Part shown: one piece after another, positions 1-64,000 of the stretch
How positions within the stretch are numbered: position 1 is the first letter of the stretch
How the letters are laid out: each line of letters opens with the position of its first letter
IMG/VR virus record: IMGVR_UViG_3300027233_000001
Coordinates: 1 to 64,000 of that record
Source of the DNA: a virus
Direction: 5' to 3' (one strand)
DNA length: 64,000 nucleotides
Position numbers and translations under genes: made by a program
Notes under the pieces: generated by a model
What the model saw: the letters and a program-made list of their open reading frames with translations, nothing else
Told to the model about the DNA's origin: nothing
The model's database searches: none

Positions 1-279
1 TTTGAAAAACCTTTAGGCATTAATAACGGAACTGTTCATGTTTTTTATAATCAGGAAAACGGTGCATCTTTTGATGTACATACTGATCCAATTGATGTTA
101 TTATAGAATGCGTCGAAGGAACTAAGATCATGGAAGTTGAAGGTAAAGAGATTTCTTTATCTAAAAATGAAACTCTGTTCATAGAAGCAGGAACACCGCA
201 CAGAGCGTTAAATTATGAAAAGGCACTAATGTTATCACATGGCATTCACGACTCAGAAACACTTAATCGTATACGTTAA
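1..279 (+). CDS. Cupin-like protein, 3' part (5' end outside window)
   Basis: The reading frame is open from the first base and ends in TAA at 277-279, giving 92 residues of a C-terminal part. It contains an H-x-D pair (FDVHTDP), a stretch of short beta strands, and later G-T-P-H. This is the usual H-x-D ... H arrangement of cupin and JmjC-like metal sites, where Fe(II) or another metal is held. The true start and total length lie upstream of the window. Its last 41 bases overlap the start of the next rSAM gene, so the two are probably co-translated. A cupin beside several rSAM genes could be a second redox or oxygenase-type modifying enzyme, but substrate and reaction cannot be read from this fragment. 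Family assignment rests on motif and predicted fold only. Confidence 0.6.
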   Translation, partial: FEKPLGINNGTVHVFYNQENGASFDVHTDPIDVIIECVEGTKIMEVEGKEISLSKNETLFIEAGTPHRALNYEKALMLSHGIHDSETLNRIR

Positions 280-1267
280 GACTACAGAAACTTGTAATTT
301 AAATTGTGCACATTGTTTTACCTCTGGTATCAATGGTCGTAAAATTTATTTTGATGCAGATAAAACTGCAAAGTGGTGTAACGAGCTAGACGATGGTTCA
401 AACCGTATTCACTTCGAATATCATGGTGGAGAACCTTTGCTAGCGCCTATGAAAGATCTGTGGCATTTCTACAATGTTACGAAAGATCATTGGGGTGATA
501 AATGCACACATGGTATTACAACAAATCTAACTTATAAACTTACAGATGAACGTATCGAGTTTCTTAAAATATTAGACTCTGGTTCTATCGGTACATCTTG
601 GGACCCAAATATTAGATTTGCAAATGAAAAGCAGAGAAAGTTATGGGAAGATAATGTAAAGCTTTTGGTAGCTGAGGGATGTTATATCCAATGCTTTATT
701 TCAGTGTCTAAAGATGTTGTTGCAATGGATCCTCTTGAAATTGCTGATTATATGTATTCATTAGGTATTGGTACTATTAGTTATGAAAGACTTACTCATG
801 ATGGTAACGCAACGATAAACACAGAAATCTTCCCTCATAATTCTGAGCTCGATGCTTTTTGGATGAAAATGCATGAGACAACTAAAGATCACCCTATTGA
901 AAACAACTTTCTTAACTCAGTTTATGATAAGTTTAGTAAAGGTCAATTCTTTAATGGTACGTTCTGTAGGGATTGTGAACAAAAGATACACACAATCAAT
1001 GCTGATGGAACTGTAGCAGGTTGTCCTAATACTGCGCCTACTCAATGGTATGGTGATATTAGTATGCCAGCAAAAGAAGTAAGATTAAGCCCGAAACGAA
1101 TGGAAATCATTTCGTGTGAAACTCATGATCGTGATCCAAGATGTTATGATTGCCCAGTCTTTATCTATTGCCATTCTGATTGTCACCAACTTCAATGGAT
1201 GGAAGACGTTTGTCCAGCGCCTAAAACTCTAATGCTAAAACTAGCAGGAGATAAGGGATGGATTTAA
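239..1267 (+). CDS. Radical SAM protein with SPASM-like C-terminus (rSAM 1)
   Basis: This 342-aa enzyme has the canonical [4Fe-4S]/SAM-binding motif C19-x3-C23-x2-C26 (ETCNLNCAHC) and a G-G-E-P motif at 63-66 that contacts the SAM methionine. The C-terminal third is cysteine-rich: CRDC, then AGCPN, then CYDCPVFIYCHSDC, and a final CP near residue 325. That pattern fits a SPASM or twitch domain holding auxiliary Fe-S clusters, typical of enzymes that modify peptides (sactisynthase, anSME and quinohaemoprotein maturase types). The ATG at 239 lies inside the upstream cupin gene and the stop overlaps the next rSAM gene by 10 bases. The protein is expected to be cytoplasmic. Its substrate is unknown; no obvious precursor peptide is encoded on this strand of the window. 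Confidence 0.88.
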   Translation: MAFTTQKHLIVYVKTTETCNLNCAHCFTSGINGRKIYFDADKTAKWCNELDDGSNRIHFEYHGGEPLLAPMKDLWHFYNVTKDHWGDKCTHGITTNLTYKLTDERIEFLKILDSGSIGTSWDPNIRFANEKQRKLWEDNVKLLVAEGCYIQCFISVSKDVVAMDPLEIADYMYSLGIGTISYERLTHDGNATINTEIFPHNSELDAFWMKMHETTKDHPIENNFLNSVYDKFSKGQFFNGTFCRDCEQKIHTINADGTVAGCPNTAPTQWYGDISMPAKEVRLSPKRMEIISCETHDRDPRCYDCPVFIYCHSDCHQLQWMEDVCPAPKTLMLKLAGDKGWI

Positions 1268-2295
1268 TTATTAAACCCACTGAAGCTTGCAATTTTAAAT
1301 GTACATTTTGTTCTTCTACCGACATCGATCCTAACGAAGTTGGCTTATTAGACTTGGAATACATATACAAATTTCTTAAGCGATATCCCGATACTAATAC
1401 TATTATCGTTAATGGTGGTGACCCTCTTATGGTAAAGCCAGAATATTATCAGGAACTAATAGATCATCTTAATGAACATGATTATCCCGCATCAATTAGT
1501 TTTACATCTAATCTGTGGCCTTTTTTAATGCGTCCCGAGAAGTGGCTTCCTATCTTTAAGAATGATAGGTTTGGTTGTGCAACATCATTTCAATATGGTG
1601 GTGGTAGATTAAAAGGTGATTATTCCGAATTTACTGAGAAAGATTTTTGGATGGTATCAAACGCTATGTTGAAACACACTGGAGAAAGACCAGACTTTAT
1701 TGCCGTCATAACAGATGAGAACGAACATCTTGCTATTAAGAACGTTGAACTTGCTAAAGAAATGGGTGTAGAATGCAAACTAAATTATGCTATGGCTTCT
1801 GGTGTTCAAGGCAGTACATATCAGTTAAGTAAGATTTACGAAACATATCTTGAGATATACGATCGTGGATTAGCAGAATACGAATATAATACAAAGCAAA
1901 TGATGAAACGCCTCAAAGGTTTTTCAACATCTTGTCCACAAAATAGACAATGTGATAGTGGCATTCGAGCTTTTAACCCTGGCGGTGATTACTATTCTTG
2001 CGGTTCGTTTGCTGATGATATGGATTATCCTATTGATTTTGAGGAAGAAATGAATGGCGAAATGCAGACTCCATTGGCTAACGATCCTCATATCCAAACA
2101 ATGAAGATGGCTTGCTATACGTGTCCAATGTTCGAAATATGTAATGGTTGTAAAAAGACAGTACGTGATATGAAAAGAGAAGGGACAAATGAAGCACATT
2201 GCAAACAAATGAAAACGCTCGCTCCAAGAATACTTGCTACGAATGGAATGAGCCCAGATATGGTGACGCCTTATGTTGATGAATCTATCAATTAA
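1258..2295 (+). CDS. Radical SAM protein with SPASM-like C-terminus (rSAM 2)
   Basis: A 345-aa protein with the rSAM triad C11-x3-C15-x2-C18 (EACNFKCTFC) and a G-G-D-P variant of the GGEP motif at 53-56. The C-terminal part carries CPQNRQC, YYSCGSF, and the cluster ACYTCPMFEICNGC with a further HC, consistent with SPASM-type auxiliary Fe-S ligands. The start has a good ribosome-binding site (AGGAGATAAGG just upstream) inside the end of rSAM 1, indicating coupled translation. The rSAM triad begins only ten residues from the N-terminus, so there is no separate N-terminal RiPP-recognition domain. It differs in sequence from rSAM 1 and rSAM 3, so this is a set of divergent enzymes and not a recent tandem duplication. 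The reaction is not predictable. Confidence 0.88.
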   Translation: MDLIIKPTEACNFKCTFCSSTDIDPNEVGLLDLEYIYKFLKRYPDTNTIIVNGGDPLMVKPEYYQELIDHLNEHDYPASISFTSNLWPFLMRPEKWLPIFKNDRFGCATSFQYGGGRLKGDYSEFTEKDFWMVSNAMLKHTGERPDFIAVITDENEHLAIKNVELAKEMGVECKLNYAMASGVQGSTYQLSKIYETYLEIYDRGLAEYEYNTKQMMKRLKGFSTSCPQNRQCDSGIRAFNPGGDYYSCGSFADDMDYPIDFEEEMNGEMQTPLANDPHIQTMKMACYTCPMFEICNGCKKTVRDMKREGTNEAHCKQMKTLAPRILATNGMSPDMVTPYVDESIN

Positions 2296-3187
2296 TCCCA
2301 CCTACTATTGTAACTTCAGTTGTGATTTTTGTTATTTAACGCCAGCACAATTAAACGATAGACATAAGATAACGCCTTTATGGTTAGATCATTCTTTAAG
2401 TCAAGTAGATGATCAAATAGGGCACGTAGATCTATACGGCGGTGAGATTGGTTTACTATCACCAGAATATTATTATTCATTAAAGAAAGTAATACGTAAT
2501 TATTACAAAGGTCCTATCAATATCAATACTAATTTGTCTGCGTTCCCAGACTTCTTTCGAGATGAGGATGTAACATTATCTGTATCATATGATTTCCATG
2601 CCAGAGAAAAAGAACAGCATGTTTTAAATAATATGATGAACGCCAATAAGGATTTATCTGTATTAATATTGGCCTCTCCAAAAGTATTAGAGATGGATGT
2701 AGAGTTTATGATCTTCACTCTTAATATGGTATCTAATATTAAGTCTGTAGAAATTAAACCTTACTCAATAAACCAAGCAAATGCACATCCTGTTACACAC
2801 AAAGACTTTGAAGATTTTGTTATTAAGTTTGACGAAGCAAAAACAGAGAAAAAGTTTAATTTTCAGAATATGGATAATATATGGAGAAGCATAGATAAAG
2901 AGTATGATGCTTTTAGTAATGATCATGTGTATATTACTCCATCTGGTAAGTTTGGGGTATTGGAGTTCGATAAATATGATAGGGAATACTTCAAAGAATA
3001 TAAAACATATTATGAGTACAAGAAGTGGGCAAGGGAAGAACCTGAGAACAATCTAAGCGAAATATGTAAGACGTGTAAATATTATGGTAATTGTTTAACA
3101 GAACATTACCGATATGTTAAAGATTTGACTAATAGTTGTAATGGATATAAAGGATTGTTGGAATATTATGAAAGAATGGAAAGCTAG
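2273..3187 (+). CDS. Radical SAM protein, short (rSAM 3)
   Basis: A protein of about 304 aa with the triad C13-x3-C17-x2-C20 (YYCNFSCDFC) followed by YLTP, and G-G-E at 56-58. The C-terminus has a compact CKTCKYYGNC...C cluster that could ligate one auxiliary Fe-S cluster. The start is ambiguous: ATG at 2273 and an in-frame ATG at 2279 both lie in the overlap with rSAM 2, and neither has a strong Shine-Dalgarno. The product is identical apart from two residues. It is the smallest of the plus-strand rSAM proteins. The strict gene overlap suggests one polycistronic transcript. Substrate unknown. Confidence 0.83.
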   Translation: MLMNLSINPTYYCNFSCDFCYLTPAQLNDRHKITPLWLDHSLSQVDDQIGHVDLYGGEIGLLSPEYYYSLKKVIRNYYKGPININTNLSAFPDFFRDEDVTLSVSYDFHAREKEQHVLNNMMNANKDLSVLILASPKVLEMDVEFMIFTLNMVSNIKSVEIKPYSINQANAHPVTHKDFEDFVIKFDEAKTEKKFNFQNMDNIWRSIDKEYDAFSNDHVYITPSGKFGVLEFDKYDREYFKEYKTYYEYKKWAREEPENNLSEICKTCKYYGNCLTEHYRYVKDLTNSCNGYKGLLEYYERMES

Positions 3188-3566
3188 ACAAAGCGCATAT
3201 CATTTGACAGCATCTTTATTCAAAGATGATCTGACTGACGTGGAGATTAATTGGCAACCTGACCTTACGGTTGAGTTTGCTCTAACACACTTCAGAGAGT
3301 ATGTAGACGAATGGATTTACCCAGCTAAATCATATGTAGTTGCTATATGTTATGCTCATTGGTTAAACAGGGATTTTAACGAACCGTTTTTCGATGCACT
3401 TAACGATCCTGAGTTACTATTTAATAATGATCCGCACTTTGTTCCATATTGGCAAGACAAAGAAACTTACGACGAGATACTATTCCAACTAGAGTTTAAT
3501 GAAAAACTTGGTATGGTTCCCGATATCTACGAATACTATAAAGAGGAAATGTTATTTGGACTTTGA
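3168..3566 (+). CDS. Hypothetical small acidic, aromatic-rich protein
   Basis: I do not recognise this protein. From the ATG at 3168 it is 132 aa; an ATG 27 bases upstream (3141) is also open but lacks a ribosome-binding site. It is rich in Trp, Tyr, Phe, Asp and Glu (for example WQPDLTVEF, HFREYVDEWIYP and YEYYKEE), with no signal peptide, membrane span or metal motif, and it looks like a small helical cytoplasmic protein. It overlaps rSAM 3 upstream and rSAM 4 downstream, so it belongs to the rSAM operon and may be an accessory or substrate-recognition protein. It could equally be a substrate, but it has no repeat or Cys-rich core that would suggest a modified peptide. Confidence 0.62.
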   Translation: MKEWKARQSAYHLTASLFKDDLTDVEINWQPDLTVEFALTHFREYVDEWIYPAKSYVVAICYAHWLNRDFNEPFFDALNDPELLFNNDPHFVPYWQDKETYDEILFQLEFNEKLGMVPDIYEYYKEEMLFGL

Positions 3567-4635
3567 AATAACAAAAACATTATTAGAAACTAAACGACCT
3601 GATATCGCTGAGATTGAGTTGACTTTATTTGAAAACTGTCACCTCAATTGTTCGTTCTGCCATCATGATAAAAAATCTACCGTAGGATTGAGTAGGGAAG
3701 AGATATTCTCTAAATTGGATTTAGTTGAACAACATGTCATTAAGATGAAAGGCAGAGTTGATATAATCCAAATCAATATGGTTGGCGGTGAGTTATTCCA
3801 AGATAGAATATCAGAATGGGCTTACCCTGTTTACTTTGATTTCCTTGTAGCAATTAAAAAGATATTTGACGAACATAAACAAAAAATTAAAGTTGTGTGG
3901 GTAACATCGTTTCAATTTAGTAAACGAGACAGAGTTCAGCGACTGCTCGACGACCTAAACGCTGAAGCAATTCCTTCACATATTATATGTTCATATGACT
4001 TTGATGGGCGACCAACAAAAGGTCCATATGCTAAAAATATAGAATACTTTGCCGACTATATCGTATCAATTAATATGGTTGCTACTACTTTATCAATAAA
4101 AAAGTTTATGGCAGACGATGATGAGTATTTTCACTATCTATATGAAAAGTTTGATAACTTTTACTTTGATGATTACATTCCAGATCGTGGTTATGATTAT
4201 ATGATTCCATCTGATAGTGAATACTTAGAATTTCTTAAATTTGTATATCATAACTATCCCGATATTAATCCTATAAAAGATCTTATATATAATGATAGTA
4301 ACCATATGCATTGCTTGGCTTTAAATAAGGTTACGATATTCCCCGATAATTCTACATCTAATTGTAGATGGGATAGATATGATCAGAGAGATTTTAATAC
4401 AGAATATAAACCCAAAGATAATGCTGGTATGATGCAAGCATATATGGACGAGAATGGTTGTTTATCTTGTAAGTGGTGGAACAAATGTGGATTTAGATGT
4501 TATACCCAATGGGATTGGAAGAATAGAGAACGAGACTTACCTGACTGCATCATGAGAATGTGGTTTAACTATATGGAAAAAACTGGACAGAACTTAATTA
4601 CAGGATTTGATTATGAGAAAAAAACTAGAGATTGA
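3556..4635 (+). CDS. Radical SAM protein with SPASM-like C-terminus (rSAM 4)
   Basis: An rSAM protein with CHLNCSFC (C28-x3-C32-x2-C35 from the chosen start) and a V-G-G-E motif. C-terminal cysteines (NCRWDRYD, then CLSCKWWNKCGFRC and DC) fit a SPASM-like auxiliary cluster region. The start is uncertain. The TTG at 3556 has a strong Shine-Dalgarno (AAGAGGAAA, 3541-3549) at good spacing and overlaps the upstream gene by only 11 bases. An in-frame ATG at 3499 would add 19 residues but has no clear ribosome-binding site and a 68-base overlap. The C-terminus contains WWNKC and CYTQWDWKN, unusually rich in Trp. It is the fourth divergent rSAM on this strand. Function unknown beyond radical chemistry. 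Confidence 0.83.
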   Translation: MDFEITKTLLETKRPDIAEIELTLFENCHLNCSFCHHDKKSTVGLSREEIFSKLDLVEQHVIKMKGRVDIIQINMVGGELFQDRISEWAYPVYFDFLVAIKKIFDEHKQKIKVVWVTSFQFSKRDRVQRLLDDLNAEAIPSHIICSYDFDGRPTKGPYAKNIEYFADYIVSINMVATTLSIKKFMADDDEYFHYLYEKFDNFYFDDYIPDRGYDYMIPSDSEYLEFLKFVYHNYPDINPIKDLIYNDSNHMHCLALNKVTIFPDNSTSNCRWDRYDQRDFNTEYKPKDNAGMMQAYMDENGCLSCKWWNKCGFRCYTQWDWKNRERDLPDCIMRMWFNYMEKTGQNLITGFDYEKKTRD

Positions 4636-5326
4636 AGCTTACACTTACGATAAAAGCGTTTTCGAAAATTTTAAATGGACATCTAAAATTAGAAAGCCTT
4701 CATGGTGGAAAAAATTGTCGACAATGTACACTGTTTATAATTCAAAGTCAGGCATTATGGTTCCAACCCCAACTGTAAAGGCTTGTCCTGGAATTACACA
4801 ATATATGCAAAAAGCTATTATAATGAGATTGTGGTCCGATATGATTTTTAGAGTTGAACCAAACGGAAAGGTTTCGTCTGCAAGTCCGTTGCATTCTCAT
4901 CAAGTCAGTACTGGTGTGCATGAACAAAGACAGTATGGCGATGATTTTTATAAGGGATATGCTGTCGTGAAATTAGAAGCTCCTTGGTATTTAAAAGCTA
5001 AGAAGCCAGTAGATTTTATGAATTGTGAATTTCATTACAGTGAAGATTTACGCAAGCATGGGATACTTGTAGCACCAGGCGTTCTTAATTTCTATGATCA
5101 ACATGCGATTAATGTATTCTTATTGTTTCCTTTAAAAGACGAAACATACGAAGTTAGATTAAATTACGGTAACGATCTGATGGCGATTTATCCAATGGAA
5201 GATATCGATGTTACTTTTAAAAATATATTTGTAGATAGCATGGAACAATGGGGTAAGATTAATGATTCGTTTCCAAGAACATTCTTAGGTCGTTATTACT
5301 CCAGGAAACGTACAGCCCGTAAGTGA
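4613..5326 (+). CDS. Hypothetical protein at the end of the plus-strand rSAM block
   Basis: A 237-aa protein of unknown function. The ATG at 4613 is preferred over the TTG two codons upstream; it lies within the 3' end of rSAM 4. It has no Cys cluster, signal or membrane span. Visible features are KACPGITQYMQ near residue 50, a mid-protein segment with several His residues (PLHSHQV, GVHEQRQ), EAPWYLK, and a C-terminal Arg/Lys tail (YSRKRTARK). The overall look (mixed beta, many aromatic residues) resembles a conserved hypothetical family I associate with marine T4-like phages, but I cannot name it. Its final 42 bases overlap, tail to tail, the last 42 bases of the minus-strand rSAM gene, so the two blocks converge here. 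Confidence 0.68.
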   Translation: MRKKLEIEAYTYDKSVFENFKWTSKIRKPSWWKKLSTMYTVYNSKSGIMVPTPTVKACPGITQYMQKAIIMRLWSDMIFRVEPNGKVSSASPLHSHQVSTGVHEQRQYGDDFYKGYAVVKLEAPWYLKAKKPVDFMNCEFHYSEDLRKHGILVAPGVLNFYDQHAINVFLLFPLKDETYEVRLNYGNDLMAIYPMEDIDVTFKNIFVDSMEQWGKINDSFPRTFLGRYYSRKRTARK

Positions 5327-6304
5327 ATGATGTTCCATATAACTTAATACGCCTTTATCAATACATGTCATTAGGTTTTTACAAGAGGCGCAGTTATCAG
5401 TTTTACTTGAATAAGACAACTGTGACATAAACTTATTTTCTTTTACTTGAGTCCATGATTCAATATCGTTCTCATCTTTAACTTGGAATTCATCAGTACC
5501 TATTAAAGCGATGTCATATACGAATGGCGTCCAAAAGAAACGTTCGTTGCAGTAAGTATAGTTTAACTCTAAAGAACCACCTTGCGCTTGGTCAATAAAT
5601 GTTTTAGGCATAAGATTATCTGAGAAGTCATAGTTCTTCCATTTCTCAATAAGATGTTTTTGAACCTTAGATTTTGGTGCTCTAAAGAATGACGGGTTTA
5701 ATGTAAGGATTGAGTCAAACCTATCCTCAACAAGTTCTGACATTTCAAGCACTTTAGAATTGTACTCGTCATCATTACCCATGTTATAAACCATATAATA
5801 ATTTAGATCATCCGTAAATCCATTCAGAAGGTCTAATCGCTCTTCTACCCAATCCCAATTTACAGGAGGTTGTAAAGCTATATTACAATCATATAAAAAT
5901 CCATCTATTTTAGGGATGCTGTTAAGTAGTTCAATAACTTCTTGCGAAATGCTTGTTAGGGTTGTTACGAATTGTATAGTAGAAACCTTGCTTAAACACT
6001 CTCGAAATGTTTCGTCTTTTAATAACTCGATAACATTATTATTACCAAATAAATCAGTAGGCCCAATATTAATGGTTGACACTCTGTAACCGTTTGCATT
6101 AAATAAATCTATAGCGTTATTAAGTCTATCATAAGATCCCATGTTGGAACCAAGTTTGTTTACAAAACAACCTTTACATTTAAACTCACACCCCGATAAT
6201 ACTTCGCAATTAAACTGTACTTTAATTTCATGTCCTTCAGAGAATGATAGATCAAAATCTTTATCAGCTTTAGCAGCTCTTAGGTTATTAGTAACTATTC
6301 CCAT
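5285..6304 (-). CDS. Radical SAM protein, CxxxCxGCF/IGPTD family (rSAM 9)
   Basis: Last gene of the minus-strand rSAM run. With the ATG at 6304 (GATGAGG eight bases upstream, 17-base overlap with the previous gene) it is 339 aa; longer in-frame starts up to 6367 would overlap more and are less likely. The triad is C39-x3-C43-K-G-C46-F (SGCEFKCKGCF), followed by N-I-G-P-T-D where other rSAMs carry GGEP, and by a C-terminal CASCKNLMTC...C cluster. These three features, with the same spacing, are shared with the four other minus-strand rSAM proteins here. It is the most divergent of the five: the motif after GCF is VNKLGS, not xRRGN. Expected role: SAM-dependent radical modification of a protein or peptide, substrate inferred from context to be a virion protein. 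Confidence 0.85.
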   Translation of the reverse strand: MGIVTNNLRAAKADKDFDLSFSEGHEIKVQFNCEVLSGCEFKCKGCFVNKLGSNMGSYDRLNNAIDLFNANGYRVSTINIGPTDLFGNNNVIELLKDETFRECLSKVSTIQFVTTLTSISQEVIELLNSIPKIDGFLYDCNIALQPPVNWDWVEERLDLLNGFTDDLNYYMVYNMGNDDEYNSKVLEMSELVEDRFDSILTLNPSFFRAPKSKVQKHLIEKWKNYDFSDNLMPKTFIDQAQGGSLELNYTYCNERFFWTPFVYDIALIGTDEFQVKDENDIESWTQVKENKFMSQLSYSSKTDNCASCKNLMTCIDKGVLSYMEHHSLTGCTFPGVITT

Positions 6305-7445
6305 GATAAACCTCATCATCAAATAAAGCAATAACATCTTTATTAAGAATGCATTCCTTTCTTCCATTAAATACTGTATCCATTATTAATGGCACCATTC
6401 TGTTCGCGCATATGTTAAGATATTTGCATGTTCCACATTCTTTTTCAAGACTATTTTCAATTTGACTATTGACAATTTCATTCTTTCTATCTAGTATGAA
6501 ATCAGATATATCAGCATCTGGTAACCACATCCAACCATCAGATACTAGAAAATCTTCTGTGTGTATCTGAGCATTTTCGTATATGAAAGGAGACAAATAC
6601 ATGTTTCCTTTGTGAATACTTATAACTGAATAATTAAATGCTTTATGCGATACATCTCCCTGTAAGAAGTGAAACTTATTTTTAAAACGATGCGTATCTA
6701 ATGCCAATCGAGTTAACATATCATTCCATTCAAATAGTTTATCACCGTGCTTTGCACTATGGTTAAATGATCTAACTACAGAAGGTAATACTTCGATAAC
6801 AGTTTCGTATTTCGAACGAACAAAATCAATAGCTGGGTATAGTATTTCTTCTACACCTTGAACGATATTAGTAGCCATTGATATTTCGAAGTTTAAAGAG
6901 CTGTTTTTAAATGTCTCTATCCTTTCATCAAGCGCATCGATATATTCTTGGTCATTCATTAATCGATTTAAATCCAAAGCGATCTGAACATCCCAGGCTT
7001 CTACTGCTTCTCCTAAAGGCGATTTCTCAATATCTCTTATCTTTCCTTCAATATCTTTCTCAGATAACGAACCAAGTATAGAACAATTGTGTTGAATGTT
7101 TCTATTATCTTTTGGCATCATCTTAATGGCGTCAGATAATTTTAAATTATTGATAATCTCATCTAAGTTTTCAGCTCCGTAGAAATCAGTAGGTCCTATC
7201 ACAATATCATCTAATACGATGTCTGTTCTATCTTTTAATTCGTAAGCCAAAGAATGAAACATTGTTATTGATTTTGGATGCCAGTTTCCGCGACGTTTCA
7301 CAAAACAACCAGGACACATATAAGAGCAACCTTCTAATATTTCTAGGTTAACTTGAATTTTATATTGTTTCATACTATCAATAGAAGCGAACTCTTCACC
7401 CATTCCGCCTCCACTTACTATATCTTTCCAATCATTATTTAACAT
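6288..7445 (-). CDS. Radical SAM protein, CxxxCxGCF/IGPTD family (rSAM 8)
   Basis: A 385-aa member of the five-protein family. The triad is C40-x3-C44-P-G-C47-F (GCSYMCPGCFVKRRGN). I-G-P-T-D is at 83-87, followed by FYGAEN. Near the C-terminus lies CGTCKYLNIC, then a final EC about 20 residues on, plausible ligands for an auxiliary Fe-S cluster smaller than a full SPASM domain. A shared 'PFIYENAQIHTEDF' type segment (approximately residues 280-295) also recurs in the paralogues, so the family is conserved along its whole length. The ATG at 7445 has AAGGA eight bases upstream and overlaps the end of rSAM 7 by 11 bases. Confidence 0.86.
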   Translation of the reverse strand: MLNNDWKDIVSGGGMGEEFASIDSMKQYKIQVNLEILEGCSYMCPGCFVKRRGNWHPKSITMFHSLAYELKDRTDIVLDDIVIGPTDFYGAENLDEIINNLKLSDAIKMMPKDNRNIQHNCSILGSLSEKDIEGKIRDIEKSPLGEAVEAWDVQIALDLNRLMNDQEYIDALDERIETFKNSSLNFEISMATNIVQGVEEILYPAIDFVRSKYETVIEVLPSVVRSFNHSAKHGDKLFEWNDMLTRLALDTHRFKNKFHFLQGDVSHKAFNYSVISIHKGNMYLSPFIYENAQIHTEDFLVSDGWMWLPDADISDFILDRKNEIVNSQIENSLEKECGTCKYLNICANRMVPLIMDTVFNGRKECILNKDVIALFDDEVYHGNSY

Positions 7446-8592
7446 AAGATATATCCTTAATTCTTTCTAATTCTGGATCATCATCTGTGGTGACTAAAAA
7501 CTTTTTGCGATAACCTTTTTTGTCATTCTCTACAGAATATCCTTCCCATTTATACATTTCTTGTGCAGGGCCATTATAATTGTGTATATTGTTCAACATA
7601 TTCTTTTTAGGAGCAATGCATCTATCGACTCCTAAATAATCTCTTAATAAGATAATTTTTCTATTATAACAAGAAAAAAACAACTCGCAATTTTCACATT
7701 CAGTTCCTTTTGCTCTACGTATCTGGTCTTCTACCATTGGTACGACATCTTCAAAAGAATCTATCTTAAACATTTCATGGTATATTGCCATATTTTCATA
7801 CATAAACGGACTAAGATACCACTCTCCTCTTTTATAGTTTAAAACAGTATAATTAATTCCAGCATGAGAATGATCAACCATAATGTTATTAAGATTAGTA
7901 TCTTTGGCTAAGACATTAAAGTAATCATTAAACTTATCAAGAGTTTCTAAAATCATTTTTGCTTTATGAGAGCGCGATACGCTTGGAATAAAATCTAGGA
8001 TTGTATCAAACTTTTCTACCGCGTATCTGTGAAGTTCAGAATAATCTAGATCGTAATCTCTTATATTAACAACAAAAGTATAAGTTACTTCATGTTCTAG
8101 ATTTTGATCTATATAATATAACATATCAGAGATGTGTTGTAAATAGTCTTTATCGAAAAACTTATAAGGATTTGACGCAATACCTATTTCTATCTCAGTA
8201 TCTAAATTTACATAGTCTGTAATAAACTCGCAAAATCCTTCTATGTCTCCATCAATTAATGTAGAAACAAACGCTAATATAGGAGAGTTCTCATTTATAA
8301 TATCTAATAAATCAGGCATGACATCAAAGAAATTCTCTGATGCTAAAAAGTCAGTAGGACCAATTAATATTTCATCAACAAGTATGCCTTGATCTGTAAT
8401 ACTTCTGATAAATTGCTTTGCATTCTCTAACTGATTTTTATCACTTGAGTTACCACGTCTGTGTACAAAGCATCCAGGACACTTATGGTGGCATCCGTCT
8501 AAAACGTCTAGCTGTATCTTAACCGCTGATACAGGCTTTGTCTGAGTCTCTGTGGTCATCTCATAGTATAGATTATTCTTAATTAGAGGCAT
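7435..8592 (-). CDS. Radical SAM protein, CxxxCxGCF/IGPTD family (rSAM 7)
   Basis: A 385-aa member of the same family: C34-x3-C38-P-G-C41-F (GCHHKCPGCFVHRRGN), then I-G-P-T-D-F, and a C-terminal CENCELFFSC...C cluster. 'SPFMYENMAIYHEMF' near residue 270 matches 'SPFIYENAQIHTEDF' of rSAM 8. It has an extra C-terminal tail of about 60 residues after the cysteine cluster, rich in charged residues and ending in KDISYVK, which the paralogues lack. The start at 8592 overlaps the upstream rSAM by 14 bases; its Shine-Dalgarno is weak, consistent with translational coupling. The pairwise similarity to rSAM 8 makes these two the closest pair in the set by eye. Confidence 0.86.
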   Translation of the reverse strand: MPLIKNNLYYEMTTETQTKPVSAVKIQLDVLDGCHHKCPGCFVHRRGNSSDKNQLENAKQFIRSITDQGILVDEILIGPTDFLASENFFDVMPDLLDIINENSPILAFVSTLIDGDIEGFCEFITDYVNLDTEIEIGIASNPYKFFDKDYLQHISDMLYYIDQNLEHEVTYTFVVNIRDYDLDYSELHRYAVEKFDTILDFIPSVSRSHKAKMILETLDKFNDYFNVLAKDTNLNNIMVDHSHAGINYTVLNYKRGEWYLSPFMYENMAIYHEMFKIDSFEDVVPMVEDQIRRAKGTECENCELFFSCYNRKIILLRDYLGVDRCIAPKKNMLNNIHNYNGPAQEMYKWEGYSVENDKKGYRKKFLVTTDDDPELERIKDISYVK

Positions 8593-9601
8593 ACATGTAT
8601 TCTTTCAATGCGACGCAAGTGTCTAATCCTCTCGACTCCATATACAAATGAACGTTGCGTTCTGCACAACTCATCATATATTCACATCCATTACAGTCAT
8701 CAACTTGTTGTGCATATTCTATGTTGTCGTATAAAGTATTAGCATCCATATTTGTTTCAAACTGAGGTGTACGTTGAATAATCACATCATATAAGAATGG
8801 ATTAATATAGAGTTTGTTATTATAAAAACTATAATTTTGACAACCATAACCGTTAAACTTCGCATCAAAAAATGTATATAAGTTTAGCCATTTTTTATCT
8901 ATGTTTTGTTCAACCATTTCACGTCTAAAGTTTGTAAGGTGTTGTTCTACTTTACCTCTTGCATTTCTATCAGTTAAGAAAGAAGGCGTGATTATAACTG
9001 GCGCGTTAAAGTCATCGAATACTTTTTGAGCTAATTCATTGTATGAAATGCGTTTGAATATATCTTTATGATAGTTAACTCTAAATTGCACAGAACCATG
9101 TTTAAACATCGCAAGTTTACGATACCAATCATCTAATTCTCCATCTAAATATTTGTTTATATCTAAAACAATTTTAAAATCAATATCCGGTATTCTCGCT
9201 ATATTGTTATATAAACTCCATATCTTATCAAGTTTATCTCTTATTAATTGATAAGGTTGAGTTAAAGTGGATGTAAATCCTACTGCAGATATTCCGTATA
9301 TTTTTTCCATATAAGGATGATTCATGATTTCATTGAAATTTTCAGCATCGAATATATCAGTTGGGCCGATTGTTATTTCGTCAGGATAATACGCGCCTTC
9401 TATAAGAAGATTATATAAGGTTTCTAGGTTATCTGCTTTTGTTAAGTTTTTTCTTGGTATAAAGCATCCAGGACATTGTTGAGAACATCCGTGTAAGATA
9501 TCTAAATTTATTTCTGTTCTGAGAAAATCAATATTTGTTGGACTTTTATCTTCATCATATGTATAATAGCCAGCATAAGAATTATTTAGATGGACTATCA
9601 T
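8579..9601 (-). CDS. Radical SAM protein, CxxxCxGCF/IGPTD family (rSAM 6)
   Basis: With the ATG at 9601 it is 340 aa; a TTG at 9628 is also open but overlaps the upstream gene more. C39-x3-C43-P-G-C46-F (GCSQQCPGCFIPRK) is followed by T-I-G-P-T-D-I-F-D-A-E-N and, at the C-terminus, by CNGCEYMMSC...C. The segment 'NPFLYDVIIQRTPQF' corresponds to the PF(I/M)YEN segment of rSAM 7 and 8. The spacing of the rSAM triad from the N-terminus (39/43/46) is identical to rSAM 5 and rSAM 9, which supports the chosen starts. Its start lies inside the 3' end of the 301-aa hypothetical gene. Confidence 0.85.
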   Translation of the reverse strand: MIVHLNNSYAGYYTYDEDKSPTNIDFLRTEINLDILHGCSQQCPGCFIPRKNLTKADNLETLYNLLIEGAYYPDEITIGPTDIFDAENFNEIMNHPYMEKIYGISAVGFTSTLTQPYQLIRDKLDKIWSLYNNIARIPDIDFKIVLDINKYLDGELDDWYRKLAMFKHGSVQFRVNYHKDIFKRISYNELAQKVFDDFNAPVIITPSFLTDRNARGKVEQHLTNFRREMVEQNIDKKWLNLYTFFDAKFNGYGCQNYSFYNNKLYINPFLYDVIIQRTPQFETNMDANTLYDNIEYAQQVDDCNGCEYMMSCAERNVHLYMESRGLDTCVALKEYMYASN

Positions 9602-10487
9602 TGAACTTATCTTCAAGACCGTCGACAAATTTATCGATATGTTCGCCCTCAGTTTCTTCTAATAGCGCGTTTATATCTACGGTTTCGATTTTAGCCCAAA
9701 ACCATGCTGGGAACAATGCCATAATCTGATCTATAACCCTAGTTTCGTTCATAATGTAGTATAAATCTTTACCAAAGTACTTTGGTTGTTCATTATAAAC
9801 TGTTTTATTATAAGTCGAGCTTACACCCTTATTATGAATAATACATAAAAACCCGTCCCAAGCTTCTGTAATAAATCGTGCAACGTTAGGTCCGCAATTC
9901 GATGGTTTATCATAAACATCAATATTATTAATAAAGTTTGTAAGTTCTTTCTCTTCTTTTTTGGCTTCGTCAGTCAAGTTTTCATGCAAATTAACCATAG
10001 CCCACGGCACAGAATCTCTAATAGTTTCGATTAGTTCATCGACTAATTCAATGTTCTGTTCAATAAATTGATGTATTTTTTCTTCTGGGAATAAAATAGT
10101 TAATTTCTTTTCAGCACCGTTGATATCATAATGCAATCTCATTCTGACTATAATAGAAACCATACGCACAAGAATTGGACAATCAATCATAAAATCTGAT
10201 TTAATATATTCTGTAATTAATTCTTCATCTAAGAAAGTAAAGCCAGCCTTAAAGTTGGTGTTTGCCAAATATATAATAATATGCTTAGGGCTTAATTTCT
10301 GTTTAGTTTGATAGTAGTCTACATAGAGAATAAAGTCTTTATCTTCTTCTTTTTGTTTATATATCGCAACTAAATCTTGAGGAGCAAGAGGTAAAGTATA
10401 AGCTTTAAAATTCTTCTCACGCTCTGAAAGTTTGTGATCTTCGAATTCTCTGTCTGGATTCAAGTTGTTTGTATCATTATCATTCAT
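9582..10487 (-). CDS. Hypothetical protein, 301 aa, embedded in the minus-strand rSAM operon
   Basis: I do not recognise this protein. It has an acidic, Asn-rich N-terminus, a mixed alpha/beta body, and an acidic C-terminus (ALLEETEGEHIDKF). There is no signal peptide and no Cys cluster (only single cysteines in MIDCPIL, SNCGPN and FLCIIH). The ATG at 10487 is preceded by AGGATG, which overlaps the TAG stop of the upstream gene, so translation is coupled. It lies between rSAM 5 and rSAM 6, separated from rSAM 5 by the 360-aa gene. Its position suggests an accessory role (substrate binding, scaffold or a fibre-assembly chaperone), but no domain supports a specific function. An HHpred or structure-prediction search for a PqqD-like winged helix would be informative; I do not see that fold by eye. 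Confidence 0.7.
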   Translation of the reverse strand: MNDNDTNNLNPDREFEDHKLSEREKNFKAYTLPLAPQDLVAIYKQKEEDKDFILYVDYYQTKQKLSPKHIIIYLANTNFKAGFTFLDEELITEYIKSDFMIDCPILVRMVSIIVRMRLHYDINGAEKKLTILFPEEKIHQFIEQNIELVDELIETIRDSVPWAMVNLHENLTDEAKKEEKELTNFINNIDVYDKPSNCGPNVARFITEAWDGFLCIIHNKGVSSTYNKTVYNEQPKYFGKDLYYIMNETRVIDQIMALFPAWFWAKIETVDINALLEETEGEHIDKFVDGLEDKFNDSPSK

Positions 10488-10497
10488 TTATTACATC

Positions 10498-11580
10498 CTA
10501 TAATGTGTATTTGTGTATCAAATATGGAATTCTATTTTGTCTTTTAGAGAAGAACTGAACATCAGTGTTAATCAACCTCAAGTCTTCTGTTAGATTATCC
10601 ATATCAAAACTACGCTCAAGCACCTTTTTAACGATAGGGAATACGTTGCTTATTTCGGTATACATATCCCAAAATTCCCAACCATCTCTTGTGTTATCTC
10701 TTTTATCAGTATGTGCAAGAATGAAAGCTTCGTTATCTTTTACCCTATTCCATAACTCTTCCAATTGATAAAACGCAATTTGATAATTACCTTTATTAGC
10801 AGCTTTCATATAAACATCGTTTACAAATTGTTGTTTATCTACTGGTAAACCGTTATTGTTCATCCAATCAATTACAGAAAGAATATATGCCAAGTAGTGG
10901 CGCCGTGACGTAAAGTGTTCCATAACATCTTGTGCCATATCAGCGCTATGAATTGTAAACTTCTCGATTAACAGAGCTTGTACTTCTGCGCAGGGATAGA
11001 ATTCGTTTAAAAAGAATAAAAAGTCATAGCTAAAGTTTTTACCGTTTTGATATATAACATCAAAAGGTGGAGTTTCTGGATTATTCAAAATAGTTTCAAC
11101 TGTGTTTGATATATCTTGAACGGCAGGAGCCGCTGACATATACGTGAACATACTATCACAATCAAAGATTTTTTCCATAAATTCACCAACAATAGTGTTT
11201 ACGTCGTGATCAGTATCTGCATAGAAACCAGCAGCGGCTAATAAGCCAGCGGCATATCTTGCGTGAATGTGAATTTGATCTTCTTCTTCCCAAGCTACAA
11301 GAATATATTTTTCGCTATTTTGGATAAACTCACTAGTACAAACTTCTTCCCAAGGTTTAAAAATAATATCAGCACCGGCATTAGCGCGAATAGAATCAGC
11401 ACGTACTCTTACATCATACTGGACGATTTGGCTGTCTGGCATTGATGATTCAATCATACAAACTGTTCTAGGTGTTTTCGTGTGATAAAACGAGTTCATC
11501 TCGAAAAATACAGTTTCGAGATTAGTCGAGTTTGTAATATATTTTTTGTTATTTAAAAAATAAAGGTGTTGACCTATCAT
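10498..11580 (-). CDS. Hypothetical protein, 360 aa, coupled to rSAM 5
   Basis: I chose the ATG at 11580 because it forms an exact ATGA overlap with the stop of rSAM 5; a longer open frame to 11625 is less likely. The product begins MIGQHLYFLNNKKY. The N-terminal half looks beta-rich and the C-terminal half helical, with segments such as FTSRRHYLAYILSVIDW and GNYQIAFYQLEELWNRV. An H-I-H-A-R motif and scattered cysteines are present but no recognisable metal site. No transmembrane segment or signal. The stop-start coupling to an rSAM gene that itself follows the CHxS-tailed proteins makes it a candidate partner of the modification system. Function unknown. Confidence 0.72.
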   Translation of the reverse strand: MIGQHLYFLNNKKYITNSTNLETVFFEMNSFYHTKTPRTVCMIESSMPDSQIVQYDVRVRADSIRANAGADIIFKPWEEVCTSEFIQNSEKYILVAWEEEDQIHIHARYAAGLLAAAGFYADTDHDVNTIVGEFMEKIFDCDSMFTYMSAAPAVQDISNTVETILNNPETPPFDVIYQNGKNFSYDFLFFLNEFYPCAEVQALLIEKFTIHSADMAQDVMEHFTSRRHYLAYILSVIDWMNNNGLPVDKQQFVNDVYMKAANKGNYQIAFYQLEELWNRVKDNEAFILAHTDKRDNTRDGWEFWDMYTEISNVFPIVKKVLERSFDMDNLTEDLRLINTDVQFFSKRQNRIPYLIHKYTL

Positions 11581-12752
11581 GATGTTACTCCTAGTTTTTC
11601 CATCGCATCGTCGTTCCAAGTCCAATCGTATGGGTTATATTCTGCAAGGACATCTTTGTTTAAAACACATCCATCGACGTTTAAAGTTTCTTGAGCTTCA
11701 AAAATTAGTCTACTTGCACAAGCTACGGCAAATTGGCATCCGTTGCAATCAGATACTTTGCTTGATCTATTTATGCCCTTGGTTACTAGCTCGTTTTTAC
11801 GATCTAATATTTCTTCGAAGGTAAGACCTGTAACGTCTAAGTTTTTATTATTAAGGAAGAATGCTTGTTCGTGTAGCATTACATTTAAATGTGTAGTAGG
11901 TCCGTGTTCTCCTGGTACGATTGTAAGTCCAATAAAGTTAATTGAGTTACAATAAAGATTAGCCATTGACATAACTGTCTCTTGTGCGTTATCTTTATCA
12001 ATAACTCTACCAAGGAAATCGTTCCATCCAAACAGGTTTCTACGCTGTACCAATTGGGATCTCGCTCTTGAGAAAGCAGGGTTCATTTCTACAATAGTCT
12101 TGTATTCGTTTACTGATTTTTGAACAATCTTGTTATATGTTTCTTTATCAATCTTCTTACCAACAACGTTAGAAGCCTGTAGTGTCCAAGACCAATCCAT
12201 TTGTTTTGGTGTATTATTTTTAAAGAATTCTACTTTTTCCATAACATTATTAAAGTATTCTTCATCATTTAACATCTGATCTACTTTACCGATTGGCATA
12301 ATAAACTCAATGATCATATCACGGCGATACTTATCTTCGTCATCAAGAATTGCATAGATTTCTTTTACTCTTTCCATTGTAGCGATATCAAATTTTGCAG
12401 GTGCTGCAATCCGAGCGCCAACGTGTTCTCTCATAATCTCTTGGACTACTGAGTTATTTAAAACTGACTCCGTGTTAGTTGCAGAAAAGAAATCTGTTGG
12501 ACCTATGACAAATTCTCTAAGATTAAGCCCAGTTCTTTTTACACCATCAGCGAGTTCCTTTGCTCTATCAATAATTTGTTGGTTCATATCAGGATTAATG
12601 TTTTTATCTACGAAACAACCTAAGCAACCGTGATCGCACCCAGCTAAAACTTCCATTTGAATAAGAACATCGAATTTAGATGCATCAGATGGTGTTAGAC
12701 TTTCTGGTCCAGAATATCTCATTTGTTTACAATATGATTTTTGCATAGACAT
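11577..12752 (-). CDS. Radical SAM protein, CxxxCxGCF/IGPTD family (rSAM 5), coupled to CHxS protein B
   Basis: From the ATG at 12752 this is 391 aa. The start codon overlaps the TAA of the upstream CHxS protein B gene (TAATG), with AGAGGA ten bases upstream, so the enzyme is translated in step with its neighbour. C39-x3-C43-L-G-C46-F (GCDHGCLGCF) is followed by V-I-G-P-T-D-F-F and a C-terminal CNGCQFAVAC...C cluster. It is the longest of the family through insertions in the middle of the barrel. Being directly coupled to the two small C-terminally conserved proteins, it is the best candidate for the enzyme that modifies them. That link is inference from gene order, not from a recognised precursor-maturase family. 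Confidence 0.88.
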   Translation of the reverse strand: MSMQKSYCKQMRYSGPESLTPSDASKFDVLIQMEVLAGCDHGCLGCFVDKNINPDMNQQIIDRAKELADGVKRTGLNLREFVIGPTDFFSATNTESVLNNSVVQEIMREHVGARIAAPAKFDIATMERVKEIYAILDDEDKYRRDMIIEFIMPIGKVDQMLNDEEYFNNVMEKVEFFKNNTPKQMDWSWTLQASNVVGKKIDKETYNKIVQKSVNEYKTIVEMNPAFSRARSQLVQRRNLFGWNDFLGRVIDKDNAQETVMSMANLYCNSINFIGLTIVPGEHGPTTHLNVMLHEQAFFLNNKNLDVTGLTFEEILDRKNELVTKGINRSSKVSDCNGCQFAVACASRLIFEAQETLNVDGCVLNKDVLAEYNPYDWTWNDDAMEKLGVTS

Positions 12753-13174
12753 TAGCGTCTTCCTCTCGATGTGTGACAACTACTATGGCAACTAGCATGG
12801 CACGCGTTAATTGTCTTGACTGTATTTACGATTCTTTCCTCCATTAGATCAACAGCTCTTCTTACAGCATCTTCTACAGTATCTACAATATCTTGAGCAT
12901 ACATAAGTCCACCTGCAGTAATTCCAGAGTCATAATAGCCGTCAAAGAGTGCATCGCGCCCGGTCCAGGAGTAATGAAGATATCTTCTAGTAAAGGTTGA
13001 GTTTGTAGTATATTGAGCACCGTCAAGCCTCAACGCACCGCCATATGCGCTATCAAATCGATAATACCGAACATACGTATTTACGGTATATGTGACGGTT
13101 TTATCAAAAGTTCTTAGTTGTGAGCCAGAATATGTTTGTACATATGAGTTAATGTCAGATACTGATGCAGCCAT
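12752..13174 (-). CDS. Small virion-type protein B with (CHxS)3-RGRR tail; candidate rSAM substrate
   Basis: A 140-aa protein whose last 16 residues read CHASCHSSCHTSRGRR, three tandem Cys-His-x-Ser units and a basic RGRR end. The body has SQLRTFDK, an aromatic-rich beta region (VRYYRFDSAYGG, RRYLHYSW) and a helical stretch with VRRAVDLMEER before the tail. It is a paralogue of the protein encoded just upstream; the tails are 15 of 16 identical while the middles are very different. The gene is joined by TAATG overlaps to protein A upstream and to rSAM 5 downstream, with AGAGGAAG before its own start. No signal peptide. The layout (leader-like body, short conserved C-terminal core, adjacent rSAM) matches a RiPP precursor. 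The tail could instead be an unmodified metal-binding knob. Confidence 0.8.
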   Translation of the reverse strand: MAASVSDINSYVQTYSGSQLRTFDKTVTYTVNTYVRYYRFDSAYGGALRLDGAQYTTNSTFTRRYLHYSWTGRDALFDGYYDSGITAGGLMYAQDIVDTVEDAVRRAVDLMEERIVNTVKTINACHASCHSSCHTSRGRR

Positions 13175-13587
13175 TATCTTCTTCCTCTAGATGTATGACA
13201 ACTACTATGACAGCTTTGGTGACAAGGACGTGCAGTCATACTTCTGTTAGTTAGTCTGCCTTCGACCAAATCAACAGCTCTTCGAACAACATCAGTAATT
13301 GAATCAATAACATCTTGTGAACGGATAATACCACCGGTATATATTCCGCCATCAAGATAGTTTTCAAACAATGTGTTATTTGCGTTAACATATTCAAATC
13401 TGTGGTAATGAGCACTATTACCATACCAACCATAGCCGTTAACAATCATCCATGATCCGTAAGAGCTATCAAACCCCCAAATACGAACCCACGATTGTAT
13501 TGTAATAGTAATTCCTTTATCAAACGTGCGTAGCTGTGCCCCAGCTTTTTCTTGCATGCTAGTGTTTAAATCTGCATATGATGGCAT
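13174..13587 (-). CDS. Small virion-type protein A with (CHxS)3-RGRR tail; candidate rSAM substrate
   Basis: A 137-aa paralogue of protein B. It ends CHQSCHSSCHTSRGRR. Shared with B are A/SQLRTFDK near residue 20, WVR/YVR followed by FDS-YG, a G-I-x-x-GG segment, QD(V/I)(I/V)D, and VRRAVDL about 30 residues before the end. The central part is strongly Trp/Gly/Tyr-rich (WGFDSSYGSWM, NGYGWYGN), like the exposed loops of fibre-tip proteins. The start at 13587 is one base after the stop of the giant fibre gene and has GAGGTGAAAG upstream. Its place directly downstream of a long fibre gene corresponds to where T4 keeps gene 38, the fibre adhesin/assembly factor. I infer it is a virion or fibre-tip protein; direct proof is lacking. 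Confidence 0.8.
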   Translation of the reverse strand: MPSYADLNTSMQEKAGAQLRTFDKGITITIQSWVRIWGFDSSYGSWMIVNGYGWYGNSAHYHRFEYVNANNTLFENYLDGGIYTGGIIRSQDVIDSITDVVRRAVDLVEGRLTNRSMTARPCHQSCHSSCHTSRGRR

Positions 13588-13588
13588 A

Positions 13589-16500
13589 TTATACTTTCAC
13601 CTCTACTTCACCATTTTCGGAGTCGCTAAGCGCAATTCCTATAATTTCATGACTATTTATACCAGAAGTACCATAATCTATTCCTTTACATTTACCGTCA
13701 ATATCAGGTATTAACCATTGACCCTTTTTAACGTCTCCATTTACTTTACACGGTATACGTCCTTTAAGAGCAATATAAGGGTTCATTTTACCTTCAAGAG
13801 AGTTATCATCTTCGATTTCCATGTCGTTCATTTTAACACCAGGCGATGTAGAAATAACTCCTAAGATAGGCATTCCTGGTTGATAAAGAGTACCTTCAGA
13901 TTCACCGTCTAGGTTCATACCTAGTAATGTACCATTCTCATAAACTTCGTCAGCGCTATATCTTTCTGCAAGGTCAGCCCATTGTGCTGACGTAGCTGTA
14001 CCGACATAAACGCCATCGTTATTAACATAAGCTTTATCAGTACCATCTCTACGGAATTGACAAATTCTATTTGAGTTACCACCAGCAGCGATATAAAATC
14101 TATCTGAGTGATATTCAATTTTACCTTTATCATTCCCAGGGTTACCGGTCCAAGTTGTGTTTGAATCCTCATAATACCAGTGGTTTGGAGACGAACCATC
14201 TGTCATTCTAGTTCTAATCATCCATTGACCGCCATCATTTAAGTATCCACACCAACTTGATGAGTCACCGTGTAACCACATCCTAATATTGCCGTCATAT
14301 GTTGATCTTAATTGCATATTAATAGCACTGGCGTTATTATTACCAGTCGCGTGCCAGTATTGAGACGATCTCGCATAGAAGTGACAACCGTTATTTTGGT
14401 TATATAAACCTTCTGCGCCATTATCATTACGGAACCAGTTACGAGCATAGAATTCATTTGCACGAACAGATGTAGCAAAATTAGATGAACTGTTCGGATT
14501 ACAATAATAACCAGTGTCGTTTGAGTCATAGAAGATAGGCGCTCTGAAACTGTATGCTGAGTAAGCATAGTTATCATCACCGTATACTCTAAACAAGTCA
14601 CTATTAGCAATAGTACCAGTAGCACTACCATGGCGACCAATATAGAAGTCAGCTCCAGATGTATTATTGTTGTTTGAGTCTAGGTTAATAAAAAGAGAAC
14701 CATAGGTGTTAATACGAATATCGTCAGTTGCGGTTCCTGTAGAACCACGAGATGCAATACCATGGTTTGTACTATCATCACCATAGAAAGTAATCCAATC
14801 TCCACGATCACGCATATCAAAACGATCGGCTCGTATAGTGCCCATTTCAGATGTACTTGCAGGGTTCGTGTAACGAGCTGTATCGTTCGAGTCATAAAAA
14901 ATAGGCGATCTTAATGAATTGCCTGATTGCAATGAGTTATTTACATAAACATCGTTAGCACCTAATGGGTCACTACCATTATTGATTGACATAACCTGAG
15001 TAACCATGTTATAGTCATTATAGAAACGCATACCTTGGTAACCAGAGTTTGCACCAAACTTAATACCAGTATGGAAAGCAATTCTTAAATCTGGATATGG
15101 GCTGCTCCAACCACCGCTTTCACGATAAATCGCGTATGCAGTAGATGCGTTATCAGCAAAATATAGTCCAAAAGTATCGTTTTGTGATACTGCATCTCTA
15201 TGTGTAAAACGGTTTGCTTGAACAGTACCAGAAATTCTTGCATCGCCGGCTGGATTTACATAATAATTTGAATCGTCTCTATCATAAAAGATAGGAGCAT
15301 AGAAATTATGGTGCGCATCTACTTTAGAGTTAGTAGCTTGTAAAGCCCAACCATTATCTTGAGATAAGATACCTACTTCATCACTATTGTTTGCGTAGAA
15401 TGAACCTCTTAAAGTATTACTAGCTGTGTTCATTTCTATTTTTACAGTAGTCTGTCCGCCGTATGCTCTCCAAGTGGTATTATTTGTTGAATACCAATGC
15501 ATACCCGTTGCTTGGTTATACATACCCTCGCCAGAGTTATCATTTCTGAACCAGTTACGTGCATAAACCTCGTTTGCGCGAATACTTGTATTAAAGTTGG
15601 AGGCTCCTGCTGGATTACTATAATAACCAGTATCATCTCTATCGTACATGATAGGAGTGTCTAATCTGCTTCGAATTAATGTTTGACCATCACCTCTGAT
15701 AATCACATTCCAATCACCGGATAGGCCGCCGTCCGTAAATCTAATATCTTCACCGCCCGATGTAGCAATTTTAAGGTGCGCATCGTTGTCGTCAGTTGCT
15801 TGCATATATCCGCGAATATTACCGGCTGCTGTTTGGAACTCTGCATAACCACCAGACGCATACCTAATTATATTAACAATGGATGTTGATGCAAAATCAC
15901 CGTAGTATGCAGTATTATTTGAATCATAGTATCTTGATGCATAGAAAGGCGTATTACCAGGGTTTGCGTTATATATCGCAACATCAGAATACGCGGAATA
16001 CGCTGTACCACTGTTAAAAGTTTGTTGCCATAAACGCATTCCACGACCAGACTTCTTAAACATAAGAAGGTTATCTGATCCACCTGATGCATCTGTATAA
16101 GATCTTAAGTGTAAATAATCAGCCCAAGGTGATGTGTTGTTATTATTCCAAGATGTGAAACCAAACGTTAATCTGCCTGCAGTATGATCATTTGGCTCAA
16201 TATCTCTGTTATCAACTCTTAATAAGTTCTCAGAATACCCAGCGATATTTCCACCGATAGGGTTATCAACGTCTAAATCTAAGAACCTTGATGTGCCAGC
16301 AGGGTTAACAGTATACGCTGTATTATTTCTATCTGCCATGTAATCAGCTATTAGTCTGCCATAAATTGTAGCGCCACCAGAGTTCGTGCTGAATTTCTCT
16401 CCACCGTTATGATAAAGTTTAACATCACTATTCTGTAGGAATTGAGCAGACCATTCGTTATTCGTATCGTTATAAATGCCTGACATTCCAGCGCCACTTG

Positions 16501-19500
16501 ACATGAACACCCAGTCATCGTTAATCGCGTAACCAGCATAACCGTTTGTGTTACCCGTTACTCTAATAGTACCGTATTGACCTGATATGCCGTCGATATA
16601 TCTTGTAGAACCATCTACTTCAAACCGATTTGCCCTAACAATATTCATTAAAGATGTGCCAGCAAAATTACCATAATAAGCATTATCATCATAATCGTAG
16701 AATATTGGCGCGTATGAACTGTTTACAGCGGTATGTGTACCTTGTACAACAACATTACGAGACATTGCCCAGTCACCGTTAGAGTCTGTCCAGTTACTAT
16801 CTGTAACAAATCGTAATCTATCAGGATCTGTACCTTCACCCATACGAAGCATTTGACGACCACCAGCAACAAGCTGCATATCGTCTGCACCTATAAATCT
16901 TAAATAAGTATCTGTATCACCACTGTGGCGGAGATATTCATTAATATATACTTGATTAAGTACAGATGTTGAAGCAGGATCTGCGTAGTAAGCAGCATTG
17001 TTAGTATCATAAAAACGTTGTGCTCTATGATAACGTCCAGCGTATACATCACCAGAAGTATCAACTCTAAGTCTCATCGAGCCTTGATTTGCACCAGAAG
17101 TAAATTGTAAATTACCACCTGTATTAGTTGCTAAGTCATTTGGTGACTCATAAATCTGCCATAGATTACCACCGTTCCATTTAATACCTTCATTAGGACC
17201 TGGATCGTTAAATGTTAAGTTGTTTAGATTGTTGATAGAACCGTTTGTCCAATCCCAAGAACCAGCAACTTTAGCGCCAGTTAATGGCTCAACATAATAA
17301 GCAGTATTACCACGATCTGCAAATCTATTTGCGGTAATAACATCTGCTGTAATATCATCAACTGTTAAATCACCGGTAATTGTTGCGTTTCCACCTACCG
17401 TTAAATCGACTTCAACTGTAAGATTTGGAGTAACTAAATCAGATTGTACGTTAGTACGTTTTAAAATTGGAGGACCAAATTCGCGTGTAGCACCACCTGC
17501 GCTATAATTCATAAGAGAAATAACTCTTACATAGCGAACACCTTCTCCGTCAGAACCGTTATACGGTGTATGAGATGTTGGAAGAGTATGAGTACCTTTG
17601 TATTCCGTCCAAGAAGTAGAAGTATTATTAATAGCGCTTGCTCCGAAGTATACAATACCATCGTTAGACGCAATCGGGTTTTTGTCTTTATCGTATCTTC
17701 TAACACCAAGATAAAATAAACCGCCAGAACCACTAATATTTCTTACAGCTTGTTCAACGTAGATTGTTTCTCCAGGTTGAACTGGAATATAATCAGAGTC
17801 GAAATCTCTGTAACCCGCAGTTCTTAGAGCATAACTTGATGCAAATGGACCATTTCCGTTTTTAACATATTCGCCTGTACTAGATGTAGCACTGTTTTCA
17901 GAACCTTGCATCGGCTGAATAACTCGCTTATCCCAATAGTCTGAAGCATCAAACATTTTAAGATCGGCAAGTCCTGATCCATAAGTTTTCAGAAGACCAA
18001 GATCTTCATTACCGCCGTTAAGTGCAAGAGATCCAAAGATACCTGCGCCGTATGCTTGTATATTACCATTTTCTTCAAACCAAAAACGCTCACCAATGTT
18101 GTTAAATGATAACGCCATAGTAGCGCGAGAGTTTCTAGTATTATGTAAAATTGATGGAAAGTTAGTGTCAGCAGATGTATTTTGCATAACGATCATGCGT
18201 TCTTGTGAAGACTTAACTTCTAATGGATAAGTTGTATTATTATAGATTGCACTATCGCCAGCCTTAACAGATTTTAATCGTGATTGACCAGCCAGATCGG
18301 CATAGAATGCCGTGTCGTTTGAGTCTTCAAATATTGGCGCTCTCATTCTGTTAGGAGCGTAACCGTAACCATTTTCTGCACCAATTTGATGGATGTTGTT
18401 AGAATATAATCTTGTGAAGTTATTTCTATTGGCGAGTAATGACCATTCGTTATCTGTCTCGTTATACAGACCCATTTCTGTAGCACCACTAGATATAAAG
18501 CCCCAGTCGTTATCAATCATATAACCAGCGTAACTATCTCTTTCACCCGTAACCATTATGGTACCTTTAGGACCAGATGGTGAGTCGATAATTAGAGAAG
18601 AACCATCCATTTGGATTTGATTTGTTCTAAGATTATTAACAATAGATGTAGATCCAGGATCTACGTAATAGTTTGTATTATTAGAATCATAATAACGAGG
18701 AGCATAAACATCAACATTAAAATCAGCAGAGTTTCCGTCAATATTTAATCTTTCAGTACCTACTATGACTACTTTATAAGTTGCTGCAGCAGAGAAACCC
18801 ATATAAGTTCCTGTATCTCCACGATGTCTGATAAAGTCGTCAATGTCAATAGTATTTAATTGTGAATCTCCAGCCGCATCTATATAATAGTTATTATCTC
18901 CATAATCGTAATAGCGATTAAAATACGCGTCATCGTTTGTGTCAGCCGCAGAAATTCCGCCGTCAAAATTTACTCGTTTATTGAAAGTGAATAAAGCTCT
19001 ATCTGTATCGAATGCGGTTGAACCTGCAACTTTAGAACCGATTTCTAACCAACCGGTAGGAGTTGTAAATCTGTGAGCTGAGCTCGTGTTAGGCTCAAAT
19101 TTAAAAGTTCCACCAGCATCAGAGAATATTGGAGATCTCATATCTGTAGTAGCTTGCGCATATGTTGTATATACATTAAGCTGTGCAGTTCCACCGGCAG
19201 TAAAAATAATTTGATCTGTGCCAAAACCAATTTTAGTATTAGTATCTCCGTCGTGTATAACTTCACCGACAAGGCTTATGTTATTCATTCGTGATGTACT
19301 AGCAAAGTCACCATAGAATAAAACATCATTAGCATCTAGATATTGAGCGAATGAAGCATTACCCGTTGATGTTAGTAACTTATTATTTCTAACTCTAAGA
19401 TTGGTAGTATCGTTCATATAGAAACCACCGCCTGAACCAAATCCTAGTTCGTCATCTCTTAAGAAAGTAGATGTAGTACCACCAATAACCAACGCATCGT

Positions 19501-22159
19501 CTGCACCGTTTATATGAATGGAACCGTCAACGTGTAGTTTACCATCTGTTTTTGCTCCAGAAGCAAGTACTGGTGTATGTGATCCTTGAGTAAAACTTAT
19601 AGAGTCGTTACCGATAATAGTGTTGCCTAACTCATCCATAGCCAATCTTGTATTGGCTCCACTATCCATAAACACCATTTTTTGATCTGCGTCTGCAATA
19701 AAATAAGCGTTTTTAGAATTGTCGCCTCTGATTGAGAAAGCTGCTGCACCATCAGTTAAGAATTCTGCAAAGTAGTTATTTTTAGAAGAATAGGGGTTTC
19801 CACCAATATCAATCTTGTTAAGAGATAAAAGAGATCTTGCGCCGTTTGCACCAGATACTTGAATTGATGGATTAGTTGTTCCACCCATACCTGCATAACC
19901 AGAAATAGTAATACCACCATTTCCTGTAGTATCGTTAAATCTTTCAACATCAGTACCGCCACCGATGTTAAGTCTACCTCTAACTCTTAAAGCGTCAGAA
20001 CCAGCTCCTGCATCGAGATCTAAGAAATCAACTATTTGGCTTGTGCCATAATATACTGGAGATCTTACAGAAACCGTAGTTTCAAGATAAGAATTATTAA
20101 TAAAAGCTCTTAATGTATTACCAGTATAAAACTGAACCGCATCCGAAGCAAATGTTAAATATGTATCTGGATCGTTTAAGTTTTGTAAAACACCATCTAA
20201 AGAAATGTTATTCAAAGGTGAAGTAGCACTAGGATCTAAATATCTAGCACTATTATCTGTGTCAACAAAGCGAGGCGCATATATGTAAGCAATAGAAGTT
20301 GTAGCGGTAGGCGTAAGTAAAAGTGCACCATTACCTCCTAATACTACGCCAAAATTATCATCTGCAGAAAAACCAAAATAAGTTGTATTTGCAGGCGTGT
20401 CTCCTGTATGATATATGTAATCGTCTATGTAAACGTTGGGAGCAATTACACTGTGACTGAAGGTTGATGCTGCGTTTGCTATAGAAAGTCTTTGTGTACC
20501 GCCAGTATTGAAATCAATTTGATTTGTACCGAATGAAAGTTTAGTATCGGTATCACCGTTATGGAAAAGATCTGAGTCAATACCAATTGTATTTAAAGTA
20601 GAGGCACTAGCTGGATCAAGAAAATAGCTATTGTTATCTGAATCTACAAATCTAGCAGCTTCAACATCATTAGTAAATACGGCAGAGCTTGCTGACATTG
20701 CGAGTTGTTGAACACCGTTAATGTACAATTTATAACTATCATCTGTGTCAAAACCAAAGTAAGTATTTGTATCACCTTTGTGTATGATATAATCATCTAT
20801 TTGAATTTGGCTAAGTCTTGATACACTACTAGGTACTACATAATATCCGTTATCGTTGCTATCTTCAAATCTTGGTGCAACAACTTTTTTGTTTACAAAC
20901 ATCTGATCTTTTGATAAAGTGGTGTGTAACCCAGCGCCATCAACGTTAAAATAAATTAATCCAGTTGTACCGTTGTTTTGAAGATCGATATATGTGCTAC
21001 CATCTTTTGCAGTACCGTCATGGCCGTAAAGTTCACCTACTAATACGACATCATTTAGTTGAGACTCTCCCGCAGGATCGACTAGATAGCTGTTATCATC
21101 TGCATCAAGTAATCTTTTAGCAATAACATCGTTCCCTACATGCCAATTGTAGTTAGCATCAGAATATGTATTATAAGCAAAGCCTGTATCTAAGAAACCT
21201 ATCTTTCCGTTATCAGAAGAAAGAACTCTGTTAGTACCAGCACCTCGCATTGTGAGTAATGCGGAACCAGCCTCGTTACCAATAGCAACTGTGCCTTCAA
21301 ATTCTAAATTACCAGTTGCGACGTCATTAACATCAGAACGAATAAATTGTGAAGCTTGTAAACCATCAACTGTATCCGCATCAAACCCGTTGCCTGAACC
21401 TTCATCGGCTGTTGTAATAATACGTCCTAAACTTGTACCAGCAGAATTAAGTTCCCACCAGTCCATAGTTTCGTTCCATTGAAAAATTGAATTAGTTAAA
21501 GTACCACGTTCTACTTCTATACCTGCATTTTCTGTAGGATTAGATGCTGTGAAATTACTATTAAGTGTAATGATATTATCAGCAATTAAAACTGTTTCTG
21601 AAATTATTTCAGTACGAGTACCTTGTACAGTAAGATCACCAGTTATAACTAAGTCACCGTCAAAAGTATCGTTTTCATCGCTACGCAGGAATTGTATTGA
21701 ATTAAGACCGTCTAATAAGTCGGCATCAAGACCAGATCCTGCTCCATCGTTACCGCTATACCAAACTGGTACACCATTAATAGAAGGAACATTAGTGAAA
21801 TCTGCTACAGTAGTATTGATTTTAAGCTGATCTGTATTGCCAGCAATGAATACCAAACCATTTGCAGTATTATCATTAAATTTTATTTCGTTAGCGCCTG
21901 AGGTATTGAGAATACTATAGTCTCCGCTACCCGTGTTTTTAACTTGTAGCGCGCCTACACCACCTTCAAAATTTATTAAAGGAGTATTAATACCGCCCGT
22001 GTTCTCAATAGTAATTGGAACCGATGAGCCTGAGTTTATAAGCTTAGTTGTACCTGATACTTGTAATTTATTTACGCCGTCATCTGTTGTAGTACCGACA
22101 AGAACGTTATTCTCAGATTGAAGTCCGTTCTTTACTATGAATTTTTTATCATTTGCCAT
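13589..22159 (-). CDS. Giant modular tail-fibre protein (about 2,856 aa)
   Basis: The ATG at 22159 (GGGGAG upstream) is preferred over a GTG at 22168. The N-terminus (MANDKKFIVKNGLQ) is of the type that starts many marine T4-like fibres. About 18 copies of a module follow along nearly the whole chain, with the core pattern (A/S)P-x-(F/Y)-x-D-S-(N/D)-(D/N)-T-x-Y-Y-x-(D/N)-P-A-x-x-S-x-x-N, spaced roughly 100-200 residues apart and separated by beta-rich fillers. The C-terminal 140 residues (from WADLAERYSADEVY) form a separate globular domain resembling the C-terminal processing or chaperone-like domains of other phage fibres. The protein is expected to be a trimeric long fibre that contacts the host. 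It is read from the late promoter at 22198-22205. Confidence 0.88.
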   Translation of the reverse strand: MANDKKFIVKNGLQSENNVLVGTTTDDGVNKLQVSGTTKLINSGSSVPITIENTGGINTPLINFEGGVGALQVKNTGSGDYSILNTSGANEIKFNDNTANGLVFIAGNTDQLKINTTVADFTNVPSINGVPVWYSGNDGAGSGLDADLLDGLNSIQFLRSDENDTFDGDLVITGDLTVQGTRTEIISETVLIADNIITLNSNFTASNPTENAGIEVERGTLTNSIFQWNETMDWWELNSAGTSLGRIITTADEGSGNGFDADTVDGLQASQFIRSDVNDVATGNLEFEGTVAIGNEAGSALLTMRGAGTNRVLSSDNGKIGFLDTGFAYNTYSDANYNWHVGNDVIAKRLLDADDNSYLVDPAGESQLNDVVLVGELYGHDGTAKDGSTYIDLQNNGTTGLIYFNVDGAGLHTTLSKDQMFVNKKVVAPRFEDSNDNGYYVVPSSVSRLSQIQIDDYIIHKGDTNTYFGFDTDDSYKLYINGVQQLAMSASSAVFTNDVEAARFVDSDNNSYFLDPASASTLNTIGIDSDLFHNGDTDTKLSFGTNQIDFNTGGTQRLSIANAASTFSHSVIAPNVYIDDYIYHTGDTPANTTYFGFSADDNFGVVLGGNGALLLTPTATTSIAYIYAPRFVDTDNSARYLDPSATSPLNNISLDGVLQNLNDPDTYLTFASDAVQFYTGNTLRAFINNSYLETTVSVRSPVYYGTSQIVDFLDLDAGAGSDALRVRGRLNIGGGTDVERFNDTTGNGGITISGYAGMGGTTNPSIQVSGANGARSLLSLNKIDIGGNPYSSKNNYFAEFLTDGAAAFSIRGDNSKNAYFIADADQKMVFMDSGANTRLAMDELGNTIIGNDSISFTQGSHTPVLASGAKTDGKLHVDGSIHINGADDALVIGGTTSTFLRDDELGFGSGGGFYMNDTTNLRVRNNKLLTSTGNASFAQYLDANDVLFYGDFASTSRMNNISLVGEVIHDGDTNTKIGFGTDQIIFTAGGTAQLNVYTTYAQATTDMRSPIFSDAGGTFKFEPNTSSAHRFTTPTGWLEIGSKVAGSTAFDTDRALFTFNKRVNFDGGISAADTNDDAYFNRYYDYGDNNYYIDAAGDSQLNTIDIDDFIRHRGDTGTYMGFSAAATYKVVIVGTERLNIDGNSADFNVDVYAPRYYDSNNTNYYVDPGSTSIVNNLRTNQIQMDGSSLIIDSPSGPKGTIMVTGERDSYAGYMIDNDWGFISSGATEMGLYNETDNEWSLLANRNNFTRLYSNNIHQIGAENGYGYAPNRMRAPIFEDSNDTAFYADLAGQSRLKSVKAGDSAIYNNTTYPLEVKSSQERMIVMQNTSADTNFPSILHNTRNSRATMALSFNNIGERFWFEENGNIQAYGAGIFGSLALNGGNEDLGLLKTYGSGLADLKMFDASDYWDKRVIQPMQGSENSATSSTGEYVKNGNGPFASSYALRTAGYRDFDSDYIPVQPGETIYVEQAVRNISGSGGLFYLGVRRYDKDKNPIASNDGIVYFGASAINNTSTSWTEYKGTHTLPTSHTPYNGSDGEGVRYVRVISLMNYSAGGATREFGPPILKRTNVQSDLVTPNLTVEVDLTVGGNATITGDLTVDDITADVITANRFADRGNTAYYVEPLTGAKVAGSWDWTNGSINNLNNLTFNDPGPNEGIKWNGGNLWQIYESPNDLATNTGGNLQFTSGANQGSMRLRVDTSGDVYAGRYHRAQRFYDTNNAAYYADPASTSVLNQVYINEYLRHSGDTDTYLRFIGADDMQLVAGGRQMLRMGEGTDPDRLRFVTDSNWTDSNGDWAMSRNVVVQGTHTAVNSSYAPIFYDYDDNAYYGNFAGTSLMNIVRANRFEVDGSTRYIDGISGQYGTIRVTGNTNGYAGYAINDDWVFMSSGAGMSGIYNDTNNEWSAQFLQNSDVKLYHNGGEKFSTNSGGATIYGRLIADYMADRNNTAYTVNPAGTSRFLDLDVDNPIGGNIAGYSENLLRVDNRDIEPNDHTAGRLTFGFTSWNNNNTSPWADYLHLRSYTDASGGSDNLLMFKKSGRGMRLWQQTFNSGTAYSAYSDVAIYNANPGNTPFYASRYYDSNNTAYYGDFASTSIVNIIRYASGGYAEFQTAAGNIRGYMQATDDNDAHLKIATSGGEDIRFTDGGLSGDWNVIIRGDGQTLIRSRLDTPIMYDRDDTGYYSNPAGASNFNTSIRANEVYARNWFRNDNSGEGMYNQATGMHWYSTNNTTWRAYGGQTTVKIEMNTASNTLRGSFYANNSDEVGILSQDNGWALQATNSKVDAHHNFYAPIFYDRDDSNYYVNPAGDARISGTVQANRFTHRDAVSQNDTFGLYFADNASTAYAIYRESGGWSSPYPDLRIAFHTGIKFGANSGYQGMRFYNDYNMVTQVMSINNGSDPLGANDVYVNNSLQSGNSLRSPIFYDSNDTARYTNPASTSEMGTIRADRFDMRDRGDWITFYGDDSTNHGIASRGSTGTATDDIRINTYGSLFINLDSNNNNTSGADFYIGRHGSATGTIANSDLFRVYGDDNYAYSAYSFRAPIFYDSNDTGYYCNPNSSSNFATSVRANEFYARNWFRNDNGAEGLYNQNNGCHFYARSSQYWHATGNNNASAINMQLRSTYDGNIRMWLHGDSSSWCGYLNDGGQWMIRTRMTDGSSPNHWYYEDSNTTWTGNPGNDKGKIEYHSDRFYIAAGGNSNRICQFRRDGTDKAYVNNDGVYVGTATSAQWADLAERYSADEVYENGTLLGMNLDGESEGTLYQPGMPILGVISTSPGVKMNDMEIEDDNSLEGKMNPYIALKGRIPCKVNGDVKKGQWLIPDIDGKCKGIDYGTSGINSHEIIGIALSDSENGEVEVKV

Positions 22160-22197
22160 TCGGTTCACTCTCCCCAGTTAGGCTTCTATTTTTCTTT

Positions 22198-22205
22198 TAT
22201 TTATA
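22198..22205 (-). promoter_or_regulatory. T4-type late promoter core TATAAATA
   Basis: Exact TATAAATA on the minus strand in the 52-base gap between two fibre genes, 39 bases upstream of the giant fibre ATG. It matches the T4 late-promoter -10 consensus read by gp55-type sigma. No terminator is visible between it and the rSAM genes, so it probably drives the fibre, CHxS proteins and the minus-strand rSAM run. Confidence 0.75.
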
Positions 22206-22211
22206 ATGAAA

Positions 22212-24599
22212 CTAGACTTTCAAAAGCTGTCCAGCTACTGTATATGTCGTAGAGTTAGCATTTGCAGAAGTTACTTGTACCGTAACTAAAGTTCCGCCTG
22301 TTACAGTTACATCGTAAGTTCCAATCTCTGCATTTGTAAATATCGTAGCGTATTCTGTAGCAATTGCAGTTGACCCATCATGAGTTATCAATAATTTTGT
22401 AGTATGTCTATTACCGCCAGATGTGGCAGATACTACAAGTTCAGCAGACCCAAAGTTTGCAGTAGGAAACGCGTATAGAGTTGTAGCTGCCGTAGTCGTC
22501 GTAGTTACTTGAGCTGATACAAATGTAGAGTAATTTAATCCTAAGTTACCTTGAACATCTAAGTTTCCAGTAATTGTATCGCCTGTAACATTAACAAATC
22601 TTGCATCTGCTTCAGTTTCAGTATAATATCTGTTATCAAGTTGACCAGCGTCTAATTCTGTTTCTGTATAATAACGATTATCTAATTGACCAGCGTCTAA
22701 TTCTGTTTCAGTATAATATCTGCTGTCTAATAGACCACCATCTATTTCGCTTTCAGTATAATAACGATTATCTAATTGCCCTGCGTCTAATTCTGTTTCT
22801 GTATAGTAACGATCGTCAAAGTCTGTATTTGAATGTGTTTGTACATGACCGAATGTATCAAATGTTAAGCCAGTAAGTGCTCGGCCTGATGCTAAAGAAA
22901 CATCGACAACGCTTGATGTGTCGGCGTGCTGAATATTAATAGCAAGATCAGTTGAATCATTAAGGTTAAATGTTCCTGAACCGGTTAATCCTGTATTCGC
23001 AGTAATAGCAACTTCTCCGTTACCTACTGACTGCGAAGCTGTATTAGCGGCTTGAGAAAGAATATCAGAAGCGTGTAAACCATCTAATAAATCTGCATCA
23101 AGTCCTGTTCCTGATCCATCTACTGTTTTAATCGCGGTTAATATTTCTGAAGCTGTTTGATCTGCGGTAGCATTATTTTCGATTAAATCGAGTTTAGCCC
23201 CGTCTGTGGAAACATCTCTACCATCAACAGTTCCAGTAACAGTGATATTACCTGTAACATCTATACCTGCGCTAAAATCTGTATTTAATCCAAACGTTGT
23301 AATAGGAGCTATATAGAATGATCCGTCTCCAGTTTGAAGAACTAAACTATTATTTGCTGAATCATAAGTAAAGTCATCAACGCCTGCAACTGAAGTTGTA
23401 GAAGCAAGAGTAATACGTCCATCATCCGCAACAGTAATAACCGGGATTGCCGTAGCAGAACCATATTGTCCTGCAGTAACACCACTCGAAGATATATCAG
23501 TGACTAGAGACATAATGGTATTGTTAGAAGTTACAGTACCAGTAACGTCTCCTGTCAAGGTAACAGTTAAATCTTGTATAAAGTTTCCATCAACATGTAG
23601 ATCACCTTTAACTCTTACAGCACCAGCAACATTTCCACCGGTCGGTGCTGGATCTAATACTAGCACACCAGAACTTTCGATGGTTGAAGATACAGAGTTG
23701 TTTGATGTATCACCTAATTTTAATTTAGGTGCAGCTAAGTCTACAGAAGATCCATCCCAATTAACTCTAAATAATTGCTCTGCAGATCCAGACGCGTTTG
23801 ATTTACCGATAATTGCGAAATCTCCGGTAGATTCTGTTCCATAATTATATAATCTAATTCCTAAAGCTGAGTTACCTGCAGTGTCATCTCTTGTCGGTCC
23901 TAAAACAGATTGAGGTAAAGCGCCAGAATTGTAACCAAAAGTAAGAGGGTTATTAGATAATAAATCAAACGAATCTGAATAAACGGTAGAAGTAGTATTA
24001 ATATTTACTGGATCGCCAAAATCTGATATATCTGCAAAGAATGAGGAGCCATCTCCCGTATCAATTTGCAAAGTATTATTGGCTGTATTCCAAACAAAAT
24101 CATCAACACCCGCAACTGCTGTTGTACTTGCTGCTGTTAATCGACCATCTTCATCAACAGTAAATACCGGAATTTGTGAGGCAGAACCGTAAGAACCAGC
24201 TGTAACTGCGGTATTGGCTAACTCTGTAACAAGAGTCATTACGCCAGTATTTGAAAAAGCGTTACCAGTTACTTTTCCGCTTAAAGTTAAATCTAAAGTT
24301 GCAGGCGGAACGTTTGTAAAGTTAGTATAGTCTAGATAATAATCTCCAGACTGTCCATCTAACAGGTCAGCATCAAGGCCAGAGCCTGAGCCATCAACTG
24401 TTTTAAGTAATGTGAGAATAGCGTTAGCATCTAAATCGGCAGAAACATCAACAATAGTTTCTGTATTTGCAGCAACATCAAGTCTTTTAAAATAAAGTTT
24501 ACCATCATTCGTGTTGATGGCTAATTCGCCTAAATCTAATTGTGCAATAGTAGGTATTCTACCGGCTACGGCACTTCGGCGTAATTTAATTGTTGACAT
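22212..24599 (-). CDS. Tail-fibre protein with RYYTETELDAGQLDN repeats (795 aa)
   Basis: The protein starts MSTIKLRRSAVAGRIPT, a fibre N-terminus seen in many marine T4-like phages; it probably docks to the baseplate or a proximal fibre. The body holds two similar beta blocks (each with LSGxVTG and a 'TAGSYGSASQIPVFTVDEDGR' type segment, shared with phage fibres). Two LDADLLDG motifs follow, and then five tandem 15-residue units with the pattern RYYTETELDAGQLDN at about residues 595-665. The C-terminal 120 residues are beta-rich with no known chaperone domain. ATG at 24599 has AGAAGGGG eight bases upstream. It belongs to the cluster of fibre genes between the two late promoters at 28865 and 22198. 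Confidence 0.85.
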   Translation of the reverse strand: MSTIKLRRSAVAGRIPTIAQLDLGELAINTNDGKLYFKRLDVAANTETIVDVSADLDANAILTLLKTVDGSGSGLDADLLDGQSGDYYLDYTNFTNVPPATLDLTLSGKVTGNAFSNTGVMTLVTELANTAVTAGSYGSASQIPVFTVDEDGRLTAASTTAVAGVDDFVWNTANNTLQIDTGDGSSFFADISDFGDPVNINTTSTVYSDSFDLLSNNPLTFGYNSGALPQSVLGPTRDDTAGNSALGIRLYNYGTESTGDFAIIGKSNASGSAEQLFRVNWDGSSVDLAAPKLKLGDTSNNSVSSTIESSGVLVLDPAPTGGNVAGAVRVKGDLHVDGNFIQDLTVTLTGDVTGTVTSNNTIMSLVTDISSSGVTAGQYGSATAIPVITVADDGRITLASTTSVAGVDDFTYDSANNSLVLQTGDGSFYIAPITTFGLNTDFSAGIDVTGNITVTGTVDGRDVSTDGAKLDLIENNATADQTASEILTAIKTVDGSGTGLDADLLDGLHASDILSQAANTASQSVGNGEVAITANTGLTGSGTFNLNDSTDLAINIQHADTSSVVDVSLASGRALTGLTFDTFGHVQTHSNTDFDDRYYTETELDAGQLDNRYYTESEIDGGLLDSRYYTETELDAGQLDNRYYTETELDAGQLDNRYYTETEADARFVNVTGDTITGNLDVQGNLGLNYSTFVSAQVTTTTTAATTLYAFPTANFGSAELVVSATSGGNRHTTKLLITHDGSTAIATEYATIFTNAEIGTYDVTVTGGTLVTVQVTSANANSTTYTVAGQLLKV
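22596..22812 (-). repeat. Five tandem ~45-bp repeats inside the 795-aa fibre gene
   Basis: Five in-frame units of about 45 bases encode RYYTETELDAGQLDN or close variants; three units are identical or nearly so in protein sequence, one is RYYTESEIDGGLLDS and the last is cut short. The DNA of neighbouring units is very similar, so unit number could change by slippage or recombination without breaking the frame. Confidence 0.85.
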
Positions 24600-24656
24600 A
24601 TTTATGCCCCTTCTGTATAATAGCTATATAGCCTATAAGATAATAATATGGCTTAG

Positions 24657-27600
24657 TTAAAAACTTCCGCCATCTATTTCATCAACAGCAATGGAAACTT
24701 TTCCAGCAGAGATGGTCGTATTTACGCCATCGGTACCTTCAAATTCAAGTGTTCCACCTAATAATATATCTTGATTTGCTCCAACTTCACCAATAATAGT
24801 GATTTGAGGATTAGTAACAGAAAATTCGTTACCAGTTAATGTTAATTGATTTCCAGCAGTATAAGTGCCAGCACCTGAGAATTGGTAAAATACGATATCG
24901 TCTGTACCAAGAACAAATGTTTCTGCATCTAATACAGTTGCTACATAACCTGAACTTGCGTTTACACTACCATCAGTTATAAATTGGAATGAGCCAGGTA
25001 TTTCTGAAGTTTCATTAAAATATTCTCCTCTTGTTAATACAAAAGGATTAGATATATCGCCAAGTGATGTAAGTTCATAAGAACCATTTTCATCAGCATT
25101 TGTTTGATCTTTTACAAGAACTCTATCACCTAAAGACCAAGTTAATACTCCGTCAATATCTAGTATTGCTCCAGCGTTAATAGATAATGTGCTTGCTCCA
25201 GCATTAAATGCGTAAGTAGCTCCAAGATCTGCTGTTGTCGAGGCTTTCGCTGCTGGAATAACTCTTAAACCTTGTGCAACACTATCAACATACGCTTTAG
25301 TAGCTGCATCTTGTGTACTTGTAGGATCTGCTAGATTAGTAATCTTATTTGAAGCTACTGAAATCTCATTAGAATCTGCATTAAGTATTAAGTCGCCAGT
25401 TCCAACAGCAGTTGAAATAGTTCTTGAATTAACTAAGACATCACCTGCTCTAAAGTTATCTTGAACATCTAAAGCTTTAATGTATGAATCTGTACCACCT
25501 GGATGGATAAAGAAAGATGTAGAGTCTGCGTCAACAAATCTTTCAGCTAATACATCACCGTTTTCTACAACCCAGTTGCTTGTCGTTTTTTCAGAATAAG
25601 CAGCAAAGTTAAAAGTATTGTTTAAGAAACCAATTCTACCATTACCAGCATATAATGTCGATTGACTTCCTACACCGTCAGCAAAACTAATTTGAGATGT
25701 AGTTAATCCAAAACCAACTCTTAACTGGTTTAATCTTGTTTCTCCTCCAAAATCACCGAAGTAATTGTTATTATCACTATCGTAATATCTTGGTGCGAAT
25801 ACGTTACCACTAAATGTAGCTCCATCTAACTCAGCATATACTGTATCAAGATGATTATAATCAATTTCTATTGAAGCATTAGCGCTTGCGCCATTTGCTC
25901 CAGAAACCGTAATACCAGAGTTTGGACCAGAAGGAACAATATCTCTAATGTAATCTGCTGTAATAGTTGCATCAATTTGTGTATTTGAAAGCCTTGTTAC
26001 TTGAGCTTGACCAAATAAATCTCCTGCTAAAGATATGTTAAAGTTAGCAGCTTTTAAATTCATTACATCGTTAGCATCGTCGTTTACTGCAATAATACCT
26101 TCGTTATTTGCATTACCGTCTGTAAACATTAGACCAATGATATCACGTGATGTTTCAGTAAAGTTTGGAATCGCGTTGGCTTGTAATTCTAACGGAATGT
26201 CTGTAGCAAAATCAATACGACCTTCTTCGTTAATTCTAATTCTAGGAGTAAAGTTATCTACACCGTACATCCCAGGTTGAACACCAGATACATCAATACC
26301 TATTTCAAATTCATTGTTTGCACTATCAATACTTTGAAGTTCAAGACCTCTACCTATTTTTAGTTTAGGATCTTGAAGTAAATCTATATCTGTTAAATAA
26401 TTATTAGCATTATCTTGTATTTCTAGCTTAGATGAAAATGATCCGCCAAGATAGTTGAGTGTAACTACATCACTAAGATTAACAGGGTCAGCAACATTAG
26501 TGATTGTATTATTCGCTGCATCGATATTACCTGTAGGATTTAAAACTAAATCACTTGCAGAACCAATTTCACTATTGACAATTAAATTGCCTGTGCTATA
26601 GTTAAGTATAATCTTATTAAGACTTTGACCAAAGTTTAAATTACCGTCTTGATCAATTTGCATTCTATGAGTATTCGCAGTATAGAAATCTAAATCATTG
26701 TTATCTACACCTGCAGAAGTTTCTGCAATAATATACGTATTTCTATCGAGATCCATAACAGATCCAGCAAGACCTGCCCAAGCTGTACCGTCATAACCTT
26801 CAAATCTTGCGTCATCAATATTATAACGTAATCCACCAACGATACCAACCGGTCTTTCAAGAGTCGTACCTTTTGGCATAACCAATGCGCCAGTAGTATC
26901 AATTCTAACTAATTGATCGTCTGAACCAATTTTACTTGTAAATACTTTATCATAGTTAAAGTTAGAAGCACCTAAGTTTATTGCACCTGGAGTTTTAGGA
27001 CTAAGAGTAGAACCAAGAGCATTAATATTTACGTCACCATAAAAGGTTGCAACATTATTTGCATTCATCATAGCAGCTAAAGTGCCGCCAGTAAAGAATT
27101 GTAATTGATCGTCGTCAGATCCAGGTGAATTTTCTGCTACAACTTTTGTATCTTGGTCAACATCAACAGTACCACCTAATCCTGCCCATGCTACTCCATC
27201 ATAACCTTCGAATTGATTGTCTTGCGAATTAAATCGTATCTGACCTGCTTGTGCATTTGGCCTTTCAGCGACTGTACCTTTAGGAAGTCTAAGTGCTGAA
27301 GTTCCGCCAACAATTAAATCGTCACCAACTGGATTGATTTGATCCAATGACAGAGTTTGAGAAACACTGAATTGAGTTCCGTTAAGATTTAAACCTGAGC
27401 CTGCAGTAAATGTACCTTCACCTTGGAACTGAGCCCATTCAATAGGATCAGTATTAAGGTTAAAGTTAGAAGCGTCTAGAACTGTTGCAACCCAACCTGT
27501 GCCGCCGTTAATTGTACCGTCAGTAACAAATTCATAAGAACCAGGAAGTTCAGTGTTTGTAGAGAAATCAGCTCTTTCAAAAATCCAAGCTGTATTGGCA

Positions 27601-28508
27601 CTACCAATTTGCTTAACATTATACGAGCCGTTTTCAGAAGCATCTGTCTGGTCTTTAACAAGAAGGTTCGCGCCTAATGTCCAAGTAGTAACATCATCGA
27701 TATATAAAAAGTTAACTGGCGGAATAGTAAGCGTATCTCTTACACTTGTATTACCTTCTTCAAAAGTAGCGCCAAGATCTGCTGTTGTTGCGGCTAAAGC
27801 TTGCGGTCTAACAACAAAACCAGTAACTAAGTTATCAACATATCTTTTATTAGTAGCATCTGAAGGAAGAATAGGATCGTCAAAAACTTTAATAGAAGTT
27901 TCAACTCTATCTAATTCAAATTCAAGCCAAGTTTTATTAACGGCATCAAATCCGTCAATAGGAGTTGCAAGACCAGTAATTCTTGAGAAACCCATGTCAA
28001 TAACATTGTTACTGCCAGGCTCAAAACTAATATTACCGTTTGCTGTAAATGTTCTATCGAATAGTTCAACACCACCTGCTTCAAAAGTTGTAAGACCGAT
28101 TATGTTATTCGATGTTTCGCCTAATGTTAAAGCCGTAGTACCAAGAGTTATATCATTAGTACTAATAACGGTGTTTGCGTATGAGAAATTTGTATTAGAA
28201 AAAGAACGATTAGTAAATTGAGTAATGTGACCGTATTGATCAATATCAATATTACCAGCAAATTCTAAACCAGCATTATTAGAACTTAATTCTGTAGAAG
28301 TTGCGGCATGAGATATTACTAGGTTTGCGTTTTCAACGTTAAGTTCTGGTGTAACTATAATACCAGAACCTGCGTCAATTTTAGCTACATACTGACCTAC
28401 CGTATCGATTCCTAAAGTTATCGAATCAGGCGTAATTAACGGTTTCTTTTCTGCAGAAGCGACAATCCTTATCTTCTGGGATTGACCTACTTTAACTTTA
28501 ATGCTCAC
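24657..28508 (-). CDS. Tail-fibre protein with duplicated domain (1,283 aa)
   Basis: Translation starts at GTG 28508, supported by a strong GGAGGT seven to eight bases upstream, inside the 3' end of the preceding gene. The protein contains two copies of a domain of about 150 residues, at roughly 220-370 and 1120-1270. Both read 'TKxYVD...TTADLGATxxx...LVKDQTxAxENGSY...GS(Y/F)(E/Q)F(V/I)TDG...GWVATVLDA' and end in 'L.LxGTxFSV'. Between them are LRVGF segments, two 'G(Q)IR-FN...FEGYDG-AWAGL' copies, and two copies of the YDSDNNxYF/FVDADSTSFF module that also fills the 2,856-aa fibre. It is most likely a fibre or fibre-associated protein; no chaperone domain is seen at the C-terminus. Confidence 0.85.
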   Translation of the reverse strand: MSIKVKVGQSQKIRIVASAEKKPLITPDSITLGIDTVGQYVAKIDAGSGIIVTPELNVENANLVISHAATSTELSSNNAGLEFAGNIDIDQYGHITQFTNRSFSNTNFSYANTVISTNDITLGTTALTLGETSNNIIGLTTFEAGGVELFDRTFTANGNISFEPGSNNVIDMGFSRITGLATPIDGFDAVNKTWLEFELDRVETSIKVFDDPILPSDATNKRYVDNLVTGFVVRPQALAATTADLGATFEEGNTSVRDTLTIPPVNFLYIDDVTTWTLGANLLVKDQTDASENGSYNVKQIGSANTAWIFERADFSTNTELPGSYEFVTDGTINGGTGWVATVLDASNFNLNTDPIEWAQFQGEGTFTAGSGLNLNGTQFSVSQTLSLDQINPVGDDLIVGGTSALRLPKGTVAERPNAQAGQIRFNSQDNQFEGYDGVAWAGLGGTVDVDQDTKVVAENSPGSDDDQLQFFTGGTLAAMMNANNVATFYGDVNINALGSTLSPKTPGAINLGASNFNYDKVFTSKIGSDDQLVRIDTTGALVMPKGTTLERPVGIVGGLRYNIDDARFEGYDGTAWAGLAGSVMDLDRNTYIIAETSAGVDNNDLDFYTANTHRMQIDQDGNLNFGQSLNKIILNYSTGNLIVNSEIGSASDLVLNPTGNIDAANNTITNVADPVNLSDVVTLNYLGGSFSSKLEIQDNANNYLTDIDLLQDPKLKIGRGLELQSIDSANNEFEIGIDVSGVQPGMYGVDNFTPRIRINEEGRIDFATDIPLELQANAIPNFTETSRDIIGLMFTDGNANNEGIIAVNDDANDVMNLKAANFNISLAGDLFGQAQVTRLSNTQIDATITADYIRDIVPSGPNSGITVSGANGASANASIEIDYNHLDTVYAELDGATFSGNVFAPRYYDSDNNNYFGDFGGETRLNQLRVGFGLTTSQISFADGVGSQSTLYAGNGRIGFLNNTFNFAAYSEKTTSNWVVENGDVLAERFVDADSTSFFIHPGGTDSYIKALDVQDNFRAGDVLVNSRTISTAVGTGDLILNADSNEISVASNKITNLADPTSTQDAATKAYVDSVAQGLRVIPAAKASTTADLGATYAFNAGASTLSINAGAILDIDGVLTWSLGDRVLVKDQTNADENGSYELTSLGDISNPFVLTRGEYFNETSEIPGSFQFITDGSVNASSGYVATVLDAETFVLGTDDIVFYQFSGAGTYTAGNQLTLTGNEFSVTNPQITIIGEVGANQDILLGGTLEFEGTDGVNTTISAGKVSIAVDEIDGGSF

Positions 28509-28511
28509 CAG

Positions 28512-28838
28512 TTATACCTCCGTGATAGTAGGAATAACAATAGCTAGTCCTTCAACTATCTTGGACATCTCACCGCTGGATTTTCTCATTAAAACATCAT
28601 ATTCATATTTCCCAGGTTTTAGATTGGCCGTAACATCGGCTTCTAAAACTAGTGTTATGTCGTTTTCGTTCTTTTCTACAACAAACTCTGCAGCTCTTTT
28701 TGAAGAGTACATTTTTCTTAAATCTGCGAAGAAACTAAAAGTGCCGATCACCAAATCATCATCATCCCCGTCGAACATTTCCAACGTGATGCGAAAATCA
28801 GTACCTTGATCTATATAGATATTTGCTTTGGATCCCAT
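28512..28838 (-). CDS. Small virion protein, 108 aa
   Basis: A 108-aa protein that reads MGSKANIYIDQGTDFRITLEMFD..., then KNENDITLVLEADVTANLKPGKYEYDVLMR. This is an immunoglobulin-like beta sandwich pattern of the sort found in upper-baseplate and tail proteins of many phages. It lies just downstream of the terminator/late-promoter pair and ends three bases before the GTG of the 1,283-aa fibre, whose ribosome-binding site overlaps its own 3' end. I infer a small tail structural protein, perhaps an adapter for the next fibre. Not recognised at the level of a T4 gene. Confidence 0.72.
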   Translation of the reverse strand: MGSKANIYIDQGTDFRITLEMFDGDDDDLVIGTFSFFADLRKMYSSKRAAEFVVEKNENDITLVLEADVTANLKPGKYEYDVLMRKSSGEMSKIVEGLAIVIPTITEV

Positions 28839-28864
28839 GTCTTCATCTCTTTATTCGTTTATTC

Positions 28865-28872
28865 TATTTATA
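28865..28872 (-). promoter_or_regulatory. T4-type late promoter core TATAAATA
   Basis: Exact minus-strand TATAAATA, 27 bases upstream of the 108-aa gene ATG. It directly abuts, and partly overlaps, the T-rich tail of the terminator to its right, so transcription ends and restarts within about 45 bases. Confidence 0.75.
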
Positions 28873-28904
28873 AAAAATAAGGGGGTACTACGAATAGACC
28901 CCCT
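28873..28904 (-). terminator. Rho-independent terminator after the collagen-like fibre gene
   Basis: On the minus strand a 7-bp stem (AGGGGGT/ACCCCCT, 28898-28904 with 28880-28886) closes an 11-base loop and is followed by TTATTTTTTAT. It lies 29 bases beyond the stop of the 1,564-aa gene. G/C-only stems of this kind are rare in this AT-rich window. Confidence 0.82.
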
Positions 28905-28932
28905 CGATTTAAACCATAGTGTCTACAAAATC

Positions 28933-31900
28933 TTATTGCACTTTTATTTCGTCGACCTCAGTTTTTAAATCTTTAATGGCTTCAACCAAGAGACCAACTA
29001 GCGAACTGTAAGCTACTGACTTAATTTGTTGTGATGATTTATCAGTAAGAACTACTTCAGGTATTACCTTTTCAACTTCTTGAGCGATAAGTCCGATCTT
29101 ATTCAAATCAAGATTATCTTTCATATTAAACGATACGCCTCTTAATTCCATTACTTTAGGTAATGCTTCAGAAATAGTTTTAATATTCGTTTTAAGTCTT
29201 TCATCTGAGTTTGTTACTACATCACCAGATGCTGTAAACGAACCAGTTGCCGTATCGAATGTAAACAACGCAGATCCATCTGATCTTTTTTCAATTAATA
29301 CCGCATTTACATTAGTTGTGTCGACATCAATGTTCAATGTTCCAGAACCAGTACTATCAAATCCTAGTTTAGCAGCTTGGTTAGTACCAAAGCCCATATA
29401 AACGTTATTTGGTAAGTTAAGATCTGAAGTAAGACCAGTTAAAGCTCCTGCTGTTAATGAACCGCCTATATCAATATTACCGCCAAGGTTGATGTTTTCA
29501 ACACTAAGTTCGTCAATATTAGAAGTATAGAAGAAGTTACTTTCTCCGTTTGGATTTGGACCAGTCGTAGCAAGTAACTGTCTTTGATCTGCACCAGCTT
29601 CAAACATTGGAATAAAGAGTGGAGTTTCTTGCAATCCAGATGTGTGAACGTTTTGTAAGTTACCAACACCACCTTCATTACCTGGACCCTGAACACCCTG
29701 AGTACCTTGGAAACCGTAATCCCCTTGGAAACCTGCTGTACCTTGGAAACCTTGTACACCGCCACCGATAGCACCTTGAAACCCGAGGAAACCTTGTAAA
29801 CCCTGGAAGCCTTGCATACCTTGTACGCCTTGTCCAGTTCTACCCTGTACACCTTGAATTCCCGTACCGGATATACCCTGGAAGCCTTGTAAACCAGTAT
29901 TACCTAAAGCACCACTAATACCTTGCATACCCTGGAAACCGAAGTAACCTTGTAAACCTTGTACACCGCCAGTTCCCTCTTCACCACTAATACCTTGCGG
30001 GCCTAATAATCCCTGAGTACCTTGGAAACCTACATCACCGATACCAATTGCACCCTGGAAACCTTGAACACCTTGGTTACCAGCACCAGATGGTCCCTGG
30101 AAACCGTTATCACCTTGGAAACCTTGGAAGCCGTTAAAACCTTGAACACCTTGGTTACCCGAACCAGATATACCTTGGAAACCTCCAGCACCCTGGAAAC
30201 CGCTTTCTCCTTGGAAACCTTGTAAGCCCTGTACACCTTGCGTACCAAATCCAATTGGTCCAACATTACCCTGAATACCTTGGGCAGCTTGCATACCTTG
30301 TATACCTTGGAAACCATCATTACCCTGAATACCAGAAGCACCAGGCGCTCCTACGCCTTGCGTACCTTGCATACCTTGCATGCCTTGGAAACCATCTGCA
30401 CCTTGGAAACCCAACGAGCCTTGTACACCCTGTGGCCCGTCTCCACCGACTTCACCTTCGTCACCTTGTTGTCCTTCAGGACCTTGAATACCGGTAGCAC
30501 CTTGCGTACCAATTCCTTCATTTCCCTGAAAACCCTGAAAACCTTGTGTACCCTGAAAACCTTGCACACCTTGCGAGCCTACGCCACCGATAAATCCTGC
30601 TGTACCTTGTGAACCGACATCACCCTGAATACCGGTCGTACCTTGAGAACCAGTTGCACCGATATCACCGGTTCTTGCAAACGTGATAACAACATCTTCA
30701 CCATCTGTGAAACTAGTGACTGAACCGTTTACATATGAAGAGATTATGTTAAAATAACCTGAAAGTTCTTGGACACTAGTTATAGTGAATACTGCAAAAT
30801 TCTCAGGTGAACCATTTTCAGATACTTTAAAGTGACCTTTGATAGGGCTTGTTGAGTCATCAATAGTTCTAAGGAACGGTTGAATGTCCGTAAAGTTATC
30901 ATCTCTATCGTCCATATACAGATTACCTGCAGAGTTAATGCTCGTATTGCTAAACTTAAGTGTACCAACACCTGGGTCTGATGTAGTAGTATCTGTGCTG
31001 AATGTGTAATCAAAAGTAACACCACCAAACGAACCAGTTGTACCTTGCTGACCCGGTCCACCTTGTAAACCAAATGTTCCTTGTGTACCTTGTGGACCGA
31101 TCGGACCAGGGAAACCTTGAACTCCTTGAAAGCCTGTATCGCCTTGAATACCAATTGTGCCTTGAATACCCTGATTACCTGCACCTGTATCGCCTTGTAA
31201 ACCTATAAATCCTTGAATACCTTGTAGAGCTTGAACACCCTGAGTACCCTGAGGACCAAGATCTGAAGTAACAATAGTATTACCCATACCAGCATGTAAT
31301 TGGCATTGATAATATAAAGATGCTGGCGCGTCAAAAGGAACTCTGAATGTAATAATTCCAGATGCTGCCCCGTTATTTGTAACGCCGTCATTATACTGAG
31401 CTCCACCGTTTGAAACTCTAATATCAAATGGGTGACCAGGCGCATCTACATCAAATAAGTAGGTAAATCCTCTAATTAAATGTAAGACTGGATCTGCAAC
31501 AGTATCTACTATATAGTCTGTACTTCCAGAGCTAGTTACGGTAAATGTTCTTGCACCTTCGATACCTTGCATACCTTGCATGCCCTGAATACCGGTAGTA
31601 CCTTGAATAGATTGTGGTCCTTGTGTTCCTTGAACGCCCTGAACTCCTTGAACGCCTTGATGTCCTTGAACACCCTGCGTTCCTCGTATACCTGCTGGAA
31701 TAAAGTTGATAATAGCTTTAGAACCGTGATCATTTACTACGTTATTCCAATCATTGCTTGCAACAGAAGAAGACTCTACGTGGGTAACGTCAAATTCACC
31801 CCATAGTTTTGAGCCTGAAGAATCCCAAGTCCAATTAGTAAATTCGTAAACAACGAAGTGATGTCCTGGAGGTCCATTATCGTCGTGTTCACTTTCGATA

Positions 31901-33627
31901 AAGATTTGACCTTTAACCGCTGATTGATTTGAGTCTAAATAATCAAAAATATCATCTATTGCAGCAGAATAATTATCTAGCGGCAAATCGTCAATAGTTA
32001 ATTTTGTAGCTAAAGTAATGTCAGCGTTATTAATTTTCCAATTGCTTGTACCAGGATCTGTTGTTGGAGTAACGTTAGAGTTAAAATTCCATTCGAATGT
32101 TAATCCGCCGTGATTACCGCCAATTCCTTGAATACCCTGATTACCTAGTGTACCCTGAAATCCGGTATCACCTTGGATACCCGTTGTTCCCTGATAGCCT
32201 TGAAAACCTTGAATTCCTTGAACCCCTTGGTCTCCTTGTAAACCCTGTATTCCTTGTGTACCTGTTCCACCTTGTATGCCCTGCACACCTTGAACAGATT
32301 GAACACCTTGAATTCCTTGAATTCCTTGCGTTCCTTGATTTCCCTGAATACCTTTAATACCCTGTATGCCTTGATGGCCTTGGATACCCTGAATAGATTG
32401 TGGACCTTGAGTACCTTGATTACCGAGTAAACCTTGTACGCCTTGATGTCCCTGCGTTCCTTGAAAACCTTGAACTCCCTGAAAACCTCTATCACCTGAT
32501 ATATCTAAAGCAACAATACATGGTAATGAAATATATGTTCCTGGATTAGAAGGTAAATCCTCAGCAACAAAATCTTCTTTATTACCATTACCACTTAGAT
32601 AAGTAACATCTAAATCAAAGTAACTACCATCATCAACCAATCCTTGGATTGAGAATATGGCATACGTACTAGGATTATCACGCAATGTGATTTTTATATA
32701 ACCTTTATTGGTAGAGCTAGATGTACCTAACGCATTGAAGTAAGCTGTTAAATCAATGTTAAATGTATCACTATCAGCAATCCAAAGTTTAGTTGCGCCA
32801 GTTAATGCACCTGTATCAGCTGCTGGCGAATTGAATATCATAAATCCAGAAGTAGCTGGACCTGGCTCTGCAAATTGGTGTCCTACGTTATATTGAACAA
32901 CCATTCCTGAGTCGTCACCTGAGAAACCTTGGAAACCTAGGTCACCCTGTATACCAGTTGTACCCTGAATAGATTGCGGTCCTTGTATACCCTGAAAACC
33001 GAGTAAGCCCTGAATACCTTGCGTACCCTGATCTCCTTGGACACCTTGAATTCCTTGAACCCCTTGGTCTCCTTGAATACCTTGCATACCCTGAATACCG
33101 GTATCGCCTTGTATACCTTGCGTTCCTTGAAATCCTCTATAACCGCGAGAACCTTGAATACCTTCTTCACCAATTGTACCCTGTGTACCTTGGTTACCTA
33201 ACGTACCCTGAAAACCTTGAACACCCCTAAACGATCCAACATTTACCCAGACTGCTCCGTCATAAACCCAAAGTTCATCATCTGCATTATCGATAACACC
33301 TTGACCAGTTGTAGCCGATGGGAATGCAGTATTAAGAGTTGCCTGTTGGTCTCCGCCAGTATCAACATCTGTAACAGAACCAATAACATCAAATCCTGGA
33401 CCATACGTACCCTGTGTACCTTGTAATCCATCATCACCTTGAAGACCAGTTGTACCCTGAATTCCTGCACCAACTGCGTTCCAAGCTGTACCGTTAGAAA
33501 CATATATTAAACCGTCTGAACCATAAGCAATGGCTCCAGTATACGGGGCAGGATCTAATTGGATGGGTACAGCTTGTGGCGTACCCTTACCAATTATTCT
33601 ACTTCCGCTTATTGAATTAAATGCCAT
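28933..33627 (-). CDS. Collagen-like tail-fibre protein with C-terminal S74 chaperone domain (1,564 aa)
   Basis: The protein alternates blocks of Gly-x-Gln triplets (G-I-Q-G-x-Q type, largest at about residues 990-1325) with beta-rich globular inserts of about 130 residues. Several inserts share a pattern around 'SFTITSxxE' and D(D)G. The Y position of the collagen triplet is mainly Gln or Thr, not Pro, so the triple helix would be stabilised without hydroxyproline. The last 100 residues carry the Peptidase_S74/intramolecular chaperone signature (SDERLKTNIK... GLIAQEVEKVIPEVV ... VAYSSLVGLLVEAIKDL). In the T7-like K1F endosialidase and related fibres, this domain trimerises the fibre and then cleaves itself off. 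The ATG overlaps the TAA of the 140-aa gene (TAATG). The collagen stretches create many long spurious frames on the other strand. Confidence 0.92.
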   Translation of the reverse strand: MAFNSISGSRIIGKGTPQAVPIQLDPAPYTGAIAYGSDGLIYVSNGTAWNAVGAGIQGTTGLQGDDGLQGTQGTYGPGFDVIGSVTDVDTGGDQQATLNTAFPSATTGQGVIDNADDELWVYDGAVWVNVGSFRGVQGFQGTLGNQGTQGTIGEEGIQGSRGYRGFQGTQGIQGDTGIQGMQGIQGDQGVQGIQGVQGDQGTQGIQGLLGFQGIQGPQSIQGTTGIQGDLGFQGFSGDDSGMVVQYNVGHQFAEPGPATSGFMIFNSPAADTGALTGATKLWIADSDTFNIDLTAYFNALGTSSSTNKGYIKITLRDNPSTYAIFSIQGLVDDGSYFDLDVTYLSGNGNKEDFVAEDLPSNPGTYISLPCIVALDISGDRGFQGVQGFQGTQGHQGVQGLLGNQGTQGPQSIQGIQGHQGIQGIKGIQGNQGTQGIQGIQGVQSVQGVQGIQGGTGTQGIQGLQGDQGVQGIQGFQGYQGTTGIQGDTGFQGTLGNQGIQGIGGNHGGLTFEWNFNSNVTPTTDPGTSNWKINNADITLATKLTIDDLPLDNYSAAIDDIFDYLDSNQSAVKGQIFIESEHDDNGPPGHHFVVYEFTNWTWDSSGSKLWGEFDVTHVESSSVASNDWNNVVNDHGSKAIINFIPAGIRGTQGVQGHQGVQGVQGVQGTQGPQSIQGTTGIQGMQGMQGIEGARTFTVTSSGSTDYIVDTVADPVLHLIRGFTYLFDVDAPGHPFDIRVSNGGAQYNDGVTNNGAASGIITFRVPFDAPASLYYQCQLHAGMGNTIVTSDLGPQGTQGVQALQGIQGFIGLQGDTGAGNQGIQGTIGIQGDTGFQGVQGFPGPIGPQGTQGTFGLQGGPGQQGTTGSFGGVTFDYTFSTDTTTSDPGVGTLKFSNTSINSAGNLYMDDRDDNFTDIQPFLRTIDDSTSPIKGHFKVSENGSPENFAVFTITSVQELSGYFNIISSYVNGSVTSFTDGEDVVITFARTGDIGATGSQGTTGIQGDVGSQGTAGFIGGVGSQGVQGFQGTQGFQGFQGNEGIGTQGATGIQGPEGQQGDEGEVGGDGPQGVQGSLGFQGADGFQGMQGMQGTQGVGAPGASGIQGNDGFQGIQGMQAAQGIQGNVGPIGFGTQGVQGLQGFQGESGFQGAGGFQGISGSGNQGVQGFNGFQGFQGDNGFQGPSGAGNQGVQGFQGAIGIGDVGFQGTQGLLGPQGISGEEGTGGVQGLQGYFGFQGMQGISGALGNTGLQGFQGISGTGIQGVQGRTGQGVQGMQGFQGLQGFLGFQGAIGGGVQGFQGTAGFQGDYGFQGTQGVQGPGNEGGVGNLQNVHTSGLQETPLFIPMFEAGADQRQLLATTGPNPNGESNFFYTSNIDELSVENINLGGNIDIGGSLTAGALTGLTSDLNLPNNVYMGFGTNQAAKLGFDSTGSGTLNIDVDTTNVNAVLIEKRSDGSALFTFDTATGSFTASGDVVTNSDERLKTNIKTISEALPKVMELRGVSFNMKDNLDLNKIGLIAQEVEKVIPEVVLTDKSSQQIKSVAYSSLVGLLVEAIKDLKTEVDEIKVQ
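29682..33440 (-). repeat. Collagen-like Gly-x-Gln repeat blocks
   Basis: Low-complexity DNA encoding Gly-x-x triplets, with most triplets ending in Gln. Main blocks lie near 29682-30655, 31030-31260, 31560-31690, 32095-32500 and 32920-33240. They are separated by globular inserts and show repeated CCTTG/CCTTGG-type words on the plus strand. Confidence 0.85.
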
Positions 33628-34049
33628 TAGACGTCATCCTCTTCGGCTTGGCCCAGTGTAAACGATAACGTAGCATGAATTGCTAAGTTTGTATCAGCCT
33701 TCAGATTTAATAAATCACCTGATTTAAAAAATTGCCCGTTAAGAGGTAATGGAATAGTTTCATAACCTGGAATTTGTAAATTTCTAACTAGATAAAATTC
33801 TGCATTCTCAGCTTCTCTATGTACTTCTACATCAACCGCTACCGTGTTTGCGGTAATGTTACATAAAATGAGTGGTGAAATAACTTCACCAACGCCAGGT
33901 TCTGTTGTAGTTGAACCCCCAAAGACTAGCTCTGGGACTTCATAATTTGGTACTTCTATCATTGGCAACCAGTTGGTAGTCAATGTAAAGGATTTGGCGA
34001 CCGGTTTTGCATCAGGCGCCTGTGATGTTGCTATTGTGTAAATTGCCAT
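33627..34049 (-). CDS. Small virion structural protein, 140 aa
   Basis: A 140-aa protein that starts MAIYTIATSQAP and is dominated by short hydrophobic beta strands (for example ISPLILCNITANTVAVDVEVHRE and ATLSFTLGQ). It ends in the acidic QAEEDDV. The pattern is that of a small beta-sandwich structural protein. It shares TAATG junctions with both the 4,013-aa gene upstream and the collagen-like fibre gene downstream, implying strict co-translation with two giant virion proteins. I do not recognise the T4 equivalent. An assembly or head/tail decoration role is plausible. Confidence 0.75.
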   Translation of the reverse strand: MAIYTIATSQAPDAKPVAKSFTLTTNWLPMIEVPNYEVPELVFGGSTTTEPGVGEVISPLILCNITANTVAVDVEVHREAENAEFYLVRNLQIPGYETIPLPLNGQFFKSGDLLNLKADTNLAIHATLSFTLGQAEEDDV

Positions 34050-37000
34050 TATAGAGTTGCCCTACTATTTGATGCCCTTCGGGCAAGTTTTCTAACAGAT
34101 GAGGTAAATGGTCTACCTTCAATTCGACCTGTTCTACCATTAATCTTAAGACCTCTTGCGAAGTACTGGTTGTTTAATTCGTCTGATCCTGACCATCTAA
34201 TACGACCACCATTTTCTGATAATACCGAAGCATTAGCACCGATAGCAGCACCAACGTTTCTGAAGTTAAGCGGCAACGCATTTCTGTTAACACCAGCTGA
34301 AGCACCGTTAAACTGGTGCGCGATAGATTCAACTAACGACCCAAAGGTCAAGAAGTCTGGTCTAATAACACTGTCTATAATTACGTTATCAATCAATTCT
34401 GTTACCGTCGTTTGGTGTGTTACATCAGGAGCGATATTTGTATTTATATAAGTTTTCATGCGTGACCACGCCTCAGTGAAGGCAAGTAATAAATCTGTAT
34501 TGTTATTACCTTCAGATACAATGTTCCAAGCACCTGCACCGTTATATACGTAAATAGCACCTACATAACGATTAGCATTTGGATCTGTTGGAACAATACG
34601 AGCATCCCATTTCTTAGAAGTCGCGTTCAAAGTTGCTAACGCAGGAACATTATCGACTGTACCTTTAAATCTCAATCTACGCCAATTTGTATATGCTGCA
34701 GGTGGATTAAACACTGGGAATACGTGTTGTGCATCGATATTAAACAATGCGCCAACAAACGATCTTGCAGCTTTATCAGAACCAACTGTACCAACATCTG
34801 GATCAGCTACACGGCCATTAAAGTCGTTTTGTAGAACTTTAAGGAAGTTGAGACCATCACGATAAGTTTTAGGTAAGTCAATAAACTTATATTCTGAAGT
34901 GATAAATCTTTGTACTTCTCTTTGTAGTTTAACTTTATTATTAGCAAGAATTTGTTTTGCGAAACCGTATTCTTTGTTTGTTTCCCATTCGAAGTTAGGT
35001 TCTGTTACAGGACCAAGAGCTTGAGGTGTGTCATAGAACATTACGTTATGTAATATATCACCAAGTTTAATTGCTTGAGCTTCTTGTGTAGTTGTACCTA
35101 ATTCTGAACGAACAGCTTGACCAGCAAGTTTTCCTATAACTACTTGACTTACTATTTTACCAAGTTGACGATAAGCTTTAGCAGTAGCCACTCTTGTGTC
35201 TTCAGGAATACGTAATTCATTATTCCAATAATAGAAATCAGCGTTCCATCTTGTTGCCAAGTTACCACCATAGTTAAGGTCCCAACTCATAGCATCTACA
35301 ATATAACCAGCATCTCTACGACACTTAGCTTTAGAATAATCGATAATTGTAAATGTATCTTTCAAGAACTTAGTAATATCATCAGCTAATTCATCGAGGT
35401 TATCATCGATAATTTTACCTGCTTCAACTTTAGAAGCATTAACCCAACTTATGTTAGGCTCGATAATATCAGGTAGACCATCAGTATTATCTCTTCTAAT
35501 TGCATCTTCAACAATTCTTACTAGATCTGCAACTTCTTCACCTTCAACCGCGGTAGCGTTTGTATTTGTTTTATCTTGCGCAGTCCAAGTTCTTACTGCT
35601 TTCTTAAGACCTTCTTCAGTTGCACTTACGAATGTATGTACACCTGAGTATGTGGCTGCAGCTCCAACCCACATTGTAATGACACTACCTTCAACATATA
35701 AGATTGGGCATGGTACATCGTAATATGGATGATGTGCTTCAGGTACAGCATGGTTAGTTACACCAGAACCAGTATCACAAGCGAATGTGAAGCTTGCAGG
35801 ATCGAATGATACGTAATCACCAATCTTAAATCCGTGATCTGCAGGAAGTGTAGCTGTGAAGTAACCCGTATCAGCATCGTATGTTGCGTTTGTGGCAGTA
35901 AATCCTGTTTGATATGCTGTCTGACCTTGTACGATAGCTTCAACAACTCTTGCCATTTCAGTAAAGAATTTAGCGGTTTGTTGTCTTTGATCTGCAGGTA
36001 AGATTGAGTGAGCACCTTCAAAGTATAAGCCTGCTGTCATCAACATTGCATAGTTAGTTGTATAGTTAACATCGTGTGAAATAGAGTCTATCATCACACC
36101 AACATCTCTGCGACATTTTTCTTTAGAGTAACTAATACCGTTATATGTTTCTGAAATATAAACTTGCAAGTCTTTAGCCATCTGAATAGAGTTGTTATCT
36201 ATTGCAGCTTTAGCAGTTATCAAGTTAGTTTCAATCCAACTTGTATCAGGATCAATTCTTGATGGAATATTTGCAGGACTATTATCGTCTGCAACTTTCG
36301 CCAACATCGTAGCTAATTCCATCGCTTCGTTTGCGATAGATCTTCTTGCAGTCATATTACTCATTTCTTGCTTAACAGTATTACCAGTTAAGTGAGTAAT
36401 CGCATTCATTGTAGCTCTTACAAAAGTATGAGCACCGCCACCTTTACCGTAAGGAACTTTACCAACATCCATAGTAATAGTTGTTCCAGTTCTTGCAGTA
36501 ATTTTCATTGGTGCATTATAGTATGGATGATGTGCTTCAGGAGCAGGATGTTCATGTACACCACCGTCTAATGCGCATGTGAATACAATACTATTTGGTG
36601 CAATCATTACATAATCTCCAACTTTAAGATTATGATTTGCCATAGTAGCTGTAAAGATACCTGTATCTGGATCATAGGTTGCAGAAGTAGGTGTAAACTT
36701 ACGTCCTTCTTTACGTGGTATCATTTCATTACGTGTTACCCAACGAACTACTTTACCAAGATGTTCAAATGCTTCTCTTGTTGAATCTCTTTGATCAGCA
36801 GGTAAAATATTAACCGCATTTTTGAAATAGAGTTCAGCAGTACCATGCATTGCAGAGTTACCACCGTATTGGATATCGTGTGATATAGCATCAACAATAT
36901 AACCAGTATCTCTTCTACAACGATCTTCATCATACTCGAGATAACCGAAGTTTTCTCTTAAGTAGTTTGTGATTGTAGCTTGCAGATTATCTTTACGAGA

Positions 37001-40000
37001 TCCTACAAGCGCAGCTTCTGTTTCGTACAAGTAACCATCAGCACCAGAAGTTGTTGTTTTTGCTTCAACAAGCTGTGGCATATTGATTAATGAGTCATCA
37101 GCAATTAAATCTCCAACTATATTCCATAGAGATGTAATATGTTGCGCTACTGGTGCAGTTACAACTCCGAAAGAAGTATTTTGTAATTCGGTGTTTCCAG
37201 AAGATTTTGAAACTGTTTGTTTAAGAACGATTTGCGAAGCAACAGAACTTAAGTGTGTATATAATGCTGCTGTAGGTGTACGTTGATCTGCGGAAAGTGT
37301 TGATAATCCGTTTTCAAAGTATAGTTTAGCAACATCTAACATTGCTGAGTTTGACTCATGTTGTACGTCATAAGATACTGCATCAACCATGATACCAGTA
37401 TCTCTTTGGCATTTAGCAACATCATACGATAGTCCAGGATAATTCACATTAACCCAAGCAGTAGCTTCAGCTTGTAAGAATGCTCTGTTTAATTGTAAAC
37501 CTGTACGAGCAAACTCGTGATTTTCTGAAACTTTACCATCACCGTAACTATAATTTGTTCCGTCTGGAGTATAGTCATTGACCATCGCATTGATAATATT
37601 ACTGAAGGAATTCTGAGCTCTAGATAGTGCTACACCGGAAAGTTGTGCTTCGATGTCTTTTTGTACATATTGAATTCCTTCAATTGTTTCGGCAAGTTGG
37701 TCTTGAATAACCTTATCGGCTCCTACAGTACCAATTCTGTAAGATTTACCAATGTACTTACCATTATAAGTTGAACCTGTTTGAACATCTCTTCTAACCG
37801 CATCAATGATAAAGCCTGCATCTCTTGCGCATTTAGCTTCATCAAATGTGTAGTTATTATCGCGTACGAATTGAATAATCTCTTCTTGAATAAACGTTCT
37901 GTTCCATTGTAGAGATTTGCGTGCGAATGTTCTAGCAGGATCCATTTTAGGTTTAGTCAACAAGTTCTCTGTAGGAAGAGATTCTGGTGTTTGTTGTGTT
38001 ATATCTAATGAACCTTGATAATCAGGAATAACTAATCTATCATCAACAATATTTGAAATAATGTTTGCAAGTCTCTTAGCTTCAGTACCTGTTGCGGCAT
38101 CGGCAGCTTGCATTGCAACTTCTTGATATACGATGTTGCCGTTTATTTGAGAGATAGCATCAGTTAAAGCACTTACAAAAGTATGAGCTCCGCTATATGA
38201 TCCAGCGTTTCCAACCCACATTGTGATAGTCGTAGCTGTTACTCCGATGATTGGACATGCTTTATTGAAGAACCTATGATGTGCTTCTGGGCTTGCGTGG
38301 TTAGTTGGACCTGAACCAGTATCACAAGAGAATGTAATTGCATTTGGCTTGAACCAAACGTGATCGCTAGTTGTTAATGTGTGTGCACCAACCGTGGCTT
38401 CCATGATACCAGTAGCTGGATCGTATGTAGCGGTTGTTGGTGTAAATCTTGTTCCAAACACTGGCTCATTAACAGTATTAGTTATAACTTTTTCTATTAC
38501 ATTTGCAATGTGAGTGAACGCTAATCTTGTAGGTTTTCTTTGATACATTGGAAGTACGTTTATAGCGCCTTCAAAATAGTATCTTGCATTAAATATTGTA
38601 GCAGAGTCTCCGCCATATTCTAAATCTTCTGAAATAGCGTCAACAATATAACCAACATCTCTTGGACATTTTGCGATATTGTATGCTAAACCGTTATATG
38701 TTTCTGTAATATATTCATTGATTTCAGTTTGATATTTGATTGATTGACCTTTGATTGACTCGAACTCTGAACCTAATGTATAGTTTGCGGTATGAGTATC
38801 AAATGCTGGTTCAACAATCGCAGGGATCGTTCCATCGTTCTCTCTAATAACAGCGCCAACATCATAGAATAACTGCTCAGCTAATTCTGAAACTTCAGGC
38901 TTAATTGATCTTCTTACACCGTCGGTTAATGCACTTACAAATGTATGAGCGGCATTAACATTAGCTGGTCCAACTTGCAACGTGATTGTTGTTGGAGTAG
39001 TGGAGTCAATTCTAACTGGTTTGTTGAATATTGGATCTGAAGGACGTGGATGAGATAAGTTACCACCACCATTACTTGCACAACTTAATGTAATTGCGTT
39101 TTCAGCAAAAATTACGTAGTCTTTTTCAGTAAATGAGTGTGTACCCAACGTCATTGTCATGACACCTGATATGTGATCGTATGCAACATCTGTTGGTGTA
39201 TAAGCTTCTGCCATATTTGCTACTTTAACTGCATCAGCAGTAACCGATACGAATGTATGTACAGTTTGTGGCTCATGTTTAATTGCGTTGGCTGTTGCAC
39301 TTACGAATGTATGTACTGATCCAGAAGCTGATCCTGCGTCACCAACATTAAATGTCATTGTACCAGTTTGGCGTCTGATTGAGTTGGAAGTCGCTGATAC
39401 AAATGTGTGAGCACCGTTATATGGAGATGGACCAACATTTAATTTGAATGTATCAGTTGTAACATCTGAAATTTCCAACCAACGGTTAGATGCAAAATCA
39501 GTAGCTCTTGGATAACCTTTTTCAACTGTGTAACCGTCAAGTACGCATGTATATACTAATCCGTAATCTGCGATCATTACATAATCACCATTACTAAATC
39601 CGTGGCCAGCTAATGTGATTGTTGTATCACCACTTGATGGGCTATGAACTGCATTTGTTGGAGTATGTTGAGTTTCACCAACCGCAGTAATTGTTAATGA
39701 TTTACCAGTTAATGGATCACCAACTCTTGGATATGTATGTTGTGTTGCGTTACTATCTTGATCACATGTAAATGTGAAAGAGTTATTTTCTAGAACAACA
39801 CCGTTACCGACTCTTAAGCCGTGTTGTCCAACTGTAACTTCCATTATGCCTGATGCCGCGTCATAAACAGCGGCTGTTGGTGTAAAGTATTTGTTAGGAC
39901 CAGAAGCCGCAGCATCTAATGTAACTGTGCTTGATGTTACTTCTTTAACTAAATATGTTTTTAACGCGTATGGATCAAGTCCTGCACGAGGATAAGTTTT

Positions 40001-43000
40001 AGCAGCATCGTCACCGTCCATTGCACATGTGAATGTAAAGCTATTTGGTTCTAGTGTAACTCTGTCGTTAAGAGAAACAGTATGTCCAGGCATAGTCATT
40101 ACGAAGTCGCCATTAGCAGGATCGTATGTTGCAGTTGTTGGAGTATATGTTGTTGTTTCAACAATAGTTTGAGTTACCACACCTTGAAGTGGAGTAACAA
40201 CTTCGTTTCTAACAATTTGACCAACTAGATCTGATGCGAAGAAGAATGCTTCCGATGTTGGAACAACTTCCTCATCGTCTAATACTGGGATAGCGTTTTC
40301 AAAGTATAGTTTCGAGTTAGTTGCACTTAAAGCATTCGAACCGTTTTGTACATCCCATGCGGTTAGGTCAACGAAGATACCCATATCTCTTTCGCATGCA
40401 GCTGTGTTATATACGAAGTTTGGATAGTTAGCTGTGATAAACGCGATGATTTCTTTTTGGATAAACGCTTTGTTAGTAATTATTGCTTTACCTGCTTGAC
40501 GATGTTCTGGTGAAATTGTTAAGTCACCGTATATTGGTAAAGCAGCACCACCGATACCGTTTGTCATAATATCAATAACAGTATCAAACGCTGCATTCGA
40601 TCTCGTGATCGCTGTCGCATCTGTTAATACTTCAGTTGCAATTTTACCTTTTAGCCAAGTGATAGCACCAACTGTTTGAGTTAATTGTTCGTTAATTACT
40701 GCGTTGGCACCTACTGTACCAATCGTGTAACCTTTACCTACATAGTAAGCGTTAACAGTTGAGTCTGTTAGAATATCTCTAGCAACTGCATCTAAAATTA
40801 AACCTGTATCTCTTGAACATTTATCTTTATCGTAGATGAAATAGTTTGTATCCAAGTAAGCAGCAACTTCTGCTTGTAAATACGCTTTGTTTTTCTGTAA
40901 TTTTCTAGATGCGTATACACCTTGCTGAGAACCTGCAACTTTAATAACTGCTCCTTCGTCAGCGCTTACAAATGTATGCACGTCTGTATTTGTTCCAGCG
41001 TTTCCAACATTAACCGTTACTGTATTTGTAGTTACTGCGCTAATTTTTAATGGTAACTTATATGCAAAGTCTCCAATACGTGGTGAATAATCATTACCTC
41101 CACCGTTTGCAGCACAACTAAATACGAAGCTTTGTGGTTGTAGCTCGATATGATCATCAGTAGTAAGATCGTGTGCTGGAAGAGTAACTACAAATTCTCC
41201 AGTTACTGGATCGTATGTAGCAGTTGTTGGAGTATAGGCTTTTAATACTTTAGCAGGATCTGAGAAGTATAATGCGTTAGCATCGATACAGTCTGCAGTT
41301 GCGCTTACAAATGTGTGGTTATTTGCATGTCCGTTTGCATTACCTACATTTACTGTAATAGTATTAGCAGTAACATCTTTTACTCTAACTGGTTCTTTAT
41401 ATGCTGGGTGATCGTATAACGGAGCAGCATCTGTTCCTGTTACACCGCCAACATCACAACTAAACACCATTGACTCAGGCGCGATTTGTATCCATTTACC
41501 AACTGGTAAATCATGCTGACCAATTGTGATTTCCATATCACCTGATATAGGATCATATGTAGCTGTTTGTGGAGTAAATGTTCCTGTCCACATTCCTGCT
41601 TCACGAATTGCATTAGTTGTTGCAGATACAAATGTATGAACTGATGTATCACTTGACTCACCAACATTAACAGTAATCGTTGTACCGGTCCTTGCTGAAA
41701 TCGTAACAGGCTTTTTGTATATAGGATGTATTTTCTCGGCCTGTATCGCGTTATCTGCCGCAGATACAAATGTATGAACACCACCACCGTCAACAATTCC
41801 ACCAACATTCATATAAATTTTAGTAGCATCTACTTTTGTGATAGTAATTTGTTTCTTATAGAACGGGTGATGTGATTCAGGTGCAGGGTGGTTTGTTATG
41901 TCGTTGTCAAGCTCGCAAGTGAATACAATAGAATTTGGTTTAAATTCAACTTTATCGCCAACTTTAAGAGTGTGAGTTCCAATAGTTGCACTAAACTCTC
42001 CAGAAGCTACATTGTATGTTGCATCAGTTGGTGTAAAGTTTAAGAACTGAGTAGCAGGATAAGCATGCTTAGTTGCATTGCCATCGAGTGCGCATGTAAA
42101 CACTAAACTATGTGGTTCGATATAAATTTCATCACCGATATCAAAATCGTGTAAACCAATAGTTAAGTCTATAGAACCTGTTGCAGGATCGTAAGATGCA
42201 TTAGTTGGTGTGTATTTCTTACCATTGTTATTAAGTAATCTTTTCATTTCATCGAATGAGTCATTAGATCTATCAACAGCAATTGAGTTATCACCAATAA
42301 ACATAGCAGCTCTTGATTTTAAATAATCAATAGATCCTACTGTTTCTACCAATTGATCTGTAACACTAACTTCGCCTGATTTAGTACGATATGCAGCACC
42401 AGTTTGGATTGCGTTATAGTTTGTACCAAGGATCATATCTCTTTGAACAGCTGGTAAAATATATTCTTCTGTATCTCTATGGCATTTTTTGCTATCATAG
42501 AAATAGAATTCATCGTCAGCCCATTGCATCATATAATCTTGTACGTATTCTTTATTAGCTTGAAGATGTTTACGAGCATTGCGTTTATCTGCAGAGATTG
42601 CAGCGTTATCACTGAATGTAATAGCTTCGCCGATTACTGATACAGCGTTATCAGATGCTTCAACAAATCTGTGTTCGAAGTTAGCAGCTGTTAATCCAGG
42701 GTTAACCGTAATAGTTTTTGCTGATACCGCAACGATTGGAAGCGCAGCTAAGTAAGCTTTTTCTGATTTACGTGGATGGCTAATTTTTGTTTTAAAGTTA
42801 TCGCTTGAACATGTGAACGTAAATGATTCTTCAGCAAGGTTAACGTAACGTCCAACTGTTAAGTCGTGAGTACCAATAGTGATAACCATCGCACCAGTTG
42901 TCGGATCGTATGTTGCCTTAGTTGGTGTGTACTTATCACCAACATTAGAAATTGAGTCAATGATTACGCTGAATGCATCATAAGCATCTTGAGCAGCAGG

Positions 43001-46000
43001 AGCAGAATTGGCCTGAATTAATTCATCAGTAGTTTTACGTAATCTTTTAAATGAAGCAACTGTTTCATTTCTTTGATTTTCTAAACTTGTTCTTGCAGTA
43101 TTAACATAATAAGCTAAACCTGATGTTACAGCATTATAGTTAGTATCAAGCATCATATCATATTTTACTGCTGGTAAGATATACTCTTGAACATCGCGTT
43201 CGCATTTTACACTGTCATAAGCATAAAACTCGTCGTTGTTGTCGATCCAATCTACGAATTCGTTAATGATTAAATCTCTGTTTACTTGTACTACTTCGCG
43301 AGCCGCTGTTTGATCTGATTTTCCTGTATCAGCGAAGATAATAGGATTAGCAGCTTCTTCTCCGTTTTGTAAAATATTAAGAGTTTCATTTAAAGAAGTA
43401 TCAATTCTTGCTCTAACTGTAGAACTTGCGTATCCGAAGATGCCGCCATCTGAGCTAGTCATTGAGTCTTTAAGGTGTTCGATAGAACCAGTAGTTTCTG
43501 TTAATTGTTCGTCAACAACAAGATATGAAATCGGTGAACGGTAAGATATACCGTTTAATCTTCCCCAATAGTTTCCGTTTGTTGCAATGTCATAACCTGT
43601 ATTATCAACAATAATACCAGTATCTCTAAAGCATTTATCAGCGTTATAACCTTGATAACCCAAACCACCGCTTGCAACAGGAGTTGTAAGATGATAAACC
43701 ATATCATCTACTATTTCTTGTTTATTTTCTTCGATTACGTCAGCGAATGCAGAGTTTGCTGTTAAGTTGGCTGCAGTGGCTTCTGCAGGTCTAATAATAA
43801 CCGTACTGCCTCTTGCTCTCATTGATATGTCACCAAACTGAGAACCTGAGTTGTTCAATGTCATTTGGCCACCGTCAAGAGCAAAGAACGCCTGACGTGT
43901 AAAGATTGAAAGTGAACCAATACCGTTAACACCAGCACCGTTTTTAGCAACGTAACCTGTACCGTTTTGAGTACGAGGTGTGAAACCAAAACAAAGTACG
44001 TATGTATATAGTGAGTCTGTATCAAGTTGTGCTCTGTCTGCGAGTAGACAACCACCGCCACGACCAACTAGTCTGTTAGGGAAATCATCAATTCCGATTG
44101 ACTCGATAGTACCTGTACCACCACGTTGTGCGTATAAAATATCTCCAACTTCAACATTACCTTTAAGGTTACGAACATAAATTTGTCTGTTAGTATCAAT
44201 ATCAGCAATATATGAAACATAACCTGTTGCACCAGATGAGAATGTTACTTCATCATCAACTTCAAATTGAGTTTGAGCAGAGTGACCTGCAACTAAATAG
44301 AATTCCTGACCTAAATCAAGGATGGTACCTTTTGAGTTAAACGGATTTAACGGAGGTTCAACATCAAGTCTATTAAAGTTTGAAAGCTGTGTAGAGTCAC
44401 GAAGATATGGAGAACGTCTTAGTAGAGCACCCGGTCTGTAAGCGATAGCAAAACCACCTTCAGGTTGGTCAAAGTTATCTACCTCAAAGTTCATATAAGA
44501 GAAACCTTGGACGTAACAACCAGATCCAACTAAGATACCGTTTGTTCTTTCCCAACCTGGCTTTTTCTGAATTACAGTAGCGTACTGACCAGCAGTTGAT
44601 GTCATAGAACAATCATCTGGCAACATGACAGGCTCATCTACATAATAAGTACCTGGACCTACTGAAATGTGAACTGCATCATTAATTGCGTTACGATCAT
44701 AAGATCCGCCAGCTTTTTCTAAAGCAATTTTCTCAGCACGTTTTAATGTACGAACTGGTTGTAGAATTGTACCAGGATAATCATCGTTACCGTCCGAAGC
44801 AACATGTACTTTAAGAGATTTTTCTGTTTTCTTTGAGAATTCGTTGTAAAGTTGACGATAAGTCATTTTCTCTGTATCGCCAGTTTTGACGTTCTTTAGA
44901 GCAAAGTAACTATCTTCATCAAGCATAGGCTCGAATGTTCTGGTAATATCCATATCAAAATCAACAAGAGTGCTTTCCTCGATTGATGAATTAGATACAG
45001 TACCATCTTTAAATTCTGAATTTTCAATAACTGATTTTTGTTGACCAAGTCCTTCAGTTGATGAACTTGTGATTGTCATATTCTGAGCAGTTACATTATC
45101 AAGTGTACCTTGGAATGATGAGTTGGTAATAACGTTATTAGCAAGTGTACCATCTTGAATAGTAGTATTGGTAAAGATGTTATTGTTACCGGTTCCATCA
45201 GAGAAGTCTGAGTTTGTAACGTTAACATTGTTAGCAGTACTATCATTAAGTGCAGAACTTGATATGATTGAAGATGTCATTACAATGTTATTTGCAGTCG
45301 TGTCAATAATAGTTGAGTTGCTTACAGTTGTATCCCAAATTTGACCATTTGAAAAACGAGAGTTTGTAATATCAACATTATCTAAGTCTGTGTCACGAAT
45401 GTCGCCATTAGAGAAATTAGCGTCAACGATAGTTGTATTACCAGAAATTGCTGTGTCACGAATTGTACCATTACTAAAGTCAGTAGTAATGATTACTGAG
45501 TTTGACATCAACGCGTCTTCAAGAACGATTTCGTCGATGATAACATTCGTAAGAGTTAGATTATTAGCAGTACCACCTTCAATTGCAACATTCGCAAAAT
45601 CAGAGTTATCGATACGTGAATTTGTAAATACGTTATTATTGCCTGTTCCATTAGAGAAATCAGAGTTATCAATTAACATATTGTTGGCATCACTATCAAG
45701 GATGTCTGAGTCAATTAAAGTAGTGTTGGTAAAGATGTTATTGTTACCAGTACCATCAGAGAAATCTGAGCTCGTAATAGTAAGATTATTTGCTGTAGAA
45801 TTAATAATAGATACAGAGCTTAGTGCTGAACCTGTAATCGTTCCGTTATTATATGCTGAGTCATTGATAATAACTGTGTTAAGAGTAGAAGAAGACATCG
45901 TAACGTTTGATATCGTCCCGCCAGTAATAGTTATTCTATTGAATATTTCATACTGAAGAGCTTGGACCATCTCTTTTCGTGTGATGTTTTTCGTTCCGTC

Positions 46001-46090
46001 ATCACCTTGGATCAAGTTAACAATGACAAACAAGTCCTCGGATCTTGTATTAGCGCCTTTTATCGGACCTAGTTCTGAAATCAACGACAT
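34049..46090 (-). CDS. Giant virion protein (4,013 aa): pentapeptide-like, beta-helix and repeated CxRD modules
   Basis: The largest gene here. Residues about 45-340 are pentapeptide-like (many 'NSxxxNLxIxxSDFSDGTGNNN' turns), suggesting a beta-helix. At about 420-800 there is a second right-handed beta-helix-type region beginning with VHVASDGNDDYPGT. Then come two alternating repeat types. (a) A roughly 100-residue unit, 'TYDPxxGxxxxTxGxHxL..GDxVxxxP.SxxFTC ... VHTFVSAxxxAI', is present in about 12 copies. (b) 'KCxRDxGxIVDAxSxDxxxGxNxxxxxxA' is present in 11 copies with conserved Cys, Arg and Asp. The C-terminus ends KINGRTGRIEGRPFTSSVRKLARR. Such giants are known in marine T4-like phages, and I take it as a tail-fibre-like or baseplate-associated structural protein. 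A late promoter lies 32 bases before its ATG. Confidence 0.87.
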   Translation of the reverse strand: MSLISELGPIKGANTRSEDLFVIVNLIQGDDGTKNITRKEMVQALQYEIFNRITITGGTISNVTMSSSTLNTVIINDSAYNNGTITGSALSSVSIINSTANNLTITSSDFSDGTGNNNIFTNTTLIDSDILDSDANNMLIDNSDFSNGTGNNNVFTNSRIDNSDFANVAIEGGTANNLTLTNVIIDEIVLEDALMSNSVIITTDFSNGTIRDTAISGNTTIVDANFSNGDIRDTDLDNVDITNSRFSNGQIWDTTVSNSTIIDTTANNIVMTSSIISSSALNDSTANNVNVTNSDFSDGTGNNNIFTNTTIQDGTLANNVITNSSFQGTLDNVTAQNMTITSSSTEGLGQQKSVIENSEFKDGTVSNSSIEESTLVDFDMDITRTFEPMLDEDSYFALKNVKTGDTEKMTYRQLYNEFSKKTEKSLKVHVASDGNDDYPGTILQPVRTLKRAEKIALEKAGGSYDRNAINDAVHISVGPGTYYVDEPVMLPDDCSMTSTAGQYATVIQKKPGWERTNGILVGSGCYVQGFSYMNFEVDNFDQPEGGFAIAYRPGALLRRSPYLRDSTQLSNFNRLDVEPPLNPFNSKGTILDLGQEFYLVAGHSAQTQFEVDDEVTFSSGATGYVSYIADIDTNRQIYVRNLKGNVEVGDILYAQRGGTGTIESIGIDDFPNRLVGRGGGCLLADRAQLDTDSLYTYVLCFGFTPRTQNGTGYVAKNGAGVNGIGSLSIFTRQAFFALDGGQMTLNNSGSQFGDISMRARGSTVIIRPAEATAANLTANSAFADVIEENKQEIVDDMVYHLTTPVASGGLGYQGYNADKCFRDTGIIVDNTGYDIATNGNYWGRLNGISYRSPISYLVVDEQLTETTGSIEHLKDSMTSSDGGIFGYASSTVRARIDTSLNETLNILQNGEEAANPIIFADTGKSDQTAAREVVQVNRDLIINEFVDWIDNNDEFYAYDSVKCERDVQEYILPAVKYDMMLDTNYNAVTSGLAYYVNTARTSLENQRNETVASFKRLRKTTDELIQANSAPAAQDAYDAFSVIIDSISNVGDKYTPTKATYDPTTGAMVITIGTHDLTVGRYVNLAEESFTFTCSSDNFKTKISHPRKSEKAYLAALPIVAVSAKTITVNPGLTAANFEHRFVEASDNAVSVIGEAITFSDNAAISADKRNARKHLQANKEYVQDYMMQWADDEFYFYDSKKCHRDTEEYILPAVQRDMILGTNYNAIQTGAAYRTKSGEVSVTDQLVETVGSIDYLKSRAAMFIGDNSIAVDRSNDSFDEMKRLLNNNGKKYTPTNASYDPATGSIDLTIGLHDFDIGDEIYIEPHSLVFTCALDGNATKHAYPATQFLNFTPTDATYNVASGEFSATIGTHTLKVGDKVEFKPNSIVFTCELDNDITNHPAPESHHPFYKKQITITKVDATKIYMNVGGIVDGGGVHTFVSAADNAIQAEKIHPIYKKPVTISARTGTTITVNVGESSDTSVHTFVSATTNAIREAGMWTGTFTPQTATYDPISGDMEITIGQHDLPVGKWIQIAPESMVFSCDVGGVTGTDAAPLYDHPAYKEPVRVKDVTANTITVNVGNANGHANNHTFVSATADCIDANALYFSDPAKVLKAYTPTTATYDPVTGEFVVTLPAHDLTTDDHIELQPQSFVFSCAANGGGNDYSPRIGDFAYKLPLKISAVTTNTVTVNVGNAGTNTDVHTFVSADEGAVIKVAGSQQGVYASRKLQKNKAYLQAEVAAYLDTNYFIYDKDKCSRDTGLILDAVARDILTDSTVNAYYVGKGYTIGTVGANAVINEQLTQTVGAITWLKGKIATEVLTDATAITRSNAAFDTVIDIMTNGIGGAALPIYGDLTISPEHRQAGKAIITNKAFIQKEIIAFITANYPNFVYNTAACERDMGIFVDLTAWDVQNGSNALSATNSKLYFENAIPVLDDEEVVPTSEAFFFASDLVGQIVRNEVVTPLQGVVTQTIVETTTYTPTTATYDPANGDFVMTMPGHTVSLNDRVTLEPNSFTFTCAMDGDDAAKTYPRAGLDPYALKTYLVKEVTSSTVTLDAAASGPNKYFTPTAAVYDAASGIMEVTVGQHGLRVGNGVVLENNSFTFTCDQDSNATQHTYPRVGDPLTGKSLTITAVGETQHTPTNAVHSPSSGDTTITLAGHGFSNGDYVMIADYGLVYTCVLDGYTVEKGYPRATDFASNRWLEISDVTTDTFKLNVGPSPYNGAHTFVSATSNSIRRQTGTMTFNVGDAGSASGSVHTFVSATANAIKHEPQTVHTFVSVTADAVKVANMAEAYTPTDVAYDHISGVMTMTLGTHSFTEKDYVIFAENAITLSCASNGGGNLSHPRPSDPIFNKPVRIDSTTPTTITLQVGPANVNAAHTFVSALTDGVRRSIKPEVSELAEQLFYDVGAVIRENDGTIPAIVEPAFDTHTANYTLGSEFESIKGQSIKYQTEINEYITETYNGLAYNIAKCPRDVGYIVDAISEDLEYGGDSATIFNARYYFEGAINVLPMYQRKPTRLAFTHIANVIEKVITNTVNEPVFGTRFTPTTATYDPATGIMEATVGAHTLTTSDHVWFKPNAITFSCDTGSGPTNHASPEAHHRFFNKACPIIGVTATTITMWVGNAGSYSGAHTFVSALTDAISQINGNIVYQEVAMQAADAATGTEAKRLANIISNIVDDRLVIPDYQGSLDITQQTPESLPTENLLTKPKMDPARTFARKSLQWNRTFIQEEIIQFVRDNNYTFDEAKCARDAGFIIDAVRRDVQTGSTYNGKYIGKSYRIGTVGADKVIQDQLAETIEGIQYVQKDIEAQLSGVALSRAQNSFSNIINAMVNDYTPDGTNYSYGDGKVSENHEFARTGLQLNRAFLQAEATAWVNVNYPGLSYDVAKCQRDTGIMVDAVSYDVQHESNSAMLDVAKLYFENGLSTLSADQRTPTAALYTHLSSVASQIVLKQTVSKSSGNTELQNTSFGVVTAPVAQHITSLWNIVGDLIADDSLINMPQLVEAKTTTSGADGYLYETEAALVGSRKDNLQATITNYLRENFGYLEYDEDRCRRDTGYIVDAISHDIQYGGNSAMHGTAELYFKNAVNILPADQRDSTREAFEHLGKVVRWVTRNEMIPRKEGRKFTPTSATYDPDTGIFTATMANHNLKVGDYVMIAPNSIVFTCALDGGVHEHPAPEAHHPYYNAPMKITARTGTTITMDVGKVPYGKGGGAHTFVRATMNAITHLTGNTVKQEMSNMTARRSIANEAMELATMLAKVADDNSPANIPSRIDPDTSWIETNLITAKAAIDNNSIQMAKDLQVYISETYNGISYSKEKCRRDVGVMIDSISHDVNYTTNYAMLMTAGLYFEGAHSILPADQRQQTAKFFTEMARVVEAIVQGQTAYQTGFTATNATYDADTGYFTATLPADHGFKIGDYVSFDPASFTFACDTGSGVTNHAVPEAHHPYYDVPCPILYVEGSVITMWVGAAATYSGVHTFVSATEEGLKKAVRTWTAQDKTNTNATAVEGEEVADLVRIVEDAIRRDNTDGLPDIIEPNISWVNASKVEAGKIIDDNLDELADDITKFLKDTFTIIDYSKAKCRRDAGYIVDAMSWDLNYGGNLATRWNADFYYWNNELRIPEDTRVATAKAYRQLGKIVSQVVIGKLAGQAVRSELGTTTQEAQAIKLGDILHNVMFYDTPQALGPVTEPNFEWETNKEYGFAKQILANNKVKLQREVQRFITSEYKFIDLPKTYRDGLNFLKVLQNDFNGRVADPDVGTVGSDKAARSFVGALFNIDAQHVFPVFNPPAAYTNWRRLRFKGTVDNVPALATLNATSKKWDARIVPTDPNANRYVGAIYVYNGAGAWNIVSEGNNNTDLLLAFTEAWSRMKTYINTNIAPDVTHQTTVTELIDNVIIDSVIRPDFLTFGSLVESIAHQFNGASAGVNRNALPLNFRNVGAAIGANASVLSENGGRIRWSGSDELNNQYFARGLKINGRTGRIEGRPFTSSVRKLARRASNSRATL

Positions 46091-46121
46091 TCTCGAGTAC
46101 CTTTTTAAATCTAATTTCTTT

Positions 46122-46129
46122 TATTTATA
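46122..46129 (-). promoter_or_regulatory. T4-type late promoter core TATAAATA
   Basis: Exact minus-strand TATAAATA, 32 bases upstream of the ATG of the 4,013-aa gene and in the 57-base gap after the 204-aa gene. No terminator is visible in the gap, so read-through from upstream is also likely. Confidence 0.75.
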
Positions 46130-46147
46130 TAAATCTGGCTGAGGATG

Positions 46148-46762
46148 TTAGTCCTGGTGAACAATAAAATAGCCTTGATCTTTGTTTACTTTCTTAGCAA
46201 ACCCAGTTGAGACACCAGCTTCTACCGCAATATTATAGATTTCTTTAGGACCGTTCCAGTCTTCATATTCGCCTATAACTTCTCTTTGATCTTCTTTTAT
46301 TTTATTGCCAGATTTGTCATAATAATCAATTTTGTAACAGCGATCTCGCGAACTTCTTATGTAGTGTTTAGTTCCTAAAACTTCATTAGTTTTAGTGTTA
46401 ATATAATAACCTAAATTTTCATGCCAATCTTCTACATCATCTGTAGCTTCTATTCCAGTAGGGATATTTTGTGGTTGGTTTTTATAAACTCTTAATGATT
46501 CTGTATCAATACTTTCTAAGTCTACACACATAAATGCAACGTTAATTCTATAAGCTGCTTTATACCAATCTGCTCCGAGATCATAATTAATTAGTTCTTC
46601 AAACTTTTCTCTATATTCATCACCTCTGTAATGCATGATAAGAGCAGCAGTAAATGAATTTTCTCTTCTTGTAAAAACAAGAGAATGTATCATATTATTC
46701 GGAACAATATCTAAAGCTCTATCTAAAGATGGATAAAAGCCTTTGAATTTTTTCATATCCAT
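46148..46762 (-). CDS. Hypothetical protein, 204 aa
   Basis: I do not recognise this 204-aa protein. It begins MDMKKFKGFYPSLDRALDIVPNN, has an acidic middle, and reads VAFMCVDLESIDTESLRVYKN, followed by RSSRDRCYKIDYYDKSGN and VSTGFAKKVNKDQGYF. No signal peptide or membrane span. The ATG at 46762 has GAGGA seven bases upstream; this Shine-Dalgarno overlaps the stop of the preceding glycine-rich gene. It sits between a fibre-type gene and the 4,013-aa gene in the late region, so a structural or assembly-factor role is likely but unproven. Confidence 0.7.
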   Translation of the reverse strand: MDMKKFKGFYPSLDRALDIVPNNMIHSLVFTRRENSFTAALIMHYRGDEYREKFEELINYDLGADWYKAAYRINVAFMCVDLESIDTESLRVYKNQPQNIPTGIEATDDVEDWHENLGYYINTKTNEVLGTKHYIRSSRDRCYKIDYYDKSGNKIKEDQREVIGEYEDWNGPKEIYNIAVEAGVSTGFAKKVNKDQGYFIVHQD

Positions 46763-46772
46763 ATCTTATTCC

Positions 46773-47693
46773 TCAAAATACTTTTGTAGTAGTGATATCA
46801 CCACTATTTGTTAATACAATTTCAAAAACGTGATTTTTTATTCTAAGCGCTTCAGTTCCAGTCGCTTCTTCTGGAGCGATTACGCCGTCAGCGTTGTTAC
46901 CTGTTCCTACAAATTGAGGCAACTCATCACTATTAATTCTATATAAAACTGCTCCAGGATTTCCGTCTCCACCCGCGTAGTTTCCACCTGTACCGTTTTG
47001 ACCACCGCCTCCGATCATTACATAATACTTTACGCCAGCAACTAAATCTAAACTTATAGTAATGTTACTACCCTGATTTCCTCCAGTACCGGCTTCACCA
47101 GGACTATCGTTGTTATAACCAAGATACGATCCAGAACCGTTATCTCCACCAGCTCCGCCACCTCCTGAGCCCCAATGTCCCCAAGGTGCATCTCCACCTA
47201 TATTATTAACAACACCGCCTGCACCACCTTCTCCGAATTCTGTACCTCCACCTGCAAAACCAGCAGAAGTTCCGTTACTGTTTGCTATAAATCCTCCAGC
47301 TCCGCCTGTCGCAATTGCCGCAGCAAGATAATTTCCAGAAGGAACATTTACAGTTCCTATATTACCATTTGTCACGTATAGATTATATGTTGCTTCTGAC
47401 ATAATACCAGAGCTTCGACCTTGATTGGTTCTTCCAGATCCAGAACCATCTGCAAAGCCGTTACCTCCACCGCCTCCACCACCGTATGCTAATATTGCAA
47501 ACTGAACTGAGGCTCTTGCACTATAAAAATCTCCTACCGATATTTCACCGTTTGTAGGAATGTTTTGATTATACGAGTTGTTAGATACATTATCACCACC
47601 ACGATAATATTCGTTTAAACTATGAGGTTCGGTACCTCCAAATTCATCAACAATATCTTGTATCGATAAAGTGCCAGAAGCCTTGATAGCCAT
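46773..47693 (-). CDS. Glycine-rich virion/fibre protein (306 aa)
   Basis: The N-terminal 60 residues (SGTLSIQDIVDEFGGTEPHSLNEYYRGG... GEISVGDFYSA) form a compact segment seen at the start of T4-like phage structural proteins. After FAILAYGGGGGGG the protein is very rich in Gly, Ser, Asn and Ala, with runs such as GGAGGF and SGGGGAGG. It then ends in a beta-rich C-terminal part (about residues 210-306). Glycine-rich stretches like these form a compact scaffold of polyglycine-II helices in T4-type distal adhesins (gp38), so a receptor-binding role is possible. The gene is two bases from the S74-containing gene upstream. Confidence 0.78.
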   Translation of the reverse strand: MAIKASGTLSIQDIVDEFGGTEPHSLNEYYRGGDNVSNNSYNQNIPTNGEISVGDFYSARASVQFAILAYGGGGGGGNGFADGSGSGRTNQGRSSGIMSEATYNLYVTNGNIGTVNVPSGNYLAAAIATGGAGGFIANSNGTSAGFAGGGTEFGEGGAGGVVNNIGGDAPWGHWGSGGGGAGGDNGSGSYLGYNNDSPGEAGTGGNQGSNITISLDLVAGVKYYVMIGGGGQNGTGGNYAGGDGNPGAVLYRINSDELPQFVGTGNNADGVIAPEEATGTEALRIKNHVFEIVLTNSGDITTTKVF

Positions 47694-47694
47694 A

Positions 47695-48894
47695 TTATTT
47701 GCCTACTTTTTCAGTTAATTCCTTAATGGCTTCGATTAGTAGACCAACCAGATTTCCGTGCCTTACAGCATAAACTGTTTCTTTTGTATTTGGGTCTTCT
47801 ATTTCGTAGACAATACCTGGAACAACATCTTTAATTTCTTGAGCCATAACACCGCTCATTTGTGTATCATCACCTTTATAATTAAACAAGTAGCCGCCTA
47901 ATTGTTGTACTTTTTCTAAAGCATTATCAATTGGTGTAATGTTTTCTTTCATTGTGATATCTGATACAGTGCCATAAGCAGTAATATTACCAGTTGCAAC
48001 AACAGAACCATTAACACTAACGCCACCGAATGTAACATCTGAAGTTGTAGCTACTGTTTGACCAATAGAAAATTCTCCTGTAGATGAGTCGTAAGACATA
48101 CCAGTTCCTGCTGAAAGCGAGGATCTAGCTCTAGTATCAGTATACCATAAATTTGTTGGTCCACCTAAATTGTCAGGCTTTTCAGCTAGCGCGTCTGTAT
48201 AATGGTTTGTTAAACTTGATACAGTACCTTGAACGTTACCTGTAAATTGAGCTACACCAGCAGCAGTACCATTTCCGTTTTCGAATACTTTAGTCGAACC
48301 GTTTGAAGCGTAAATATCACCAACATGATCACCAGTAAATGTTCCGCCAGTTGCAGTAACAAATGATATAGTATTTGCACTTACATTTCCTGTAAAAGTA
48401 CCGTCAAGATCAATATCTCCTGTTATATTTGTACTTCCTGATACGTTTAAATTAATAATATCTAAGGTACCTGCAGTCGATAATTTAAATTTAACATCAC
48501 CAGAACCAGTATCGATAACGAAATCACCGTCACTAGAGTTATTAATGCCCATATCCCAAGATAATGTTCCATCTGTATATCTAGTTTGTGCTCCAGTATT
48601 AAAATTAAATATAGCAACTTGTTTAGAACTACCGTTTATTTTTATTGGTGAGTTTAGATCAATTCTGTTATTGCTAGAAAAAGATTCAATAGTATCTGAT
48701 TTTAACAATGTATCGGCAAATATATTATTTGCTGTAAAGTCACCGGCTAATGAAGCATCTCCAGTTGTAGAATCTCCTAACGCTGTTGCTGTTATAACGG
48801 ATGATCGCATAAGATCTACCATCTCGTTGGTTTTATCAAACCAATTTTGAAATGTTTGTGTAGTGGTAATGTTTTGAATATTAGGTTTTGCCAT
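47695..48894 (-). CDS. Tail-fibre protein with C-terminal S74 chaperone domain (399 aa)
   Basis: The N-terminal 100 residues carry a helical segment (MAKPNIQNITTTQTFQNWFDKTNEMVDLMRSSVI), then beta-strand repeats containing the LDLDGTFTGN, VSxNTISF and GSTNITGD type motifs of fibre shafts. Residues from about 305 form a Peptidase_S74/intramolecular chaperone domain (SDITMKENITPIDNALEKV ... SGVMAQEIKDVVPGIVYE ... RHGNLVGLLIEAIKELTEKV). It is the second S74 protein here and much smaller than the collagen-like one. The domain should assist trimer folding and then self-cleave. Start at 48894, two bases after the stop of the small coiled-coil gene. Confidence 0.88.
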   Translation of the reverse strand: MAKPNIQNITTTQTFQNWFDKTNEMVDLMRSSVITATALGDSTTGDASLAGDFTANNIFADTLLKSDTIESFSSNNRIDLNSPIKINGSSKQVAIFNFNTGAQTRYTDGTLSWDMGINNSSDGDFVIDTGSGDVKFKLSTAGTLDIINLNVSGSTNITGDIDLDGTFTGNVSANTISFVTATGGTFTGDHVGDIYASNGSTKVFENGNGTAAGVAQFTGNVQGTVSSLTNHYTDALAEKPDNLGGPTNLWYTDTRARSSLSAGTGMSYDSSTGEFSIGQTVATTSDVTFGGVSVNGSVVATGNITAYGTVSDITMKENITPIDNALEKVQQLGGYLFNYKGDDTQMSGVMAQEIKDVVPGIVYEIEDPNTKETVYAVRHGNLVGLLIEAIKELTEKVGK

Positions 48895-48896
48895 CT

Positions 48897-49082
48897 CTAC
48901 TTCTCTATCTTATCTAGTCTATCTGTAACTTGTAATAATAGACTTTTAATATCATCAATTTCTTTGCTTAGGTTATTTACTTTTCTATGCAATGCTCGTT
49001 CTTGCTTATATTTATTTAAAGCCGCGGCATCGGTATTTAAAATTGCTCGCGTTTTGTCCCTAATTAACCCCTGATTTATCAT
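48897..49082 (-). CDS. Small coiled-coil protein (61 aa)
   Basis: A 61-aa protein (start ATG 49082, stop TAG 48897-48899). It overlaps the stop of the 1,783-aa gene by an exact ATGA and ends two bases before the next start, so it is a genuine translated gene. Its second half (VNNLSKEIDDIKSLLLQVTDRLDKIEK) has a clear heptad pattern with Leu/Ile at a and d positions. Its role is unknown; a small trimerisation or fibre-adapter subunit would fit. Confidence 0.7.
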   Translation of the reverse strand: MINQGLIRDKTRAILNTDAAALNKYKQERALHRKVNNLSKEIDDIKSLLLQVTDRLDKIEK

Positions 49083-52000
49083 GTCAAAGCTAACGCTCTC
49101 ATATCCCTAAGAGTTGGTACTTTTGCAATATCTGGTGAAAGCATATCTATACGTATAGCAAACTTTCTATATCCTAAGAAAGTTCCACCTGTACTTGTAT
49201 ATTCTATAACTCCGCCATTTTGATTTGCAGCTTTAACTCTATATTTGATTTCTCTATAATCTTGTAAATTAAGATCTGAGCTAAATGAACTTCCACCTTC
49301 AAATGCTTCTAACTCCATCCAAGGTATACTTGCAAATGATGCTGAGTCATATACATTCTGCGGTTTAATATAAACTTTAATATCAGAACCAGATGGTTTA
49401 TACGCAGTTATAACAACTTCCATATCTTCAGCGTCTAAGTCTTCTGCCAATTCAATTGTTTTACTAATATATTTAGAAGTAGTATCAGCAGTATTTGTAA
49501 CTCTATATTGATATGCAAGTAAAGAAGATGTTTCTAAATCAATAACGGGCGAAGTAGTTTCAGAAGATCCGTTTGCCATATCTACCACAATTTCAAATGG
49601 TTTCGATAAAGCGATATCGTTTGATCTTGAAAATACTGTAACACCCTTCTTATTAAAAGTGTTCTTAGCACCAAATTGCATTGGCAACGCATAACTAGTT
49701 GAAGTATTAGCAGGGTCAGTTACAACACTGCGTAATCCTGTGCTAGTGGTAGAATCATTTGTTTTCATAATTAAAGGCTGCACATAACTTAGATTAATAT
49801 TATCTACTGAACCGATCGTTCCTTCTATCGTACTTCTTAAACCTGTAATAGTTTGACCAGCTAAGAACTTTTTAGAATTAGTAGCAGAACTTTTTACAAG
49901 ATGCATTATACTTCTTTCTAAAGGATTATAATGCGATATAGTACCAGCTATGATAGGTGTACCTACAGTACCAGCTCCAGCTTGATAAGATATTTTCTTA
50001 GTCGCAGTCATTTCTGTTGAACTATCAACACTTGCGATTTCAAATATTTCTTTATTTACTCCAGAAGTGATAAGAATTCTATCACCAGCTGCGTAAGTAT
50101 CTCCTAAAGCTGTACCACTTATAACATTAGTTCCTGAAATCATTGTTACAGATGCGCTTGTCGAACCTGAAAGAGCAAGAGCAGTATATACTTCTTCTCC
50201 ATCACTAAATCTTCCAGTCCAATCAGATAACGTAAAGAATTCATGATCGTCATTAGTCATAGTAACTGCACCGGTTGCAGAGTTAAATTTATGTCTATAA
50301 ATCGTGAACTTAAGATCTTCGTCTTGGTAAGATTTCCAAGCCATGTTATTTGTTGATGAGAATAGAACTCCATCACCCCAGTCTTGAACAACAGCTTGTC
50401 CTTGCGTTGCACCAGGCGTTAAGTCCGTACCACCAACTTTTGATGTAAATGTTAGATAGTTTGGATCGTTAGCATCTGGCATGATAACAATAGCGTATTC
50501 TTTTTCTATATCTAATCTTACAGGCGCATCGAAATCTATGGTTGTTACTGCGCTAGCATCATCTGAAACATTAACTGCACTTGCTTGTAAATGTATTTTA
50601 GAGAAAGGTAAGATTGCAGATGATGGATAACCGTTTACTACTTCTCTTAACATTACAGTAATGCCGTTAACTTCAGATTTACGCTTAAAGTATAAATCAA
50701 GCTTTGAAGCAAAGATTGAGTTTGCTCCTCTACCCATACCGCTTTTAACAAAGAACGTTTGAGCTAAAGGATCGATATTAAATGGTCGACCAGCAACGCT
50801 TCTCGTAGTTACAGTCGATGTAATATCGAATTCTGGTACTCTAGTAGAAGTTGTTAAACTGCTTTTTTCTATAGAGATATTATAAGCGTGATAATCCATA
50901 GATGCGCGAGAAGTAGATGCAGATTTAATATCACCGAATGTACTACTATCTGCAACAGTCAGTGTTCTTTCTCCTACGAAGAATGTATTGCCTGGTAATT
51001 CGAATACCGCTCTTAAGATACCATTTGAATCTGTACTAATTTCAGTACTGGACAAGGCACCGAACGGTTGAACATCACGTGCTGTTGTAGAGTCAGGATC
51101 GCCTGCTCTTACTTTATCAGTAACTGCAACACCGTCAAAATAGAAATAATGCGGTGTGTCTGGTCTTAAACCAGCAATAAATATTTTAATATCTCTTGCT
51201 CTCATGAATGGTGAGAATTGGAAATCTGATACAAAGTCACCTACTGTATTGTTAACTGGAACAGAATTAGGATCAATACCTAAAGTATTAGTTGTATCTG
51301 TAAAATCAGTTACTGTCTGCCAAGTACGACCTCCAAGATGGCTCGTAACTGAACCGGTATTTACGGCTGTAGTTTGAGTCAAAGGAATAAATGTTTGTAA
51401 ATTTTCTATAAAGTCTGTGAATGGTGTTACTAAATCTATATCAAGAGTAACTGGATTCGATGTAGTATCGTGTGCCATATCGTGGCTAGGTGATAATTGA
51501 CCAGTTCCGTTATAAGACCAATAGTTACTTACTAAGTTTCTAAAGTTGGTACCGTATGGTTGCCCAACGATTTTTGCATGATCATTTCTGCCTAATGTAG
51601 CTATCTCGGCATCAGAAGTTGATGGGAAGATACTAGATCCTGTTGCTGATTTATATTTTAAATCCAGAGGGAATGTAGTTAAACTTGGAGATAAAATGCT
51701 GTCATCTTTTTGAATAGCAGCAGAGAATGTTGCATCCTGCAAGTTAGAAATATTTGTATCATTAAAAGGATCTACTAAGAAACCGTTTTTAAATCTTGTT
51801 AAACCGTTTTCATCAGTCACAACCATATTTTGTGTACTTTGCTCTAATTGGTTTAAACTTACATAATATTCTAGATTTTTAATACGCTTATCAAAGCCAG
51901 AAATATCTTTCATAGTATAATTTCTGACACCAGAAGCTTTAGTCTTTACTGCGTAATAATCTTTATTTTGATCTATCGCCTCTTTGGGTGAAAGCGCAGG

Positions 52001-54430
52001 AAAACCAGGTACTGTTACTTGTGTTATAACTAATTGATCAGCACCGACTTTTGGCGGAACGGGAGATGCTGTTTCCGTACCTTTAATCGTAGCTACTTTA
52101 CCAAACGAATCGATTGTAACCATGTCAATTCTTGATAGATAATGCTCTATATCAGAAGTTAAACTTCCGTTTATTGCTGGAATTTGAAAAGTATAATCTG
52201 AGAACGTAGGTTGTTGATCTCCTACGCCGTTTGTAACTACTCCAGCCGAAGCTTCAACTGAAGCTGTATAACTTGCTCCACCATCTTTATCTCTATAAGG
52301 TCTAAAATCAACGCATTCCCTTAATCTATAAACTCTTCCGGTATCTGATGTATAAACAGGTATTTGTGTTGAACGAACATAGCCAGAAGGAAGATTAACT
52401 GATACATCATCTACTGGATAAGAGTTAATTGCGAAGAAATATTTTCCAGTCGCATTACTTGGTTTAAATACTTTTAAATTAACAGATATCGTACCAGCTG
52501 TAGGCAAAGGTCTGCCAGGAATAACTTCTAAATATGAATGATCATAAAAGTTATCTTTTTGGTTTGTAACCAATCTGAAGCTATCTTTGTAGTCAACGTT
52601 TGAACTATCTTCAATAGTTAAGATTTCATATACGTCTGGCAACCCAAGATTATACTGAGTTGTGCCGTTATTCCAAATAAATTTAGTCCATGTATCGACG
52701 GATTGTTTGTTATAAGGCGTTACATTTAATTCTCTTTTATTAAAATAAAGAGTTCCAGCAGGATCTGAGTTAGCTGCGGGATCTAAATTAACCGTTAAAA
52801 TCGAGTTGTTAACAGACATTGTATAACTTAAAATAGGAATAACTGTATTAGAAGCATCTACAAATACCATATCTGAGTTGTCGACACCGAAGTCTGCTCC
52901 AACGATAGGTCCTATTGTAATCACATCATTCGTTACACTTACTGAACTATCTTGTGCTCTTACAGGTAAAGAAATATCAGTTAACTCTTTTAAGCTTTTT
53001 GTTCCAGTATTAAATACTAGAGGAGATTTGTTTGTCTGTTTAAGTTTTGATCCAGCTGCAATCGTAATAACACCAGAAGTACCTACAATACGTGTGACGT
53101 CTGCAAATGTATAACTTGATACAGAGATCGAAACACCAAATAAGTATAATCTAGTAGGAGTAATGTTAGCAACAAAGGCTTGACCAATTGTTTGACCAGT
53201 AGATCTTTGTAAAGTTACAGACGAGTAGTCAACGTCTACTGTACCCTGAATTGCAGTAATGTTAACATAAGAACCGTATTCTAACGAAGTAGATTGATTT
53301 TCTTGAATTTCTGTAGTAGTAATTGGATCAATAGTAACGTCCTGGTTACCTCTGTTTTCTACTCTATATCCTTTAACGTATGCAGTACCTTTACCTACTA
53401 AAACTTTTAGATCTGTGCCTCGTCTTTCTGTAGTAGATTTAAAATCACTGACAACATAATCACCAGATTCTTCATATGTTCTCTTAGCCATTTCTTCGCT
53501 AATAGAGTTAAACTGAGTAACATCGCGAATTGTAACCGGAAATCCGTTTTGATAACGAATTAATGTAAAGAAGCCTGAGTCGACGTCTGCAACTGAAGTA
53601 GTTTTAACAGTAAGAGTCGGAACCATTTTAAGTCTGTCTGCACCTGGCGCGTTTTCATTGTTAGATCCGTTTGCGTTATCGAACAATGATGGATCTTGCA
53701 ACGATGAAACTAAACTTTCAACGACTTCGTAACCAGCAGAAAGATCATTAGGCTGATTTGTATACTTAGAAACAATTAAAGTTTGAGCATTAGCAAATAA
53801 GAAATGACCCTTTTGAAATACAACACCATCAGCAGCTTGTATACCGTAAGAACTCCCTGTAGCAGGTGTCAAGTTAGTAACGTTAATAGATGCTACATTA
53901 AGCGATGTTTCGATTAATAATGAACCGTTATAACGATATTTGTTAATTGTTAGATTTTCACCGTCAATAAACTGTGAGTTTCCAGCAGTTGTATTAAGAT
54001 AGTTAATATAGAATGTATTAAGATCTGGAGGACGTGTTTCAAAACCGCGGGATGCCGTAATGATCGATGCCTTTAGACCAGAATTTTCACCAACGATTTC
54101 GTATTTTGTATCAACAGAAACAGTTACACCACTAACCAACTCATCTGCTATTCCTCCGATATAACTTTCAGGATCAAACCCAGTTTTATCAGTTAACTTT
54201 ACGAATTCTAAATCATCAAGAGTAGTAAAGTTACAACCTTTAACAATACTACCTTCTTTATAGATGTTATCTCCAAATTGTTCAACTTGATTTTGAAGTA
54301 TCGTCTGAAGTTGGGTAAGCTCTCTAGCTTGAACCGCGTACGCAGGCTTAAACAAGATTTTATAAAATTGCTTTTCAAGATTAAAATCATCGAAGTAGGG
54401 AGCAATATTTAGATTGGTGTTAATAGGCAT
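49079..54430 (-). CDS. Large virion structural protein, DUF4815-like (1,783 aa)
   Basis: The N-terminus reads INTNLNIAPYFDDFNLEKQFYKILFKPAYAVQARELTQLQTILQNQVEQFG, which I recognise as the conserved start of the DUF4815-type structural proteins of T4-like marine phages. The rest is long and beta-rich with many short segments, including 'KSPLVFNTGTKSLKEL' and 'VPGFPALSPKEAI'. It carries a region around residue 1270 that resembles the PDANDPNYLTF strands of fibre proteins, and it ends in ISTEPDIAKVP-type loops. It is expected to be a large baseplate or tail structural protein. It lies directly after gp8 and is coupled to the coiled-coil gene. Confidence 0.8.
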   Translation of the reverse strand: MPINTNLNIAPYFDDFNLEKQFYKILFKPAYAVQARELTQLQTILQNQVEQFGDNIYKEGSIVKGCNFTTLDDLEFVKLTDKTGFDPESYIGGIADELVSGVTVSVDTKYEIVGENSGLKASIITASRGFETRPPDLNTFYINYLNTTAGNSQFIDGENLTINKYRYNGSLLIETSLNVASINVTNLTPATGSSYGIQAADGVVFQKGHFLFANAQTLIVSKYTNQPNDLSAGYEVVESLVSSLQDPSLFDNANGSNNENAPGADRLKMVPTLTVKTTSVADVDSGFFTLIRYQNGFPVTIRDVTQFNSISEEMAKRTYEESGDYVVSDFKSTTERRGTDLKVLVGKGTAYVKGYRVENRGNQDVTIDPITTTEIQENQSTSLEYGSYVNITAIQGTVDVDYSSVTLQRSTGQTIGQAFVANITPTRLYLFGVSISVSSYTFADVTRIVGTSGVITIAAGSKLKQTNKSPLVFNTGTKSLKELTDISLPVRAQDSSVSVTNDVITIGPIVGADFGVDNSDMVFVDASNTVIPILSYTMSVNNSILTVNLDPAANSDPAGTLYFNKRELNVTPYNKQSVDTWTKFIWNNGTTQYNLGLPDVYEILTIEDSSNVDYKDSFRLVTNQKDNFYDHSYLEVIPGRPLPTAGTISVNLKVFKPSNATGKYFFAINSYPVDDVSVNLPSGYVRSTQIPVYTSDTGRVYRLRECVDFRPYRDKDGGASYTASVEASAGVVTNGVGDQQPTFSDYTFQIPAINGSLTSDIEHYLSRIDMVTIDSFGKVATIKGTETASPVPPKVGADQLVITQVTVPGFPALSPKEAIDQNKDYYAVKTKASGVRNYTMKDISGFDKRIKNLEYYVSLNQLEQSTQNMVVTDENGLTRFKNGFLVDPFNDTNISNLQDATFSAAIQKDDSILSPSLTTFPLDLKYKSATGSSIFPSTSDAEIATLGRNDHAKIVGQPYGTNFRNLVSNYWSYNGTGQLSPSHDMAHDTTSNPVTLDIDLVTPFTDFIENLQTFIPLTQTTAVNTGSVTSHLGGRTWQTVTDFTDTTNTLGIDPNSVPVNNTVGDFVSDFQFSPFMRARDIKIFIAGLRPDTPHYFYFDGVAVTDKVRAGDPDSTTARDVQPFGALSSTEISTDSNGILRAVFELPGNTFFVGERTLTVADSSTFGDIKSASTSRASMDYHAYNISIEKSSLTTSTRVPEFDITSTVTTRSVAGRPFNIDPLAQTFFVKSGMGRGANSIFASKLDLYFKRKSEVNGITVMLREVVNGYPSSAILPFSKIHLQASAVNVSDDASAVTTIDFDAPVRLDIEKEYAIVIMPDANDPNYLTFTSKVGGTDLTPGATQGQAVVQDWGDGVLFSSTNNMAWKSYQDEDLKFTIYRHKFNSATGAVTMTNDDHEFFTLSDWTGRFSDGEEVYTALALSGSTSASVTMISGTNVISGTALGDTYAAGDRILITSGVNKEIFEIASVDSSTEMTATKKISYQAGAGTVGTPIIAGTISHYNPLERSIMHLVKSSATNSKKFLAGQTITGLRSTIEGTIGSVDNINLSYVQPLIMKTNDSTTSTGLRSVVTDPANTSTSYALPMQFGAKNTFNKKGVTVFSRSNDIALSKPFEIVVDMANGSSETTSPVIDLETSSLLAYQYRVTNTADTTSKYISKTIELAEDLDAEDMEVVITAYKPSGSDIKVYIKPQNVYDSASFASIPWMELEAFEGGSSFSSDLNLQDYREIKYRVKAANQNGGVIEYTSTGGTFLGYRKFAIRIDMLSPDIAKVPTLRDMRALALT

Positions 54431-54442
54431 CTATTGTTTTCC

Positions 54443-56071
54443 TTAAAATTCTAATACTAACTTGTATTCTTCTCTAGACATAAACGTTCTAGCAAGAGGA
54501 ACAAAGTCTTCCATGAAGTATACTTGCCCTGTGCGCTGAATGTAGTCAGACTCTATAATATTATTTGCTGTAGGTGTATTTATGAACATTCTCTGCCCTG
54601 TAGAATTCACCAATGCTTTAGTTTGATCTATCGAAACGTCGTTATTAGCAGCATTTTGATAAGGTCCCATATAATTAGATAAGAAAACTGTATTTGAGTT
54701 GGCATCGACTTCTTGAATTTTAGCTTTAAAAATAACTTCGTTATCTTCGTTAAATTGTTGAAGTGTATCGCCTGTAGCAGCATATGCTATATCATCAGTT
54801 TCTATCTCAATTCTATTATCAAATACATCTGGATATGTTCCGCTTGCAAATGATGGGTTTTTTACGACTGCAATATGAGAATATGTACCAGTTTTTCCGA
54901 TTTGATTGTTATCTGTTTCTGTAATATAACCATAGAATAATATATGTTTACAATGTAATTCATCTATAAGATTATAACCGTGTCCACCGACAGGAGATAA
55001 GACTGGTCTTAAACTTGCTCTAATATCAATAGAGTTAGGATCTTCTGGATCAAAATCAAATATCGGATCTATAATTTTAGCAGTGACGTTTGTATAACCA
55101 GTGCCAGCATTCAAAATAAGTAGCGTAGATATATTTCCTTCTATAACATTAGCTACAGCAACAGCACCAGTTCCATCGCCTTCAATAAGGCATGTTGGTG
55201 AAATGGTGAAAGTCGCGATATTTGATACTTCGTCACCTAACGGATTGCCTTGTACTTTTGCTTTACCATATCCTGTTCCAGCTTCGAATACATAAGAATT
55301 AATCTTGTATAAGAATGATCTACCGTCAGAGTTGGTCAAGTATATAGACATACCATTGTAATAATTTGTTATTTGATTAATACCGTCTGATCTTAAAGTA
55401 AGAGTTCCGTCATTACCTGGTGCAGCTGTCAATGTGCCTGATTGAGTTTTATAACCGTTATTATCAATAGGGTTCGATACGAAAATATCAGAAATCTCAG
55501 AACCGTAAACTATATTGTTAGCATCAGCATTAGGATCTGGGTTTTGTACAAAATAAGAACCAATTAATGGAACATAACCTATTGCGTTGTACGCTTCGAA
55601 CTCTGCAGAACTTATAACATATAAGAACTTCCAAACATAACCGTCAGCAGTTCTATAAACTTGGCTAATGTTTTCTGGGTTCCAGTTCGGAGGAGCTGTA
55701 GATGCAGAACCGTTATTATTTGATAAGCATTTGAATACTCTATAATCGCCGGTATCATTGTTATTTGGACTTACTATGGCATAAAATCTTTTACCATCCA
55801 TATCTTCCTGATCATCGTATTGAACATAAACAGCATCTTTTTGCCAATCATAAAACTTAATCATAAATTTTGTATCTGAGCCTAAGACTTTTTTACCAAA
55901 CAAAGTATTTTCTAATAATTCGTTTGTATAATACTGAGCGTTCACTGCACTTTGCCGTGTTGTTCCACTAGTAATTGAAGATACGAGTACATAATAGTTA
56001 TTAAGTTGAACGTCATCAAAAAACATTCTAGTTGTATCGTTCTTCATTTTTGAAGTTAATATCTCAGTCAT
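54443..56071 (-). CDS. Baseplate wedge protein gp8-like (542 aa)
   Basis: Homologous to T4 gp8 by several segments. DYRVFKCLS...ADGYVWKFLYVI corresponds to gp8's 'YRCLDV...GDGYVWEYLFEI'. The C-terminus QRTGQVYFMEDFVPLARTF...LVLEF corresponds to gp8's 'HSGEMIYMENRPPI...ILFTF'. T4 gp8 is 334 aa, so this version is longer by a large central insertion (about residues 180-400) with beta-rich repeats. gp8 is part of the T4 wedge with gp6, gp7, gp10, gp25 and gp53. Here it follows gp25-gp6-gp7 in T4 order but with two unrelated genes inserted. A late promoter lies 25 bases before its ATG. Confidence 0.85.
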   Translation of the reverse strand: MTEILTSKMKNDTTRMFFDDVQLNNYYVLVSSITSGTTRQSAVNAQYYTNELLENTLFGKKVLGSDTKFMIKFYDWQKDAVYVQYDDQEDMDGKRFYAIVSPNNNDTGDYRVFKCLSNNNGSASTAPPNWNPENISQVYRTADGYVWKFLYVISSAEFEAYNAIGYVPLIGSYFVQNPDPNADANNIVYGSEISDIFVSNPIDNNGYKTQSGTLTAAPGNDGTLTLRSDGINQITNYYNGMSIYLTNSDGRSFLYKINSYVFEAGTGYGKAKVQGNPLGDEVSNIATFTISPTCLIEGDGTGAVAVANVIEGNISTLLILNAGTGYTNVTAKIIDPIFDFDPEDPNSIDIRASLRPVLSPVGGHGYNLIDELHCKHILFYGYITETDNNQIGKTGTYSHIAVVKNPSFASGTYPDVFDNRIEIETDDIAYAATGDTLQQFNEDNEVIFKAKIQEVDANSNTVFLSNYMGPYQNAANNDVSIDQTKALVNSTGQRMFINTPTANNIIESDYIQRTGQVYFMEDFVPLARTFMSREEYKLVLEF

Positions 56072-56095
56072 TTCACCTAACCTGCTCTTTTGTAA

Positions 56096-56103
56096 TATTT
56101 ATA
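56096..56103 (-). promoter_or_regulatory. T4-type late promoter core TATAAATA
   Basis: Exact minus-strand TATAAATA, 25 bases upstream of the gp8-like ATG, in the 42-base gap after the S8 protease gene. It would start a late transcript covering gp8, the 1,783-aa protein and the tail genes beyond. Confidence 0.75.
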
Positions 56104-56113
56104 AACATTTCTA

Positions 56114-57772
56114 TTATCCTCTTGCTCTTACACGAGTTCTAGGATAAGTTTTACCTGACGTAGGTCTATTTGCGAAATTTTTCTTAGGAAGCGTTGCTCC
56201 TGATAGTGGTCTTTGGTTTATCCATCTTAACATTCTATTTGGAGCACCTTGCAAACTATTTCTATCAGTTGCATCGTCTGTTCCTGTGTCCGCCATTTCA
56301 CCTGTATTAGCGTTATCAACTATCCAAGCATGAGCTTGAGCTTGAGTTATATTGGGCCAAGCTTCTGCTAGTAATGCAACAACTCCTGTCACTTGTGGAC
56401 CTGACATACTTGTTCCTTGATACTTGGTTAAATCATACGAACCATTCCTAGTGTCAGCAATACCGCCTGTATGTACGCTACTTTGAATACCTTCTCCACC
56501 AGCAAATATATCTACTTGATTACCGCAATTACTAAAGTTAGCTTTATCTTCGTTGACATCGTTTGATTGTGCACCTACATTGATAAGAGCAGCATATCCT
56601 GCAGCTGCACCAGTACCTCTATGTAAGTAACTTGTTTGTGTAAAACCATAATATGTGCATTTATATGTATTATTAAAATCTTGATCAGTAGAGTTTACAG
56701 TTTTCCAACTATCATTACCTGCTGAGCATACAACAATAATACCATCATCAATGGCATCTTGTATATCCGCTTCACGCGAATTAAAATAATTTGGGATTGA
56801 TATATCAACAATTGAATCACCAGCCCAAAAACCTCGTGCATTTAACTCTGCTGAAGTTAAGTCTCTACCAGGTGCAAACGTAACACCTCTATAATTTACT
56901 TCTGTCACTGGTCCGTAATTTCCGTAGTTTACTCTTTTAGAACTTCCATAACTATTATTAGTTATAGTAGGATTACGTCTACCTGTCTCGGGATTAATTG
57001 GCTTTGAATTGTGCCATGCTCTAATATAATCCCAAAATGTACTACTACTAAGTCCCAAATTACCCCAATTTGGATTAGAACCGTAAGGACTAATGTTATA
57101 TATATTTGCTTGGCGTGCCCAACCTTGAGTATTACCTGCTACTGTTCCTGCGCAATGGCAACCATGGTTTTGGTCAAGATTATAATTTGCATCAGATACA
57201 TCTACGTAAGGTGTATAAACGTAAGTTCCAGTTCCGAGTCCTATATTATTTTGAAACCAATTATATTGAACAACTCTGCTTCCACCTGTGCCATTTGAAT
57301 TAACAGCAAACTCTGGATGTGCAGGGTCAATGTGGCCATCAATAATAACAACATCAACATTTTTACCTGCCGCAGTCACGGTAACTGTATCTGTTACGTT
57401 GCTACTACCGTTTGCACCCCAATTACTTCTGTTTGTTACTTCGGTATGTCTTAATAATCCCCAGTTTTTATCTGATTCGTCTGTAAACCAATCTTTTGAA
57501 AAAGTTCCAGTAGTAGTCCAACCCATTGGCCTTGTTGTTTCTTCTAATTCTATCGCAAGATCAACGCCAACAACTCTTTTGTCTGCTCTTACTTCTTCAG
57601 CTTCTTCCCACGTCAGCATATAATGTGTATTACGACTAATCATTCTTCGGTTTACTAGTTCTACTTTACGATCAGGTATAGTTATAGAACCACCTGGTGT
57701 TTCCATATCATCGTAAAAATCATTTAGATCTTCTTTACTGCGTAGAGTAACAATCCATTCGAACTTTTGCAT
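56114..57772 (-). CDS. Subtilisin-like serine protease in the baseplate module (552 aa)
   Basis: All four S8 (subtilase) motifs are present: Asp145 in VVIIDGHIDP, His203 in HGCHCAGT, Asn353 in AGND, and Ser455 in GTSMSGPQVTG. It therefore looks like an active protease, not a remnant. The N-terminal 90 residues (FEWIVTLRSKEDLNDF...) may act as a propeptide-like region. There is no signal peptide, so it is not a host-secreted enzyme. Its place between a virion protein and gp8 suggests it is carried in the particle or cuts a tail protein during assembly; this is an inference. The gene ends with a basic tail, KTYPRTRVRARG. Confidence 0.87.
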   Translation of the reverse strand: MQKFEWIVTLRSKEDLNDFYDDMETPGGSITIPDRKVELVNRRMISRNTHYMLTWEEAEEVRADKRVVGVDLAIELEETTRPMGWTTTGTFSKDWFTDESDKNWGLLRHTEVTNRSNWGANGSSNVTDTVTVTAAGKNVDVVIIDGHIDPAHPEFAVNSNGTGGSRVVQYNWFQNNIGLGTGTYVYTPYVDVSDANYNLDQNHGCHCAGTVAGNTQGWARQANIYNISPYGSNPNWGNLGLSSSTFWDYIRAWHNSKPINPETGRRNPTITNNSYGSSKRVNYGNYGPVTEVNYRGVTFAPGRDLTSAELNARGFWAGDSIVDISIPNYFNSREADIQDAIDDGIIVVCSAGNDSWKTVNSTDQDFNNTYKCTYYGFTQTSYLHRGTGAAAGYAALINVGAQSNDVNEDKANFSNCGNQVDIFAGGEGIQSSVHTGGIADTRNGSYDLTKYQGTSMSGPQVTGVVALLAEAWPNITQAQAHAWIVDNANTGEMADTGTDDATDRNSLQGAPNRMLRWINQRPLSGATLPKKNFANRPTSGKTYPRTRVRARG

Positions 57773-57773
57773 G

Positions 57774-58757
57774 TTATGCCTCTAGTTTTAAAACATTAAG
57801 GGTTATTGTATGCACGGCTGACGAACCGTGTTTACTTCTTACCTTAACTGGTATGTTTGTTGTCGGTGTTGTTTCTAAATTATAACCTATAGTAGCAGGA
57901 CCAATAACAACAGTTTCAGCGCCTGCAGTAATTACCTCGGCAATGATGCCGGCATCTGGTGCAGGATCTTCAGTCTCAAGTCTGGAATTATCTGCTGTTC
58001 GAGCTGAGTTACTTGTATAAAGAGTTACCCATGCTGCATGGCTTGTTTCAATAGTCATTAATGCGTATGCTTTATGTCCAACAATATCAATGTCAGTTGA
58101 AACTCCGTTTGCAATGGATGCTGTGTTCGCAGAAACTTCGGCTCGCGTTTCTAAAGTACCACCTCCGCCACCGCCACCGATTTCGGAATAATCTGCTAAT
58201 CTAACCCAAGAACCTGCGTGTGCGTAATATGCTTTACCAGTTCCATGTACGTGAGCAAACATACCATGATAACTGCTAGCCGAAGGTAAATCGCCTTCTG
58301 CGGAATATACATTACTAAATAGTATTTTGTTGCTACCCATATCTAAGTCTGAACTAGTTACAACATTTATAACTTCTGTGTTAGATAAACCACCACCACC
58401 GCCACCTGATGCAGCGTCAATCCAATCATAGTCTGAGCCATCCCAAGATAATATTTGGTTTGTATTAGCTGTACTTGTATTTAAATGAGTATCAACATCA
58501 GAGTTAGCATAACCTGCTGCTTGATCCTGGAATGTGATAACTCCAGCACCGTTTGTTGTAAGCACTTGCCCGTTAGTACCGTCATTAACCCAATATAATA
58601 AACTCGTAGGTCCGCCAGTTAACGAAGCATATGCTCCATCGAATGATGCGTCGTATAACTCGGTAAAGTTAGCATTGACTTTAACCATAGCATTACGTAA
58701 CGGATCTCCTGTTCCGTCATTGGCGCTTGCGCCTACTCCGATAATTTGTTTTGCCAT
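57774..58757 (-). CDS. Virion structural protein (327 aa)
   Basis: Starts MAKQIIGVGASANDGTGDPLRNAMVKVNANFTELYDAS, a segment conserved at the start of T4-like marine phage structural proteins, where 'NDGTGDPLR...KVNxNFxELY' is a typical pattern. It then has a fibre-like beta body, two Gly runs (GGGGG near 118 and 193) and a C-terminal small beta domain (VIGPATIGYNLETTP). Likely a baseplate or tail-fibre adaptor. AGGAG lies nine bases before the ATG. The gene sits between gp7 and the S8 protease. Confidence 0.75.
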   Translation of the reverse strand: MAKQIIGVGASANDGTGDPLRNAMVKVNANFTELYDASFDGAYASLTGGPTSLLYWVNDGTNGQVLTTNGAGVITFQDQAAGYANSDVDTHLNTSTANTNQILSWDGSDYDWIDAASGGGGGGLSNTEVINVVTSSDLDMGSNKILFSNVYSAEGDLPSASSYHGMFAHVHGTGKAYYAHAGSWVRLADYSEIGGGGGGGTLETRAEVSANTASIANGVSTDIDIVGHKAYALMTIETSHAAWVTLYTSNSARTADNSRLETEDPAPDAGIIAEVITAGAETVVIGPATIGYNLETTPTTNIPVKVRSKHGSSAVHTITLNVLKLEA

Positions 58758-58781
58758 TTTCTGCTCCTAAGGTATTTTACC

Positions 58782-58789
58782 TATTTATC
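58782..58789 (-). promoter_or_regulatory. Possible weak late promoter GATAAATA
   Basis: One mismatch to the TATAAATA core, overlapping the stop codon of the gp7-like gene and 25 bases from the next ATG. The spacing matches the exact promoters in this window, but the overlap with a stop codon means chance is not excluded. Confidence 0.35.
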
Positions 58790-61040
58790 CTGCGGTATCT
58801 ACTCGCAAATTTATACTGTCTACTGAAATTGTATTTCTATCTGCGCTATAAACTATTACGCCTTCTATTCCTGGTTGGTTTGGTCCGACTATAGGATCAC
58901 CGCCAATTAACGGATCTTCCTTCTTAGCTACAAACATTCTCGCTGATACACCAACTACAGATTTTTTATTGTAAGTAAATTTACCAAATAATCTTGTACC
59001 GGCCAAATGAACGTTTTGTTTAAGTGTATCTCTATATGTTTCTATATCTACAGTAGATCTAATTTCATAAGAATATTCTTGATAGAAATCTGAATCGTGT
59101 AATTTATTTCGCGAATCATAATAAGTTCCATCTGTTTTATAACCGTTTAAGTGTGATGTTTCTCCACCCCAGAAACCAGCTGAAATACCCTGCGCGTCAG
59201 CTGTCATAGTACCTTTAGCAACTATATTACCATCGTCGTCTGTTAAGAAAACTGTTTCTCCGTTAATATAGCCGAAACCAGAATTAAGAATTTTAACTTC
59301 TGAGACTCTACCAGTAGCAAACAATGTTTTTGATATCATCTTAGCATTTTTACCATACTGATTTGAACCGTAGTCTCTTTCAGTAGAAATAATATCGTAT
59401 GTTGTTCCCTTATGTACGATATCTGTTTCGTCAAATCCGTAATACGCATATGGTCTCACAGTAATAAAACTATTGTCGGGATTAATACTTGTAATAATAC
59501 CGTTCACACCAGAACTAGCTTGAGAAATTGGATCTCCAACCGAGAATAAAGCACTAAAATTATCGACAATAATAACTTGTTCATATCTTTCAAAAGATAT
59601 CATAGTCTCATCTCGAACTAATGTAAATACGTCGTTAATATAATCTGATCCAGGGTTGATGTTCTCGAACGATCCTATAGAACCAATTGTAAACGGTGTT
59701 AAATCAAAAGCTGAGTTAAGAGGCGTAGCTAAAGTTACTGGATTTGCTGTACCACTCATAGGAGCAGTAGCAGGAGGAACAGTATTGAAATTAGCAGAGT
59801 TTAAAGGTACTGATAAGAACCCAGAAATAACGTCAGTAATAAGACTAATTGTTTGTGAGTTTGAAAGTACTTCTACTTTAACGTCGTTAACATCGCCAGT
59901 ATCTGGATATAAAAGACCAGGTGAACTGTCATTTTTTGCTGCTATTTTTAAAATGTTATTAATAGTTATATTACTCGTTCTATCTACTGTATTAATTATA
60001 CTATTCTGAACGAATTCATCACCAACATCCATTAGTAAACCAACTGACGAAGCATTTTGGCCTATAACTTTACCTCTATTTCCGAAATTATCTTCTAAAT
60101 ATTCTAATTCAACAAAAATAGAATTAGGATTTTGTAATATTAAAGACTGGTTAGAAACAAGAAGTCTTGTATTTTCTATCGTATAACCAAACCCGCCATC
60201 TTCTAATGTATAGTTAACTATCCCAGTAAATTCATCTTCAGTATCAGTTACAATACACGTGGCGCCTTTTCCGTAAGTAGAAGTAATGTTAAGAATATCA
60301 CCTATAGAATTACCTGTAGTTCCGCCATAGTTTAAATCTATTTCTACACCAGAAGCAGAACCGTTTACAATACCGAACGAAACATCTTGGCCATTTATTC
60401 TAGCGACGACATCGTCATATCTTTGGAACTTACCTTTAACTTGGTTTATGTAGATAATCGGAGTTAATGTATTATTTAAAAGAATAAGGTTAATTTTATC
60501 TACAGCAGCTTTTGCGTGAGAAGTTGAACCAACAATATTTTTATTTAACAAGTCTCCGTAATTATAATATGTTACGCCGTCTCTTGCGTAAAACGTACCA
60601 GAGTTTGGAATTAATTGTAAGAATTCACCAGTACGCCAATTAGAATCTGATGGTTTAAATATATTATTAGAAGGATTATAGATTTGAATATCTTCTTGAT
60701 AGAACATTCTAAAAAAGAGTGTAATACCGTTTTCTGAACCCTTTCTTCTATAAAGAGCAAGAATATTCTTTACCAATAATCTAACACTTGAATCATCTAA
60801 TAAAGGTAAATCTACTAAGTATTTCTTCTGAAAGAATATAATCATAGATTGAAGTGTAGTAGTAATATCGCGGTATTCAAACATTCTTCTGCTATTATAA
60901 ACAGCTTGGTTTGATTGAGTCTCCATAAACTTATAATAGTCAGTAACTAAAGATACTAATTCATTTTGTTCTTCTCTGTATATCGCAGGAAACTGTTGCT
61001 CTATTTTAAACGCAATATTCTTTTCTACATCGTAGGCCAT
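58785..61040 (-). CDS. Baseplate wedge protein gp7-like (751 aa)
   Basis: The N-terminal 130 residues match the C-terminal region of T4 gp7 in pattern: QFPAIYREEQNELVSLVTDYYKFMET ... FFQKKYLVDLPL ... YRRKGSENGITLFFRMFYQEDIQIYNP. The T4 counterpart reads 'FCEAYIQYLSDGYG...YNLR...STKGIEASYKFLFKVLYNEEVEIE'. T4 gp7 is about 1,030 aa, so this is a shorter version lacking the T4 N-terminal domains and carrying a different beta-rich C-terminus. Gene order (gp25, gp6, this, ... gp8) supports the assignment. ATG overlaps the gp6 stop (TAATG). Confidence 0.8.
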   Translation of the reverse strand: MAYDVEKNIAFKIEQQFPAIYREEQNELVSLVTDYYKFMETQSNQAVYNSRRMFEYRDITTTLQSMIIFFQKKYLVDLPLLDDSSVRLLVKNILALYRRKGSENGITLFFRMFYQEDIQIYNPSNNIFKPSDSNWRTGEFLQLIPNSGTFYARDGVTYYNYGDLLNKNIVGSTSHAKAAVDKINLILLNNTLTPIIYINQVKGKFQRYDDVVARINGQDVSFGIVNGSASGVEIDLNYGGTTGNSIGDILNITSTYGKGATCIVTDTEDEFTGIVNYTLEDGGFGYTIENTRLLVSNQSLILQNPNSIFVELEYLEDNFGNRGKVIGQNASSVGLLMDVGDEFVQNSIINTVDRTSNITINNILKIAAKNDSSPGLLYPDTGDVNDVKVEVLSNSQTISLITDVISGFLSVPLNSANFNTVPPATAPMSGTANPVTLATPLNSAFDLTPFTIGSIGSFENINPGSDYINDVFTLVRDETMISFERYEQVIIVDNFSALFSVGDPISQASSGVNGIITSINPDNSFITVRPYAYYGFDETDIVHKGTTYDIISTERDYGSNQYGKNAKMISKTLFATGRVSEVKILNSGFGYINGETVFLTDDDGNIVAKGTMTADAQGISAGFWGGETSHLNGYKTDGTYYDSRNKLHDSDFYQEYSYEIRSTVDIETYRDTLKQNVHLAGTRLFGKFTYNKKSVVGVSARMFVAKKEDPLIGGDPIVGPNQPGIEGVIVYSADRNTISVDSINLRVDTAG

Positions 61041-62830
61041 TATTTAGACTCTATTAAATTAATTGTTACATCTGAATTTTTGATTGCGAATATTCTACCG
61101 TTAGGTGTAGTAATATCTTTCTTTAAAGTTGTAGCCATAAATTTAATTCCAGAACCAACATAACCATCTGTAATAAATCCAACAAGATTAACTTCTCCTG
61201 TTATATAATTTACACTACCAACTTTAGGTTTAACAACTTTTGGATTTGCGATATCGTCTGCGATAACTTGCATGTTCCCTCTACCATCGTCTTGTAAATA
61301 AACATTAGAACCGTTCATAGAGTATACACCGCTTTTAATAGCAGGCTTATAATTAGTAAATCCGTCTTCTTCATCGAAAGGATAAGGTTTAACCAGCTCA
61401 GCTACAAATTTAAATGAAGGATTTAAAGATATATTTAAGTTTGGTGAAAATTCAATATAAGGCATTACTGTTATACTTGAACTTACGACAGAAATATCTG
61501 TTGCGTCTACCGCAGCAGCAAGTTTAGATATTCTTAATGTTTTATTAAAGTCATCTAAATAAGTATCGGAATAAAGTTTAACAGCGTCTCTTACTAATGT
61601 ATCGATATCGCCAGAAGATTTACGAGTAAGTTTAGGATTGTAATACACATCGACAGTAGTACAACCATATAAAAATTCAGAAGTTACAAAAACAGGCTCA
61701 ATAGCTAGAGGAGATCTTTCTTTTAAAAACTGTATATAAGTATTTGATAAAGTAGTTGATAAAGATTCTTGACCCTGACCTAAATAAACAGAAATAGCTA
61801 CCTTACCAAATTGAGGAGGTTCTAAATCTTCTCCACCATAAGCAGCTACAGATTGAATTTCTGGATAGTTTTGTTTTAATAAGATTTCGTAATCTGAAGT
61901 AGTTACTGCTCTTTCTTGTATTTGTAATGACTTAGGTGCAAAGTAACGAATGCTTTCCATCGTTTCTCTTTCAGATCCACCTGCAGCGTTTTGTATAGTT
62001 TCTACTACAGCAGCGCCATAGTTTGTAGCTAATGAGAAAGCAAAAGCTCCGTTACCTTCAGTTCCAGAAGTAATTCTATAACGTACTCTTACATCTTCGA
62101 ATTCTTGTGGTTGGAAACCAAATACGTTATTACCAAAATAAACTGTATAACGACCATCTACATAAGGCTCTATATAGAAAACTTTATCTGTGGCTCCAAC
62201 TCCAAAAATATCATTTTTTCTTGCAAATACGTTTTCATCTTCAGTAGCTTCAGCGTCAACGAAAACTGCTATTGAATCAGTATCTGCGTTTTCGTTTGAA
62301 AGAGTAACTCTTAATATGCCATCTTCATCAACAAAGAAACCTTCTCGTTCAAAGCTTGCTAACATTTGACCTTCAAAAATTTCTACATTTTCAGCAACAA
62401 AAGTATTAGGTGCAGTTTTCTTAGCTACGTAAGTTTCATTAGTAACAAACTCAAAGTTCTCTCCGTTATAATTTGAAGTAAACGGTGAATATTGAGGTAT
62501 AGTAATCGTTTGGCCTGTGACTGTGCTATCTGTAAAAGTTACTTTAACGATAGCTTTAGCGGATTTTCTTGAACCAGGTAAATAGTTTAATTCTTTAGCA
62601 TGAGAAACAATCGAGTTTCTTAATACCGCAGAGTCAAGAAACATTTCGTTAATTGCCATATTTGAATAAAAGTTATTCTGATAAGTGTTATAAGCTAAAA
62701 CATCTAACAATACAGACATGTTAGAACCTTCGAAGTTATAATCTTTAAACTGCGTCTGAGATTGCAGATATGTTTTAAATTGTGATTTTACTGCTTCAAA
62801 GTCAAGCTCTGAAATATTTAGTTTAACCAT
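61040..62830 (-). CDS. 6: Baseplate wedge protein gp6
   Basis: Strong match to T4 gp6: MVKLNISELDFEAVKSQFKTYLQSQTQFKDYNFEGSNMSVLLDVLAYNTYQNNFYSNMAINEMFLDSAVLR is the conserved N-terminal signature, followed by LNYLPGSRKSAKA and a beta-rich C-terminal half. At 596 aa it is close to T4 gp6 (660 aa). In T4, gp6 forms the ring that joins the wedges in the baseplate. It begins one base after the gp25 stop and overlaps the gp7-like gene by TAATG. No frameshift is visible. Confidence 0.93.
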   Translation of the reverse strand: MVKLNISELDFEAVKSQFKTYLQSQTQFKDYNFEGSNMSVLLDVLAYNTYQNNFYSNMAINEMFLDSAVLRNSIVSHAKELNYLPGSRKSAKAIVKVTFTDSTVTGQTITIPQYSPFTSNYNGENFEFVTNETYVAKKTAPNTFVAENVEIFEGQMLASFEREGFFVDEDGILRVTLSNENADTDSIAVFVDAEATEDENVFARKNDIFGVGATDKVFYIEPYVDGRYTVYFGNNVFGFQPQEFEDVRVRYRITSGTEGNGAFAFSLATNYGAAVVETIQNAAGGSERETMESIRYFAPKSLQIQERAVTTSDYEILLKQNYPEIQSVAAYGGEDLEPPQFGKVAISVYLGQGQESLSTTLSNTYIQFLKERSPLAIEPVFVTSEFLYGCTTVDVYYNPKLTRKSSGDIDTLVRDAVKLYSDTYLDDFNKTLRISKLAAAVDATDISVVSSSITVMPYIEFSPNLNISLNPSFKFVAELVKPYPFDEEDGFTNYKPAIKSGVYSMNGSNVYLQDDGRGNMQVIADDIANPKVVKPKVGSVNYITGEVNLVGFITDGYVGSGIKFMATTLKKDITTPNGRIFAIKNSDVTINLIESK

Positions 62831-62831
62831 C

Positions 62832-63248
62832 TTATCTGGTCCTCTCTAGAAATACGTCAACAGAAATTGGTTGTTGGTTGTTCCTTATATAAAAATGAAC
62901 CGCGATTTTAACTACGTTATCATCAATATTAGAAGTTACTATTACATCGATTATTTCTGCTCTTGGCTCGTATAAGTTTACGCAAGTTCTTACTTGATCT
63001 TCGATCATTGTTAAAACGCCAGGCGAAATATTTTCAAAGAGCATAGCTCTTATATTACCACCTAAGTTAGGTTGCATAAGTCTTTCACCTCTGTCGGTGA
63101 GTAATAAATTCTTAATAGATTCTTTTACTGCGTCTTCATCTTTATGTAATGTTAAATCGTCTGACACAGGACTTATCTCAAGACTTTTCTTAAAGTCAGA
63201 ATAAATCGCAATCTTTTTTGTTTTTGCTGTAACTAATGCTACTACCAT
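62832..63248 (-). CDS. 25: Baseplate wedge protein gp25 (lysozyme-like)
   Basis: A 138-aa GPW/gp25-family protein, like the 132-aa T4 gp25. It has the family pattern KESIKNLLLTDRGERLMQPNLGGNIRAMLFENISPGVLTMIEDQVRTCVNLYEPRAEI, with the conserved helix and the 'NLGGNIR(x)(M/L)LFE' segment. gp25 sits at the sheath/baseplate junction and starts sheath assembly. It follows the M15 peptidase gene (nine-base gap) and precedes gp6, as in T4. Confidence 0.93.
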   Translation of the reverse strand: MVVALVTAKTKKIAIYSDFKKSLEISPVSDDLTLHKDEDAVKESIKNLLLTDRGERLMQPNLGGNIRAMLFENISPGVLTMIEDQVRTCVNLYEPRAEIIDVIVTSNIDDNVVKIAVHFYIRNNQQPISVDVFLERTR

Positions 63249-63257
63249 TTGTTTTTC

Positions 63258-63989
63258 CTATAAACCCCAGCTTCTGGGTCGACCGACGTCTACGTGTATA
63301 AATCTGTTATAATAACCAATACCACCGAAACCCATCTCTCTTGCTAGCTTAACAAAGTTATTTGTATTATCACTAACTTTAACAAAACCAGGCCATTTTA
63401 AATCAGCAGCCTTACCTAGTAAGTGCATACTTTTCTTTGCGGAACCGTTTAAACCAGCGTTATACTGTTGGCTTCTCCATCCGCTATTTAAAGTCATTGG
63501 TCCGTTAATAATCTCTCTTTCTATCATTTTTGCATGTAATCTCATAAGTAAAACTCTAAAATCCATATCCATTTTATTCCAGCCATCTTCTTTGAGTATA
63601 TTAACCCAACCACCTTCGATTCTTATCTTATCATGAGTATTATCTTTTATTTCATCCCATTTTGGTACATTTTTATATTCTTGTATAGTACCAGTTTGAA
63701 CATTACCAGCTTCTACAAAAAGTTCCTTAGATCTATTTATTAGAATCATGCGAGCCGTCTCGTCAAAACGTATAGCTCCGGCTCTTAAAGTTTCTGCTTG
63801 AGCTATGCCAGATGCATTTTTAAGAGTATTAACGGTATTAATAAATCTATCTACAGCGTTATCTACTGGCTTTTTTAGTCCGCTAACAATTGACTCGATA
63901 CCAGCTGCAAATCCACAAATTCTTGCAATAAGAAATTGTATTTCAGAAATAGATGGATTATCAAATAATGAAACAGAGTAATCAATCAT
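63258..63989 (-). CDS. M15-type peptidase in the baseplate module (possibly 5'-truncated)
   Basis: The C-terminal half contains the complete zinc site of the M15 (D-Ala-D-Ala carboxypeptidase-like) peptidases: SGWRSQQYN, S-M-H189-L-L-G-K-A-A-D196, and H232-V-D234. The N-terminal 60 residues are hydrophobic-helical and are probably a baseplate-anchoring segment. The frame has no stop up to the right edge of the window, so the start may lie beyond it; the ATG at 63989 has AAAGG only one base away, which is close for a ribosome-binding site. It precedes gp25, where tail lysozyme-type genes lie in T4-like phages. A tail-associated cell-wall hydrolase is the likely role. Confidence 0.82.
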   Translation of the reverse strand: MIDYSVSLFDNPSISEIQFLIARICGFAAGIESIVSGLKKPVDNAVDRFINTVNTLKNASGIAQAETLRAGAIRFDETARMILINRSKELFVEAGNVQTGTIQEYKNVPKWDEIKDNTHDKIRIEGGWVNILKEDGWNKMDMDFRVLLMRLHAKMIEREIINGPMTLNSGWRSQQYNAGLNGSAKKSMHLLGKAADLKWPGFVKVSDNTNNFVKLAREMGFGGIGYYNRFIHVDVGRPRSWGL

Positions 63990-64000
63990 ACCTTTAATTT

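Follow-up and report, generated by a model that had tools for sequence, protein, structure and literature searches.

A conserved Cys-His-x-Ser protein tail linked to radical SAM genes in phage tail operons: a candidate peptide-modification system

In the Hxs system, the repeat protein HxsA is paired with two radical SAM (rSAM) maturases, HxsB and HxsC. The crosslink motif of triceptides comprises three residues (aromatic-x-x), and the triceptide- and darobactin-type products that we know of are released peptides. PapB uses Asp or Glu as acceptor, and sulfatases in which Cys or Ser is converted to formylglycine carry the signature C-x-P/A-x-R. A conserved core with a variable body is the opposite of the pattern in most RiPPs, and some RiPPs lack a PqqD-type recognition element. 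According to PMC9062424, Haft and Basu described a His-Xaa-Ser motif together with HxsB and HxsC. Clusters of rSAM genes have been noted in phages FLC6, SURPRISE13, RP12/RP31 and CP220/CPt10 and in pelagimyophages; in the available parts of these papers the genes are merely listed or termed accessory, metabolic or flexible.

We analysed a window of 64,000 nucleotides, the whole stretch at positions 1 to 64,000 of the IMG/VR virus record IMGVR_UViG_3300027233_000001 (Table 1). Two paralogous proteins encoded on its minus strand, A and B, are 46% identical overall and both end in (CHxS)3-RGRR. A first-pass annotation had pointed out these near-identical ends, and both tails were read as it described. 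The TAATG junction that it placed between A and B is present in the sequence, as is that between B and the adjacent rSAM gene, if E1 starts at ATG 12752 rather than in the longer TTG form. Its account of the following run, from this rSAM through two proteins of unassigned function (375 and 301 aa) to four more rSAMs ending at 5285, was borne out. Alignment of E1-E5 revealed CxxxCxGCF with its three Cys, and four further invariant C-terminal Cys, in all five. The fibre length that it gave, 2,856 aa, holds from an internal ATG; from GTG the protein has 2,859 aa. Several genes further upstream of the long fibre have matches to tail, fibre and baseplate families, and in the window the CHxS tail occurs together with T4-like tail genes. 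A subtilase gene is encoded elsewhere in the window.

Table 1. Features of the locus and their positions in the window
Feature	Positions	Strand	Evidence and remarks
Cupin-like protein, C-terminal part (cut by contig end)	1-279	+	phmmer homologues
P1, SPASM-like rSAM, core group	239-1267	+	Radical_SAM 8e-6; best-hit group in 38/43 loci
P2, SPASM-like rSAM, core group	1258-2295	+	Radical_SAM over cutoff; 34/43 loci
P3, rSAM, core group	2273-3187	+	Radical_SAM 4e-4; 31/43 loci
U3, small conserved protein (phrog_20737)	3141-3566	+	PHROG 8e-35; 25/43 loci
P4, rSAM, core group	3499-4635	+	Radical_SAM 7e-3; CxxxCxxC; 36/43 loci
U4 (phrog_7084)	4607-5326	+	PHROG 3e-13; 4/43 loci
E5, extra rSAM	5285-6367	-	Alignment; best match in 11/43 loci
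E4, extra rSAM	6288-7445	-	Alignment; best match in 7/43 loci
E3, extra rSAM	7435-8592	-	Radical_SAM 6e-4; alignment; best match in 13/43 loci
E2, extra rSAM	8579-9628	-	Alignment; best match in 8/43 loci
U2, conserved partner protein (phrog_20767)	9582-10487	-	301 aa; 38/43 loci
U1, conserved partner protein, function unassigned	10498-11625	-	375 aa; 9/43 loci
E1, extra rSAM, directly 3' of B	11577-12779	-	Likely start ATG 12752
Protein B, CHxS substrate candidate	12752-13174	-	140 aa; weak PHROG phrog_35144 3e-5
Tail of B: CHASCHSSCHTSRGRR	12755-12802	-	Motif census
Protein A, CHxS substrate candidate	13174-13587	-	137 aa; PHROG phrog_35144 1e-5
Tail of A: CHQSCHSSCHTSRGRR	13177-13224	-	Motif census
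Very long tail fibre, directly upstream of A	13589-22168	-	Gene call

The plus-strand genes at 1-5326 run head-on into the minus-strand run and belong to the same system. They encode an incomplete cupin, four SPASM-like rSAMs (P1-P4) and two small proteins. The first-pass annotation was correct in recognizing the architecture of a RiPP locus; P1-P4, which form the core, were absent from its account, as were the cupin and U3. Pfam Radical_SAM matched all of P1-P4, with P2 alone passing the cutoff; among E1-E5 it matched E3, below the cutoff, and yielded no match to E1, E2, E4 or E5. The CxxxCxxC motif and auxiliary Cys of the rSAM superfamily are nevertheless found throughout P1-P4 and E1-E5, and an alignment of P1 with eight relatives contains 3 + 8 invariant Cys. 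No Pfam match was obtained for A, B or U1, and none over cutoff for U3; NCBIfam, the Hxs substrate model included, yielded no match to A or B at E ≤0.5.

Homologues of the cupin were found by phmmer among the called ORFs of 35 further loci of 43, mostly just upstream of P1; that of locus L173 scored 25.4 bits against Cupin_2, under the 27.2 cutoff. P1-P4, the cupin, U2 and either U1 or a second partner, V1, are tightly linked to the CHxS gene, and E1-E5 are additions in the window. E1 is the best match of rSAM genes in 12 of the 43 loci, and is 21% identical to a gene within the CHxS cluster of phage FLC6. U4 is confined in the maps to loci with two CHxS genes.

A pattern search detected the tail, with the consensus (CHx[S/N/A])3-R[G/S/N/A]RR, in at least 119 IMG/VR stretches. 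Many of the contigs are near-identical, so the counts given here are not independent events. The motif formed the extreme C-terminus in 149 of 149 ORFs, with no stop required by the search pattern, and the pattern read backwards gave no matches (47 records). Another 75 tails, comprising 31 different 16-mers, were reached via P1 and not by the pattern; in all of them the nine positions occupied by C, H and R are unchanged. Three H-x-[S/N/A] units are present in all 161 distinct tails, a census in which most tails come from the pattern search, where the motif is a requirement, and the 75 P1-derived tails are the independent part. At position x, Gly, Ser and Thr predominate (Ala in 4 and Pro in 0 of the 161), Asp occurs in 1/161 tails and Glu in 0/161, and both TCN and AGY codons are used for Ser. 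The C-terminal position, the reversed-pattern null and the P1-derived tails place the motif beyond chance; with the synonymous codon variety, they led us to reject a chance or low-complexity origin. The bodies fall into five single-linkage blastp groups (149 proteins), and tblastn searches of named phages with protein A and two other CHxS bodies found no match.

We examined the linkage of tail and rSAM genes in both directions. Pfam rSAM matches were present in 45/45, 48/50 and 21/21 CHxS contigs of three sets, and both contigs without one carry an E-type rSAM, detected with a profile of our own. An rSAM is thus encoded in 116 of 116 CHxS contigs (114 by Pfam, 2 by our profile). Three of the 119 loci (L047, L048 and L064) were left out because they lie on the same contigs as L003, L001 and L051. 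As a control, rSAM matches were found in 8 of 47 arbitrary viral contigs, at most two in each; this control, not matched for phage type, consists of those 47 of 120 stretches, among the matches listed, that have contigs of at least 12 kb. The possibility that CHxS is common without rSAM, which the first-pass annotation had named as counting against its proposal, was accordingly rejected, and the claim of a single system survives.

Starting from P1 alone, we found the CHxS gene downstream in 75 of 80 loci, the closest among 360 P1 contigs, at a spacing of at most 41 bp or overlapping in 70 and of about 1 kb in 5; the remaining five loci end before or inside the CHxS gene. An extra match, a 34-residue frame in L400, was excluded as spurious. 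The nearest rSAM likewise lies within 41 bp of the CHxS gene, or overlaps it, in 35 of 39 maps. This count covers 39 of the 43 maps because the simple gene caller missed the CHxS gene in four (L004, L138, L152 and L174), where the pattern search found it. The map set is without five of the 45 contigs (G036, G038, G040, G043 and G045). Genes for 2OG-Fe(II) oxygenases are often on the same contig as the CHxS gene. In locus L071 the tail is accompanied by an SU10-type capsid protein. Our results partly support the interpretation given in the first-pass annotation, whose central claim is a single peptide-modification system made up of the tail and the rSAM genes.

V1 (~370 aa) differs from U1 and lies near U2 in loci without U1. 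U1 was found in 9 and V1 in 28 of the 43 loci, never both together. A profile comparison of the two gave a probability of 6%, and of 2.5% in a set containing a mis-oriented ORF. The AlphaFold2 model of U2 had a pLDDT of 86. In that of protein A, the body is a mostly confident helix-hairpin-helix and the tail is of low confidence and predicted to be disordered. Structural searches gave no match at E ≤0.001 with either U2 (best Z 2.5) or protein A; these null results are no evidence of a new fold. Neither U2 nor the CHxS body has a confident structural match, so the fold gives no clue to their role. PDB sequence searches with the U2 profile, the E-type profile and P1 gave no useful match, and a PqqD-type recognition domain was found in none of 45 contigs.

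The candidate system occurs in cultured phages. P1 and U2 match the same seven of 50,697 named phage records, which represent six phages, every one of them with the tail in its sequence. The gene after P1 and CHxS is that for U2 in DT01, Atu_ph07 and Phosso; in FLC6, U2 stands one position later. For FLC6 and SURPRISE13, the available parts of the papers name cupin, rSAM and 2OG-Fe(II) genes (gp70-gp82) on either side of gp72, the CHxS gene in both phages. Neither the CHxS protein nor its tail is mentioned in the available parts of the phage-rSAM papers, and we found no link between rSAM and the CHxS phage protein in the portions of the open-licence PubMed Central literature covered. In Atu_ph07 the CHxS gene is gp170, and the published virion-protein cluster, as given in the available part of its description, spans CDS 170-215 (PMC6102473); the boundary of the cluster coincides exactly with the CHxS gene. 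Because this cluster starts at the CHxS gene, and because the tail gene lies beside fibre and baseplate genes, we infer that the substrate is probably a virion or tail-tip protein.

Other readings of the locus have to be weighed against this. The tail could be a metal or iron-sulphur element and the CHxS protein a redox or cluster partner, with the rSAMs acting on some other target. Each tail offers three Cys-His pairs that could plausibly bind a metal, rSAM enzymes depend on clusters and on a supply of electrons, and the genes travel together. However, a carrier should keep its body and would not need RGRR, whereas the CHxS body varies and the extreme C-terminus is fixed; moreover, a structural protein is favoured by the location of the gene amid tail genes and by the virion cluster of Atu_ph07. 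We regard this reading as unlikely. We rate lower the possibility that cleavage of the tail sets free a small peptide product (bacteriocin, signal or cofactor), the body serving only as leader. This body exceeds a typical leader, has a mostly confident predicted fold and sits among virion genes, and ABC_tran was detected in 7 of 45 contigs (2 over cutoff), in no case within 30 kb of the tail gene. The RiPP-like architecture, the multiple tailoring enzymes and the RR end as a possible processing site, with a subtilase elsewhere in the window, are the points in its favour.

Least probable, in our assessment, is that the rSAMs modify another target such as the fibre, a surface sugar or a nucleotide and that CHxS is a mere neighbour. 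Phage rSAM clusters without CHxS do exist, for example in Campylobacter phage CP220, but the linkage described here runs both ways across divergent phages, and an invariant tail needs a reader.

We therefore consider it probable that the locus encodes a phage pathway for virion-protein maturation, with RiPP-like logic and three repeated modifications on a tail-associated protein. In this pathway the rSAM enzymes would act on the tail and modify all three repeats in the same way, the likeliest products being C-C crosslinks (of a His-x-Ser cyclophane type) or Cys thioether crosslinks. Further oxidation or hydroxylation could come from the cupin and the 2OG enzymes, and U2 and U1/V1 may present the substrate to the enzymes. 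The modified protein would remain part of the virion, associated with the tail or fibre, and there its rigid, possibly metal-binding tip might contact the host envelope. More broadly, many tailed phages encode such a small CHxS-tailed protein next to rSAM enzymes, a pairing that suggests chemical modification of a tail protein of the phage itself. We are evenly divided over the fuller proposal, an undescribed and widespread system of several unrelated phage lineages in which four rSAMs, a cupin, 2OG-Fe(II) enzymes and two partners would produce a crosslinked, possibly metal-holding tip for the host surface.

One class of phage rSAM genes can thereby be assigned a specific candidate substrate, in which the target is a fixed stretch of 16 residues. 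If the proposal is true, this would be, to our knowledge, the first case of a virus particle that incorporates radical SAM chemistry. Enzyme-made crosslinks would then join the virus-particle toolkit, a large family of peptide-modifying rSAMs would gain a known substrate, and the question of how phages touch their hosts would be raised.

Like a RiPP locus, the CHxS locus encodes a precursor candidate that adjoins its putative modifying enzymes. The conserved C-terminal core and variable body described in the first-pass annotation were indeed observed, yet they reverse the ordinary RiPP arrangement, the putative core being nearly invariant. The best matches of P1 and P2 are peptide maturases (DarE, PapB and DynA). 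The NCBIfam models nearest to P1 are DarE, PapB, CbpB and HxsB, all far under cutoff; those nearest to P2 are DynA (1e-14) and the anaerobic sulfatase maturase (7e-11), both under cutoff. Against the SPASM model TIGR04085, P1 (24.3 bits) and P2 (21.4 bits) fall just under the cutoff of 27.

The match of P2 to the anaerobic sulfatase maturase reached 41.8 of 349.45 bits in NCBIfam and 5e-7 with anSME in the PDB. The last CHxS repeat, C-H-x-S-R, resembles the sulfatase signature, but its key position is usually Gly, Ser or Thr, seldom Ala and never Pro, and for this reason formylglycine at the last repeat is treated as a lead only. The match of P1 to PapB spans almost the full length (37.9 bits; cutoff 340), and the substrate tail is likewise rich in Cys; in contrast to PapB substrates, the acceptors Asp and Glu are nearly absent from it.

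The triceptide and darobactin-dynobactin maturases (XyeB, GrrM, AmcB, YhhB, DarE and DynA) belong to the same enzyme superfamily. DarE is the nearest model of P1 and DynA that of P2, each under cutoff, and judged by sequence the H-x-S of the tail is compatible with a three-residue crosslink motif. Scores against the triceptide models were low for P1 (AmcB, 27.1 of 425 bits; YhhB, 24.6 of 445), P2 (XyeB, 21.7 of 450) and P3 (GrrM, 12.9 of 310), and unlike those peptides CHxS is a protein tail encoded beside virion genes. With Hxs the locus shares C-terminal His-x-Ser repeats and linked rSAM enzymes, although the cutoffs were not reached by P1 against HxsB (33.2 of 370 bits) or P2 against HxsC (24.5 of 267.9 bits). 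In contrast to Hxs, the CHxS repeats begin with Cys, number exactly three and close with RGRR, and the system is built on a core of four rSAM groups in phage tail operons.

The first-pass annotation had placed two small paralogous proteins, A and B, and a run of radical SAM (rSAM) genes in a tail-fibre operon. We confirmed this arrangement and found it enlarged by a plus-strand group consisting of a cupin gene, four core rSAM genes (P1-P4) and the genes of two small proteins, U3 and U4. Proteins A and B, which end in (CHxS)3-RGRR (the CHxS tail), are 46% identical and are directly preceded by a 2,859-aa fibre gene. A TAATG junction couples A to B and also couples B to the next rSAM gene, if the latter starts at ATG 12752. 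Behind this first rSAM gene, the minus strand continues with U1, U2 and four further rSAM genes as far as 5285; CxxxCxGCF and four further cysteines are common to all five products (E-type rSAMs). The whole record comprises 66,408 bases, and the tail genes of the window are T4-like: a gp6-like domain scored above cutoff, gp9/10-like and other baseplate matches scored below it, and the PHROG families matched were baseplate wedge and fibre.

Coordinates of features in the window and in three other viral stretches (L071, L014, L178)
Stretch	Feature	Position	Strand	CHxS tail	Remarks
Window	Protein A	13174-13587	minus	CHQSCHSSCHTSRGRR	directly behind fibre gene
Window	Protein B	12752-13174	minus	CHASCHSSCHTSRGRR	
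Window	CHxS tails	12755-12802 and 13177-13224	minus		
Window	Truncated cupin, P1-P4, U3, U4	1 to 5326	+		converging on minus-strand run
Window	1,564-aa protein	28933-33627	minus		similar to numerous tail fibre families, collagen-like minor tail proteins among them
Window	One open frame, 4,013 aa	34049-46090	minus		amid tail genes
Window	Subtilase-family protein	56114-57772	minus		Peptidase_S8, 7e-26; amid baseplate and tail genes
L071	Fragment	1-10721			SU10-type capsid protein, collagen-like fibre, two 2OG-Fe(II) oxygenases, CHxS, U1, U2, E-type rSAMs
L014	Two U2-like genes	1347-2087 and 3225-3869			in one locus
L178	rSAM gene run, amidinotransferase	20690-27721			CP220 record 70690-77721

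A degenerate pattern for (CHxS)3-RGRR, which did not demand a stop, matched at least 119 IMG/VR stretches, and in all 149 ORFs bearing the motif it formed the extreme C-terminus. Single-linkage clustering by blastp divided the bodies of these proteins into five groups, and 144 of the 149 belong to just two of them. In genome_contigs (84,980 species) the same pattern matched only 10 contigs, all from MAGs or bins, each with an rSAM relative within the fetched 8 kb. Among 161 distinct C-termini, most from loci found by a pattern that itself requires the motif, C1, H2, C5, H6, C9, H10, R13, R15 and R16 were invariant, positions 4, 8 and 12 were confined to S, N or A, and position 14 to G, S, N or A. 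The 75 tails reached independently of the pattern, via P1, comprised 31 different 16-mers, all of the same form. Serine codons of both types (TCN and AGY) are used in the tail and the reversed pattern had no match in 47 records, so selection acts at the protein level.

Pfam Radical_SAM was detected in 45/45, 48/50 and 21/21 CHxS contigs of three sets, and 92 of these 116 contigs had three to six matches each. The viral stretches L071 and L101 gave no match but encode an E-type rSAM invisible to Pfam, so that all 116 carry an rSAM gene. Among 47 control contigs of at least 12 kb, chosen by an unrelated 16-mer and not matched to the CHxS set in phage type, eight had a match, never more than two per contig. 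Fifteen Radical_SAM matches occur in a single viral contig (G145, 159618 bases; L106), many of them far from its CHxS genes. In the reverse direction, a P1 profile found 360 contigs, and a CHxS gene lay downstream of P1 in 75 of the best 80: it overlapped P1 or started no more than 41 bp past its stop in 70, and lay at 926-1007 bp in five. In the remaining five of the 80, the sequence stops before or inside the CHxS position. Searches of 50,697 named phage records with P1 and with U2 returned the identical seven records (FLC6, FLC8, SURPRISE13, pPa_SNUABM_DT01, Atu_ph07 twice and Phosso); all six phages have the tail, with an RSRR ending in Atu_ph07 and Phosso. These results support the proposed linkage of tail and rSAM enzymes and the tail protein as the likely substrate; the chemistry, virion location and function are inferred.

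We mapped 43 loci (40 IMG/VR regions from 45 contigs, FLC6, pPa_SNUABM_DT01 and the window); many contigs are closely related, so that the figures count loci, not independent events, and several absences reflect contig ends. The typical single-tail order is fibre, ~75 aa, ~460 aa, cupin, P1, CHxS, U2, V1 (~370 aa), P4, at least one small protein, often of 2OG type, then P2, P3 and U3. By best match to the window enzymes, P1 occurs in 38, P2 in 34, P3 in 31 and P4 in 36 loci, almost always as one copy each; U2 is present in 38, the cupin in 36 (window included) and U3 in 25. V1 (28 loci) and U1 (nine loci) are mutually exclusive. The core of CHxS, U1, U2 and rSAM genes in L071 stands alongside an SU10-type capsid protein, indicating that the system extends beyond T4-like phages. 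Pfam 2OG-FeII_Oxy_3 was found in 24 of the 45 contigs, sometimes distant from the tail gene; the 1,564-aa protein of the window might be an alternative target for the 2OG hydroxylases of such phages. The subtilase might process a structural protein.

The pairing of a constant C-terminal target with a constant set of enzymes follows the logic of RiPP precursors and their maturases. In NCBIfam, P1 and P2 matched best to the peptide crosslinkers DarE, PapB and DynA, and P2 also to a sulfatase maturase. In a three-residue cyclophane, the second residue beyond histidine would have to be unbranched and carry a beta-carbon, and H-x-[S/N/A] always provides such a residue. Thioethers could instead form from the tail cysteines. 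Formylglycine is a possible product, judged from the likeness of P2 to sulfatase maturases and of the last repeat to the sulfatase signature C-x-P/A-x-R, which C-H-x-S-R in both window tails resembles. We favour three identical crosslinked units, with oxidation afterwards, but the data do not discriminate between the cyclophane and thioether chemistries. None of 45 contigs had a PqqD domain, and no transporter lay close to the tail gene in the contigs searched; both results are compatible with a product remaining on the protein. In AlphaFold2 models, U2 reached pLDDT 86 and protein A 80; the body of A is a helix-hairpin-helix and its tail scored about 50-55. Neither model had a confident match among solved structures, nor did that of A among viral predicted structures.

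For Atu_ph07, PMC6102473 reports 131 virion proteins detected by ESI-MS/MS, most of them from clusters CDS 31-76, 170-215 and 284-329. The paper and RefSeq give the same numbers to the genes for baseplate (gp181), portal (gp198), prohead core (gp204) and major head protein (gp215), and gp170 of RefSeq is the CHxS gene. The second cluster begins exactly with the CHxS gene and ends with the major capsid protein gene; P1 (gp171) and the cupin (gp172) lie inside, U2 (gp169) and two rSAM genes (gp165, gp168) just outside. This boundary is a cue, not proof, that the CHxS protein is a virion component.

The models for Hxs, cyclophane, darobactin and ranthipeptide enzymes and for sulfatase maturases matched window proteins only far below their cutoffs. 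Genes for rSAM, cupin and 2OG proteins have been listed for FLC6 (PMC8066314) and SURPRISE13 (PMC11898562), and rSAM genes have been noted in RP12/RP31 (PMC5468394), CP220/CPt10 (PMC2853527) and pelagimyophages (PMC7029224); the passages on these genes do not mention the tail protein. The term 'radical SAM' was not found in the main text of a jumbo-phage overview (PMC7824862). The whole genome of Campylobacter phage CP220, which has an rSAM run of its own, did not contain the three-fold CH pattern, showing that not every phage rSAM cluster is of the CHxS kind; the CP220 run may act on a different substrate.
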